Of a stretch of 64,000 nucleotides of DNA, positions 1-64,000 are shown in pieces. The stretch covers positions 779,001-843,000 of the forward strand of contig BRXU01000037.1 of the NCBI GenBank assembly GCA_030267565.1, in the 5' to 3' direction. Origin of the DNA: Pleodorina starrii (Eukaryota; Chlorophyta; Chlorophyceae; Chlamydomonadales; Volvocaceae). The translations under genes and the position numbers were made by a program. Numbering within the stretch: the stretch's first letter is position 1; every line of letters begins with the position of its first letter. The notes beneath the pieces were generated by a model. That model was not told where the DNA came from. It searched no databases and saw only the letters and a program-made list of their open reading frames with translations.

Positions 1-1195
1 CAGCACACACAGCGCTGGCTGCGCCTGCTCACGTCAGATGGCTCCTGCCGGGTGGTGGTCAATGGGCACCGGTCAGCACCTTTCCCGGTCCGCAACGGCC
101 TTCAGCAGGGCAGCACCCTGTCGCCCGTCCTGTGGGTCATGCAGCTGGAACCCCTCACCTCGTACCTGCACCACCTGCGCAGCACCAACGCTCTCAGCAC
201 CCCCACCCTCCCCAAAAACGTGCCAGCCCCCCCTGTCACCCACCACGCGGACGATACGGTGCTCACGGTCAGCCATGTCGACAGGGATGGGGAGGTCGCT
301 ACCGCGGCAGTCCAGCTGTTCTGCAGGGCCAGCAACGCACGGGTCAATGCCAGCAAGGGGAAGGGGATGGTACTGGGCACCCACGCGCCGGTGGTGGGGC
401 CCAACGCCGCAACCGGTGCGAGTTTCCCGACTCCCGGTGAGGATCCCCCACGCCACCTGGGAATCCCTCTCACTCTGGACCCGGCGGAGGCCGCGCGGCT
501 CTGCTACAACAGCAGAATTCAGCGGGTCCAGCGTCTCGGCCATGTGTGGCGGCGACACGGCCTCAGCCTCGTGGGCAGGGTGCATGTGGCCAAACAGGTG
601 CTGGGAAACACCCTGGCATACCACCTCTCCATCATCCGCCCCACCCCACCCCAGCTGGCGGCACTCCGCAAGCATATCGACGGCTTTGTGGCCTGGTCGC
701 TCCTGGAGGAAGACGCGTCCCTGGTGTGCCATGGACGGGCCCTGCTGAAGCCTGGCCCGGAGATCGCATGCCAGGATCGCGACTGTGGCGGTGTCGGCCA
801 TCTCGACCTCGACGCCTTCATGGTCGCCCTGCATGCGAAGCCCCTCGCCCAGCTCGCTCAGCCCGGCCAGCAGCCATGGAAGCAGATCATGCGGGGTCTG
901 CTCGACGAGTACAGGCCGGATGGGACCACTGGGTGGGGCTGGGTGTATGGCACGGCGGAACCGCCCCCCAGCCTGCCTACGTTCATTGCTAGCCTGGTGC
1001 AGTCCTACCGCTCCTCGCTCCCGACCCGGCTGGCCTACCCAGAGACCACGGACGCGCGTGCCATCCTGCATGAGCCCCTGTTCTTCAATGCAGCCCTGCG
1101 TGACCTCGTCACCGACCAGCCCTTCACCCCGCCGGCTGGGACCGCCCACCTGGGACCCCGCACCCTGGCCGAGCTCCGTGCAGCGTCGCCCATGA
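1..1195 (+). pseudogene. L1-like LINE reverse transcriptase, first part (interrupted)
   Basis: An open frame runs from base 1 to the insertion point, so the 5' part lies outside the window. It encodes the middle and thumb of an L1-clade reverse transcriptase: NGLQQGSTLSPVL (RT block 4), the catalytic HHADD at 241-255, an LGIPLTL segment, and the L1 thumb pattern RLGHVWRRHGLSLVGRVHVAKQVL. No stop codon is seen. The frame ends at the target site of Dualen-A and continues in frame at 33049. Removing 1196-33048 restores LRAASPM followed by TQHEP. Such proteins make cDNA at a nicked chromosomal target. This copy is inactive because about 32 kb is inserted in it. Clade assignment is from motif recognition only. 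Confidence 0.85.
1182..1195. repeat. Target-site duplication of Dualen-A, left copy
   Basis: AGCGTCGCCCATGA is repeated exactly at 33035-33048. The two copies bracket the minus-strand Dualen-A and lie in the interrupted L1-like frame, which sets both ends of that insertion. Confidence 0.92.
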
Positions 1196-1212
1196 TAATA
1201 ATAATAATAATA
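1196..1212 (-). repeat. (ATT)n 3' tail of Dualen-A
   Basis: On the minus strand GGGCG is followed by about six ATT units and then the target duplication. Dualen-B has the same GGGCG-TATTATT junction (28001 onward), which shows that the trinucleotide tail is the family's real 3' end. The 3' UTR between tail and stop codon is short, 1213-1328. Confidence 0.88.
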
Positions 1213-1328
1213 CGCCCGACCGGAGGCCGAGGCGTGGGTTAAGGGAGCAGAGGAGGTGGGGTGACGGGTTTCCCCGGTCCCAGTCCTCCCCCACCACCGC
1301 TGTGGGGATGGGAGCAAGGATGTGTTGG

Positions 1329-4300
1329 TTATGTGCCCGTCAGCTGTGGCATCTCGTGTGGGGCGCGTTCCATTTGCCTCCGGGTTATCACGATCTTGTT
1401 GAGCGCCCGGACGGCGTGGTCGTGGAGTGCATTGCAGCATGTTTTGGCCGCTTCACTGCCCGCCCCAAGGGTGCGAAGAAGGGGGCGTAGGTCCTTTCTG
1501 ATGGTGCCTGCGAAGCCTAGGCTGATGGCCTCTTGTGCTGTGTAGCAGACTTTCCAACCCTCCCTCGTGAGGAGCTGGGCTAGCTCGGTGTGTTGGTGGG
1601 CTTTGTCGTGTTGTTTTTGCTTGTGATTGGTGTCTGCTGTGTATCCGACTTCTATGATGTGCACGGTGTGTTGACTAGGGTCCGGAGGTCCCATGTACTC
1701 GATCTCTTGTGCCTCGTTGAGAGGGATGCTAGGGATGAGGAGTATATCGGGGTGCATTTTGAGCCGTTCTTCCTCCGGGGTGTTCGGGAGCAGCCAGTGC
1801 GGTAGTCTTGTGCCTGCTACATAGTCCGGCCGGTCGTCTGCGGGGCCGGCATCCATGACCGTGTAGCAGCCCCCGTTGGTTCCCCGGGCGAGCGTACTTG
1901 TGATGGTTTGGACCGCCTGGTTGTGCCGTAGGATGTACAGGGCACGCATCCTTGGGTGACGGCAGCCGCCCAGAATATGCACCCCGGAGTCGGGGTTGTG
2001 GCACAGGGGGCAGCTTCCGGACGCAACTGAGCCTCCTGGGGTCAGTGATTTCTTGAAGCGGTTCGCAAGTTTGGCGTTCCATAGTTGGCCGTACAGGTAG
2101 TCGAAGCACCGTTTGGCGTGCTTGTGTCGGCCGACCTTACGCTGTAGGGTTCGTGCGCTGGCGTTTATGTCCAGGTCAGGTATGGTATTGGCGACAAACT
2201 TCATGTAATCCGTCTCATTTGTGTAGCCCGAATGCATCTGCGGACGTACTAGTGCTTCGATGCCCCGGTTGAGGTCATTGGCAAAGTGTCCAGCATTCTT
2301 CTCAGGCCCACTCATCTTCCGCAGCCACCAGTATTGGCTACGTGGGTTATTGCCAGCCGTTTCGGTTGTGCTTTTTGCGTCGGGGTCGAGCTTGGTAAGG
2401 CCTCGCGCGGCTCGTACTGCTGCTTTATCCGCTTCTTCGTTGTATTTCACACCAGTGTGGGCTTTTACTTTAAGTAGGGAAGTAGTTAAATTGCATGCTG
2501 CTCTAATTTTCAGAGTCATGACTATCTGCTCAAGCAGGGCCCTATGCTTGCTGAGGCGGAGTTTCTGTGGGTTATTGATCATCTTTTTTATAAGGTAGAG
2601 GGCAGCTGCTGAGTCCGTCCAGATGGATAAGTGGGTGTTGTCCTCAGGCGTGCCTCTGCGCATGTGGAGTGCTTGGTGGATGGCACTTAGTTCACACCTC
2701 GTGATGGTTTGGCAGCCATGATGTCCAGCATTTACATCTATGTGGAGCGTATGATTGGTGAGTGCGTCGACGGCCGCGGCTCCGAGGATTTGTCGTTCCT
2801 CGTCGCCATCCTTTATCTTTTGTACAGATCCGTCCGTGTAGATTGCGCTCTGGGAGTCGTATCGCAGCGACTGTTTGGCGTGGAATATCCGGAAGACGGC
2901 CTGTCGCTCTGCAGATGTGAGGTTGTCGCACGTACGGGACAGTACCGCCACGGTGGGTGGTCGGTCGGTCATGCTGCGTATTCGTTTCCGCACCCACTGG
3001 GGCGCGTTCCAGGGGTGGGCGGGCTCCATGGGGGTAGCGGTTGCAGCCGGCATGCCTAGGGCCCGACGGAGGCGTTCGGCGTGGGTTCGACCAGTTACAT
3101 TGCTGACTAGGAGAAGGGTTAGGCCCATTGAGTAAGGCTGGGGGGTATCTTCAAGGGTTTCGCTGTACAGATTGGCTGTGCCCGTGTATGTGTCGATCCG
3201 GCCGATCATAGTGACCAGTGGGTGAGTGAGGTAGCGGGCCGTTCGAGCCGTGGGCAGCAGGAGGAGGGTGGCGGTGGGTGTGCTCTCTGTCCGTACTGTC
3301 TCGGCCCACCCCAGTGCCCATCTGAGCGCATGGTGCCCCTCCTCCGGCGTAGGCTCGGGATGGGCGATGGAGAGGCCTGTGAACGGCTGCGTATATGCAT
3401 CGTGGTTCGCCCCGAAGAGCTGGTCCTCTGAGAATCGTGAGTAGTATGTGTCTACGCAGTCAGCTACGTTGAGGGGGGATGCAAAGCATTCGGTTGTGGC
3501 GTCAAGCGCGGTCGTGAGGCGCTTCATAAGTGCTTCGGGAAGCCGGCGCTCGTTAGCCGCTTTGACCGGTTGCTGTTTGGTGCCCCCTCCATTCCGGTAT
3601 CGCAGGAGGAGGCATGCGACGTCTTCCGCAAAGCCGCCCCTGGCGGCGAGTCGGGCATGGTCTTCCGGGCGGTTCTGCTTCGCGTCCTGGTACCTGTACC
3701 ACACGCTGCGGAGACGACAGACAGAGATTTGGCCTACACAGTGACCTTGGGGGTCGTATACAAGTGCCAGCCCGGTGGTCTGCAGTCCGTCAGGTATGTC
3801 CCCGTCACCCTCCCAGGGTGTCCCGCGGGGGAGGCCGTTGTGTTTGCCAATCTGGATAGTGTAACGCCCTGTGGGGTAGATGTCCTTGTCCGGGTTGCCC
3901 GGTTGGACGTTGATTTCGACAAACTGTCTGAGAAGGCGCTGTCCTCGGATCGTGTTTAGGCATTCGACTTCCCATCTGCCTTGTTGTTGCCTTTCCGTCA
4001 GATGCTTGTCGCGTGTTTCCTCCGCGCGCCCCGGGTCATGTCCGGCTTCCTGAGCGCGTCGATCCCGGAATGCATTGAGCAGTTCGATCCAGTTATCTTG
4101 TTGGGCCAGGCGCGTGCCCTCGTCTGTAGTGGGCTCCCAGTCCACTTCGACTAGGCCCACCTGCGGTGGTGTGCCGTTGGGAGGCGCATGGGGGTGTACC
4201 GCCTGGGGGTGGTATCCGTTGGCAGCGTAGAGTGCGAGGGCTCCTTTGGTTACTGCCGTGCGTTCCCAGTCGACCAGGTAGTAGGTGCGGTGGGTGCCTT

Positions 4301-4525
4301 GGCTCGGTGGGTGGATTGTGCGCTGCTTCTTTGGGGTCGGTTTGTCGACGGTGACCCGTTTACGTATTTCAGCATTGATGCACGCCACCCTTTCCTGGTC
4401 TCCGAAGAGGAATTGCGTGATACTGATTCCATACCGCGCCGGGACCTCCGCAGGCCATGGTTCCTCGCCCAGCAGCATCTGGAGGAGCCTTTCGGCGGAG
4501 CCGACTCTGGTCAGCAGAGTCGAGG
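1329..4525 (-). pseudogene. Dualen-A polyprotein, C-terminal part: RNase H, CCHC finger, restriction-like endonuclease
   Basis: The frame is open from the TRIM-like insert down to a TAA at 1329-1331. RNase H lies at about 2870-2420 on the minus strand: IYTDGS supplies the first Asp, RCELSAIHQAL the Glu, IWTDS the second Asp, and KAHTGVKYNEEADKAA the His and last Asp. A CX2CX7HX4C finger (CPLC...HILGGC) lies near 2014-1965. Next is a PD-(D/E)XK-type nuclease with HPDILLIPS near 1754-1719 and HIIEVGYTADT near 1665-1640. In LINEs of the R2/NeSL/Dualen type the finger and nuclease bind and nick the target, and RNase H removes RNA from the hybrid. This segment has no stop or frameshift, so it was coding-competent when the element was split. 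Confidence 0.87.
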
Positions 4526-4977
4526 TCGAGATGCTGTGCGACGCCTTTCTTAGGCTTTATGCTAGCCGCTTGTACGGCACCTATGACCTCGGCGTTACAT
4601 TCCCCCCCCTCTGAAGGGAACGTCCTCGGTCCTCACTGCGTCCTCGCAGTGTCTGTGCACAGTCCACTCCGCCTTTCACCACCTTTGCATGCCTGGGGTC
4701 TTAGCCAGGTCTTCGGCATTGGGGTGGACAACTTCCCAAGTCAGGTCATGCCGCGGCATGCATGCCTCTAGCCTTTATTTGCAAGGTTTTCTGGAGTGGA
4801 AGCCTTTCCGCGAGTACCAGGGATCGAACTGACGACCTCTGAGAGACTGTACAACAGTACTGGTCTCGATACCAATGTAGTGCTTGGGCGGAGCAAAGGC
4901 TACTCGAGATGCTGTGCGACGCCTTTCTTAGGCTTTATGCTAGCCGCTTGTACGGCACCTATGACCTCGGCGTTACA
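4526..4977 (-). mobile_element. TRIM-like (or tRNA-derived SINE) insertion in Dualen-A
   Basis: A 74-bp direct repeat flanks about 300 bp of unrelated sequence (4526-4599 and 4904-4977) and interrupts the Dualen-A frame between ...CEELLRH and the segment before LLQMLLGEE. On the minus strand each repeat starts TGTAACGCC. The downstream repeat is preceded by a purine run AGAGGGGGGGGAA (4601-4613), like the polypurine tract of a small LTR element. TGGTATCGAGACC (complement of 4862-4874) resembles an initiator-Met primer-binding site but lies ~29 bp from the repeat. The same stretch also has a B-box-like AGTTCGATCCC, so a tRNA-derived SINE with duplicated flanks is the alternative. There is no coding capacity and I found no clean target duplication. 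Confidence 0.5.
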
Positions 4978-7743
4978 CCCTTGTGGTGCAGGTGGCGTAG
5001 GAGCTCTTCGCAATGTTGGATGGTGAGTGGGGTGTGTCGGGGGTTCCAGCCGATGGCGTCGGTGTCCACGATGCCCGTTACCGGCTTGAGGTTTTGACGC
5101 AAAAGGTATGCTTTGAGGCGGTCACGGTCGGTTAGCTGCCGTGGCTGGTGTTGCCGGGCGTGACATCTAGGCGTCGAGCGTCGTGTGGTGGGTACTAGCG
5201 TCTCGCCCCCGGGCGGCGTCGGTTGGGTCGCCTCGTTGGCGATTATCGCACCTGGGGGTGTGGGGGCTGTGTCGGCGTGTGCGGTTTGCATGGCATCGAC
5301 CGGGTCACGGGGCTTTGGGGCGAGGTACTTTGTTATGCGTCCGTACGGTATGGGTTTGGGTCCAGCCGTTTCGTCGGTTAGGCCGGTCAGGCCGGGGTTG
5401 TCTGGAATGAGCCGCAGCTCGGGGGGTAGAGATGTGGATCCACGGTATCTGGGTGCCCGAGCCCGTACGCTGGGGTCAGCATTCATGGCGAGAGTGAGCT
5501 GGTTCAGGGCTATCCTATGGCGTGATCCCACGTTCCGGCCTCCGATTAGTTGCAACTGATCGGTGGTGATGATGTGCGTGCCCGTGTTCTGATCCCTCAG
5601 GGCCCTGAGGTCGAGACCCAGCTCAAGCAGAGGTTGTACGCATCGGAAGAGGAGCGCAAGCGCCTTGGGTTCGGCCGCTGGGTTGAGAGATTTGATCAGG
5701 TGGGCGAGGCTGCTCATTGTCGTTTCGTATGCTGTCCCTTTGTCCGTGAGTTCCACTCCCGCCTCCCTCACGAGAGCGAGCTGTTTCAGTATGGTGTAGA
5801 ATTTGCATTCCCGTTTGAGTTCATGTGCCGGTACGGTGCCCATGTATCGACTTTGCAGGTGGAGGAGAGCTCTGGTCACCGCTCCGAGACGGCCGTCATC
5901 ATTGAGGGAGAGGACGAGGGTCTTTGCCGCCCGGACGGCGTATAAGGTGCGTACGGTGCCAACCCCCAGGCCGAGCCTCACGGTCGGGTTGAGAATGTCG
6001 CGGGTGGGGAAGCCCATCTTGAGTCCGTAGCTGCGTTTGGCTATGCCCGCGATTTGCGCATCAAAACTGGCAATGTCTTGTGGGGTGTACGCCATGGTGG
6101 GCAGGCTGTACGCCACGAAGGGGTGTATGAGGGTTCTGATCATGTTGATGCGTTGGTCGGGGGTCGTGAGGGAGCTCTGAATGCCCCGTCCTCGTCTGTC
6201 AACCTTGGCGTGCACATATGCCACTTGTTCTGCCCAGTCCAGCGTGGGGGTAATGTGTACTCCCAGATACTTGTACGGCTGCGTGGGGGGTGCGTACGGG
6301 ATAGGCGTGTCGTCTATTCGAATTTGGTTTTTCAGAAGGCGTTCCAGGGCGGTCTGGTATTTTTGTGTGCCGGGGCCTCTGCTCAGATCCTTGTCCGAGC
6401 GCGCGCGACCATGGAGAATGCCTTGTACCTGGCACTTGCTCACGTTGACCTTGAGGGCCCCCCACCTCGCATACCGTTCAATTTTTGAGCATTGGAGCCG
6501 CAGATCCGATACCGTGTTCGTAAGGATAACTAGGTCGTCAGCAAATGCCCCTGAGCTGAAGTGATGGCGATCGTTTTCTTCCGCCCGGAGGCAGCCATAT
6601 CGGTACCCCCTGCCGCCGCTGTGCAGCCAGCGTAGAAGGGGTTCCATGTAGATAATGAACAGGACGGGTGACAGCGTGTCTCCCTGGATTGTTCCGCGCT
6701 CGATCGCAATGTTCGCAGTGCATCCATGCTCGGTTCGTATGCGTGTCGCGGCGTGCGAGTACAAGTTTGCAATCACCTCGATTAGGTCGTCTGGGTAGCC
6801 CAGGTCGTACATGATCATAAGCAGTTTATCGTGGTCGATGGTGTTAAACGCGGATGTGAAATCGATGTAAAGTAGGAACAGGTCGCGCCCGGTGAGGCCC
6901 GTGTCTTCGATAGCGTGCAGCACGTTCTGGATTTGCCGTTCTGTATTGCGCTGCCGGCAGAGGTACCCTTCCTGGGCCTCGGTAAAGATGTGTGCTTGCT
7001 CGCTGTAAGTTACGATGTTTAGCGTGATGTGGCTGGTGTACAGCTTGTAGAGGGTGTTGGCCAGGGTGATCGGGCGTTTGTTCTTAATAAGAAGTGGGTC
7101 TCCTTTCTTGGGGATGAGGACCGTGTCGGATTGTGTCCAGTGGGGGGGGATTTCGGCTTTGACCCACATTACGGTGATCAGGTGGTGTATTGCGGTCTGG
7201 AGGTCGTCTGGAAGGGTTTGGAGGAGTTCATTGGGCAGGCCGTCCGGCCCAGGGGCTTTGTTGCGGGCGAGGTGGCCCAGGCAGGTGTGAAAGTTGCATG
7301 GGTCGAGGATTCCGGGGAGGAGGGACGGGGGCGCACCGTCCCAGCGTGCAAGGCCTTGTCTGAGTGGGTCAGGGGCCCCAGCCTCTTCCCAGGGGTAATT
7401 GCGTGGGGCCTCGCCTGGGAGGTATTTGCCTGTGCGGGGACCGGAGACTGGCTTGGCTAGGAGGGCGACGTGTGTGTAGCGCGTCGAGAATGCCTTCGGA
7501 ATCCGTGCACAGGTGCCCGTCCTCGGGGTGGTGTATAGCCGCGATACCTCGCGGTTGATCGTCAGGCTCCAGGATTTGCCTGTGCGCCTGCTTGCTCTGC
7601 GCATGTGCGGTTTGCGTGTCTCATTAACCACCTTCCTGATTTCGTCCCCCTTGCTCCGGATCGCGATGCGCAGGTCGCGGGTTTCAAGGTTGTCCCATGG
7701 GTCCCCCGGGCCTTGTGGTTGGCGGGCGGTAACTGTTTCAGGT
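4978..7743 (-). pseudogene. Dualen-A polyprotein, reverse transcriptase part
   Basis: The minus-strand frame is open throughout. Reading from 7743: NKAPGPDGLPNELL near 7265-7225, TVLIPKKGDP, a KRPITLANTLYKLYTS block, IDFTSAFNTIDHDKL, RGTIQGDTLSPVLF, then the catalytic FADD (complement of 6534-6545), GALKVNVSKCQ and YKYLGVHITPTLDW. This is a complete LINE-type RT with fingers, palm and thumb. At 7743 it joins the APE-containing part at 28042 once Dualen-B is removed, and at 4978 it joins the RNase H part once the TRIM-like insert is removed. No internal stop is seen. Confidence 0.88.
7736..7743. repeat. Target-site duplication of Dualen-B, left copy
   Basis: TTTCAGGT is repeated at 28034-28041, immediately after the Dualen-B ATT tail. 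Joining the two flanks restores the Dualen-A sequence between its APE and RT domains, which fixes the ends of Dualen-B. Confidence 0.9.
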
Positions 7744-7798
7744 GTTTCAAACAAAATGCCACTCAGAACACTCCAAAATTGTAGGCGCTGTTGGGACA

Positions 7799-9343
7799 AT
7801 GTCACAAGGGAAAGAGGTCCTTCAAGGGGCAACACATATGCCTACACAGGCAGCAGGACAAACGAGAGACTCCCAACATGAAAAGCCACAGAGCTTAAAG
7901 CTTAAGAACACCAGCAGAGGAAGAACGAAGCACATCATCACCGCCAGAGTCGCAATGATGCCTGCAAGGAGTCAGAAAATGAGCACAAACAGAACCATCT
8001 ACACCAACCCAAGGTGCACTCTGAACATAGAAGGAATACCTTGGCATAGATGGCCTTGGCTCCCGAGACCTAGCTCCCCACACAGAAACGTCAGAAAACA
8101 AGCGCTCGGAAAAGAAGCACGTCATCAACCTGGTGACCTAAGCATAATATCCAATGTGGAGTTCTATGAAGAACAGCCTCAGAAGAAAAAGAGCAGGAGT
8201 AAACTGCATCGAGAGGAACGTGTAAACATCGTGACCGAACGAAATAGAATGATGGTCTACACAGACCGACAAACAGGGCAACATATAGTGGAAGTAGAAG
8301 CAACTCGCGGCCGACCACTCTCGGAAACCGTACGTCACCCTACCTGCAACTTAGCCTGGGTAACGGACACTATCGGCCATCAGATACCGAGAACAAAGAT
8401 CCGCTCAAACACATTGGCGCGAATCTGGCCACATCCTCCTGCAGAAGTAAGCAACTATGATACATTGCGCATCGTAAAGACCTCGCTCGACACCCCGCTC
8501 AAACCGGGAAGTGGAAGAATGGCAGGGAACAATACACGACAGCTTCTCAACCGTCTAGGCAGTGAACTGGTGGACCACAGCGAAGGGCGGCCCGTCATCG
8601 CAGCCACGAGCGGGCAACTGGGCAGTGCCCTTCAGGAGGCCAGGCAGTACGCACACCCCCTCACTGTCTCGCAGCTACCCAAGGGGATCACACAGCAGCG
8701 GGCAGATGAAGCTGTTCTGGAGTACCGCCAGCCAAGACCCACAGCACCCTCTGTGGGCTTTGTGAGGGCCGCCTACGGTGGCCTGCAGAACAAACTCATC
8801 CTGAGCAACGGCACTCAAACCAAGTGCACAATGAGGGGCCTTCTGACGGGTCGACTTTGCAGCGAGGCCCAAGACACCCTCCGACAACAACTGCTGCAGC
8901 AGCAACCCGCTATGGGGCCCAACAGGCCCCTTGGCAGGGGCGACCGGGGTGGATGGAGCAGACAGCCAGCCCCCGCCTGGGGAAGGGGGCGCGGTGCGCC
9001 GCCCCCGGACCCCCCAGCTGGAGGCGCCACACTCGACATCTGTGCCATCCCTGCGGACAGGATGCAGGCGGTGGTGTTCACGCAGCGCTACCTCGCGGGC
9101 CTAGGGCTCGAGAACCCCGCAGACATGAAAATCCAAGCCGCTGAGCTCCGCGAAACCCCCATCGCCGGCAGCTCTGACGCCATCCAAATTCAGGATGTGG
9201 CCATCACGGCGCCGCACAGCACCATCTCCGTCCTGGTCGCCATGGCAGCCAGCAGCAGCGACGAGAATCTGGGCCTGGCCACCCTCAACACGGATAGCAA
9301 GAGCCTCGTACCGAAGTACGGTATGCCAGATATGGACGTGTGA
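7799..9343 (+). CDS. Dualen-B ORF1-like N-terminal protein
   Basis: The first ATG in the main frame is at 7799, and the frame closes at TGA 9341-9343, giving 514 codons. I do not recognise a named domain. The first ~150 residues are basic and Lys/Arg-rich (KKKSRSKLHREER), which suits RNA binding. The middle has a Gln/Gly/Arg-rich stretch (LRQQLLQQQ, RGDRGGW, GRGRGAPPP), and the rest is of mixed composition. Position at the 5' end of a LINE suggests an ORF1-like nucleic-acid-binding role; this is inference. The next coding block continues in the same frame directly after the TGA, so the stop could be a real ORF boundary, a readthrough stop (TGA followed by C is a leaky context), or a nonsense mutation. 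Confidence 0.6.
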   Translation: MSQGKEVLQGATHMPTQAAGQTRDSQHEKPQSLKLKNTSRGRTKHIITARVAMMPARSQKMSTNRTIYTNPRCTLNIEGIPWHRWPWLPRPSSPHRNVRKQALGKEARHQPGDLSIISNVEFYEEQPQKKKSRSKLHREERVNIVTERNRMMVYTDRQTGQHIVEVEATRGRPLSETVRHPTCNLAWVTDTIGHQIPRTKIRSNTLARIWPHPPAEVSNYDTLRIVKTSLDTPLKPGSGRMAGNNTRQLLNRLGSELVDHSEGRPVIAATSGQLGSALQEARQYAHPLTVSQLPKGITQQRADEAVLEYRQPRPTAPSVGFVRAAYGGLQNKLILSNGTQTKCTMRGLLTGRLCSEAQDTLRQQLLQQQPAMGPNRPLGRGDRGGWSRQPAPAWGRGRGAPPPDPPAGGATLDICAIPADRMQAVVFTQRYLAGLGLENPADMKIQAAELRETPIAGSSDAIQIQDVAITAPHSTISVLVAMAASSSDENLGLATLNTDSKSLVPKYGMPDMDV

Positions 9344-12300
9344 CCCACCGGCGCCTCGAGCTCAGCCCCGCGCCACCTCTCGGTGCCAGTCAGCATCGAG
9401 GTGCTGACGGGACCGTACCAAACCGAGAGCATCAAGTCGTACCGCCACGCCACGGAAGGATACCTCTCAGCCCTCACGGAGGAGGCTGAGACAGGAAAGG
9501 ACCTGAGGGCCATGTTGGACAAGGCCCGGCAAGCACCACTACTCCTTCTGTCGGACGCAGATATCCAGCCGATTGGGCGGAAGGAAAACGAGCAGCGCTA
9601 TCTCCAACGCCTTGGCTGCCAGCCGCGCCTGCTAAATGGATGCGCGCGACTCAGTTACAGCCAGCCCAGCAACCACAACCTGGCGCTGCGGGCGCAGTCC
9701 TGGACGATTGGGACCACGGCATCCAGCATCGTACGGGTCCAGACCCTTCCCGCCCCCGGGCGCCACCCTGAGGCCCCGCCTGACGGTGCTTTTGAGGTCC
9801 GGTTCAGCAACCTGCCAGATCGCCGGGGGGTGCTGCCCTCGCAGGCCCAGGCGCTGGCGGCGACACTCACAGCTAACCTGGCAGCGAGCAAGCTGCAGAG
9901 CCGTGCCAGACAGCACGCCAGGGATATACCGGGGGCCGCAGCGCCACTAGCGGCAGCCAAACCAGACGTGTACCTGCTCAGTGCGCGTGGAGACAGCTCG
10001 CACAGCCTGGCCGATAACGGGGAGGAGGCAGTACTGCGCGCCCTCAAATGGCGGACAGGCAACCGCAGCGTCCCGCTTGGTGACAGCCCGAGGTCCGAGC
10101 ACCCAGTGGAGGGGTGGCTGTATGAAAAGCCAGACCCCACGGCGAAGCTCGCCCTGGAGACGCAGTCAGCCCCCGACCTGGCGACGCTGCTGTCGATCAC
10201 ACTCCTGAAAGCTGACCTCCAGCCCACCCAGCCGCTCCGTTTTGTCACAGTTAACCCGGACATGGCGCTCGAAGTAGAGGCAACCGCGAGCTACGCTGCG
10301 CCAAAGGAGGGCCACCAGCAGGTCAACACCTTCCGTTTCATAGGCACCAAAGGGGGCCGGGGCGCTGACAGCAGAATGGCGGCTGTGACCGTCATCTCAG
10401 ACGTGCTGGCGGGCAAACCACTGACGGCTAGCCTCTCACTCACTGAGGACGGACCGAAATGCAAGGCCATCACGCTGGCGTCCTCCTACGCCATAGTGAC
10501 CAGCCCGCCCCGGCAGCCGCTGCACGTCACACAGAAGTCCCCCCCGGCGGACCCGGACTCGCCAAGGATGAAGTTCAGTGACAGTGAGGAGGAGGACCCC
10601 CAGGTCCCACCGCCACGCGTCAACCTCTTGGGGGCGCTCAACGCGGCCGCTGCGGCGGCGGCTCAGGCTGCAGCGGTAACGGCTGCTGCGCCGGCGGCTC
10701 AGGCTGCAGCGGCAGAGGCCGCTGCGGCGGCGGCTCAGACTGCAGCGGTAACGGCCGCTACGCCGGCAGCTCAGGCTGCAGCGGCAGAGGCCGCTGCGGC
10801 GGCGGCTCAGACTGAAGCGGTAAAGGCCGCAACGCCGGCAGCTCAGGCTGCAGCGGCAGAGGCCGCTGCGGCGGCGGCTCAGGCTGCAGCGGCAGAGGCG
10901 GCAGAGGCCGCTGTAGCAGCGACCCAGGCCGCAGCAGCGAAGCCAGGAGGGCAAGAGATGCTGCTGCCCACAGGACGGCAGACGACGCAGGTGCGCCCCA
11001 GGGCCACATGCGGAACAACTGTAGTAAAACCCCATGAAACGCAACACAGACCCACACCAGAACCTTCGCACCCTCGCATGCACAGGGCATCAAACGCAAG
11101 CCTCCGGGCACGAGCACGGAGGACAGCGACGGAAAGGAAACGGGCCGTGACGACATGGACACTACCCACGGCTAATCCCAAAGGTGGGTGGAAACCAGAA
11201 CACAACACGCAGGGTTGTAGGACAGGGCACATGTACACCAATGGCTCATCAGAACCCTCAAGACCTAACCCAGTCAGAGCCGCGCACCCATGCGAGTCAC
11301 GCTCTAAATATGTCTCAACAATACTGCCCCCGCAAAAACCGTTGACGCAGGCGCACAAGAGAGGAGATGGTTCCCGCCCAAAAGGCACCACTGGCGGAGG
11401 GTTAGTAATGCCCCACGGGGTGGGCCCGGAACGTGAGACTGGCTCGCGGCTTCATCAGCAGACAGGGAGAGATACAAGCTGCGGTGACGAAGGGCCGGGA
11501 GTGGCACCCGTTATTTACCCCTGCGGCGGCAGCGTGGTGCATGTCGTGCATTCGTACGGCAAGCGCAGTTGCGGTTGGATAGAACCTGCCGAAACAGGGC
11601 GCACGCGGGTGTACGGCTCCCCCGACGGCTGGTGTGTGGTGCCCTGCGGGGCGAACTCGAGAAGCGAGGACGGATCGCGGTGTGATGGGCAACCGGAATC
11701 GGATACAAGCTGCGGTGACGAAGGGCCGGGAGCGGCACCCGTTAGTTACCCCTGCGGCGGCGGCGTGGCGCATGTCGTGCACTCGTACGGCAAGCGCAGT
11801 TGCGGTTGGATAGAACCTGCCGAAACAGGGCGCACGCGGGTGTACGGCTCCCCCGACGGCTGGTGTGTGGTGCCCTGCGGGGCGAACTCGAGAAGCGAGG
11901 ACGGATCGCGGTGTGAAGGGCAATCGGAATCGGATACAAGCTGCGGTGACGAAGGGCCGGGAGTGGCACCCGTTAGTTACCCCTGCGGCGGCATCGTGGC
12001 GCATGTCGTGCACTCGTACGGCAAGCGCAGTTGCGGTTGGATAGAACCTGCCGAAACAGGGCGCACGCGGGTGTACGGCTCCCCCGACGGCTGGTGTGTG
12101 GTGCCCTGCGGGGCAAACTCGAGAAGCGAGGACGGATCGCGGTGTGATGGGCAACCGGAATCGGATACAAGCTGCGGTGACAAAGGGCCGGGAGTGGCAC
12201 CCGTTATTTACCCCTGCGGCGGCGGCGTGGCGCATGTCGTGCATTCGTACGGCAAGCGCAGTTGCGGTTGGATAGAACCTGCCGAAACAGGGCGCACGCG

Positions 12301-15300
12301 GGTGTACGGCTCCCCCGACGGCTGGTGTGTGGTGCCCTGCGGGGCGAATTCGAGAAGCGAGGACGGATCGCGGTGTGATGGACAATCGGAATCGGATACA
12401 AGCTGCGGTGACGAAGGGCCGGCAGTGGCACCCGTTAGTTACCCCTGCGGCGGCGGCGTGGCGCATGTCGTGCATTCGTACGGCAAGCGCAGTTGCGGTT
12501 GGATAGAACCTGCCGAAACAGGGCGCACGCGGGTGTACGGCTCCCCCGACGGCTGGTGTGTGGTGCCCTGCGGGGCGAACTCGAGAAGCGAGGACGGATC
12601 GCGGTGTGATGGGCAACCGGAATCGGATACAAGCTGCGGTGACGAAGGGCCGGGAGTGGCACCCGTTATTTACCCCTGCGGCGGCGGCGTGGCGCATGTC
12701 GTGCATTCGTACGGCAAGCGCAGTTGCGGTTGGATAGAACCTGCCGAAACAGTGTGCACGCGGGTGTACGGCTCCCCCGGCTGGTGTGTGGTGCCCTGCG
12801 GGGCGAATTCGAGAAGCGAGGACGGATCGCGGTGTGATGGACAATCGGAATCGGATACAAGCTGCGGTGACGAAGGGCCGGCAGTGGCACCCGTTAGTTA
12901 CCCCTGCGGCGGCGGCGTGGCGCATGTCGTGCATTCGTACGGCAAGCGCAGTTGCGGTTGGATAGAACCTGCCGAAACAGGGCGCACGCGGGTGTACGGC
13001 TCCCCCGACGGCTGGTGTGTGGTGCCCTGCGGGGCGAACTCGAGAAGCGAGGACGGATCGCGGTGTGAAGGGCAATCGGAATCGGATACAAGCTGCGGTG
13101 ACAAAGGGCCGGGAGCGGCACCCGTTAGTTACCCCTGCGGCGGCGGCGTGGCACATGTCGTGCACTCGTACGGCAAGCGCAGTTGCGGTTGGATAGAACC
13201 TGCCGAAACAGGGCGCACGCGGGTGTACGGCTCCCCCGACGGCTGGTGTGTGGTGCCCTGCGGGGCGAATTCGAGAAGCGAGGACGGATCGCGGTGTGAT
13301 GGACAATCGGAATCGGATACAAGCTGCGGTGACGAAGGGCCGGGAGTGGCACCCGTTAGTTACCCCTGCGGCGGCAGCGTGGCGCATGTCGTGCACTCGT
13401 ACGGCAAGCGCAGTTGCGGTTGGATAGAACCTGCCGAAACAGGGCGCACGCGGGTGTACGGCTCCCCCGACGGCTGGTGTGTGGTGCCCTGCGGGGCGAA
13501 TTCGAGAAGCGAGGACGGATCGCGGTGTGATGGACAATCGGAATCGGATACAAGCTGCGGTGACGAAGGGCCGGCAGTGGCACCCGTTATTTACCCCTGC
13601 GGCGGCGGCGTGGCGCATGTCGTGCATTCGTACGGCAAGCGCAGTTGCGGTTGGATAGAACCTGCCGAAACAGTGCGCACGCGGGTGTACGGCTCCCCCG
13701 ACGGCTGGTGTGTGGTGCCCTGCGGGGCGAATTCGAGAAGCGAGGACGGATCGCGGTGTGATGGACAATCGGAATCGGATACAAGCTGCGGTGACGAAGG
13801 GCCGGCAGTGGCACCCGTTAGTTACCCCTGCGGCGGCGGCGTGGCGCATGTCGTGCATTCGTACGGCAAGCGCAGTTGCGGTTGGATAGAACCTGCCGAA
13901 ACAGGGCGCACGCGGGTGTACGGCTCCCCCGACGGCTGGTGTGTGGTGCCCTGCGGGGCGAACTCGAGAAGCGAGGACGGATCGCGGTGTGATGGGCAAC
14001 CGGAATCGGATACAAGCTGCGGTGACGAAGGGCCGGGAGTGGCACCCGTTATTTACCCCTGCGGCGGCGGCGTGGCGCATGTCGTGCATTCGTACGGCAA
14101 GCGCAGTTGCGGTTGGATAGAACCTGCCGAAACAGTGTGCACGCGGGTGTACGGCTCCCCCGACGGCTGGTGTGTGGTGCCCTGCGGGGCGAATTCGAGA
14201 AGCGAGGACGGATCGCGGTGTGATGGACAATCGGAATCGGATACAAGCTGCGGTGACGAAGGGCCGGCAGTGGCACCCGTTATTTACCCCTGCGGCGGCG
14301 GCGTGGCGCATGTCGTGCATTCGTACGGCAAGCGCAGTTGCGGTTGGATAGAACCTGCCGAAACAGTGTGCACGCGGGTGTACGGCTCCCCCGACGGCTG
14401 GTGTGTGGTGCCCTGCGGGGCGAATTCGAGAAGCGAGGACGGATCGCGGTGTGATGGACAATCGGAATCGGATACAAGCTGCGGTGACGAAGGGCCGGCA
14501 GTGGCACCCGTTAGTTACCCCTGCGGCGGCGGCGTGGCGCATGTCGTGCATTCGTACGGCAAGCGCAGTTGCGGTTGGATAGAACCTGCCGAAACAGGGC
14601 GCACGCGGGTGTACGGCTCCCCCGACGGCTGGTGTGTGGTGCCCTGCGGGGCGAACTCGAGAAGCGAGGACGGATCGCGGTGTGAAGGGCAATCGGAATC
14701 GGATACAAGCTGCGGTGACGAAGGGCCGGGAGTGGCACCCGTTAGTTACCCCTGCGGCGGCAGCGTGGCGCATGTCGTGCACTCGTACGGCAAGCGCAGT
14801 TGCGGTTGGATAGAACCTGCCGAAACAGGGCGCACGCGGGTGTACGGCTCCCCCGACGGCTGGTGTGTGGTGCCCTGCGGGGCAAACTCGAGAAGCGAGG
14901 ACGGATCGCGGTGTGATGGGCAACCGGAATCGGATACAAGCTGCGGTGACAAAGGGCCGGGAGTGGCACCCGTTATTTACCCCTGCGGCGGCGGCGTGGC
15001 GCATGTCGTGCATTCGTACGGCAAGCGCAGTTGCGGTTGGATAGAACCTGCCGAAACAGGGCGCACGCGGGTGTACGGCTCCCCCGACGGCTGGTGTGTG
15101 GTGCCCTGCGGGGCGAATTCGAGAAGCGAGGACGGATCGCGGTGTGATGGACAATCGGAATCGGATACAAGCTGCGGTGACGAAGGGCCGGCAGTGGCAC
15201 CCGTTAGTTACCCCTGCGGCGGCGGCGTGGCGCATGTCGTGCATTCGTACGGCAAGCGCAGTTGCGGTTGGATAGAACCTGCCGAAACAGGGCGCACGCG

Positions 15301-18300
15301 GGTGTACGGCTCCCCCGACGGCTGGTGTGTGGTGCCCTGCGGGGCGAACTCGAGAAGCGAGGACGGATCGCGGTGTGATGGGCAACCGGAATCGGATACA
15401 AGCTGCGGTGACGAAGGGCCGGGAGTGGCACCCGTTATTTACCCCTGCGGCGGCGGCGTGGCGCATGTCGTGCATTCGTACGGCAAGCGCAGTTGCGGTT
15501 GGATAGAACCTGCCGAAACAGTGTGCACGCGGGTGTACGGCTCCCCCGGCTGGTGTGTGGTGCCCTGCGGGGCGAATTCGAGAAGCGAGGACGGATCGCG
15601 GTGTGATGGACAATCGGAATCGGATACAAGCTGCGGTGACGAAGGGCCGGCAGTGGCACCCGTTAGTTACCCCTGCGGCGGCGGCGTGGCGCATGTCGTG
15701 CATTCGTACGGCAAGCGCAGTTGCGGTTGGATAGAACCTGCCGTAACAGGGCGCACGCGGGTGTACGGCTCCCCCGACGGCTGGTGTGTGGTGCCCTGCG
15801 GGGCGAACTCGAGAAGCGAGGACGGATCGCGGTGTGAAGGGCAATCGGAATCGGATACAAGCTGCGGTGACAAAGGGCCGGGAGCGGCACCCGTTAGTTA
15901 CCCCTGCGGCGGCGGCGTGGCACATGTCGTGCACTCGTACGGCAAGCGCAGTTGCGGTTGGATAGAACCTGCCGAAACAGGGCGCACGCGGGTGTACGGC
16001 TCCCCCGACGGCTGGTGTGTGGTGCCCTGCGGGGCGAATTCGAGAAGCGAGGACGGATCGCGGTGTGATGGACAATCGGAATCGGATACAAGCTGCGGTG
16101 ACGAAGGGCCGGGAGTGGCACCCGTTAGTTACCCCTGCGGCGGCAGCGTGGCGCATGTCGTGCACTCGTACGGCAAGCGCAGTTGCGGTTGGATAGAACC
16201 TGCCGAAACAGGGCGCACGCGGGTGTACGGCTCCCCCGACGGCTGGTGTGTGGTGCCCTGCGGGGCGAATTCGAGAAGCGAGGACGGATCGCGGTGTGAT
16301 GGGCAACCGGAATCGGATACAAGCTGCGGTGACAAAGGGCCGGGAGTGGCACCCGTTATTTACCCCTGCGGCGGCGGCGTGGCGCATGTCGTGCATTCGT
16401 ACGGCAAGCGCAGTTGCGGTTGGATAGAACCTGCCGAAACAGTGCGCACGCGGGTGTACGGCTCCCCCGACGGCTGGTGTGTGGTGCCCTGCGGGGCGAA
16501 TTCGAGAAGCGAGGACGGATCGCGGTGTGATGGACAATCGGAATCGGATACAAGCTGCGGTGACGAAGGGCCGGCAGTGGCACCCGTTAGTTACCCCTGC
16601 GGCGGCGGCGTGGCGCATGTCGTGCATTCGTACGGCAAGCGCAGTTGCGGTTGGATAGAACCTGCCGAAACAGGGCGCACGCGGGTGTACGGCTCCCCCG
16701 ACGGCTGGTGTGTGGTGCCCTGCGGGGCGAACTCGAGAAGCGAGGACGGATCGCGGTGTGATGGGCAACCGGAATCGGATACAAGCTGCGGTGACGAAGG
16801 GCCGGGAGTGGCACCCGTTATTTACCCCTGCGGCGGCGGCGTGGCGCATGTCGTGCATTCGTACGGCAAGCGCAGTTGCGGTTGGATAGAACCTGCCGAA
16901 ACAGTGTGCACGCGGGTGTACGGCTCCCCCGACGGCTGGTGTGTGGTGCCCTGCGGGGCGAATTCGAGAAGCGAGGACGGATCGCGGTGTGATGGACAAT
17001 CGGAATCGGATACAAGCTGCGGTGACGAAGGGCCGGCAGTGGCACCCGTTATTTACCCCTGCGGCGGCGGCGTGGCGCATGTCGTGCATTCGTACGGCAA
17101 GCGCAGTTGCGGTTGGATAGAACCTGCCGAAACAGTGTGCACGCGGGTGTACGGCTCCCCCGACGGCTGGTGTGTGGTGCCCTGCGGGGCGAATTCGAGA
17201 AGCGAGGACGGATCGCGGTGTGATGGACAATCGGAATCGGATACAAGCTGCGGTGACGAAGGGCCGGCAGTGGCACCCGTTAGTTACCCCTGCGGCGGCG
17301 GCGTGGCGCATGTCGTGCATTCGTACGGCAAGCGCAGTTGCGGTTGGATAGAACCTGCCGAAACAGGGCGCACGCGGGTGTACGGCTCCCCCGACGGCTG
17401 GTGTGTGGTGCCCTGCGGGGCGAACTCGAGAAGCGAGGACGGATCGCGGTGTGAAGGGCAATCGGAATCGGATACAAGCTGCGGTGACGAAGGGCCGGGA
17501 GTGGCACCCGTTAGTTACCCCTGCGGCGGCGGCGTGGCGCATGTCGTGCATTCGTACGGCAAGCGCAGTTGCGGTTGGATAAAACCTGCCGAAACAGGTC
17601 GCACGCGGGTACCCACACGGATATTCTTCCCCAACCCATGCACCACCTGGCACGGCGCATTACGAACACTGCAAAACCTCTCGACGGGCACAACACACAT
17701 GGCCACCATCGTGTGGCTAGCCCGCAACACTTGGCTTATGACCGCGACGATCGCCCTGTGGGCGACGGATGCGACCCTTTACCTCGCGGCAGACGTATCC
17801 TACGCAACTGTCGATACCATTGCTGTCGGCTGCGCGCTAGGCTGCGCCTACCTGGCCTACACGTGGGTTGGCAACCTTGCCCGAAGAACATGCACCGTAG
17901 TGAAACGGACATTCACCGTCAAAGGGAGCGTGATTCGAACGCTGTCCGAATGGCGACAGGGCTGGTACTGCATCATCCTCCTTCCGTACACTCTGATCCC
18001 TGGAGCGCTTGCAGTCTCACTCCCCCCACTGACTGAGGCGGTCTGGCTCGTGCTAGGGGCCCTGACACTCTATGGACTGGCATACATTGTTACAGTTCTC
18101 ATAGTTATACCGGCAGGAATAACATCCGTGAAGGCAATCTTGCATGCTGCACTTGTCACCCGCTCTGAAGTCCGAAAGGTACAGAACTCCCCAGGCCCCT
18201 ACGTGCGGGCAGCAACGTCTCTCCTGGCCCTAGCGTCGCTGTGCTGGCTACTTGCTACAGCCGACGCACACGTGCCAATCCTAATCATGGGAATCTCCAT

Positions 18301-21300
18301 CATGACCCCTGGGCTCCAAGCGGTGCCACTCGTGGCGCGCCACACGTGGCACCTACTCACCGCCTGCGCCGCAGTAGGACTCACCACGGCCCACCTCAAC
18401 GCAACGCTCGACCCGTACACCAGCGTACTGACACTTCTCGCCCTGGCCATCTGGAACCACCCCCACCCACGCACCTGCAACCGCGGGCGCGTCAGCGATG
18501 AACCTGCACCACATATACCAAAAAACCCCGGTAAAGCACCTGAGCACAACCCGTGCTGCGCTAATTCCGAATACGCGCCCTGCGCCGGCCAAACCGATAG
18601 ACCCGCAAAGAGAACAAGGACCACCGGGAACCGCGGCAAGGGCCACGCACCAAGGCCACCCGCAGACATCACTTGGCCACCGCCTGGTCCAGCTGCGCCC
18701 GGCGCACCCCTGTACCACGAAAAACAGCAGAGACAGCTATGTATGATACACTCCATAAACAACTTGCTTGGGGGGCCGTACATCGACCCCGAGCACATTC
18801 TCAGTTACTGCCGAGCAATGCAAGCACACATGGCGGCTTGGAGGCTCACCGGGGCGCTTGCCATCTGGAACACGGCACACCGCCCCAACGAAGGTCTGTT
18901 TTCCACAATAGTGGTGAATCACTACCTCCGCCACAGCGTACGGCTGCAAGACCCCGGCGGCATACCCATCGGAGACGCCCACATCGCCAGTGCGAGCTGC
19001 CAACACGCGGGGCAAACCGTTACCCTGACACGAAACATGAACATAAACACGGTTGTGTCACTCTTGCCGGCACACGCCCGAAACTGGGGCTTTATTGTCC
19101 ACCTCAACGGACACGCCGTAGCAGTCAAGAAGCAGGGCGAGTGCTGGTACATTATCGACTCCCTGTACGACAACACACAACTGATCAGCCCCGCAGAGCC
19201 GCTCTGGCCTCGGGGGGAGGGGGCGGTCTACTGCCTCCACCTCCGCCCGAACCATGAAGGGATCGCTACCCATACAGACCTGAGGGACGTCAAACTCCCG
19301 GAGGACTGGGCCCTTCCCCCAGGCGGAACCCAGCAACCGACACAATCGCCCCCGGAAACACACCCCAGAAACCCCCCAGTGGACGGCACCCAGCAAGATG
19401 CACCCACTGACCAGTCACCGCCGAACCAGGAGCCCATGGACACCGACGACCGTGAAAGACGAGCGACGACGGAGCACCCAGCGACTGAACCCATGTGCAT
19501 GGCATTGGACCCCGACGGGCGCGACCCGGACGGGCCTCCAGCACCAAACCCCCTCCATCCAAACCAGCCACCGGAAACCCAGGTTCCCGCAGAGGCGGCA
19601 GAAGGCGCACCAGATCACCGTGCCACCAACGTAGAAGCGGCACGGCGCACGACCGGCGCATATCCCGAAGTGCGACACGCCGCCCCGCGTGTTCAACACG
19701 GCCCGACGGCACGCCGACTCAACCATGCGGTGGAGCGCGCAACAACGGTGATACAGCACGACGCAGCTCCCCACACGGCGACAGCCGCGAGAAAACGTAG
19801 GAAGATTGGGCCAGTACCCCACACGCATACGATCCTATACCACCTGCTACGCAACCAAGGCCTACCCATCCGGCAAACCGGAAGGGAAGCCACAGACGTC
19901 AACCAAAATGCAGGGGCCCAGCCCCTTGACCCGGCGTGCCTGGACGCCACGCCTAGCGCGCCCCAAACACAACCCGCCAGGGACAAGTCAGCCCGCGAAC
20001 GCGCCGCAGAACCACCCCCCGCCGGCAGGCCCCAACCTGCCCATCAGCTCAAAAAGCAGCAACAAAGCATCGGGCGGTACATTCAGCCCAAGACACAGAG
20101 GGCTACAGTGCACAACGCAACCGAAAAGCAGCCGCCGCCGACCGCCGCAGACCCCAACCCCCCGACACCGGGCGCCCCGCAGTCCGGGCACCTTAAAGTC
20201 CTCACGATGAACACACGGGGCCTTCAGGGTCACCGCGAGGGAATCGCACACATGCTAGACGAACATAAGCCAGACGTCATAGTCCTGACCGAGACCAAGC
20301 TTAGCGCGCGCCACCGACGAGGCATTGTCAGTGTCAAACAGGCCCTCCGGCCATACCAGACATACATGAGCAACCGTCCCCACCCGGAACACAACAGGAC
20401 ACGTGAAGCGGGTGTCATTGTTGGGGTGGCGGAACACTTCAGCGGCCAAGGCAGCGCGAATATAGAGCCCGTCCCTCCGAGCCTTGAGGGCTACATCGGA
20501 CACGTTCGCATCAAAACCCCAGGCAGCATCCCCCTACACGTGCTGGGGGTTTACTGCCCGGCGGACCTCTCGATCAGGCAAGCGATATACGAGTACGGAC
20601 AAATCGCCGCCACACAAGCCAGCGCCAAGGGGGAGAACCTCATCATGGCGGGCGACTGGAACGCAACACTCCATCCTAGCGACAGGTCCACGGGCACATG
20701 CTACCCGGCAGACCGGGCGCATCGTAACTTCTCGAGCAGCGCGAACCTAAACCCCGTCGACACCCCGCGGCGCACCTACACCTACACGCAGACACAGCTG
20801 GGCCACGATACTCACCACAGCCGGATAGATGACGTCCTGCTGGCCGCCCACACCGGAGCGGCAGCAGACAAGGAGGGCACGGTGTACGAACAAGTGTACG
20901 AATGCGGAGGAAACTTCGACCATAAACCCCTCTGCACGTTCATCCCGCTGGCGGGTATTCGTCTCCTTCCAGCGCCCGCGGCTCAAGCCGCAGTTGACCA
21001 CGCGGCTAGCTCATGGAGCCGCATACAACTCCCAATCCTTAAAGAGAGTAAAACCCGGGCGCACATGGAGATTGAAGCGACGCTCACTTCTGAAATCGCC
21101 CACCTGCTAAGCGCTCTACACCCGGCGTGTGAAGCCATCGGACACGTCGCTAAACAGCTGGAACGTGCCTCCAGTAAGGAAGAGGCACGAGCACTCCTGG
21201 CTAACGTGCGCAACCACGATACCGTCCGGGCGACGGACGTCACTACCCTCAGCCATGAACTAGGCGACCTGCTCGACCGCTGCCTTGGGATACTGGAATT

Positions 21301-22983
21301 TCACTGTCCACAGAAACCCCCCTGTACGGGGAAGATGCATGTGCGACGTGGCATCGGCAGGCGCCTCACCAGGCTGCACAATGACCACAAAACCATGAAA
21401 GATAATCTCGCAAAAGCCCTGCACACGGGCCCCCAGGAGCAAGGGGCACCTACACTAACGGAGGGCCAAGCCAATGGCACGACGCCCCCCCATCCGGCCA
21501 CGGCGCCCCCAGGCACCAGCGGCACAACGGAACGGGCAACACCCGAGCGCAGCGCCGCCACTCAGCATGCCGCCACTGAGCGCGAAGAACCAGACGCAGC
21601 CCGCACCCTGCGTGCGGCCATTAAAGCGACCGGAGGGGAAATCGCCAAGCTTGCTCGAGAGATTCGTGCAACTAACGCACGCAAGGCAAAGAAAAGCTTC
21701 CAGTGGCTACTAACCAAAAATCCCCGGCACGCGCACAGACAGGTCCTTGAACCCGATGACCAGCCCCGCGGAATCGCGGCCATCCGACACCCAACCGATG
21801 GACGACTGTGTACTGATTCCAAAAACATACTCGATGCGCTTCACACGCACTTCGCCCTTCTTGCGAGACCCGTCTCTGGCCCACGAACGGGAAAGTACCT
21901 CCCAAACGAAGCCCCCCGGAACTATCCCTGGACCAGACCGGGCGGGCAGGACCCGCTTAGGGAAGGGCTGGCCAAGTGGGGAGACGCCCCCCCATCACTC
22001 CTCCCGGGTGTACTAGATCCACACAACTTCCGCACGTCTATTGACCACCTCGCGAGAAACAAGGCCCCAGGCCCCGACGGGATACCCAACGAACTTCTAC
22101 AAACACTACCCGCCGACCTCCAGACCGCCATCCACCAGCTCATTACGGTCATGTGGGTGAAGGCCGAAATCCCCACACACTGGACGAAATCCGACACGGT
22201 CCTTATCCCCAAGAAGGGCGACCCGCTCCTCATTAAGAACAAAAGGCCCATCGCCCTGGCGAACACAATTTACAAGCTGTACACCAGCCACATTACGCTG
22301 AACATCGTACTCTACAGTGAGCAAGCGCACATCTTTACGGAAGCTCAGGAGGGCTACCTGAGGCAACGTACCACCGAGCGCCAACTCCAAAACGTGCTAC
22401 ACGCAATCGAGGACGCGGGCCTCACCAGCCGTGACCTCTTCCTTCTATACATCGACTTCACGTCTGCGTTCAACACGATCGATCACGACAAGCTGCTCAT
22501 GATCATGTACGACCTGGGCTACCCGGACGACCTGATCGAAGTGGTAGCTAACCTATACTCACGGGCCACCACGCGCATCCGGACAGAGCACGGCTGCACA
22601 GCGGACATAGCCATCGAACGCGGTACCATTCAGGGTGACACGCTGTCCCCGGTGCTGTTCATCATCTATATGGAACCCCTACTCAGGTGGCTGCACAGCG
22701 GAGGACGGGGATACCAGTACGGATGCCTCAAGGCCGAGGAAAATGAGCGGCACCATTTCAGCTCGGGAGCGTTCGCAGACGACTTGGTCACACTCACAAA
22801 CAGCGTTTCAGACATGCGTCTCCAATGTGCGAAAATCGAGCAGTACGCGCAATGGGGAGCCCTGAAGGTCAACGTTGGCAAATGTCAGCTGCAAGGCATC
22901 CTGCACGGCCGCGCACGGTCGGACCAGGACCTGAGCCGGGGACCCGGCACCCGCAAATATCAGACTGCCCTTGAGCGACTGCT
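9344..22983 (+). CDS. Dualen-B giant polyprotein, from after the TGA to the SINE insertion
   Basis: The open frame is continuous over 13.6 kb. The first in-frame ATG after the stop is at 9512. Its true start is uncertain, since translation could also come by readthrough from 7799. Order: ~430 residues of unassigned sequence ending in an acidic SDSEEEDPQ; an Ala-rich repeat (10640-10941); a basic stretch (RARRTATERKR); 77-residue Cys-rich repeats; membrane region; Josephin-like protease; a Pro/Thr/Gln-rich linker (about 19246-20188); APE endonuclease; a charged linker (20951-21850); and the RT up to ...ALERLL, where the SINE enters. The frame resumes at 23313. Such LINE proteins nick DNA and copy their RNA in place. 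The protease and membrane parts suggest extra host interactions. Confidence 0.85.
10640..10941 (+). repeat. In-frame Ala-rich tandem repeat (about 72-bp unit)
   Basis: About four imperfect copies of a ~24-residue unit of the type AAQTAAVTAATPAAQAAAAEAA. They are nearly all Ala with Gln, Glu, Thr and Lys, and probably form a helical spacer. The unit length keeps the frame open. Confidence 0.8.
11467..17603 (+). repeat. 231-bp tandem repeat coding a 77-residue six-cysteine unit (~27 copies)
   Basis: Twenty-six full units plus a partial last one lie in frame inside the Dualen-B polyprotein. All are 231 bp except two of 228 bp (units at about 12666 and 15435), which lack the same single codon. 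Each unit keeps six cysteines: SCGDE, YPCGG, KRSCGW, GWCVV, VPCGA and SRC. HVVHSYG adds histidines and a Trp follows the third Cys, a pattern compatible with a metal-binding or disulfide fold, but I recognise no family. Variable positions are few (E/K, G/A, V/A, I/S, G/S, GR/VC, D/E, P/S). Copies 3-14 and 15-26 form a 2,769-bp duplication. Dualen-A is truncated before this part, so it cannot show whether the repeat is a family trait. Confidence 0.93.
17699..18466 (+). other. Multi-pass membrane region of the Dualen-B polyprotein
   Basis: Starting at an ATG (17699), about 255 residues contain seven or eight hydrophobic segments, for example YCIILLPYTLIPGALAVSL, EAVWLVLGALTLYGLAYIV, VRAATSLLALASLCWLLA and VLTLLALAIW. 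Short basic loops (RRTCTVVKRTF, TRSEVRKVQ) separate some of them. Dualen-A has the same hydrophobic layout at 33034-32290 with quite different residues but a shared VIPxG motif, so the property and not only the DNA has been kept. A membrane domain is not part of the standard LINE protein. It could anchor the protein to the ER or nuclear envelope; that is inference. Confidence 0.82.
18695..19245 (+). other. Josephin-like cysteine protease (deubiquitinase) domain of Dualen-B
   Basis: The segment YHEKQQRQLCMIHSINNLLG closely follows the start of Josephin domains (ataxin-3 type), with the catalytic Cys at 18740-18742. GLFSTIVVNHYLR matches the FF/LS helix, NGHAVAVKK holds the catalytic His (19112-19114), and CWYIIDSL the third residue (Asp at 19157-19159, where ataxin-3 has Asn), followed by QLIS. 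Spacing fits a ~170-residue domain. Josephin enzymes cleave ubiquitin from proteins. A cysteine protease is known in the Dualen/RandI clade; assigning it to the Josephin group is my reading of the motifs. All three catalytic positions are intact, and the domain is also kept in Dualen-A. Confidence 0.85.
20189..20950 (+). other. APE-type endonuclease domain of Dualen-B
   Basis: The exonuclease-endonuclease-phosphatase motifs occur in order: TMNTRGLQGH (Asn), VIVLTETKL (Glu), LGVYCP, MAGDWNA (Asp and Asn), SRIDDVLL (Asp) and GGNFDHKPL (Asp-His). All catalytic residues are present, so the domain looks functional. In LINEs this enzyme nicks the target strand to prime reverse transcription. It is separated from the Josephin-like domain by ~310 residues of low-complexity Pro/Thr/Gln-rich sequence. 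Dualen-A carries the same domain with the same motifs. Confidence 0.93.
21850..22983 (+). other. Reverse transcriptase domain of Dualen-B, first part
   Basis: RT blocks in order: NKAPGPDGIPNELL, DTVLIPKKGDP, NKRPIALANTIYKLY, YIDFTSAFNTIDHDKL, ERGTIQGDTLSPVLF, the catalytic FADD (22772-22783) and GALKVNVGKCQ. The SINE then interrupts at ALERLL, and the thumb continues from 23313 with DQIRIDGSPIPYAPP and YKYLGVHVTPTLDW. The core is colinear with the RT of Dualen-A. Confidence 0.92.
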
Positions 22984-23312
22984 TTTTTTTTTGAATTCCG
23001 GAGGAACCCGGACTCGGGACATGGGACACACATGTTGTCTGGCGGCTCCACTGATGCTGCCACTTCTGCTGAGTAGCTAGCGTGCCAGGCTTCTGGGCGA
23101 CTCCACGGGCCAGCCGGACGGTGCTGATGACTGTATGATGAGTCTTGTAAACCTCCGGACAGGACAAGGACAGGGGTGGGCACCCTCCTTTCTCATCACA
23201 CCCCGGGTAATGGTCACTGACCGGTTTCGATCCCGGGATCCCGGGGGGAATTGCAAGGTTTCCCTGTTGCCAGCCAATGAACCATTACCTCCTTCTGTGG
23301 GGCGCAGGTAAG
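22984..23312 (-). mobile_element. tRNA-derived SINE inserted in the Dualen-B RT
   Basis: This ~329-bp insert starts with a T-run (a poly(A) tail read from the other strand) and GAATTCCGGAGGAACCC. It ends at a CAGGTAAG just before the coding sequence resumes. TGCT is found on both sides (22980-22983 and 23313-23316), a minimal target duplication. It is one of at least nine copies of the same family in the window; this copy lacks the 5' tRNA-like head. It breaks the RT frame between the palm and thumb. Confidence 0.85.
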
Positions 23313-26300
23313 TGCTAAAAGACCAAATCCGTATAGACGGATCACCGATACCCTACGCGCCCCCGACCGCCTCGTACAAATACCTGGGAGTCCATGTAAC
23401 CCCTACCCTCGACTGGGCACCTCAAGTAGCCTATGTCCGCGCTGAGATCACGAGGCGAGGACAGGGCATCCAGGAGTCCATGGCGTCTCCCGACCAGCGC
23501 ATCAACATGATCAAAACCCTGATCCACCCATTCGTCACGTACAGCCTGGCCACTATGGCGTACACTCCCCAAGACATCGCCAGCTTCGACTCCCAAATTG
23601 CTGGCATAGCTAAGCGCAGCTATGGCCTTAAAATGGGGTTTCCCACCCGCGCAATCCTCGGTCCAGTAAAGCAACTCGGCCTGGGGGTCGGCACCATACG
23701 CAGCCTCTATGTCGCCAAGGCGGCCAAAGCTCTCGTCCTCTCCCTGAATGACGAAGGCCGACTTGGGGTAGTCACTAGGGCTCTCCTTAGCCTGCAAAGC
23801 CGATACATGGGCGACATGCCGGTGCACGCCCTCAAGAAGGAAAGCCGCTTCTACACGACGCTAAAGCAGCTGACCATCACGCAGGAGGCGGGCATTGAGC
23901 TCACGGACTGTGGCAAAGGGTACGAACGGAAAGCAAGCACTCTCATTCACCTTCTAGCGGCGTGCAACTCGGGGACGGAGCCCAAAACCCTCGCGCTCCT
24001 CTCCAGATGCGTACAGCCTCTGCTTGAGCTGGGCCTGGATCTCCGAGTCCTGAAAGATAAGAACACAGGAGCACACTTCATTACCACGGACCAGCTCCGA
24101 CGCATCGGTGGACGGAGTGTCGGGCCCCGACACCTCATCGCCCTGAACCAACTCAGCCTAGCACTGAACCCCGTTCTCAGTGTACGCGCCCGCGCGGCGA
24201 GGCACCGAGGGGTGACTGTGCTGCCCCCGGAGCTGCGGGCCATCCCCAGTGGGCCCATTATGACGGACCTCATGAATGACACACACGGACCCACGCCGCT
24301 TCCTCATGGAAATATCATGCGATATGTGGTGTCACGCCCCCGGGACACGACCGGGGCCCCACCGCCAGACCCTTCGCCCGCCGCGCACAACCCCAACCCA
24401 GATCCGGCGGCCCCAAGACGGGAAGTCGGATCCCAGGAGGGCCAGGTGAGGCGCCCAGCGCAACAAAGGGAAGCTCGGCGCCACATGCCCCGACACAACG
24501 CTACCGAAGAAACCATGACGGCATACATCAGGAGGCAGCGCCCAAAACCCACCTGCAACATCACGGACACAACTGCCTCCGGATGGGACCCCAGAGAAAG
24601 CCCACTCACCGTCACGCACTGTGAAGCCCTGCTGCGTCACCGCGACCTCCCAGGACTAGCAGCCGAAGTGGGGACCGCATCGCAGCTTGAAGAAATGCTG
24701 CGGGGAGAGCGAGAATGGCCCACAGGGGTTGCCTTTAAATACGGCCACAACATCAACCAATATCTATTCGGCGAGCAAGAGAGGGTAGCCCTTATCCACG
24801 CGCAGATCCGCAAGCGGGTGGAAGCAGGCCCCCGAGCCGCAAAGCGGCAACGCAGAGATACACCCCGGCACCCCACACACAGCACCTTCTACCAAGTTGA
24901 GTGGGAAAGCACAGTTATCACCAAAGGGGCGCTCGAGCTGTACGCAGCGCACGGATACCTACCCACGGCAACACGTCCGTACGAGGCCGCAGCAGATCCG
25001 GCAACCCCCACCAAAAGGATCGAAGTAGACTGGGCGCGAATCGAGGACGAAGGCACGCGCCTGGCCACCCAAGACAACTGGAACGAGCTGCTCAATGCAT
25101 TCCGACACCGCCTAGAGGCGGCAGCCGAGACGGCCCCCGGGCGCACTGCGCCAGCCCGAGACCAGCACCTTAATCCGAGGCAGCAGCAAGGCCAATGGGC
25201 CTCTGAATGCCTCAACCAGGCCAGAGGACAACGGCTCCTACGCCAACACGTAGAAATCGATGTACATCCCGGCAACCCGGATAGGGACATCCGCCCGACA
25301 GGGTGATACACCATCCAGATTGGCAAACACAGCGACCCCGACCCCTTTAACCGCGCACCTTGGGACGGCAGCGGAGATACTCCTGCAGGCCTCCTAGAAC
25401 AGGGAGTCGCGCTTGTTTACGACCCCCAGGGACGATGCATCGGCACGCTCCTGGACAGCTTGCTGCGCAGCCTGTGGCTAAGGCACTCCGACGCCAAATG
25501 TAAGAGGCCGGAGGCGCACGCCAAGCTTGCAGCGGCGGGTGGCTTCGAGGAAGACGTGGCACGCCTCCTCCTGCGCTACCGTGATGGAGGGGGCACCAAA
25601 ACACACCCCGTTAAGGCGGCGCACGAGCAAGGACTCGGAGAACAGTTTACAACACGTCTCATGAATGCCATGGGTTCAAGCACAGAACGCTTTGCGTCCC
25701 CTTTAAATGTGGCTAACTGCACTGAAACGTACTTCTCACGCTTCCCAGAAGACATGCTCTTTGGGGCCAACCATGACGCATACTCCCAACCGTTTACCGG
25801 CTTGTCCATCGCACACCCGGAACCCACACCCGAGGAGGGCCACCATGCCTTGCGGTGGGCGTTGGGCTGGGCGGAAGCCAAAAAGACCGAGGCTACGCAG
25901 ACCGCCACCCTTATCGTAGTCCCCACGTCCCGTACAGCACCGTATACCCGGTACCTATCGCACCCCCTGGTCACTCAAGTGGGTAGCATCGACTCGCTCG
26001 CCGCCAAGGGGATACTGCAAAGCGCCACACTCAACGTGGACACCAAGCCTTACCCGGTTGGCTTGACCCTGCTACTGGTCAGTAACGACGCGGGCAAATC
26101 ACACGTGAGCAGCCTCCGGCAGGCGCTAGGTATGCGCACCACCCTGCCAGCGCCTACAGGTCAAGCCCAGCCGTGGATAGCCCCCCAGTGGGTACGGAAA
26201 CGCGTCCACAAAATGACTGCCGGAGCGCCTGACCAGGCGGTGTCCTCTCGTAAGTGCAGCAACCCCACACCCGCTGAACGACGCTCCGCGCACCTGGCGT

Positions 26301-27883
26301 TCCATGCAGCAAACCCGCTTCGGTACAACGCCCACGCCTCCATCTACACTGATGGGTCGGTTAGGGAAGTCGAGGTCGGGAACACCAAGATGTTAGGACT
26401 CGGCGCCGCAGCAGTCGACGCACTGACTGGACATACGCTCCTCATAGATGTCAACCCAGGAGCCTACGGATGTCAAACAATTACGCGCTGTGAACTAAGC
26501 GCGATACATCAGGCACTCACCATGCGACGCGGCCTACCTCACAACCAAGCCCACCTCAGCATTTGGACGGACTCCAAAGCATCGCTCCATTTGATCCAGA
26601 AGATGATAAACAACCCGCAAAAATTGCGGCTGAGTAAACATAGAGCACTGCTCGAGGACATCGTTACCGCACTTAAAGCCCGGGCCGTCGCCAAGCTTAA
26701 AACGTCGCTATTGAAAGTCAAAGCACACACAGGAGTTCGATATAATGAAGCAGCGGACAAAGCCGCCGTACAGGCTGCTATCCTTGCGGCGCAGGGAATG
26801 CTGCCGGCAGAAGCCGTAATAGAGAAAGCAGACAATAATCCAAGAAGTAAACACTGGTGGCTACGGAAGTCCGAGGGGACCGACGTAAACGCCGGTCGCT
26901 ACGCCAACGACCTTAACCGCGGCATCGACACTCTGGTCAGCCAGACGACACACAATGGGTACACCAACGAGACCGCATACGTCAAATACGTAGAGGATGC
27001 CTTACCGGACCTAGAGATCAATGCCAGCACCAGAACCCTGCAGCGGGGCACGGGCCGGCACCGGCATTACAAACGGTGCCTTGACTACCTGTACGGACAG
27101 CTCTGGAATGCCAAACTCGCAAAGCTCTTTCGAATGCCCCTTGTACCGGGCGGCCCAACGTCCACAGGCTACTGCCCTGTGTGCAAAGACCCCCAAACAA
27201 AGACACGCATCCCTGACTCAGGAGCACACATCCTGGGAGGCTGCCAACATGCACGAATGCACGCTCTCTATACCCTGCGACACAACCAAGCGGTACAAAC
27301 CATCACCAGAACACTCTCAAGAGGGGCCCATGGAGGCTGCTTTATCGTCATGGACGCCTGCAGCATGGAGAACAAGCCGGACTACGTGGCCGGCACACGC
27401 CTGCCCAAGTGGCTGCTTCCCAACATCCCCGACGACGATCGGTCCAAAAAGCGCCCCGACCTGCTGCTTATCCCCAGCATACCCCTCAGCGACACATGCT
27501 CACCGGGATACATGGGACCAGATGACCCCAGCGAGCACACTGTACACATAATCGAAGTAGGCTACACAGCCGACACAAATCACACACAGAAACAAAACGA
27601 CAAAGCCCATCAACACGCGGAACTAGCTCAGATGCTGACGGCGCACGGATGGAAAGTATGCTACACGAAACAGGAAGCAATTAGCCTGGGCTTCGCCGGC
27701 ACCATCCGCAAAGACCTGCGACAACTGCTGACCTCACTGGGAACGAGCAACAAAGCGGCCAAAAAATGCTGCAACGACCTCCACGACCACGCTGTCCGAG
27801 CGTTGAACGCAATTGTCGCTGCCAGGAGGCAGCTGGAGCGGGATCCCCGCCAACAGAGCACAACCAGCGCCGACCCGCCCTAA
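23313..27883 (+). pseudogene. Dualen-B polyprotein, C-terminal part: RT thumb, RNase H, CCHC, restriction-like endonuclease
   Basis: The frame continues after the SINE to TAA 27881-27883, with one internal TGA at 25304-25306. RT thumb: YKYLGVHVTPTLDW and RINMIKTLIHPFVTYSL. RNase H (about 26320-26790) has IYTDGS with the first Asp at 26351-26353, RCELSAIHQAL, IWTDSKAS and KAHTGVRYNEAADKAA. The finger is CX2CX14HX4C (cysteines at 27173, 27182 and 27242, histidine at 27227), with a seven-residue longer loop than in Dualen-A. The nuclease has RPDLLLIPS (Asp 27458-27460), HIIEVGYTAD (Glu 27554-27556) and a Lys/Gln-rich helix after it. All catalytic residues are present. It is labelled a pseudogene only because of the TGA and the upstream SINE. 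Confidence 0.88.
25304..25306 (+). other. Single nonsense codon in Dualen-B
   Basis: RPTG is followed by TGA and then YTIQIGKH. The aligned position in Dualen-A is PTGRYTIQIGKH with Arg, so CGA has become TGA, as expected from C-to-T decay at a CpG. The frame on both sides is open and colinear with Dualen-A. Confidence 0.9.
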
Positions 27884-27999
27884 CCCGCCGCGACGGCGGG
27901 CTCCCAATCTCACCGCGGTAGCGGGAGAGGCCTGGGATCGGGGCAACCCGACACCCCACCCCTCCTGCTCCCATAACCCACGCCTCGGCTCTGTCGGGC

Positions 28000-28000
<1 letters not shown>

Positions 28001-28033
<33 letters not shown>
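28001..28033 (+). repeat. (TAT)n 3' tail of Dualen-B
   Basis: About eleven TAT units follow TCGGGCG and run directly into the right target duplication TTTCAGGT (28034-28041). The 3' UTR between the stop and the tail is only about 117 bp (27884-28000). Confidence 0.9.
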
Positions 28034-28034
<1 letters not shown>

Positions 28035-28041
28035 TTCAGGT
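28034..28041. repeat. Target-site duplication of Dualen-B, right copy
   Basis: TTTCAGGT matches 7736-7743 exactly and marks where the Dualen-A sequence resumes. Confidence 0.9.
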
Positions 28042-30904
28042 GGGTCGGGTGTCTGATCTGTGGCGTTCGGGACCGGCGTTGCCTCCTGGAGGTGCCGTGA
28101 TGGGGGTTGTTGGGTCGTTTTCGTCGGGTTGGGGGGGGCCCCCGGCGGGTGCAGTGCTTGCGTGAGGTCGCGTTTCAGTGCTTTGTGTTCATCATGTAAA
28201 CGGGTCAGGCGCCTGCCAATGCCCCGTCGCGCGTGCAATGTCCCTGAGCGGGGGGGTTTTTGTTGGCAGTGACTTTCGAGGATGCCGAGGCATTGCAGCA
28301 TGAGCATCCCAAGCTCTTGGCTTAGGGAAGTGAAATTCGTGGCTTGCACGGCCTCGTGATTGCGCAGGTGTCCAAGGATCATCCGCGCCTGGTCCTTGCC
28401 CGCGGCGTGCTCCATTTGAGTGGAGGCGGCTGTTATGGTCTCGTGCGCGGGGCGGAGAGCGTCCAGCAGGTGGGTAATTGCGCCCGTGAGTGTCGCCTCC
28501 ATTTCCATGCGTGCTTTGCCTTTGCTTTCTTTGAGGATGGGCAGCTGGATGCGGCTCCATGAGCTGGGGTTCAGGTCTGTGGGGGGCTGGGCAGCAGGGG
28601 CAGGGAAGAGGTGGAGTCCCGCTAGGGGAAGGAGGTCGGTGGTCGAAGTTGCCTCCACAATCGTACACTTGTTCGTATGCATTGCCCTCCTTGGCCACAG
28701 CGGCGGTGGTTTGGGGAGCAAGGAGGACGTCGTCTATGCGGCTCAGGTGGGTGTCGAGTCCGAGTTGCGTCTGCGTGTAGGTGTATTCTCGTCGCCTGGT
28801 GTCTACTGGATGTAGGTCGTTGTCCGTCGAGAAGCATCTGTGTGCCCTGTCGTCCGAGTTGCAGATGCCTGTCGACCGGTCACTCGCTTTGAGCACGGCG
28901 TTCCAGTCGCCCGCCATGACCAGGTGTTCACCCTTCGCTTTGGCGTGCGCTGAGGCTGCTCGCCCATATTCGTATATTCTCTGCCGTGCGGTGGAGTCGG
29001 ATGGGCAGTACACCCCTATGATGTGGAGGGCGGAGCTGGCCGGGGGGGCTATACGCACATGCCCTATGTACCCTTCCAGTTCAGTGGGTATAGGTTCTGC
29101 GGTGGCGCTGCCCTGTCTACTGAAGCGCTCCACCACTCCGATCAGGACGCCTGCTTCCCGATTGGCGCGGTCGGCGACATGCGGGCGGTTGCTCAGGTAG
29201 GTCTGATAGGGCTGCATGCTGTGCTTCATGCTTGCAATAGCGCGCCGATGATGGGCGCTTAGCTTGGTTTCGGTGAGCACCAGCACATCTGGCTTGTGGT
29301 CGTCGACTAGGCGCAAAATACCCTCTCGGTGCCCTTGCAGGCCTCGCGTGTTCATCGTAACGAGTTTGAGATAGCCTATCGGCGGTGCTCCGGGTGCGGC
29401 GGGGGGTGGCTCGCTGGCGGTCTGCGCTGGCGCCTTGGCAGGTGCGGCGGGGGTGTCCGTCTTTGGCTTTTTGGGGTGGGCGTATTTCGTCATGTGTTGT
29501 TGCTGAGGTCCTGTTTTTGGTTTAGGGCGGGACTGCGGAGGGGGGGAGCTTTCCGCTGGGCGCTTGCGTGGGCGTGGACGTGCTGCATCCCGTTCCGGAG
29601 TGGGGCGCGTCATGCCGTGCGCCGCCAGCCGTACCGGGTCGGGGGCCGGGTTCGGTGGGTTGTGTTGCGATGTCTCAGTTGTCTCAGCTCCGTCCGGTGC
29701 GTCGGCGGCCGTGTGGTTATGGCCCTGCCGAATGGGGAGGCCTTGCATGCGGAGCAGGTGATATGTGATGGTGTGGGTTGCGGGCGCGGGCCCTACTTGC
29801 CTTCTGGTCCGCTTTCTGCTGGTGCGTGCAGGTGCCGCGGCCTCTGGAGTGGGGGCGCGCCTGGTGGCCCGTCCCGTGTCGGCGTGGCGCGCTTCAGGAG
29901 CATTCGTGGTTGCTCTGCGAGGCCTAGGGACGTCTTGCTGCGCGGGCCGCGGGGCGCCCGCGGCGTCGCTGGCATCCGGCGGAGGCTGCGGGATTTCCGC
30001 ATCCAGTTCTGCGTCGTCAGTGTCCATGGGGCTGGGGTCGGCAGGGGTATGTGCCGGGGGGCCCTCGGGGCTTCCGGGGTCCGTCGGTTGCATGTGTGCT
30101 TCGGTTTCGGGGGAGCCCGCGTCATCTACCTCCATCGGGGTGGGGTTGGGGCTGGCGGCGGTGTACCGGGGTGCCTCGTGCTCTGCAGTCGCTCTCCCCT
30201 CGTGGGAGGGCGAGGGGAGCGCTTCGGTGGGGGTGGGTTCCGGTGGTGTGCGTGTGTCGTGGCCAGTCTGGTGGGGTTCCATCGTGTCCGTGATGGTGGC
30301 GGCGGGTCCGTTCTGTGTGTTGGTCGCCAGGGTTGCGGTCCATTGCTCAGGTGGCGTGACATTCCGGAGGTCGACATGTGTTTGACATGGGGTGCTGTTG
30401 TGCCGGTGTTGGAGGCAGTAGATAGTGCCGTGGGCGAGGGGCCAATTGGTTGTCAGCTGTGTCGGGCGCGGTGATTGCGAGTCAATAATGAACCAATGCG
30501 TGTGTTGCCTTCGGACTGCGACGGCATGGCCTTCGAGATGCACTATGAAACCCCAGCTTTGGGCGTGGGGGGGGAGTTGTGCCCAGAGGGCGTCGAGCTG
30601 GTCCCCTTTGCGGATCGGAAGCTCGGTGCTCACTGATGCGATGTGTGTGTCGTGGGGTGTGTTGCCGCTGGCGTCGCGGATCCGTACGTTGTGGCGTAGG
30701 TAGTGGTTCAGCACTATGGTGGAGAAGTGGCCCGTGCTGGGGTTGTGCACGTGCTTCCAGATGGCGGCCGCTGCATGGAGGCCTTGCTGCTGCATGTGTG
30801 TTGTCATGGTACGACAGTAGCTTAGTACGTGGGGTGGGTCGATGTACGGGCCCCCGAGCAGGTTGTTAATGGCGTGAATCATGCACATCTGCGCTCGTTG
30901 CTTT
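28042..30904 (-). pseudogene. Dualen-A polyprotein: Josephin-like protease and APE endonuclease
   Basis: Reading from 30904 the frame gives KQRAQMCMIHAINNLLGG, GHFSTIVLNHYLR, EGHAVAVRR and HWFIIDS: a Josephin-like domain with Cys, His and Asp in place (to about 30400). A long Pro/Thr/Ala-rich linker follows. The APE domain lies at about 29375-28638 with TMNTRGLQGH, LTETKL, GVYCP, MAGDWNA, SRIDDVLL and GGNFDHRPP. Just after NFDH, near 28638, a small deletion shifts the frame; LPLAGLHLFPAP is then read in another frame, which stays open to the Dualen-B insertion point. The linker ends with Asn codons that are really the ATT tail of Dualen-B read from the other strand. Confidence 0.86.
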
Positions 30905-32090
30905 TTGGGCGGGGCCCCAGCGCGAAGCGCCCAGGGGGGCCCCGCCCTGTAGGATTGCCCATGTCCGTGCCCGCACTGTCTGATGTCTGTAAAAAGGCAA
31001 GTGTGGACTTTCGGCCAACGGAAAGTCTGCAGAAGTAAAAGATTACATTCTTTATTGCACGGTAAATTTATTATTGGAACCCAACCTCGTATGAGTAAAA
31101 ACCAGTTTGGCAGTCTCCATGGACCGAGGCCGAGGTCAAACCAACACCTCTCGGCCTATAATTAATTCCAGAAGATTCATCGTTCCTTAAGGTGGGATTC
31201 TGACATGACGGCGTGAAATGAATCTTCGTTTCGGCAAGCAACCAACTATGTGTGCATTGCGAACATTCTTCCCGCGAGCCGCGACCACACCACAGCAGCT
31301 CTGCTAGCCGGTCCGATCGTCTTGACGCATATTGCTATTACAAAGGTTGCAAGGTGCAAACCATGAGGGGCAAAATGCTGGTTGTTGGACGCCAAGCCGC
31401 CGATGCACGCACGATGCAGCGGTCTTCTGCGGGCCGCCCAACAAGTCCAGCCGGCAACCTAGGGGATGGACTTCTACATTCCCTGTCCTAATGTTAAAGC
31501 AGTCAAGCCTCCTCTAGGGCGAATACCTCAGTAGCGAAGCCTGTGCACTCTCGTCGGCAACTGCACGTCGTCGCAACCCTCGCAAACAGTTCCGCTGTCC
31601 TTCTATCTATTGGCAAGTCAGCCTGCGTGATGTGTAAATGATACACTCCATGTCTACTGTCAAGTAACTTCAGCCAATGCGCTGGCCGGAAGAGTTGCAC
31701 AGTGCCGAGACGGCGCGCGATGCTAAACATGGGTCGGATTGCTGAAGCCGCAGGTATTTCAGGTATAAAGCTCTGGCTGCCTATCAGCAGGAATGTCGAC
31801 ACTCTCACAGTTGACGCCCTCGCCGCTCGCTTTGGAAATGCCGTATTTCGGTCGATGCGCACATGCGCTCATGCACCCGGCGGGATGGCGCGCTTCGCGT
31901 GGCGCCGGCAGGCCTTGCTAACGACTCGGCTAGCAGGCAGTTCGGGAAAAAGCTCTGGCTGTCTATCAGCAGGAATGTCGACACTCTCACACTTGACACC
32001 CTCGCTGCCCTAGCACTCAACTTAACCCGTACGGATTTAGTGGGGCCCCGCCCTTTTTCCGGCTTCAAGGAAGCCGACACCAACCCCTTG
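30905..32090 (-). mobile_element. E2, Helitron2-like non-autonomous element, copy 1
   Basis: This 1.2-kb insert splits Dualen-A exactly between YHE and KQRAQMC, the spot where Dualen-B reads YHEKQQRQLC. Removing it leaves a T-run target and no clear duplication. One end is GGGCGGGGCCCC at the terminus; the other has the same motif inverted about 35 bp inside, so the inverted repeats are asymmetric. A perfect hairpin GGCTTCAAGGAAGCC sits about 12 bp from the CCAACCCCTTG end. Asymmetric repeats, a TT target and a near-terminal hairpin fit Helitron2/Helentron derivatives. A ~38-bp motif (GTCGACATTCCTGCTGATA...) occurs twice inside. No coding frame is shared intact with copy 2, so I treat it as non-coding. 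Confidence 0.6.
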
Positions 32091-33034
32091 TCGTGGTAGG
32101 TGGGGGTTGCCTGTTCGGGCGGGTGTTCCGGTGGCGGCCAGGGGACGTCCTCGGGGCGTCGCGGCGCGTTGTTTGTGCCGGTCGTGTGGGCAGGTGTTGC
32201 AGCGTGTCGTGTCGTGCCCTCGTCGGGCCCTCCGCACTGGGGCTCATGTTGTGGTCGGCTGAGGCGGGTCGCTTCTGGGATGTCCAAGACTAGCAGAGCA
32301 AGCACCGTTGCGAGAGGCGCCACCGCGCCTTGGCTCGTGCTTGGGACGTGTGTGAGCAGACCGGCGAGCACACAGGCACAGACGTGGCCGTGCACGCGGC
32401 GTGTTGATGGTGGCGTGGCCTGCATGAATCTTGAGATGGTGAGGATGCCGGCTGCGAGGTATAGTGCAGTGATGTCCCCTGTGATCAGTTGCCAGCAGAT
32501 CAGGGTGAGAATGGCGTGGGGTGCCAGCTGATGTGCAAGGGGTCCGGTTGCGTCCCATACTCGGCGGGTGCCGACGTGTATGGTGTGTACGGCATGTCGT
32601 ACGGTGCGGAGTAGGGCGGCACCTCGGGGTATAACTAGTGTTACGAGGATCAGGTGTCCCGCCCAGACCAGGAGGAATGCAGAGAGCAGATAGTGGACGA
32701 CGTCGTTCAGGGGTTGTAGGGCGAGGGTTAGGGCGGTTGGGGTGAATGCGAGGGGCATGAGTAGTATTGTATGGGCGACTCGAGTCCATTCGGTGTGTAC
32801 CCGCCGCGTTCTGTTGGGTTGCAAGGTTTGTCGGACCGCCGCCTTAAGTCTGTGTATGAGGTGTATGGTGCTCAGAGCGGCGATGCGTGCACAGTAAAGA
32901 GCAAGGGCGACGGCCAGGGGCGCCAGTACCATGTAACGATATAACAGGATATGGAACTGTACGTATGCCATCGTTACAAGCTGAAGCCAGTGGAGCAGGG
33001 TCATGCCTGCCTGGCGCAGCAGCCAGAGGCTGGT
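32091..33034 (-). pseudogene. Dualen-A polyprotein, 5'-truncated membrane region
   Basis: From 33034 the frame reads TSLWLLRQAGMTLLHWLQLV and continues through about seven hydrophobic segments (VLAPLAVALALYCARIAAL, HYLLSAFLLVWAGHLILVTL, HAILTLICWQLITG, VAPLATVLALLVLDIP). A Pro-rich linker then ends in WPPPEHPPEQATPTYHE at the E2 boundary. It is colinear with 17699-18720 of Dualen-B, including the WPPP and YHE motifs, but much diverged in sequence. The element is truncated here, so no upstream part exists. Confidence 0.83.
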
Positions 33035-33048
33035 AGCGTCGCCCATGA
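33035..33048. repeat. Target-site duplication of Dualen-A, right copy
   Basis: AGCGTCGCCCATGA matches 1182-1195. The L1-like frame resumes from here. Confidence 0.92.
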
Positions 33049-34356
33049 CCCAGCACGAACCCCTCATGCAGGCGGTCCTTTGGGCCATCCCAGCCGACTG
33101 GCGGAGACTGCTGCCAGCCGACCCCCTGGACCCCGAACTGCCGCCGGCGCCCGACTGGCTCCTGTCGCCCGATGGCAGCCGGGTAAGCAGCCCTACGGGA
33201 GTCTTGTGGGCCGTCCTGCCCAACGGCCGCTTGGTGCCCCCAGACAGCGAGCAGGCCGGAGCAGCAGGGGACGCCGACTGGCCTGCAGCCTGTGTGCTGC
33301 CGGGCCGCAAGCCGCGCCGACACTGGACCTTGGAGGACCATCAGCGATACAACGAGGCGCCCCCGGCCCAACGCACCTCCTCATGGCCAGTGGAATACCA
33401 GCTGCTGGGGCTTTGGGACTCGGTCCAGTGCTACCCCCTCAGCCACGGCCACGGCGTGCTGCCCCTCATTCACTACACAGTGAGTGAGGTGCGTCACTGC
33501 CTCACCGCCCGCGGTCACAGCTGGGGCCGGGACCAGGACACGGGGCCCCTCATGCCCGCGGCGTGGCCCGAGCAGCCGCACAGCCAGCTACAGCAACAGG
33601 AGGCCCGCTGGCACCAACAATGGCTGGCTCAGCAAGCGCCCAGCCGCAGCCGGTGGTTTGCCATGAACCCCATGCCCAGCCCCGGCTGGATGCGGCCCCG
33701 ATCCTCCCCCCCATCACTGCCCTCGGCCGCTGCAAGCCCGGTCAGCCAGCCTGGCAGCCACCACGTGGCACCGCACCAGCAGGACCCCGGTGCCGCTGCC
33801 GGACCGTCGGCACCCGCCGGGCCGGCCCCGGAGGCAGACCAGGCAGCTGATGGCCCGGCTGGCGTGTCTCCCCTCGACCGCCGGCGGGCCTGGCAGCGGC
33901 TGTGGGACTGCCCCGCAAGCAACCGGGCCAAGGCGCTAGCCTGGCGGCTGCACCATGGACGGCTCCCGTGCGGGGTGTACCTGGCCACCAAAGGTCAGCC
34001 GCAGCGTGCCCACTGCCCTGCTCCTAGCTGCTCGGTGGACGGCAGCCTGCATGTCGCCAGCCTGACCCACGTCTTCTTGGAGTGCGGGGCTTACACCGCA
34101 GCTCGGGTTTGGCTGGCAGAGCTGTGGGCGGCAGTCTCCGGGGCCGTGGACTTGCCCTTCAGCCAGCCGGCTGTGCTACTGGGGGACTGGCCGGGAGGGT
34201 GGCCGGCCTACCCCACCAGCCCTGGGCTGCAGCTGCTGTGGGCGGCCCTTCGAGCCACTTGGCTGTGGGCGGTCTGGGGCCACTACCACAGGGCGGAGCC
34301 TGATGACCATCCGTCGGCCACGGTGGTGGGCTGCGTCATTGGGGAGCTGCAGCGTC
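33049..34356 (+). pseudogene. L1-like LINE protein, second part with zf-RVT-like domain
   Basis: Continues the frame that stopped at 1195. It first reads through ~270 residues of Pro/Gln/Ala-rich sequence. It then gives the C-terminal L1 pattern AWQRLWDCPASNRAKALAWRLHHGRLPCGVYLA, a cysteine/histidine cluster (AHCPAPSC, HVASLTHVFLECGAYTAARVW), and WAALRATWLWAVWGHYHRAE. This zinc-binding block (zf-RVT type) is typical after the RT of L1-clade LINEs of plants and algae. No stop occurs. A SINE interrupts it at ELQRL, where copy 2 continues with RAHFSMAAL. The remaining C-terminal end appears at 35009-35044. Confidence 0.83.
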
Positions 34357-35008
34357 TTTTTTTTTAATTCCGGAGGAACCCCGACTCGGGACATGGGACA
34401 CACATGTTGTCTGGCGGCTCCACTGATGCTGCAACTTCTGCTGAGTAGCTAGCGTGCCAGGCTTCTGGGCAACTCCACGGGCCAGCTGGACGGTACTGAT
34501 GACTGTATGATGAGTCTTGTAAACCTCCGGACAGGACAAGGACAGGTGTGGGCACCCTCCTTTCTCATCACACCCCGGGTAATGGTCACTGACCGGTTTC
34601 GATCCCGGGATCCCGGGGGGAATTGCAAGGTTTCCCTGTGGCCGGCCAATGAACCATTTTTTTTTGTTTTTTGGAATTCCGGAGGAACCCGGACTCGGGA
34701 CATGGGACACACATGTTGTCTGGCGGCTCCACTGATGCTGCCACTTCTGCTGAGTAGCTAGCGTGCCAGGCTTCTGGGCGACTCCACGGGCCAGCTGGAC
34801 GCTGCTGATGACTGTATGATGAGTCTTGTAAACCTCCGGACAGGACAAGGACAGGGGTGGGCACCCTCCTTTCTCATCACACCCCAGGTAATGGTCACTG
34901 ACCGGTTTCGATCCCGGGATCCCAAATGACCATTGCCTACTTCTGTGGGGCGCAGGTAAGTTCCAAATGTCCTTGGTGGGACAGGAACCCGGGTCACCCG
35001 GGCCGAAA
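34357..35008 (-). mobile_element. Two SINE copies in tandem, reverse orientation
   Basis: A first copy runs from its T-run near 34357 to about 34656. A second begins with a longer T-run (34657-34672) and runs to about 35008, ending in the reverse complement of the tRNA-like head (GGGACAGGAACCCGGGTCACC, CCGAAAGCAG). The second thus lies at the 5' side of the first. Part of the host L1 between ELQRL and the last ~11 residues is missing, so a deletion accompanied these insertions. Confidence 0.8.
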
Positions 35009-36109
35009 GCAGCTCAGCTGACAGGACAGCCGGGGCCGTCGTGAGCGGGGTGTTGCGAGTAGGGGGTCTCGGTGTCTGAGGTTCTTAGGGTGCGAGGGAG
35101 CTCGAGGGTGGGGAGCGGGCGGTGCGGGTTGCCTAGGGAGGGGGGTGCGGTGCGGGGCTTGCTGTGGGTGGGGCCTGAGGGGGTCTTGGGGGTCGGGGGA
35201 GCTTCGGAGCAGGGTTGGTGTGGTGCAGGCTGCCGTGGGAGGCAGGTGCGGTTCGGGGGCTGCTGTCTGCAGGGGTCGCCCCCTGTGTGGGGTCTGTGGG
35301 TGTTTTGTCGCAGGCGCTCTCGTGCCCTGGTCTCCGACCCGGCGGTGCTGTCCCTGCAGCCTGGAGGGGTTTTTTGGGGGACGGGGGGTCTTGGGAGTGG
35401 GGTGCGCGCGGCGCGGGGGGGACTGGGGAGGGTTTCGGGGGGGACTGGGAAGGGGCGGGGGGGCTTCGGTGCAGGGTTGGTGCGGTGCAGGCTGCCGTGG
35501 GAGGCAGTTGCGGTTCGGGGGTCGCTGTCTGGAGGTAACGCCCCCAGGGTGGGGTCTGCAGGAGTCTTGTCACCGGCGCGCTTGTGCCCTGGCTTCCAGC
35601 CAGGCGGTGCTGCCCCTGCTGCGCCCGTGGGGGTTCTTGGGAGCCGGGGGGCCGCGGGAGTGCGGTTCCTGCGGTGTGGGGTGTCTTGGGGGGGAGGTGT
35701 GTCTTGGGGCCTGCTGTTTTGCGGGGATGCCCCCAGGGTGGGGTTGGTTGTTGTTTGTCTCTGGTACGCTTTGTGTGGCGCCGTCCCTGCGGCTTTTGTG
35801 GCTCTGGGCGGCGGTTTAGGTGGTGCGGGGTTCTCTTCGGGCGTGCTGTGGTTTTCCTGTTTCCTCTGGTGCTCCCCAGCGGGGGGGGCTTGTCCGCCCT
35901 GGTTCGCTGTGGCGGTTGCCCGGCTTTGTTTGCCGTTCCTGTTGCTGTCGCCCTGGGTGTAGGGTTCGCCCCTTGGCTGTTGAGGTTGTGCAGGTTGTGG
36001 TTGTGTTGTCGCTGTGGTCGCTGTTGGGGCCTTTGCCCGGCCCTGGGGTTTGTCCTCGGTGACGGGCCCTGTTGTTGGTCAGTGGTGCTGGCCCGGGTGT
36101 TGGGCCGTG

Positions 36110-36215
36110 GTTTTTGCCCTGGTGTTGGGCCGTGGTGTTGGCTCTGGTTTTGGGCCCTGGTGTTGGGCCCTGGTGTTGGGCTGTGGGGTTGGCCCTGGTG
36201 TTGGGCCGTGGTGTC
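36110..36215 (+). repeat. 12-bp minisatellite in the L1-like 3' UTR
   Basis: Tandem GGCCCTGGTGTT and variants (CCG or CTG replacing CCC). The same array recurs in other copies at about 41300-41480, 42310-42475, 43310-43470 and 45145-45365 with different copy numbers. Confidence 0.85.
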
Positions 36216-36459
36216 TGCGAGTTTAGGCGTTGCTTGGCTTTTTCTCTCTCCTCGGCTCCTTGCAGTTTTTGCAAACCCTGTCCTGTCTGCGAGTTTAGGC
36301 GTTGCTTGGCTTTTTCTCTCTCCTCGGCTCCTTGCAGTTTTTTTTCTGCGTTTTTTTCTGCGTTTTTTTTTCTGCAGTGGTTTCTTGGGCTTCTTGCCAG
36401 GTTGTTGTGGCTTGCCGGTCTTGCTCGGCTTGCCCGTTGGGCTTCGCTTTCCCAGTCCT

Positions 36460-36464
36460 TGTAA
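36460..36464 (+). terminator. Algal poly(A) signal TGTAA of the L1-like LINE
   Basis: TGTAA lies about 13 bases before the A-tail. The same signal and spacing recur at 40794, 41724, 42715, 43705 and 45604, each followed by CGTCCCTC(G/A)(C/A)AG and a run of A. TGTAA is the usual polyadenylation signal of volvocine algae. Confidence 0.85.
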
Positions 36465-36489
36465 CGTCCCTCGCAGAAACAAAAAAAAA

Positions 36490-37015
36490 CCGCACCCCCC
36501 TCCCTAGGCAACCCGCACCGCCCGCTCCCCACCCTCAAGCTCCCTCGCACCCAAGAACCTCAGACACCGAGAACCCCGGCTCTCAACACCCCGCTCACGA
36601 CGGCCCCGGCTGCCCTGTCAGCTGAGCTGCTGCCTGGCTGGGCTGGGCGCTGATGGCTGACCCGGTCGGGGAGACCTGCTGTGCTGCCTGGGCACCCCCG
36701 GCGGGTGCCTGTGGTGCTGGGACCGGGGCCACCCGGGACAGATGAACCTGCAGACGCGGGCTGCTGCCAGCCACCCGCTGTACGGAGCAGGGCTGGGTCA
36801 GCGTGGGCCCACCCCTGGCCGAGGTGGGGTCGAGGGACTGGTGGTGGCGGGTGAAGGCGTCCGGTTGTCGCCACCACCGCCCGGTGCTGCCGGCCTGGGG
36901 AGAGGTGGGGGCTCTGGAGGGGCCCTGCTGCTCCTGGTGGAGGGCCCCACTGGGGCTGCCCTGGTGGGCCCCTGGGGGGGCCGCCATCGTGGCCGGCTCA
37001 GCCTCAGGGGGGTAG
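36490..37015 (-). mobile_element. Inverted fragment of a diverged L1-like LINE C-terminus and 3' UTR start
   Basis: On the minus strand this reads ...VQRVAGSSPRLQVHLSRVAP... and QLTGQPGPS, stop, then GGTGTCTGAGGTTCTTGGG, the beginning of the L1-like 3' UTR, cut off at the A-tail of copy 1. Upstream residues (FYPPEAEPATMAAPPGAHQG) differ from copy 2, so it is a related but distinct copy. It lies back to back with copy 2, which starts at 37016. Confidence 0.75.
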
Positions 37016-37529
37016 AAGGCAGCAACAGGAGGCCCGCTGGCACCAACACTGGCTGGCTCAGCAAGCGCCCAGCCGCAGCCGGTGGTTTGCAATGAACCCC
37101 ACACCCAGCCCCGGCTGGATGCGGCCCCGATCCTCCCCCCCATCACTGCCCTCGGCCGCTGCAAGCCCGGTCAGCCAGCCTGGCTGCCGCCATGTGGCAC
37201 CGCACCAGCAGGACCCCGGTGCTGCCGCCGGACCGTCGGCACCCGCCGGGCCGGCCCCGGAGGTAGACCAGGCAGCGGATGGCCCGGCTGGCATGTCTCC
37301 CCTCGACCGCCGGCGGGCCTGGCAGCGGCTGTGGGACTGCCCCGCAAGCAACCGGGCCAAGGCGCTAGCCTGGCGGCTGCACCATGGACGGCTCCCGTGC
37401 GGGGTGTACCTGGCCTCCAAAGGTCAGCCGCAGTGTGCCCACTGCCCTGCTCCTAGCTGCTCGGTGGACGGCAGCCTGCATGTCGCCAGCCTGACCCACG
37501 TCTTCTTGGAGTGCGGGGCTTACACCGCA
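37016..37529 (+). pseudogene. L1-like LINE copy 2, C-terminal region, first part
   Basis: Nearly identical to 33594-34106: the Pro-rich segment, AWQRLWDCPASNRAKALAWR, then AHCPAPSC and LTHVFLECGAYTA. It stops at ACCGCA (37524-37529), the target of a SINE fragment, and resumes at 38896 with the same six bases. Confidence 0.82.
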
Positions 37530-37611
37530 CCGTTGTCTGGCAGCATCAGTGGAGCCGCCAGACAACATGTGTGTCCCATGTCCCGAGTCGGGGTTCCTCC
37601 GGAATTAAAAA
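37530..37611 (+). mobile_element. 5'-truncated SINE fragment with snap-back end
   Basis: Only the last ~80 bp of the SINE plus a short A-tail (GGAATTAAAAA) are present. The left end GTTGTCTGGC is the reverse complement of GCCAGACAAC 23 bp further on, suggesting a snap-back at the truncation point. ACCGCA at 37524-37529 and 38896-38901 is its target duplication, with E2 copy 2 later inserted in the A-tail. Confidence 0.72.
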
Positions 37612-38889
37612 CAAGGGGTTGGTGTCGGCTTCCTTGAAGCCGGAAAAAGGGCGGGGCCCCACTAAATCCGTACGGGTGCTAGGGCGGCGAGGGCGTGAAA
37701 TGTGAGAGTGTCGACATTCCTGCTGATAGACAGCCAGAGCTTTTTCCCGAAATGCCTGCTAGCCGAGTCGTTATCAAGGCCTGCCGGCGCCGTGCGAAGC
37801 GCGTCATCCCGTCGGGTGCATGAGCGCATGTGCGCATCGACCGAAATACGGCATTTCCAAAGCGAGCGGCGAGGGCGTCAACTGTGAGAGTGTCGCATCG
37901 ACATTCCTGCTGATAGGCAGCCAGAGCTTTATATCTGAAATGCCTTCGGCTTCAGCAATCCGACCCATGTTTAGCATCGCGCGCCGTCTCGGCACTGTGC
38001 AACTAAGGCCAGCGCATTGGCTGAAGTTACTTGACAGTAGACATGGAGTGTATCATGTACACATCACGCAGGCTGACTTGCCAATAGAAGGACAGCGGAA
38101 CTGTTTGCGAGGGTTGCGACGACGTGCAGTTGCCGACGAGAGTGCACAGGCTTCGCTACTGAGGTATTCGCCGTAGAGGAGGCTTGACTGCTATAACATT
38201 AGGACAGGGAATGTAGAAGTCCATCCCCTAGGTTGCCGGCTGGACTTGTTGGGCGGCCCGCAGATGAATCGTGCGTGCATCGGCGGCTTGGCGTCCAACA
38301 ACCAGCAGTTTGCCCCTCATGGTTTGCTCCTTGCAACCTTTGTAATAGCAATATGCGTCAAGACGATCGGACCGGCAGGCAGAGCTGCTGTGGTGTGGTC
38401 GCGGGAAGAGTGTTTGCAATGCAAACATAGTTTGTTTCCGAAACGAAGATTCATTTCACGCCGTCATGTCAGAATTCCACCTTAAGGAACGATGACTCTT
38501 CTGGAATTAATTATAGGCCGAGAGGTGATGGTTTGACCTCGGCCTCAGTCCATGGAGACTGCCAAACTGGTTTGTACTCATGCGATGTTGGGTTCCAATA
38601 ATAAATTTACCGTGAAATAAAGAATGTAATCTTTTACTTATGCAGCCTTTCCGTTGGCCGAAAGTCTGCACTTGTCCAATTACCCAGAACCCAGAACCCA
38701 GAACCCAGAACCCAGAACCCAGAACCCAGAACCCAGAACCCAGAACCCAGAACCCAGAACCCAGAACCCAGAACCCAGAACCCAGAACCCAGAACCCAGA
38801 ACCCAGAACCCAGAACCCAGAACCCACGGACATGGGCAATCCTACAGGGCGGGGCCCCCCTGGGCGCTTCACGCTGGGGCCCCGCCCAA
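37612..38889 (+). mobile_element. E2, Helitron2-like non-autonomous element, copy 2
   Basis: Same ends as copy 1: CAAGGGGTTGGTGTCGGC at the left and GGGGCCCCGCCC at the right, inserted in an A-run (T-run on the other strand). It differs from copy 1 by a 7-bp repeat array near the right end and by small indels. The reading frame around 37820-38176 partly resembles the complement of 31862-31503 in copy 1 but is not kept in frame, so I see no convincing gene. Confidence 0.6.
38682..38826 (+). repeat. (AACCCAG)n minisatellite inside E2 copy 2
   Basis: About twenty perfect 7-bp units. E2 copy 1 has none at the same place, so the array grew or was lost within the element. It resembles but is not a plant telomere repeat. 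Confidence 0.92.
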
Positions 38890-38895
38890 AAAAAA

Positions 38896-39513
38896 ACCGC
38901 AGCTCGGGTTTGGCTGGCCGAGCTGTGGGCGGCAGTCTCCGGGGCCGCGGACTTGCCCTTCAGCCAGCCGGCTGTGCTACTGGGGGACTGGCCGGGAGGT
39001 TGGCCGGCCTACCCCACCAGCCCTGGGCTGCAGCTGCTGTGGGCAGCCCTTCGAGCCACTTGGCTGTGGGCGGTCTGGGGCCACTACCACAGGGCGGAGC
39101 CTGATGACCATCCGTCGGCCACGGTGGTGGGCTGCGTCATTGGGGAGCTGCAGCGTCTCATGAGGGCACATTTCAGCATGGCGGCGCTCTCCGAGGACAC
39201 TCTGGCGGGGCTGCCCCGGGGCCACATCACAGCACAGCTGAAGCCCGGCCGGTTGGATGCCTTCGAAGCCTCCTGGGCGCATGAAGGCGTCCTCTGCTCC
39301 ATACAGCGGGTGGCTGGCAGCAGCCCGCGTCTGCAGGTTCATCTGTCTCGGGTGGCCCCGGTCCCAGCTCCACAGGCATCCGCCGGGAGTGCCCAGGCAG
39401 CACAGCAGGTCTCCCCATCCGGGTCCGCCATCAGCGCCCAGCCCAGCCAGGCAGCAGCTCAGCTGACAGGGCAGCCGGGGCCGTCGTGAGCGGGGTGTTG
39501 GGAGTCGGGGGTC
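38896..39513 (+). pseudogene. L1-like LINE copy 2, C-terminal region, second part
   Basis: Continues from 37529 with AARVWLAELWAAVSGAADLPF, WLWAVWGHYHRAEP and ELQRLMRAHFSMAALSEDTL, then a Ser/Ala/Gln-rich end QAAAQLTGQPGPS and a TGA at 39487-39489. This copy shows the natural C-terminus of the family protein. The 3' UTR begins after the stop and is interrupted at 39514 by a SINE. Confidence 0.83.
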
Positions 39514-39760
39514 TTTTTTTTTTTGAATTCCGGAGGAACCCGGACTCGGGACATGGGACACACATGTTGTCTGGCGGCTCCACTGATGCTGCCACTTCTG
39601 CTGAGTAGCTAGCGTGCCAGGCTTCTGGGCGACTCCACGGGCCAGCTGGACGGTGCTGATGACTGTATGATGAGTCTTGTAAACCTCCGGACAGGACAAG
39701 GACAGGGGTGGGCACCCTCCTTTCTCATCACACCCCGGGTAATGGTCACTGACCGGTTTC
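39514..39760 (-). mobile_element. 5'-truncated SINE in the 3' UTR of L1-like copy 2
   Basis: Starts with a T-run and GAATTCCGGAGGAACCC and ends inside the SINE at GACCGGTTTCG, where the UTR sequence GGTGTCTGAGG continues. Confidence 0.8.
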
Positions 39761-40818
39761 GGTGTCTGAGGTTCTTAGGGTGCGAGGGGCTTCGAGGGTG
39801 GGGGGAGTGCGGTGCGGGTTGCCTAGGGAGGGGGGTGCGGTGCGGGGCTTGCTGTGGGTGAGGCCTGAGGGGGTCTTGGGGGTCGGGGGAGCTTCGGAGC
39901 AGGGTTGGTGTGGTGCAGGCTGCCGTGGGAGGCAGGTGCGGTTCGGGGGCTGCTGTCTGGAGGGGAGGCCCCCTGTGTAGGGTCTGTGGGTGTCTTGTCG
40001 CAGGCGCTCTCGTGCCCTGGTCTCCGACCCGGTGGTGCTGTCCCTGCGACCTGGAGGGGGTTTTTGGGGGACGGGGGGTCTTGGGAGTGGGGTGCGCGCG
40101 GCGCGGGGGGGACTGGGGAGGGTTTCGGAGGGGGTCTGGGGAGGGGTGGGGGGGCTTCGGTGCAGGGTTGGTGTGGTGCAGGCTGCCGTGGGAGGCAGGT
40201 GCGGTTCGGGGGCTGCTGTCTGGAGGGGACGCCCCCTGTGTAGGGTCTGTGGGTGTCTTGTCGCAGGCGCTCTCGTGCCCTGGTCTCCGACCCGGTGGTG
40301 CTGTCCCTGCGACCTGGAGGGGGTTTTTGGGGGACGGGGGGTCTTGGGAGTGGGGTGCACGCGGCGCGGGGGGGACTGGGGAGGGTTTCGGAGGGGGTCT
40401 GGGGAGGGGTGGGGGGGCTTCGGTGCAGGGTTGGTGTGGTGCAGGCTGCCGTGGGAGGCAGGTGCGGTTTGGGGGTCGCTGTCTGGAGAGGACGCCCCCA
40501 GGGTGGGGTCTGAGGGAGTCTTGTCGCCGGCGCGCTTGTGCCCTGGCTTCCAGCCAGGCCTTCCCTCCTCGGTGTCTTGGAGGAAGGGGCGGCCGTGTGT
40601 GCCGCCCGTGCAGCAGTGGCTCCTGGCCTCTTGCTGCCCCCGTCCCTGTCCCTGTCCTGTCTGCGAGTTTAGGCGTTGCTTGGCTTTTTCTCTCTCCTCG
40701 GCTCCTTGCGGTGGTTTCTTGGGCTTCTTGCCAGGTTGTTGTGGCTTGCCGGTCTTGCTCGGCTTGCCCTTTGGGCTTCGCTTTCCCAGTCCTTGTAACG
40801 TCCCTCGCAGAAAAAAAA
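39761..40818 (+). mobile_element. 3' UTR and A-tail of L1-like copy 2
   Basis: Begins GGTGTCTGAGGTTCTTAGGG and contains three copies of the ~262-bp unit (about 39893, 40155 and 40418), one more than copy 1. It then passes directly to the terminal CTTTCCCAGTCCTTGTAACG and A-tail at 40810-40818, lacking the 12-bp minisatellite. No gene is supported here. Confidence 0.78.
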
Positions 40819-41750
40819 GGCGGTGCTGCCCCTGCTGCGCCCGTGGGGGTTCTTGGGAGCCGGGGGGCCGCGGGAGTGCGGTTCCTGCGGTGCGGGGTGT
40901 CTTGGGAGGGAGGTGTGTCTTGGGGCCTGCTGTCTTGCGGGGACGCCCCCAGGGTGGGGTCGGTTGTTGTTTGTCTCTGGTGCGCTTCGTGTGGCGCCGT
41001 CCCTGCGGCTTTTGTGGCTCTGGGAGGCGGTTTAGGTGGTGCGGGGTTCTCTTCGGGCGTGCTGTGGTTTTCCTGTTTCCTCTGGTGCTCCCCGGCGGGG
41101 GGGGCTTGTCCGCCCTGGTTCGCTGTGGCGGTTGCCCGGTTTTGTTTGCCGTTCCTGTTGCTGTCGTCCTGGGTGTAGGGTTCGCCCCTTGGCTGTTGAG
41201 GTTGAGCAGGTTGTGGTTGTGTTGTCGCTGTGGTCGCTGTTGGGGCCTTTGCCCGGCCCTGGGGTTTGTCCTCGGTGACGGGCCCTGTTGTTGGTCAGTG
41301 GTGCTGGCCCGGGTGTTGGGCCGTGGTTTTTGCCCTGGTGTTGGGCCGTGGTGTTGGCTCTGGTTTTGGGCCCTGGTGTTGGGCCCTGGTGTTGGGCTGT
41401 GGGGTTGGCCCTGGTGTTGGGCCGTGGTGTTGGCCCTGGTGTTGGGCCCTGGGGTTGGGCCCTGGTGTTGGGCCCTGGTGTTGGTTTCGGTTCCCTCCTC
41501 GGTGTCTTGGAGGAAGGGGCGGCCGTGTGTGCCGCCCGTGCAGCAGTGGCTCCTGGCCTCTTGCTGCCCCCGTCCCTGTCCCTGTCCTGTCTTCGAGTTT
41601 AGGCGTTGCTTGGCTTTTTCTCTCTCCTCGGCTCCTTGCGGTGGTTTCTTGGGCTTCTTGCCAGGTTGTTGTGGCTTGCCGGTCTTGCTCGGCTTGCCCT
41701 TTGGGCTTCGCTTTCCCAGTCCTTGTAACGTCCCTCAAAGAAAAAAAAAA
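40819..41750 (+). mobile_element. 5'-truncated L1-like 3' UTR copy 3
   Basis: Starts at GGCGGTGCTGCCCCTGCTGC (equivalent to about 35603 in copy 1) immediately after the A-tail of copy 2. It contains the 12-bp minisatellite and ends with TGTAA and an A-tail at 41740-41750. It was apparently inserted at the tail of copy 2. Confidence 0.8.
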
Positions 41751-42740
41751 GGTGCCGCCTATGGAAGTGGAGTTGGGGCCCCAGCCCTGGGGGTTGGCGC
41801 CAACCCCGGCCCGGGGGTATGGGGACAGACGCCGGTTCTGCGCATCCTGGATGGTCCGCAACACAGCTGGGAGGCTGTTGGGGCTGTCCGGGGCCTCCAC
41901 CAGCTGGGGTCGGCGCCACCATGCCTGGCCATCAACCATTCCAGGGGAGGTAGGGCTGAGGGCAGCCGAGGCAGGGCTGGGGGCTGGGGGCCCTGATCCC
42001 GCCGTGGAGGGGGTGGGTGGGTCAGTGAGGTGGGCCGCCGGCGGCCGGGGAGCCTGGGCTGGTGCTGGCAGGGGGCCCGGGCTGTCTCCTGCTGCCATCG
42101 CAGCCACCCCCAAGGCAGCCGGCCTCCCGAGGGCCGGGGCCGCTGTTGGTGCGGGCTCGGCGGTTGGGTGAGTGCCGTCCCCTGCTGCTGGTGCGCCGGG
42201 CGCCACCTGTACCGCTGGTGGGGGCCCTGCGGCGGGTGCTGGTGGTTTTTTTTTTGCTCCCGCGGTGGTTCGGCCGCGGGAGCTGCTGGTGAGTCGGTCA
42301 CTGGCGCGTCCCTCATGTTTTTGCCCTGGTGTTGGGCCGTGGTGTTGGCTCTGGTTTTGGGCCCTGGTGTTGGGCCCTGGTGTTGGGCTGTGGGGTTGGC
42401 CCTGGTGTTGGGCCGTGGTGTTGGCCCTGGTGTTGGGCCCTGGGGTTGGGCCCTGGTGTTGGGCCCTGGTGTTGGTTTCGGTTCCCTCCTCGGTGTCTTG
42501 GAGGAAGGGGCGGCCGTGTGTGCCGCCCGTGCAGCAGTGGCTCCTGGCCTCTTGCTGCCCCCGTCCCTGTCCCTGTCCTGTCTTCGAGTTTAGGCGTTGC
42601 TTGGCTTTTTCTCTCTCCTCGGCTCCTTGCGGTGGTTTCTTGGGCTTCTTGCCAGGTTGTTGTGGCTTGCCGGTCTTGCTCGGCTTGCCCTTTGGGCTTC
42701 GCTTTCCCAGTCCTTGTAACGTCCCTCAAAGAAAAAAAAA
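41751..42740. repeat. 990-bp unit, first copy: inverted LINE piece plus 3' UTR end
   Basis: 41751-42316 is read on the minus strand as Pro/Ala-rich sequence ending VLRTIQDAQNRRLSPYPRAG and is probably an upstream part of the L1-like LINE. 42317-42740 is the plus-strand 3' UTR end (minisatellite, TGTAA, A-tail). The whole unit is repeated in tandem at 42741-43730 with very few differences. Confidence 0.75.
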
Positions 42741-43730
42741 GGTGCCGCCTATGGAAGTGGAGTTGGGGCCCCAGCCCTGGGGGTTGGCGCCAACCCCGGC
42801 CCGGGGGTATGGGGACAGACGCCGGTTCTGCGCATCCTGGATGGTCCGCAACACAGCTGGGAGGCTGTTGGGGCTGTCCGGGGCCTCCACCAGCTGGGGT
42901 CGGCGCCACCATGCCTGGCCATCAACCATTCCAGGGGAGGTAGGGCTGAGGGCAGCCGAGGCAGGGCTGGGGGCTGGGGGCCCTGATCCCGCCGTGGAGG
43001 GGGTGGGTGGGTCAGTGAGGTGGGCCGCCGGCGGCCGGGGAGCCTGGGCTGGTGCTGGCAGGGGGCCCGGGCTGTCTCCTGCTGCCATCGCAGCCACCCC
43101 CAAGGCAGCCGGCCTCCCGAGGGCCGGGGCCGCTGTTGGTGCGGGCTCGGCGGTTGGATGAGTGCCGTCCCCTGCTGCTGGTGCGCCGGGCGCCACCTGC
43201 ACCGCTGGTGGGGGCCCTGCGGCGGGTGCTGGTGGTTTTTTTTTTGCTCCCGCGGTGGTTCGGCCGCGGGAGCTGCTGGTGAGTCGGTCACTGGCGCGTC
43301 CCTCATGTTTTTGCCCTGGTGTTGGGCCGTGGTGTTGGCTCTGGTTTTGGGCCCTGGTGTTGGGCCCTGGTGTTGGGCTGTGGGGTTGGCCCTGGTGTTG
43401 GGCCGTGGTGTTGGCCCTGGTGTTGGGCCCTGGGGTTGGGCCCTGGTGTTGGGCCCTGGTGTTGGTTTCGGTTCCCTCCTCGGTGTCTTGGAGGAAGGGG
43501 CGGCCGTGTGTGCCGCCCGTGCAGCAGTGGCTCCTGGCCTCTTGCTGCCCCCGTCCCTGTCCCTGTCCTGTCTGCGAGTTTAGGCGTTGCTTGGCTTTTT
43601 CTCTCTCCTTGGCTCCTTGCGGTGGTTTTTTGGGCTTCTTGCCAGGCTGTTGCGGCTTGCCGGTCTTGCTCGGCTTGCCCGTTGGGCTTCGCTTTCCCAG
43701 TCCTTGTAACGTCCCTCGCAGAAAAAAAAA
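42741..43730. repeat. 990-bp unit, second copy
   Basis: Nearly identical to 41751-42740. Differences cluster near its right end, where CTCGCAG and TCTGCGAG replace CTCAAAG and TCTTCGAG, as in other L1-like copies. Confidence 0.8.
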
Positions 43731-43954
43731 TGTTGAACACGGAGATGCGGACAGTGAGCTGGTCGATAAAGAACGACCGAGGGAGGGAGAGGAGGTGGGG
43801 GTCCGACGTCGGAGCGGCCACGAAGGCGACCAGGTGGGATGAATCAGGCAGGGCGCCTGGCGTACCGGAGCGGGTCATGCCGCCGCCCAGGACTTCCCCC
43901 ACAACCAGGTCCCGCCCTTGGGAGGGGGTAGCTGCCAGGCCTGCGCAGCTAAGC
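43731..43954 (-). mobile_element. Inverted fragment of the L1-like LINE 5' ORF
   Basis: The minus strand reads GRDLVVGEVLGGG, HLVAFVAAPTSDPHLLSLPR and SFFIDQLTVRISVFNI without a stop. The DP-L--LP pattern reminds me of the ORF1-like N-terminal part of algal L1 elements. It abuts forward L1-like sequence at 43955. Confidence 0.5.
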
Positions 43955-45630
43955 ATCTGTCCCGGGTGGCCCCGGTCCCAGCTCCACAGGCACCCGCCGG
44001 GAGCACCCAGGCAGCACAGCAGGTCTCCCCGTCCGGGTCAGCCATCAGCGCCCAGCCCAGCCAGGCAGCAGCTCAGCTGACAGGGCAGCCGGGGCCGTCG
44101 TGAGCGGGGTGTTGGGAGTCGGGGGTCTCGGTGTCTGAGGTTCTTAGGGTGCGAGGGGCTTCGAGGGTGGGGGGAGTGCGGTGCGGGTTGCCTAGGGAGG
44201 GGGGTGCGGTGCGGGACTTGCTGTGGGTGGGGCCGGAGGGGGTCTTGGGGGTCGGGGGAGCTTCGGTGCAGGGTTGGTGTGGTGCAGGCTGCCGTGGGAG
44301 GCAGGTGCGGTTCGCGGGTCGCTGTCTGGAGGGGACGCCCCCTGTGTGGGGTCTGTGGGTGTCTTGTCGCAGGTGCTCTCGTGCTCTGGTCTCCGACCCG
44401 GCGGAGCTCTCTCTGCGGCCTGGAGGGGGTTTTTGGGGGACGGGGGGTCTTGGGAGTGGGGTGCGCGCGGCGCGGGGGGACTGGGGAGGGTTTCGGAGGG
44501 GGTCTGGGGAGGGGCGGGGGGGCTTCGGTGCAGGGTTGGTGTGGTGCAGGCTGCCGTGGGAGGCAGGTGCGGTTCGGGGGTCGCTGTCTGGAGAGGACGC
44601 CCCCAGGGTGGTGTCTGCGGGAGTCTTGTCGCCGGCGCGCTTGTGCCCTGGCTTCCAGCCAGGCGGTACTGCCCCTGCTGCGCCCGTGGGGGTTCTTGGG
44701 AGCCGGGGGGCCGCGGGAGTGCGGTTCCTGTGGTGTGGGGTATCTTGGGAGGGAGGCGTGTCTTGGGGCCTGCTGTCTTGCGGGGACGCCCCCAGGGTGG
44801 GGTCGGTTGTTGTTTGTCTCTGGTGCGCTTCGTGTAGCGCCGTCCCTGCGGCTTTTGTGGCTCTGGGAGGCGGTTTAGGTGGTGCGGGGTTCTCTTCGGG
44901 CGTGCTGTGGTTTTCCTGTTTCCTCTGGTGCTCCCCGGCGGGGGGGGCGTGTCCGCCCTGGTTCGCTGTGGCGGTTGCCCGGCTTTGTTTGCCGTTCCTG
45001 TTGCTGTCGCCCTGGGCGTCGAGTTCGCCCCTTGGCTGTTGAGGTTGTGCAGGTTGTGGTTGTGTTGTCGCTGTGGTCGCTGTTGGGGCCTTTGCCCGGC
45101 CCTGGGGTTTGTCCTCGGTGACGGGCCCTGTTGTTGGTCAGTGGTGCTGGCCCTGGTGTTGGGCCGTGGTTTTTGCCCTGGTGTTGGGCCGTGGTGTTGG
45201 CTCTGGTTTTGGGCCCTGGTGTTGGGCTGTGGGGTTGGCCCTGGTGTTGGGCCGTGGTGTTGGCCCTGGTGTTGGGCTGTGGGGTTGGCCCTGGTGTTGG
45301 GCCGTGGTGTTGGCCCTGGTGTTGGGCCCTGGGGTTGGGCCCTGGTGTTGGGCCCTGGTGTTGGTTTCGTTTCCCTCCTCGGTGTCTTGGAGGAAGGGGC
45401 GGCCGTGTGTGCCGCCCGTGCAGCAGTGGCTCCTGGCCTCTTGCTGCCCCCGTCCCTGTCCCTGTCCTGTCTGCGAGTTTAGGCGTTGCTTGGCTTTTTC
45501 TCTCTCCTCGGCTCCTTGCAGTGGTTTCTTGGGCTTCTTGCCAGGTTGTTGTGGCTTGCCGGTCTTGCTCGGCTTGCCCGTTGGGCTTCGCTTTCCCAGT
45601 CCTTGTAACGTCCCTCGCAGAAAAAAAAAG
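43955..45630 (+). mobile_element. L1-like copy: C-terminal codons, full 3' UTR and A-tail
   Basis: 43955-44103 encodes LSRVAPVPAPQAPAGSTQAA to QLTGQPGPS and TGA (44101-44103). The 3' UTR has two ~262-bp units (about 44262 and 44524), a long 12-bp minisatellite (45145-45365), TGTAA at 45604-45608 and an A-tail at 45621-45629. Confidence 0.8.
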
Positions 45631-45762
45631 CAAGGCCCCAGTGACCCCTTCGAGGGCATAAGTGCCGGGGAGCCCTTTGATGAGGAGCTTGTGGCTGTGC
45701 GGGCGTGCCAGGTTGTAGTATGGCTGCAATGCGACCTCGATGGTCGTCCCCTGGAAATCGAC
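45631..45762 (-). mobile_element. Inverted fragment of the L1-like LINE 5' ORF
   Basis: The minus strand reads VDFQGTTIEVALQPYYNLAR then HKLLIKGLPGTYALEGVTGALL without a stop. The GLP-x-Y-x-GV pattern suggests the ORF1-like region just upstream of the piece at 43731-43954; this is inference. It marks the left edge of the satellite. Confidence 0.45.
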
Positions 45763-45769
45763 CGGTAAC

Positions 45770-45875
45770 GAGGACCGGAGGGTCCGGACCGGAGGGTCCG
45801 GACCGGAGGGTCCGGACCGGAGGGTCCGGACCGGAGGGTCCGGACCGGAGGGTCCGGACCAGAGGGTCCGGAAGG
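45770..45875. repeat. 14-bp tandem repeat at the satellite edge
   Basis: About seven copies of GGACCGGAGGGTCC, a near-palindrome made of the same words (CCGGA, GAGGG) as the neighbouring satellite. It may be a simple seed or a collapsed edge of the array. Confidence 0.85.
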
Positions 45876-48800
45876 CCTTCAGAAGGCACGGAAGGCCCAC
45901 GGGGGGCCCGGAAGCCGTTCTGAGGGCCCGTGAGGGCTTCAAAGGGCCCGGAATTCCGTCGGAGGGACCGGAAGGCAATTGGGCCCGGAATACCGTCGGA
46001 GGGACCGGAAGGCAATTGGGGAGCCCGGATGGCTTTCTGTGGGCTGGAAGCCTTTGGAAGTCCTGGAAGGCGATCAGAGGGCCCGGAAGGCCGTTGAGAG
46101 CCCCAGAACGCCTTTGGAGGGTTCAGAAGGCCTTCAGAAGGTGCGGAAGGCCCACGGGGGGCCCGGAAGCCGTTCTGAGGGATTTCAAAGGGCCCGGAAT
46201 ACCGTCGGAGGGACCGGAAGGCAATAACCCCGGAATACCGTCGGAGGGACCAGAAGGCAATTCGGCCCGGAATACCGTCGGAGGGACCGGAAGGCAATTG
46301 GGCCCGGAATACCGTCGGAGGGACCGGAAGGCAATTGGGGAGCCCGGATGGCTTTCTGTGGGCTGGAAGCCTTTGGAAGTCCTGGAAGGGTATCAGAGGG
46401 CCCGGAAGGCCGTTAAGAGCCCCAGAACGCCTTTGGAGGGTCCGGAAGGCCTTCAGAAGGGACGGAAGGCCCACGGGGGGCCCGGAAGCCGTTCTGAGGG
46501 CCCGTGAGGCCTTCAAAGGGCCCGGAATACCGTCGGAGGGACCGGAAGGCAATTTGGCCGGGAATACCGTCGGAGGGACCAGAAGGCAATTGGGGAGACC
46601 AGATGGCTTTCTGTGGGCTGGAAGCCTTTGGAAGTCCTGGAAGGGTATCAGAGGGCCCGGAAGGCCGTTAAGAGCCCCAGAACGCCTTTGGTGGGTCCGG
46701 AATGCCTTCAGAAGGCACGGAAGGCCCACGGGGGGCCCGGAAGCCGTTATGAGGGATTTCAAAGGGCCCGGAATACCGTCGGAGGGACCGGAAGGCAATT
46801 GGGCCCGGAATACCGTCGGAGGGACCGGAAGGCAATTGGGCCCGGAATACCGTCGGAAGGACCGGAAGGCAATTGAGGAGCCCGGATGGCTTTCTGTGGG
46901 CTGGAAGCCTTTGGAAGTCCTGGAAGGGTATCAGAGGGCCCGGAAGGCCGTTAAGAGCCCCAGAACGCCTTTGGAGGGTCCGGAAGGCCTTCAGAAGGGA
47001 CGGAAGGCCCACGGGGGGCCCGGAAGCCGTTCTGAGGGCCCGTGAGGCCTTCAAAGGGCCCGGAATACCGTCGGAGGGACCGGAAGGCAATTTGGCCGGG
47101 AATACCGTCGGAGGGACCAGAAGGCACTTGGGGAGCCCAGATGGCTTTCTGTGGGCTGGAAGCCTTTGGAAGTCCTGGAAGGGTATCAGAGGGCCCGGAA
47201 GGCCGTTAAGAGCCCCAGAACGCCTTTGGTGGGTCCGGAAGGCCTTCAGAAGGCACGGAAGGCCCACGGGGGGCCCGGAAGCCGTTATGAGGGATTTCAA
47301 AGGGCCCGGAGTACCGTCGGAGGGACCGGAAGACAATTGGGTCCGGAATACCGTCAGAGGGACCGGAAGGCAATTCGGCCCGGAATACGGTCGGAGGGAC
47401 CGGAAGGCAATTGGGCCCGGAATACCGTCGGAGGGACCGGAAGGCAATTGGGCCCGGAATACCATCGGAAGGACCGGAAGGCAATTGGGGAGCCCGGATG
47501 AATTTCTGTGGGCTGGAAGCCTTTGGAAGTCCTGGAAGGGTATCAGAGGGCCCGGAAGGCCGTTGAGAGCTCCAGAACGCCTTTGGAGGATCCGGAAGGC
47601 CTTCAGAAGGCACGGAAGGCCCACGGGGGGCCCGGAAGCCGTTCTGAGGGTCCGTGAGGCCTTCGAAGGGCCCGGAATACCATCGGAGGGACCGGAAGGC
47701 AATTGGGCCCGGAATACCGTCCGAGGGACCGGAAGGCCATTGGGGAGCCCAGATGGCTTTCTGTGGGCTGGAAGCCTTTGGAAGTCCTGGAAGGGTATCA
47801 GAGGGCCCGGAAGGCCGTTAAGAGCCCCAGAACGCCTTTGGAGGGTCCGGAAGGCCTTCAGAAGGCACGGAAGGCCCACGGGGGGCCCGGAAGCCGTTCT
47901 GAGGGCCCGTGAGGCCTTCAAAGGGCCCGGAATACCGTCGGAGGGACCGGAAGGCAATTGGGCCCGGAATACCGTCCGAGGGACCGGAAGGCACTTAGGG
48001 AGCCCGGATGGCATTCTGTGGGCTGGAAGCCTTTGGAAGTCCTGGAAGGGTATCAGAGGGCCCGGAAGGCCGTTGAGAGCTCCAGAACGCCTTTGGAGGG
48101 TCCGGAAGGCCTTCAGAAGGCACGGAAGGCCCACGGGGGGCCCGGAAGCCGTTCTGAGGGCCCGTGAGGCCTTCAAAGGGCCCGGAATACCGTCGGAGGG
48201 ACCGGAAGGCAATTGGGCCCGGAATACCGTCCGAGGGACCGGAAGGCACTTAGGGAGCCCGGATGGCATTCTGTGGGCTGGAAGCCTTTGGAAGTCCTGG
48301 AAGGGTATCAGAGGGCCCGGAAGGCCGTTGAGAGCTCCAGAACGCCTTTGGAGGGTCCGGAAGGCCTTCGGAAGGTGCGGAAGGCCCACGGGGGGCCCGG
48401 AAGCCGTTCTGAGGGCCCGTGAGGCCTTCAAAGGGCCCGGAATTCCGTCGGAGGGACCGGAAGGCAATTGGGCCCGGAATACCGTCCGAGGGACCGGAAG
48501 GCACTTGGGGAGCCCGGATGGCTTTCTGTGGGCTGGAAGCCTTTGGAAGTCCTGGAAGGGTATCAGAGGGCCCGGAAGGCCGTTAAGAGCTCCAGAACGC
48601 CTTTGGAGAGTCCGGAAGGCCTTCGGAAGGTGCGGAAGGCCCACGGGGGGCCCGGAAGCCGTTCTGAGGGCCCGTGAGGCCTTCAAAGGGCCCGGAATTC
48701 CGTCGGAGGGACCGGAAGGCAATTGGGCCCGGAATACCGTCGGAGGGACCGGAAGGCACTTGGGAAGCCCGGATGGCTTTCTGTGGGCTGGAAGCCTTTG

Positions 48801-51800
48801 GAAGTCCTGGAAGGGTATCAGAGGGCCCGGAAGGCCGTTGAGAGCTCCAGAACGCCTTTGGAGGGTCCGGAAGGCCTTCGGAAGGTGCGGAAGGCCCACG
48901 GGGGGCCCGGAAGCCGTTCTGAGGGCCCGTGAGGCCTTCAAAGGGCCCGGAATACCGTCGGAGGGACCGGAAGGCAATTGGGCCCGGAATACCGTCGGAG
49001 GGACCGGAAGGCACTTGGGAAGCCCGGATGGCTTTCTGTGGGCTGGAAGCCAATGGAAGTCCTAGAAGGGTATCAGAGGGCCCGGAAGGCCGTTAAGAGC
49101 CCCAGAACGCCTTTGGAGGGTCTGGAAGGCCTTCAGAAGGCACGGAAGGCCCACGGGGGGCCCGGAAGCCGTTCTGAGGGCCCATGAGGCCTTCAAAGGG
49201 CCCGGAACACCGTCGGAGGGACCGGAAGGCAATTGGGCCCGGAATACCGTCCGAGGGACCGGAAGGCACTTAGGGAGCCCGGATGGCTTTCTGTGGGCTG
49301 GAAGCCTTTGGAAGTCCTGGAAGGGTATCAGAGGGCCCGGAAGGCCGTTGAGAGCCCCAGAATGCCTTTGGAGGGTCCGGAAGGCCTTCAGAAGGCACGG
49401 AAGGCCCACGGGGGGCCCGGAAGCCGTTCTGAGGGCCCGTGAGGCCTTCAAAGGGCCCGGAATACCGTCGGAGGGACCGGAAGGCAATTGGGCCCGGAAT
49501 ACCGTCTGAGGGACCGGAAGGCACTTAGGGAGCCCGGATGGCTTTCTGTGGGCTGGAAGCCTTTGGAAGTCCTGGAAGGGTATCAGAGGGCCCGGAAGGC
49601 CGTTGAGAGCTCCAGAACGCCTTTGGAGGGTCCGGAAGGCCTTCGGAAGGTGCGGAAGGCCCACGGGGGGCCCGGAAGCCGTTCTGAGGGCCCGTGAGGC
49701 CTTCAAAGGGCCCGGAATACCATCGGAGGGACCGGAAGGCAATTGGGCCCGGAATACCGTCCTAGGGACCGGAAGGCCATTGGGGAGCCCGGATGGCTTT
49801 CTGTGGTCAGGAAGCCTTTGGAAGTCCTGGAAGGGTATCAGAGGGCCCGGAAGGCCGTTGAGAGCCCCAGAATGCCTTTGGAGGGTCCGGAAGGCCTTCA
49901 GAAGGCACGGAAGGCCCACGGGGGGCCCGGAAGCCGTTCTGAGGGCCCGTGAGGCCTTCAAAGGGCCCGGAATACCGTCGGAGGGACCGGAAGGCAATTG
50001 GGCCCGGAATACCGTCTGAGGGACCGGAAGGCACTTAGGGAGCCCGGATGGCTTTCTGTGGGCTGGAAGCCTTTGGAAGTCCTGGAAGGGTATCAGAGGG
50101 CCCGGAAGGCCGTTGAGAGCTCCAGAACGCCTTTGGAGGGTCCGGAAGGCCTTCGGAAGGTGCGGAAGGCCCACGGGGGGCCCGGAAGCCGTTCTGAGGG
50201 CCCGTGAGGCCTTCAAAGGGCCCGGAATACCATCGGAGGGACCGGAAGGCAATTGGGCCCGGAATACCGTCCTAGGGACCGGAAGGCCATTGGGGAGCCC
50301 GGATGGCTTTCTGTGGTCAGGAAGCCTTTGGAAGTCCTGGAAGGGTATCAGAGGGCCCGGAAGGCCATTGAGAGCCCCAGAACGCCTTTGGAGGGTCCGG
50401 AAGGCCTTCAGAAGGCACGGAAGGCCCACGGGGGGCCCGGAAGCCGTTCTGAGGGCCCGTGAGGCCTTCAAAGGGCCCGGAATACCGTCGGAGGGACCGG
50501 AAGGCAATTGGGCCCGGAATACCGTCGGAGGGACCAGAAGGCACTTGGGGAGCCCGGATGGCTTTCTGTGGGCTGGAAGCCTTTGGAAGTCCTGGAAGGG
50601 TATCAGAGGGCCCGGAAGGCCGTTGAGAGCTCCAGAACGCCTTTGGAGGGTCCGGAAGGCCTTCGGAAGGTGCGGAAGGCCCACGGGGGGCCCGGAAGCC
50701 GTTCTGAGGGCCCGTGAGGCCTTCAAAGGGCCCGGAATACCGTCGGAGGGACCGGAAGGCAATTGGGCCCGGAATACCGTCCGAGGGACCGGAAGGCACT
50801 TAGGGAGCCCGGATGGCTTTCTGTGGGCTGGAAGCCTTTGGAAGTCCTGGAAGGGTATCAGAGGGCCCGGAAGGCCGTTAAGAGCTCCAGAACGCCTTTG
50901 GAGGGTCCGGAAGGCGTTCAGAAGGCACGGAAGGCCCACGGGGGGCCCGGAAGCCGTTCTGAGGGTCCGTGAGGCCTTCAAAGGGCCCGGAATTCCGTCG
51001 GAGGGACCGGAAGGCAATTGGGCCCGGAATACCGTCGGAGGGACCGGAAGGCACTTGGGAAGCCCGGATGGCTTTCTGTGGTCAGGAAGCCTTTGGAAGT
51101 CCTGGAAGGGTATCAGAGGGCCCGGAAGGCCGTTAAGAGCTCCAGAACGCCTTTGGAGGGTCCGGAAGGCCTTCAGAAGGCACGGAAGGCCCACGGGGGG
51201 CCCGGAAGCCGTTCTGAGGGCCCGTGAGGCCTTCAAAGGGCCCGGAATACCGTCGGAGGGACCGGAAGGCAATTGGGCCCGGAATACCGTCCGAGGGACC
51301 GGAAGGCACTTAGGGAGCCCGGATGGCTTTCTGTGGGCTGGAAGCCTTTGGAAGTCCTGGAAGGGTATCAGAGGGCCCGGAAGGCCGTTGAGAGCCCCAG
51401 AACGCCTTTGGAGGGCCCGGAAGGCCTTCAGAAGGCACGGAAGGCCCACGGGGGGCCCGGAAGCCGTTCTGAGGGCCCGTGAGGCCTTCAAAGGGCCCGG
51501 AATACCATCGGAGGGACCAGAAGGCAATTGGGCCCGGAATACCGTCGGAGGGACCGGAAGGCACTTGGGAAGCCCGGATGGCTTTCTGTGGGCTGGAAGC
51601 CTTTGGAAGTCCTGGAAGGGTATCAGAGGGCCCGGAAGGCCGTTGAGAGCTCCAGAACGCCTTTGGAGGGTCCGGAAGGCCTTCGGAAGGTGCGGAAGGC
51701 CCACGGGGGGCGTGGAAGCCGTTCTGAGGGCCCGTGAGGCCTTCAAAGGGCCCGGAATACCATCGGAGGGACCGGAAGGCAATTGGGCCCGGAATACCGT

Positions 51801-51867
51801 CCTAGGGACCGGAAGGCCATTGGGGAGCCCGGATGGCTTTCTGTGGTCAGGAAGCCTTTGGAAGTCC

Positions 51868-51926
51868 TTTTTTTTCTGCGAGGGACGTTACAAGAACTGG
51901 GAAAGCGAAGCCCAACGGGCAAGCTG
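51868..51926 (-). mobile_element. 59-bp L1-like 3' end fragment in the satellite
   Basis: A T-run, CTGCGAGGGACGTTACAAG and the reverse complement of the L1-like terminal sequence interrupt a satellite unit between GAAGTCC and GGAAGGG. It is an extremely 5'-truncated insertion present once in this form. Confidence 0.78.
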
Positions 51927-52728
51927 GAAGGGTATCAGAGGGCCCGGAAGGCCGTTGAGAGCCCCAGAACGCCTTTGGAGGGTCCGGAAGGCCTTCAGAA
52001 GGCACGGAAGGCCCACGGGGGGCCCGAACCGTTCTGAGGGCCCATGAGGCCTTCAAAGGGCCCGGAATTCCGTCGGAGGGACCGGAAGGCAATTGGGCCC
52101 GGAATACCGTCGGAGGGACCGGAAGGCCATTGGGAAGCCCGGATGGCTTTCTGTGGGCTGGAAGCCTTTGGAAGTCCTGGAAGGGTATCAGAGGGCCCGG
52201 AAGGCCGTTGAGAGCTCCAGAACGCCTTTGGAGGGTCCGGAAGGCCTTCGGAAGGTGCGGAAGGCCCACGAGGGGCCCGGAAGCCGTTCTGAGGGCCCGT
52301 GAGGCCTTCAAAGGGCCCGGAATACCGTCGGAGGGACCGGAAGGCAATTGGGCCCGGATTACCGTCGGAGGGACCGGAAGGCACTTGGGAAGCCCGGATG
52401 GCTTTCTGTGGGCTGGAAGCCTTTGGAAATCCTGGAAGGGTATCAGAGGGCCCGGAAGGCCGTTGAGAGCTCCAGAACGCCTTTGGAGGGTCCGGAAGGC
52501 CTTCGGAAGGTGCAGAAGGCCCACGGGGGGCCCGGAAGCCGTTCTGAGGGCCCGTGAGGCCTTCAAAGGGCCCGGAATACCGTCGGAGGGACCGGAAGGC
52601 AATTGGGCCCGGAATACCGTCGGAGGGACCGGAAGGCACTTGGGAAGCCCGGATGGCTTTCTGTGGGCTGGAAGCCTTTGGAAGTCCTGGAAGGGTATCA
52701 GAGGGCCCGGAAGGCCGTTGAGAGCTCC

Positions 52729-52757
52729 AGAACGCCTTTTTTTTTGAGAACGCCTTT
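52729..52757. mobile_element. T-run insertion with 11-bp duplication in the satellite
   Basis: AGAACGCCTTT, a T-run and G, then AGAACGCCTTT again. The satellite has AGAACGCCTTT once. It looks like a retroposon reduced to its tail with an 11-bp target duplication. The same structure recurs at 56551-56580 and 60076-60104. Confidence 0.7.
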
Positions 52758-53091
52758 GGAGGGTCCGGAAGGCCTTCGGAAGGTGAGGAAGGCCCACGGG
52801 GGGCCCGGAAGCCGTTCTGAGGGGCCGTGAGGCCTTCGAAGGGCCCGGAATACCATCGGAGGGACCGGAAGGCTTGGAGGGACCGGAAGGCAATTCGGCC
52901 CGGAATACCGTCGGAGGGACCGGAAGGCAATTGGGCCCGGGATACCGTCGGAGGGACCGGAAGGCAATTGGGCCCGGAATACCGTCGGAGGGACCGGAAG
53001 GCAATTGGGGAGCCCAGATGGCTTTCTGTGGGCTGGAAGCCTTTGGAAGTCCTGGAAGGCGATCAGAGGGCCCGGAAGGCCGTTGAGAGCC

Positions 53092-53507
53092 TTCCGGGTA
53101 AGTTCTACACCGAAAGTTAAGGCACTGCTTTCGGCCCGGGTGACCCGGGTACAAGTCCCACCAAGGACATTAGGAACTTACCTGCACCCCACAGAAGCAG
53201 GCAATGGTTCATTGGCTGGCAACAGGGAAACCTTGCAATTCCCCCCGGGTTCCCGGGATCGAAACCAGTCAGTGACCATTACCCGGGGTGTGATGAGAAA
53301 GGAGAGTGCCCACTCCTGTCCCTGTCCCGTCCGGAGGTTTACAAGACTCATCATACAGTCATCAGCACCATCCAGCTGGCCCTTGGAGTCGCCCAGAAGC
53401 CTGGCACGCTAGCTACTCAGCAGAAGTGGCAGCATCAGTGGAGCCGCCAGACAACATGTGTGTCCCATGTCCCGAGTCGGGGTTCCTCCGGAATAAAAAA
53501 AAAAAAA
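53092..53507 (+). mobile_element. Full-length tRNA-derived SINE in the satellite, copy a
   Basis: About 416 bp. The head CGAAAGTTAAGGCACTGC has a GTTAAGGC D-arm word as in tRNA-Ser/Leu and an A-box-like pattern. GGGTACAAGTCCCACC matches a T-arm or B box with two changes. The body ends TTCCTCCGGAATAAAAA with a poly(A) tail. GAGCC flanks both sides as target duplication, within the satellite word GAGAGCCCCAGAACGCC. It was presumably transcribed by Pol III and mobilised by a LINE. Confidence 0.8.
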
Positions 53508-53692
53508 GAGCCCCAGAACGCCTTTGGAGGGTCCGGAAGGCCTTCAGAAGGCACGGAAGGCCCACGGGGAGCCCGAACCGTTCTGAGGGCCCGTGAGGCC
53601 TTCAAAGGGCCCGGAATTCCGTCGGAGGGACCGGAAGGCAATTGGGCCCGGAATACCGTCGGAGGGACCGGAAGGCAATTGGGCCCAGAATG

Positions 53693-53731
53693 TTTTTTTT
53701 TGCGAGGGACGTTACAAGGACTGGACTGGAC
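53693..53731 (-). mobile_element. Tiny L1-like tail insertion in the satellite, copy a
   Basis: A T-run followed by GCGAGGGACGTTACAAGGAC, the reverse complement of the L1-like 3' end, with only ~25 bp of element sequence. The same junction recurs at about 55524, 57472, 59050 and 60731, showing that one or two events were amplified with the satellite. Confidence 0.75.
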
Positions 53732-54716
53732 CGTCGGAGGGACCGGAAGGCAATTCGGCCCGGAATACCGTCGGAGGGACCGGAAGGCAATTGGGCCCGG
53801 AATACCGTCAGAGGGACCGGAAGGCAATTGGGCCCGGAATACCGTCGGAGGGACCGGAAGGCACTTGGGAAGCCCGGATGGCTTTCTGTGGGCTGGAAGC
53901 CTTTGGAAGTCCTGGAAGGGTATCAGAGGGCCCGGAAGGCCGTTAAGAGCTCCAGAACGCCTTTGGAGGGTCCGGAAGGCCTTCAGAAGGCACGGAAGGC
54001 CCACGGGGGGCCCGGAAGCCGTTCTGAGGGTCCGTGAGGCCTTCAAAGGGCCCGGAATTCCGTCGGAGGGACCGGAAGGCAATTGGGCCCGGAATACCGT
54101 CGGAGGGACCGGAAGGCACTTAGGGAGCCCGGATGGCTTTCTGTGGGCTGGAAGCCTTTGGAAGTCCTGGAAGGGTATCAGAGGGCCCGGAAGGCCGTTG
54201 AGAGCTCCAGAACGCCTTTGGAGGGTCCGGAAGGCCTTCGGAAGGTGCGGAAGGCCCACGGGGGGCCCGGAAGCCGTTCTGAGGGCCCGTGAGGCCTTCA
54301 AAGGGCCCGGAATACCATCGGAGGGACCGGAAGGCAATTGGGCCCAGAATAACGTCCGAGGGACCGGAAGGCCATTGGGGAGCCCGGATGGCTTTCTGTG
54401 GACTGGAAGCCTTTGGAAGTCCTGGAAGGGTATCAGAGGGCCCGGAAGGCCGTTGAGAGCTCCAGAACGCCTTTGGAGGGTTCGGAAGGCCTTCGGAAGG
54501 TGCGGAAGGTCCACGGGTGGCCCGGAAGCCTTTCTGAGGGCCCGTGAGGCCTTCGAAGGGCCCGGAATACCGTCGGAGGGACCGGAAGGCAATTGGGCCC
54601 GGAATACCGTCGGAGGGACCGGAAGGCAATTGGGGAGCCCAGATGGCTTTCTGTGGGCTGGAAGCCTTTGGAAGTCCTGGAAGGCGATCAGAGGGCTCGG
54701 AAGGCCGTTGAGAGCC

Positions 54717-55130
54717 TTCCGGGTAAGTTCTACACCGAAAGTTAAGGCACTGCTTTCGGCCCGGGTGACCCGGGTACAAGTCCCACCAAGGACATTAGGA
54801 ACTTACCTGCACCCCACAGAAGCAGGCAATGGTTCATTGGCTGGCAACAGGGAAACCTTGCAATTCCCCCCGGGTTCCCGGGATCGAAACCAGTCAGTGA
54901 CCATTACCCGGGGTGTGATGAGAAAGGAGAGTGCCCACTCCTGCCCCTGTCCCGTCCGGAGGTTTACAAGACTCATCATACAGTCATCAGCACCATCCAG
55001 CTGGCCCTTGGAGTCGCCCAGAAGCCTGGCACGCTAGCTACTCAGCAGAAGTGGCAGCATCAGTGGAGCCGCCAGACAACATGTGTGTCCCATGTCCCAA
55101 GTCGGGGTTCCTCCGGAATAAAAAAAAAAA
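54717..55130 (+). mobile_element. tRNA-derived SINE in the satellite, copy b
   Basis: Same SINE and the same flanking satellite words as copy a, with a few single-base differences. Confidence 0.8.
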
Positions 55131-58100
55131 GAGCCCCAGAACGCCTTTGGAGGGTCCGGAAGGCCTTCAGAAGGCACGGAAGGCCCACGGGGAGCCCGAA
55201 CCGTTCTGAGGGCCCGTGAGGCCTTCAAAGGGCCCGGAATTCCGTCGGAGGGACCGGAAGGCAATTGGGCCCGGAATACCGTCGGAGGGACCGGAAGGCA
55301 ATTGGGGAGCCCAGATGGCTTTCTGTGGGCTGGAAGCCTTTGGAAGTCCTGGAAGGCGATCAGAGGGCCCGGAAGGCCGTTAAGAGCCCCAGAACGCCTT
55401 TGGAGGGTCCGGAAGGCCTTCAGAAGGCACGGAAGGCCCACGGGGGGCCCGGAAGCCATTCTGAGGGATTTCAAAGGGCCCGGAATACCGTCGGAGGGAC
55501 CGGAAGGCAATTGGGCCCAGAATGTTTTTTTTTGCGAGGGACGTTACAAGGACTGGACTGGACCGTCGGAGGGACCGGAAGGCAATTCGGCCCGGAATAC
55601 CGTCGGAGGGACCGGAAGGCAATTGGGCCCGGAATACCGTCAGAGGGACCGGAAGGCAATTGGGCCCGGAATACCGTCGGAGGGACCGGAAGGCACTTGG
55701 GAAGCCCGGATGGCTTTCTGTGGGCTGGAAGCCTTTGGAAGTCCTGGAAGGGTATCAGAGGGCCCGGAAGGCCGTTGAGAGCCCCAGAACGCCTTTGGAG
55801 GGTCCGGAAGGCCTTCAGAAGGCACGGAAGGCCCACGGGGGGCCCGGAAGCCGTTCTGAGGGCCCGTGAGGCCTTCAAAGGGCCCGGAATACCGTCGGAG
55901 GGACCGGAAGGCAATTGGGCCCGGAATACCGTCGGAGGGACCGGAAGGCACTTAGGGAGCCCGGATGGCTTTCTGTGGGCTGGAAGCCTTTGGAAGTCCT
56001 GGAAGGGTATCAGAGGGCCCAGAAGGCCGTTGAGAGCCCCAGAACGCCTTTGGAGGGTCCGGAAGGCCTTCAGAAGGCACGGAAGGCCCACGGGGGGCCC
56101 GGAAGCCGTTCTGAGGGCCCGTGAGGCCTCCAAAGGGCCCGGAATTCCGTCGGAGGGACCGGAAGGCAATTGGGCCCGGAATACCGTCGGAGGGACCGGA
56201 AGGCCATTGGGAGGCCCGGATGGCTTTCTGTGGGCTGGAAGCCTTTGGAAGTCCTGGAAGGGTATCAGAGGGCCCGGAAGGCCGTTGAGAGCTCCAGAAC
56301 GCCTTTGGAGGGTCCGGAAGGCCTTCAGAAGGTGCGGAAGGCCCACGGGGGGCCCGGAAGCCATTCTGAGGGTCCGTGAGGCCTTCAAAGGGCCCGGAAT
56401 ACCGTCGGAGGGACCGGAAGGCAATTGGGCCCGGAATACCGTCCGAGGGACCGGAAGGCACTTAGGGAGCCCGGATGGCTTTCTGTGGGCTGGAAGCCTT
56501 TGGAAGTCCTGGAAGGGTATCAGAGGGCCCGGAAGGCCGTTGAGAGCCCCAGAACGCCTTTTTTTTTTGAGAACGCCTTTGGAGGGTCCGGAAGGCCTTC
56601 GGAAGGTGCGGAAGGCCCACGGGGGGCCCGGAAGCCGTTCTGAGGGGCCGTGAGGCCTTCAAAGGGCCCGGAATACCATCGGAGGGACCGGAAGGCAATT
56701 GGGCCCGGAATACCGTCCTAGGGACCGGAAGGCCATTGGGGAGCCCGGATGGCTTTCTGTGGTCAGGAAGCCTTTGGAAGTCCTGGAAGGGTATCAGAGG
56801 GCCCGGAAGGCCGTTGAGAGCTCCAGAACGCCTTTGGAGGGTCCGGAAGGCCTTCGGAAGGTGCGGAAGGCCCACGGGGGGCCCGGAAGCCGTTCTGAGG
56901 GCCCGTGAGGCCTTCAAAGGGCCCGGAATACCATCGGAGGGACCGGAAGGCAATTGGGCCCGGAATACCGTCCGAGGGACCGGAAGGCCATTGGGGAGCC
57001 CGGATGGCTTTCTGTGGACTGGAAGCCTTTGGAAGTCCTGGAAGGGTATCAGAGGGCCCGGAAGGCCGTTGAGAGCTCCAGAACGCCTTTGGAGGGTCCG
57101 GAAGGCCTTCGGAAGGTGCGGAAGGCCCACGGGTGGCCCGGAAGCCGTTCTGAGGGCCCGTGAGGCCTTCGAAGGGCCCGGAATACCGTCAGAGGGACCG
57201 GAAGGCAATTGGGCCCGGAATACCGTTGGAGGGACCGGAAGGCAATTGGGGAGCCCAGATGGCTTTCTGTGGGCTGGAAGCCTTTGGAAGTCCTGGAAGG
57301 CGATCAGAGGGCCCGGAAGGCCGTTGAGAGCCCCAGAACGCCTTTGGAGGGTCCGGAAGGCCTTCAGAAGGCACGGAAGGCCCACGGGGGGCCCGGAAGC
57401 CGTTCTGAGGGATTTCAAAGGGCCCGGAATACCGTCGGAGGGACCGGAAGGCAATTGGGCCCAAAATTATTTTTTTTTCTGCGAGGGACGTTACAAGGAC
57501 TGGACTAGACCGTCGGAGGGACCGGAAGGCAATTCGGCCCGGAATACCGTCGGAGGGACCGGAAGGCAATTGGGCCCGGAATACCGTCGGAGGGACCGGA
57601 AGGCAATTGGGCCCGGAATACCGTCGGAGGGACCGGAAGGCACTTGGGAAGCCCGGATGGCTTTCTGTGGGCTGGAAGCCTTTGGAAGTCCTGGAAGGGT
57701 ATCAGAGGGCCCGGAAGGCCGTTGAGAGCTCCAGAACGCCTTTGGAGGGTCCGGAAGGCCTTCGGAAGGTGCGGAAGGCCCACGGGGGGCCCGGAAGCCG
57801 TTCTGAGGGCCCGTGAGGCCTTCAAAGGGCCCGGAATACCATCGGAGGGACCGGAAGGCAATTGGGCCCGGAATAACGTCCGAGGGACCGGAAGGCCATT
57901 GGGGAGCCCGGATGGCTTTCTGTGGACTGGAAGCCTTTGGAAGTCCTGGAAGGGTATCAGAGGGCCCGGAAGGCCGTTGAGAGCTCCAGAACGCCTTTGG
58001 AGGGTCCGGAAGGCCTTCAGAAGGTGCGGAAGGCCCACGGGTGGCCCGGAAGCCGTTCTGAGGGTCCGTGAGGCCTTCGAAGGGCCCGGAATACTGTCGG

Positions 58101-58240
58101 AGGGACCGGAAGGCAATTGGGCCCGGAATACCGTCGGAGGGACCGGAAGGCAATTGGGGAGCCCAGATGGCTTTCTGTGGGCTGGAAGCCTTTGGAAGTC
58201 CTGGAAGGCGATCAGAGGGCCCGGAAGGCCGTTGAGAGCC

Positions 58241-58655
58241 TTCCGGGTAAGTTCTACACCGAAAGTTAAGGCACTGCTTTCGGCCCGGGTGACCCGGGTA
58301 CAAGTCCCACCAAGGACATTAGGAACTTACCTGCACCCCACAGAAGCAGGCAATGGTTCATTGGCTGGCAACAGTGAAACCTTGCAATCCCCCCCGGGTT
58401 CCCGGGATCGAAACCAGTCAGTGACCATTACCCGGGGTGTGATGAGAAAGGAGAGTGCCCACTCCTGTCCCTGTCCCGTCCGGAGGTTTACAAGACTCAT
58501 CATACAGTCATCAGCACCATCCAGCTGGCCCTTGGAGTCGCCCAGAAGCCTGGCACGCTAGCTACTCAGCAGAAGTGGCAGCATCAGTGGAGCCGCCAGA
58601 CAACATGTGTGTCCCATGTCCCGAGTCGGGGTTCCTCCGGAATAAAAAAAAAAAA
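58241..58655 (+). mobile_element. tRNA-derived SINE in the satellite, copy c
   Basis: Same junctions as copies a and b. It starts the second higher-order block. Confidence 0.8.
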
Positions 58656-61253
58656 GAGCCCCAGAACGCCTTTGGAGGGTCCGGAAGGCCTTCAGAAGGC
58701 ACGGAAGGCCCACGGGGAGCCCGAACCGTTCTGAGGGCCCGTGAGGCCTTCAAAGGGCCCGGAATTCCGTCGGAGGGACCGGAAGGCAATTGGGCCCGGA
58801 ATACCGTCGGAGGGACCGGAAGGCAATTGGGGAGCCCAGATGGCTTTCTGTGGGCTGGAAGCCTTTGGAAGTCCTGGAAGGCGATCAGAGGGCCCGGAAG
58901 GCCGTTAAGAGCCCCAGAACGCCTTTGGAGGGTCCGGAAGGCCTTCAGAAGGCACGGAAGGCCCACGGGGGGCCCGGAAGCCGTTCTGAGGGATTTCAAA
59001 GGGCCCGGAATACCGTCGGAGGGACCGGAAGGCAATTGGGCCCAGAATGTTTTTTTTTGCGAGGGACGTTACAAGGACTGGACTGGACCGTCGGAGGGAC
59101 CGGAAGGCAATTCGGCCCGGAATACCGTCGGAGGGACCGGAAGGCAATTGGGCCCGGAATACCGTCAGAGGGACCGGAAGGCAATTGGGCCCGGAATACC
59201 GTCGGAGGGACCGGAAGGCACTTGGGAAGCCCGGATGGCTTTCTGTGGGCTGGAAGCCTTTGGAAGTCCTGGAAGGGTATCAGAGGGCCCGGAAGGCCGT
59301 TGAGAGCCCCAGAACACCTTTGGAGGGTCCGGAAGGCCTTCAGAAGGCACGGAAGGCCCACGGGGGGCCCGGAAGCCGTTCTGAGGGCCCGTGAGGCCTT
59401 CAAAGGGCCCGGAATACCGTCGGAGGGACCGGAAGGCAATTGGGCCCGGAATACCGTCGGAGGGACCGGAAGGCACTTAGGGAGCCCGGATGGCTTTCTG
59501 TGGGCTGGAAGCCTTTGGAAGTCCTGGAAGGGTATCAGAGGGCCCAGAAGGCCGTTGAGAGCCCCAGAACGCCTTTGGAGGGTCCGGAAGGCCTTCAGAA
59601 GGCACGGAAGGCCCACGGGGGGCCCGGAAGCCGTTCTGAGGGCCCGTGAGGCCTCCAAAGGGCCCGGAATTCCGTCGGAGGGACCGGAAGGCAATTGGGC
59701 CCGGAATACCGTCGGAGGGACCGGAAGGCCATTGGGAGGCCCGGATGGCTTTCTGTGGGCTGGAAGCCTTTGGAAGTCCTGGAAGGGTATCAGAGGGCCC
59801 GGAAGGCCGTTGAGAGCTCCAGAACGCCTTTGGAGGGTCCGGAAGGCCTTCGGAAGGTGCGGAAGGCCCACGGGGGGCCCAGAAGCCATTCTGAGGGTCC
59901 GTGAGGCCTTCAAAGGGCCCGGAATACCGTCGGAGGGACCGGAAGGCAATTGGGCCCGGAATACCGTCCGAGGGACCGGAAGGCACTTAGGGAGCCCGGA
60001 TGGCTTTCTGTGGGCTGGAAGCCTTTGGAAGTCCTGGAAGGGTATCAGAGGGCCCGGAAGGCCGTTGAGAGCCCCAGAACGCCTTTTTTTTTGAGAACGC
60101 CTTTGGAGGGTCCGGAAGGCCTTCGGAAGGTGCGGAAGGCCCACGGGGGGCCCGGAAGCCGTTCTGAGGGCCCGTGAGGCCTTCAAAGGGCCCGGAATAC
60201 CATCGGAGGGACCGGAAGGCAATTGGGCCCGGAATACCGTCCGAGGGACCGGAAGGCCATTGGGGAGCCCGGATGGCTTTCTGTGGACTGGAAGCCTTTG
60301 GAAGTCCTGGAAGGGTATCAGAGGGCCCGGAAGGCCGTTGAGAGCTCCAGAACGCCTTTGGAGGGTCCGGAAGGCCTTCGGAAGGTGCGGAAGGCCCACG
60401 GGTGGCCCGGAAGCCGTTCTGAGGGCCCGTGAGGCCTTCGAAGGGCCCGGAATACCGTCAGAGGGACCGGAAGGCAATTGGGCCCGGAATACCGTCCGAG
60501 GGACCGGAAGGCAATTGGGGAGCCCGGATGGCTTTCTGTGGGCTGGAAGCCTTTGGAAGTCCTGGAAGGCGATCAGAGGGCCCGGAAGGCCGTTGAGAGC
60601 CCCAGAACGCCTTTGGAGGGTCCGGAAGGCCTTCAGAAGGCACGGAAGGCCCACGGGGGGCCCGGAAGCCGTTCTGAGGGATTTCAAAGGGCCCGGAATA
60701 CCGTCGGAGGGACCGGAAGGCAATTGGGCCCAAAATTATTTTTTTTCTGCGAGGGACGTTACAAGGACTGGACTGGACCGTCGGAGGGACCGGAAGGCAA
60801 TTCGGCCCGGAATACCGTCGGAGGGACCGGAAGGCAATTGGGCCCGGAATACCGTCGGAGGGACCGGAAGGCAATTGGGCCCGGAATACCGTCGGAGGGA
60901 CCGGAAGGCACTTGGGAAGCCCGGATGGCTTTCTGTGGGCTGGAAGCCTTTGGAAGTCCTGGAAGGGTATCAGAGGGCCCGGAAGGCCGTTGAGAGCTCC
61001 AGAACGCCTTTGGAGGGTCCGGAAGGCCTTCGGAAGGTGCGGAAGGCCCACGGGGGGCCCGGAAGCCGTTCTGAGGGCCCGTGAGGCCTTCAAAGGGCCC
61101 GGAATACCATCGGAGGGACCGGAAGGCAATTGGGCCCGGAATAACGTCCGAGGGACCGGAAGGCCATTGGGGAGCCCGGATGGCTTTCTGTGGACTGGAA
61201 GCCTTTGGAAGTCCTGGAAGGGTATCAGAGGGCCCGGAAGGCCGTTGAGAGCC

Positions 61254-61667
61254 TTCCGGGTAAGTTCTACACCGAAAGTTAAGGCACTGCTTTCGGCCCG
61301 GGTGACCCGGGTACAAGTCCCACCAAGGACATTAGGAACTTACCTGCACCCCACAGAAGCAGGCAATGGTTCATTGGCTGGCAACAGGGAAACCTTGCAA
61401 TTCCCCCCGGGTTCCCGGGATCGAAACCAGTCAGTGACCATTACCCGGGGTGTGATGAGAAAGGAGAGTGCCCACTCCTGTCCCTGTCCCGTCCGGAGGT
61501 TTACAAGACTCATCATACAGTCATCAGCACCATCCAGCTGGCCCTTGGAGTCGCCCAGAAGCCTGGCACGCTAGCTACTCAGCAGAAGTGGCAGCATCAG
61601 TGGAGCCGCCAGACAACATGTGTGTCCCATGTCCCGAGTCGGGGTTCCTCCGGAATAAAAAAAAAAA
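61254..61667 (+). mobile_element. tRNA-derived SINE at the right edge of the satellite, copy d
   Basis: The left junction is identical to the other copies. After its A-tail the sequence becomes unique (GACCTTCGTTCATACC), so the satellite ends exactly at this SINE. Confidence 0.8.
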
Positions 61668-62450
61668 GACCTTCGTTCATACCACAGGTAACATAGCAAG
61701 GTTGTCCGCCTTCATCAGTTCCTCAATCGCTGCACGCACGGGGCGTCGTGCGTTCCGCGCCCCACTAACAAGTACAATATATATAGTCGTGTCTATCATG
61801 CGGCTCTCATCGGCAATCCGCCCGCAAACGAAGCGGGAAAGTCGCCGTGCTAGCACGGGTGCGACTCCATGTTCCTCGGAAGTGCCATGCGTGGATACAT
61901 TGCCCGGCATATAACCCACCGCCCTCAGGGAACAAATCATTGCAACGGAGCTACGTACGTCACAAGAGCGTCAGTGCTTGCATATAATTAAGCACCTGAC
62001 AGTGTCGCGGCCGAGGGGGGAATGGAGTTGGCACTTAGCTTGCTTGATGACTTGCATGGCAGCACGAAGCACTCACGAACAACCAGCGAGCGACGACTGC
62101 GTGTGCCTAATCTCCTCACGCCGCCACGCACAGTCAACGGGAACCCTGCCCGGGGCGGGTCGAGGTGCCGCCGGCAACGAGAAGGAACGAATGCGAATGC
62201 CGGGGGAAGTGGCCGCCGCCATGGGCAACCCTTGCCTACCAGTTAGACATCTACTACTTACTACATACCACCGAAGAAATGCAGCCCTGCCTGCCGGCGG
62301 CGCGGCCCTCACCGCAAGCGAGCAAGGAGAGAAACTCACTTGCTCGACGTATGCACCGGCGGCCACGAGATGGTCCGGGAATCACGCCCCGTGCACGGGA
62401 TAGTGGCTGCGCAGGAACCAACCTTGCAGTCAGTTCTTGTCTGCCCATGC
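61668..62450. other. Unique intergenic sequence, no gene supported
   Basis: Lower GC and non-repetitive. A short AT-rich patch (ACAATATATATAGT near 61771) is the only notable motif. Short frames, including one of 141 codons at 61978-62403, have no recognisable domain and no splice or expression evidence. Confidence 0.6.
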
Positions 62451-62455
62451 TTACA
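62451..62455 (-). terminator. Candidate poly(A) signal TGTAA of the membrane protein gene
   Basis: The minus strand reads TGTAA about 400 bases after the stop codon at 62857. Long 3' UTRs ending in TGTAA are usual in volvocine genes. 62456-62856 would then be 3' UTR. Confidence 0.45.
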
Positions 62456-62856
62456 TCAGCTCCAACAGAGAAGAGGAGGGACTGATGCCCGCCGACAGCA
62501 GCATGACAGCAGCGTCCCCCCGGGCCAATCCACCGAGGTCGGTCAGCCAAACCGCCGACTACTTCTGAATTATGTTTGCCAAACGAATGACGTGTGGCCC
62601 CTCCAACATATCCCCAAGGAGCAGGCCCGCGCGCGGTATTCTGTAACATGCGGTACATGCCCGGATTGAAGGGCGGGGCTGCAAACCCCGCACGCAGACA
62701 ACCTGCCGCGACAGCAGAATTCAATCTCCCCATAGAATTGCAACCCAACACCAACGCCGATGTCGCACACCCACGCAAGAAACTCTACCCACATTGACAA
62801 CCAGCCGCACCATTGCCGGCGGAAGGAGCCACTGTGCATTCATTCTACCCGTCGCC

Positions 62857-63415
62857 TCAGGCAGCTTCCTGCCTTCCTTCAGTATGCAGCATGGAAGTCC
62901 CCAACCCTCCATCAAAACTCCCATTTAATAAGTCGTCCGTTTTGTCACCAGGCTGCGATGTCGTACGCAGTTCATCTTCAGGCCGCCTCCCGGGATCTGT
63001 CGTATCCGGCTGCAGCAGGTCGAGGTCGGTTGGGAGGGCAGCGTCATCAAGCGCGAGGGGTGGAAGGGTGCGGCGGGGCGGTGCCGGCGTGGCCAAGAAC
63101 ATCGGCATTTCGGCTGACGGGATAGTGGGATTCAGGGCTGTTTTTTCGGCTTTCGTCGACGCCGGATCATCCTCGGCCCCGGGAGCTTGGTCGGAGGCTC
63201 CGGTAGCGGGGGGAAGTGGCAGTGCCGTGTCCACATCGGACCGTAGACTCTGTTGAGGATCTTCGAGGTCCGGGACCAGTAGTTGTGGGTGTTGTGGTGT
63301 ATTGGGAATGGACAATTCCGGCATCTCAGCGGACGGTATGATGGAAGGTAAGGTTACAAGTTGTTGGACCTTAACCGGAGCCGGCGGGTCATCATCATCA
63401 TCAGCGGCTCCGAGA

Positions 63416-63447
<32 letters not shown>

Positions 63448-64000
63448 GGAGGGCGGCGGCAGCGGCACCGGCGTGGCGTCCGGTTGGCTCTGCTGCTGCG
63501 GTTGTTCGGGGGCGACAGCTTGATGGCGACGGAGTCGACGACGAAACCAGATGCAGGCAGCAATAATAAAAATACATTTGAGAACGGCGGCGATTAATCC
63601 AAGTATGGCAAGGATCCACGAAAGACTTAGCGATACCCCACCTTCGGAGGGAGGTGGTGATGGCGGATGGGAGATGGGCGAAGGGGGCAGTTCCGAACTT
63701 GGGGGCGGAAAGCGCTGAGGAGAAGGAAGCGGGGAGGGCAGTGCCGGGCTGCTGGGAAGCGGTGAAGGAGGTGGCAGCAATTGAGGTTTGGACGATGGGG
63801 AGGGTGGAGGATTTGGCGGGGGTCGAGGCGGCCGGGGTGGCGGTGATGGTGGGTAGGGCGGCTCGGGATGGCTGAAGCTAGAGGTGGCGTATGTTGTGAG
63901 GTTCGTCTTGTCTACAATTCCGATGATAACGACTCCCGAGGCTGGTGTGTCGGGGCCCGGAGTCCAGACAAACGTTGCCGTAAAAGAGGGGGCGGGGATT
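62857..64000 (-). CDS. Ser/Pro-rich (HRGP-type) single-pass membrane protein, C-terminal 380 residues
   Basis: The frame is open from the right window edge to TGA at 62857-62859; the start lies outside. Visible order: the end of an ectodomain (SFTATFVWTPGPDTPASGVV), a long Pro/Ser stalk with PPSPPP and PPYPPSPPP words typical of volvocine hydroxyproline-rich glycoproteins (about 63870-63640), one membrane helix SWILAILGLIAAVLKCIFII with the basic stop RRRLRRHQ, and a cytoplasmic tail. The tail has Gln-rich, Ala10 and acidic DDDDD stretches and repeats the motif IPSAEMP twice. It is likely a cell-surface receptor or wall-anchored protein with type I topology; the ligand domain is not visible. 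No intron is evident in this part. Confidence 0.72.
63417..63450 (-). repeat. Trinucleotide run coding Ala10
   Basis: A CTG/CAG-type trinucleotide run of about ten units, read as alanine codons in the membrane protein tail. It is likely length-polymorphic. Confidence 0.85.

Follow-up and report, generated by a model that had tools for sequence, protein, structure and literature searches.

A family of LINEs encodes a multi-pass membrane region, a Josephin domain, an APE-type endonuclease (APE), a reverse transcriptase (RT), a PCIF1/CAPAM-like domain and RNase H. These parts are joined in one open reading frame (ORF), have moved as a unit and are conserved. The best explanation, to which we give a probability of about 0.85, is a membrane polyprotein that carries these enzymes and a second nuclease-like region and would act as proposed below. 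The most fitting place for the family is among the Dualen/RandI-type LINEs, to which it adds new parts.

The window (the whole 64,000-nucleotide stretch analysed) holds two copies. The first, at 7745-28033 (the 20-kb copy), is a single non-LTR insertion of 20,289 bp that ends in an (ATT)n tail and is flanked by a 9-bp target duplication. It is a retrotransposed Dualen/RandI-type LINE copy of a volvocine-like green alga, nested in an older, diverged antisense copy of the same clade whose open frame, over the stretch read, is restored once the insertion is removed. The retrotransposon status given to this element by the initial annotation is thus confirmed, as is its single nearly unbroken frame: the plus frame at 7733-27883 (6717 codons, terminal TAA at 27881) crosses the insertion with four internal stops (TGA at 9341 and 25304, further stops at 23078 and 23309), against 191 and 206 in the other two plus frames. 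The stops at 23078 and 23309 both lie within a repeat insert. This copy is broken, by two TGA codons and the repeat insert. Its features are listed below; the Pfam matches given for it score over the curated cut-off.

7736..7744, no strand, left copy of the target-site duplication, 9 bp, TTTCAGGTG
7747..7796, plus, shared 50-bp stretch, 90-92% identity with 11 other genome places
7797..11470, plus, N-terminal coding-like region (P0001 from ATG 7799, TGA 9341, then P0002 residues 1-709)
11471..17610, plus, tandem array of 26.6 units of 231 bp (77 aa, Cys-rich), 97% matches
17636..18436, plus, multi-pass membrane region, 6 segments with hydropathy >1.3
18725..19189, plus, Josephin deubiquitinase-type domain (Pfam 1.7e-8; Foldseek to 2dos/3o65)
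20201..20815, plus, APE (Pfam Exo_endo_phos 1.2e-9)
22205..22891, plus, RT core (Pfam RVT_1 7e-23)
22983..23313, plus, ORF-breaking repeat insert, ~330 bp, with more copies at 34-40 kb and 53-62 kb
24887..26290, plus, PCIF1/CAPAM-like region (PCIF1_WW 5e-8, Pfam stretch 25541-25777; TGA at 25304)
26336..26779, plus, RNase H (Pfam 5.7e-14)
26801..27880, plus, C-terminal zinc-knuckle and restriction-like nuclease-like region
28000..28033, plus, 3' (ATT)n tail
28034..28042, no strand, right copy of the target-site duplication, TTTCAGGTG starting at 28034

The antisense copy has the following parts.

1192..2399, minus, C-terminal nuclease-like region, 3' end and (ATT)n tail
2406..2852, minus, RNase H (Pfam 2.4e-13)
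3405..3638, minus, PCIF1/CAPAM-like, best-scoring stretch (Pfam 1.1e-10)
6252..7115, minus, RT (Pfam 3e-25)
28687..29358, minus, APE (Pfam 1.7e-10)
30451..30900, minus, Josephin (Pfam 4.9e-11)
30998..32091, minus, other repeat of about 1.1 kb, separating the membrane region of the antisense copy from its Josephin, with a second copy at 37611-38674
32351..33037, minus, membrane region

The C-terminal region is a putative nuclease, recognised solely at motif level by RPD...HIIEV and by conservation against the antisense copy; a search for the pattern C..C...H...C matched the antisense copy and not the 20-kb copy.

Many copies with long open frames exist within one genome. The membrane region and Josephin were both aligned in 47 of 80 genome matches, the 20-kb copy excluded. 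Five loci, picked for long frames, were read. Four hold intact ORFs of 3773-3894 aa in the order N-module, membrane region, Josephin, APE, RT, CAPAM-like domain, RNase H and C-terminal nuclease-like region; the fifth (C5b) gave no membrane match, and its sequence holds N. APE and RT share one ORF in the 20-kb copy and at the intact loci. An 11.45-kb family copy is flanked by a 13-bp target duplication, and there and in the 20-kb copy the duplications enclose all parts. Two further proteins, one from Pleodorina and one from a metagenome, have hydrophobic segments followed by Josephin, APE and RT in the same order. The reading of a Dualen/RandI-type LINE with membrane region and Josephin joined to APE, RT and RNase H therefore stands. 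The initial annotation had also joined the N-terminal repeat to these parts, and named the lack of any other joined copy as its refutation. At family level that refutation fails: the membrane-Josephin join recurs in the 47 places, and intact ORFs run through to APE-RT at four of the loci read, but the Cys-rich repeat is found nowhere else in the genome. That the membrane and Josephin part is a separate host gene, adjoining the LINE copy or once captured by it, might be argued from Josephin being a cellular family and from the UniRef label of the Pleodorina relative (ubiquitinyl hydrolase 1). The 47 joined places, the intact single ORFs, the shared order in the two proteins and the enclosing duplications make this very improbable.

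The RT of Dualen/RandI LINEs branches between the R2-like and APE groups. For the RT of the relative P0003, the nearest solved RTs are R2 (1e-31) and later L1 (1e-17). Viral contigs searched with P0003 and the antisense RT gave no match. Protein searches with the antisense copy returned one relative for the PCIF1-to-end part and none at E 0.001 for the Josephin-APE part.

The ~20-kb length and the Cys-rich array, both initially taken as traits of the element, are not supported as traits of the family. The length is not its own because the array is private to the 20-kb copy and the 3.7-kb N-terminal region nearly so. All 27 array matches across the genome lie inside this one array, whose 26 unit spacings are 231 bp (24) or 228 bp (2), never off-frame, and whose composition is unlike the other parts compared. 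We do not take the array to be a functional Cys-rich domain: across 24 full-length units, the 17 variable sites divide into 5 synonymous and 12 nonsynonymous changes, and the synonymous share of 0.29 is about equal to the 0.26 expected without selection. Tandem growth ahead of the membrane region may be a recurrent habit, since a tandem of unrelated sequence occupies that position in the C32 copy. Family-shared sequence restarts at 17621, before the membrane region.

The N-terminal region at 7797..11470 has no Pfam match at E 0.1, and elsewhere it occurs only as a 482-bp relict. DNA at 7745-9340 matches other places by its first 50 bp only; in C5 and C1, both members read, this stretch sits in the N-terminal coding part, ~380 bp past the 5' end. 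DNA at 9344-10640 and 10900-11470 matches only the relict, on C12, which joins 9631-9871 to 11139-11380; canonical splice signals were not found by eye at the joint. Stretches 9872-10640 and 10900-11138 have no other genome match at the DNA level. Compared with eight upstream stretches, the N-terminal protein of the 20-kb copy has just a 15-residue start in common. The initial ORF1-like region is coding-like in the 20-kb copy but was not found in other family copies, and we rejected it as the family ORF1 on these DNA-level matches; distant protein relatives may exist.

By hydropathy, signal-peptide-like starts are present in sampled members of three subfamilies; P0001 of the 20-kb copy is without such a start, and C32 and C5a show no evident one. 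Three N-modules have 11-14 Cys and 4-8 N-glycosylation sequons. An RSKR site occurs in four plus-family members (C5, C1, C50 and C36), and the N-modules differ sharply between subfamilies. Together with the signal-like starts, these traits would suit an envelope-like surface protein for cell-to-cell passage. Sequons number 5, 8 and 4 against 3.2, 3.2 and 3.1 expected, however, and only C50 stands out. The membrane part is multi-pass and lies ahead of the enzymes in one ORF, and neither five N-modules nor the N-terminal regions of the 20-kb copy match Pfam; we consider an envelope-like role quite improbable. Within families, dN/dS of the membrane region reaches 0.79-0.91, near neutral, and the membrane profile matched only one of the 120 relatives listed. 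With a mean pLDDT of 44, the AlphaFold models are too poor to show the membrane fold or topology.

The Josephin assignment is upheld by Foldseek, with matches to 2dos/3o65 and all top seven matches Josephins. A PDB sequence search ranked tail-spike proteins best (E 0.003) and ataxin-3 lower (E 0.011-0.045). All seven aligned proteins keep Q, C, H and N/D at the positions that we take, from ataxin-3, to be catalytic. The family thus shares a Pfam match, a fold match and catalytic Q-C-H-D with ataxin-3/JosD Josephins and, unlike them, embeds the domain in a LINE polyprotein downstream of a membrane region. It looks like an active deubiquitinase, with ubiquitin cleavage predicted. A domain seated between anchor and enzymes, with its catalytic set kept, could instead serve mainly as a polyprotein protease that cuts the RT half loose from its anchor in the membrane. 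Josephins are generally known for ubiquitin cleavage, and we regard this as a less likely role, though a credible one.

The PCIF1/CAPAM-like domain lies between RT and RNase H. It was overlooked by the initial annotation, as were the signal-like starts, whereas the Josephin, APE, RT and RNase H that it listed are borne out by Pfam. PCIF1_WW scores over its cut-off in both window copies and in 150 of 150 scored genome places; the relatives P0003 (23.7) and P0007 (28.3) fall under the cut-off of 31.1. The catalytic motif of PCIF1/CAPAM is NPPF-type. [ND]PP[FYW] occurs in none of the 34 fully readable relatives (36 aligned), and the position reads HPEP in both window copies and HPDP in P0003. Foldseek with a model of the antisense domain gave no match at E 0.001 (best 6iry, 0.016); the structure comparison pointing to 6irv/6iry draws on the same match set and is not independent. 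A PDB sequence search with the CAPAM-like part gave no match. The domain could be active, as a cap or RNA adenine methyltransferase whose motif is altered and which marks element RNA as self. This would be consistent with the profile and fold matches, with the HPPF, SPPF and NPEY variants among relatives, and with the active m6A demethylase of an orchid Gypsy element (PMC9289625). PCIF1_WW itself denotes a CAPAM-like methyltransferase (PMC7641849, in part). The missing motif makes activity doubtful. The domain is probably a non-catalytic cap-binding module, like the cap-adenosine methyltransferase in its profile and structure comparison, unlike it in lacking the motif and in its fusion between RT and RNase H.

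Kojima and Fujiwara reportedly described Dualen/RandI LINEs with a cysteine protease in 2005; the family's is a Josephin, and both are cysteine proteases. The available passages on Dualen/RandI LINEs give APE, a second nuclease and RNase H (PMC4640811), and green algae and an (ATT)n tail (PMC3747384, Table 3). The family has in common with them APE, RNase H, a cysteine protease, the (ATT)n tail and green algae, the second nuclease being nuclease-like here; a multi-pass membrane region, signal-like starts and a CAPAM-like domain do not appear in those passages. Among the literature matches listed, which do not take in the founding Dualen description, none connects a Josephin or a PCIF1/CAPAM domain with a protein encoded by a LINE. 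CR1/L2/RTEX LINEs share a membrane link, through an esterase that presumably works at membranes and is encoded upstream of pol (PMC5408684, in part), whereas integral segments lie in the RT-bearing ORF here. NeSL/Utopia LINEs likewise have an N-terminal cysteine protease of the ubiquitin-like system, Ulp1-like there and Josephin here, and are RLE-type clades separate from the APE-plus-RLE Dualen group (PMC4640811, in part).

In the proposed mechanism, the family polyprotein (variable N-module, about five membrane segments, Josephin, APE, RT, CAPAM-like domain, RNase H, zinc knuckle and nuclease-like region) would be threaded into the ER or nuclear envelope with its enzyme half on the cytosol or nucleoplasm side. 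Josephin would remove ubiquitin and spare the polyprotein degradation, or would trim it. The CAPAM-like domain, without its catalytic motif, would hold the element's own mRNA by its capped 5' end, and nicking and reverse transcription would then proceed as in other LINEs. More tentatively, and against the odds in our estimate, the LINE may be an integral ER/nuclear-envelope polyprotein from its first residue, with a signal peptide, a fast-changing luminal module, membrane segments, a deubiquitinase of its own and a cap reader, derived from a methyltransferase, that selects its own full-length mRNA, and with target-primed reverse transcription from the nuclear membrane. The initial idea of a LINE protein that sits in a membrane and removes ubiquitin appears better grounded than before. 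Open questions about LINE proteins are how they get to chromatin, escape degradation and recognise their own mRNA. The one conserved ORF of this family holds candidates for all three, in the form of membrane targeting, ubiquitin removal and a cap-enzyme-like domain.

The family polyprotein (N-module, membrane region, Josephin, APE, RT, CAPAM-like domain, RNase H and C-terminal nuclease-like region) is encoded in a single ORF, its parts are conserved, and the element moves as a unit. The + copy, a Dualen/RandI-type LINE of 20,289 bp (7745–28033), moved as one piece, since TTTCAGGTG is duplicated at both flanks (starts 7736 and 28034), its terminal sequence is (ATT)n, and its removal in silico restores the open frame of the antisense element around it. 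A single frame runs through the + element to a terminal stop at 27881, with stops at 9341, 23078, 23309 and 25304; those at 23078 and 23309 both lie inside a ~330-bp repeat insert. Pfam matches both copies for Josephin, APE, RT, RNase H and PCIF1_WW (the CAPAM-like domain). The antisense copy is disrupted too: a 1.1-kb repeat separates its membrane region from Josephin, and the frame changes near 28.63 kb. This copy appears to have inserted into the RT fragment of another LINE.

Elements and repeats of the window
1–1242, + strand: RT fragment of another LINE (RVT_1, 4e-8)
~33.1–28.1 kb and 7.7–1.2 kb, − strand: halves of the antisense element, split by the + element
22983–23313: ~330-bp repeat with poly-T/A end, inserted in the RT of the + copy
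30998–32091 and 37611–38674: 1.1-kb repeat, two copies 93% alike in inverted orientation, the first within the antisense LINE
About 34.4–35.0, 37.5, 39.5, 53.2–53.5, 54.8–55.1, 58.3–58.7 and 61.3–61.7 kb: further ~330-bp repeat copies

The window also holds a 255-bp satellite array with 37-bp subrepeats (46–62 kb) and a perfect (ACCCAGA)n of 20.7 copies (38682–38826).

We searched the 136 Mb host genome, in which the window corresponds to C37:779001-843000, for family copies. The antisense RT matched 48 scored places; 16 have open frames of 3602–3894 aa, and one more frame, of 4653 aa, contains N. The membrane–Josephin piece of the + copy gave 80 matches including itself: 16 others at 88–90% across the entire query, of which one carries a TAG; 31 at 38–42% spanning residue 22–59 to 559; and 32 partial. 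The membrane region is thus joined to Josephin at 47 other places, which are not independent, as some on contigs C1 and C7 look like duplicates of one another. Five loci, picked for long frames, were read. Four have intact N-free ORFs (C32, 3894; C5a, 3790; C17, 3788; C51, 3773 aa) in the order membrane region, Josephin, APE, RT, CAPAM-like, RNase H, C-terminal region; the fifth, C5b, contains N and gave no membrane match. A 13-bp target duplication, TTGCTTTCATATA, flanks the C17 copy (2700–14150 of the stretch read); none was found around the C51 copy.

The window copies were compared region by region by amino-acid identity and Nei–Gojobori dN/dS, the ratios being rough because dS is near saturation. 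Identity is 0.30 (dN/dS 0.46) for the membrane region, 0.52 (0.28) for Josephin, 0.67 (0.14) for APE, 0.80 (0.07) for RT and 0.62 (0.20) for the CAPAM-like domain. Identity is 0.63 in the post-RT region, 0.72 in RNase H and 0.69 in the C-terminal region (dN 0.22–0.30; dS >1.3 or saturated). The membrane regions align with a score of 244 versus 43 ± 6.8 in 200 shuffles, and their substituted sites keep hydropathy (r 0.28; maximum of 2000 permutations 0.23).

N-modules were sampled from six members in three subfamilies, whose ORFs start 10 nt (C5/C1), about 56 nt (C50/C36) and about 112 nt (C17/C51) after the common 5' end. Peak 12-residue hydropathy is 2.86 in C5, 2.18 in C50 and 2.95 in C17, and lower in C32 from its first likely start (1.71) and in P0001, the N-terminal product of the + copy (1.03). 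C5 and C50 share a 248-codon module (dN/dS 0.55) and differ over the first hundred or so residues; the C17/C51 module is unrelated to it, and a third module is common to C32 and C5a (48% across 94 residues). None of five N-modules matched Pfam at E 0.1.

In the + copy, family sequence restarts at 17621, and upstream only 7747–7796 matches the family. C5 and C1 carry the counterpart of this piece about 380 bp past their 5' end, and there about 746 bp separate it from the 17621 point, versus 9.8 kb in the + copy. The 231-bp array unit had no genome-wide match outside the + copy, and its units vary without sign of selection. Codon composition is coding-like in 7797–11470, whose sole other known occurrence is a 482-bp relict on C12 (L047 1260–1741) that fuses two separate N-terminal pieces (window 9631–9871 and 11139–11380). 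On one reading, the + copy would belong to a seldom-seen subfamily that has an N-module of its own; the 50 bp would then stem from a template jump where the 5' junction formed, as an ATG follows at 7799.

Protein relatives matched include Gonium, Pleodorina and Volvox, which points to a volvocine green alga as the probable host. Josephin occurs in 6 of 120 listed relatives (P0006, P0007, P0013, P0022, P0043, P0051), and in 5 of the 9 having >400 residues ahead of APE. The membrane profile matched only P0013 among the 120; P0051, from Pleodorina starrii, has six hydrophobic segments upstream of Josephin, though unmatched by the profile. A precomputed Pfam list places a PHD finger in P0022 and P0072. 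In the predicted model, Josephin blocks have pLDDT mostly of 60–84 (two at 38–46), and the seven best PDB matches are all Josephins.

Josephin may shield the protein by deubiquitination, at slightly under even odds; that it cleaves the polyprotein seems unlikely. The CAPAM-like domain could, tentatively and with nearly even chances, be a cap-binding pseudoenzyme, and is doubtfully an active enzyme. Five membrane segments exceed the family-average hydropathy threshold of 1.0, and the loops between them are basic alternating with acidic or neutral. The polyprotein would probably be inserted into a membrane (probability roughly 0.6).
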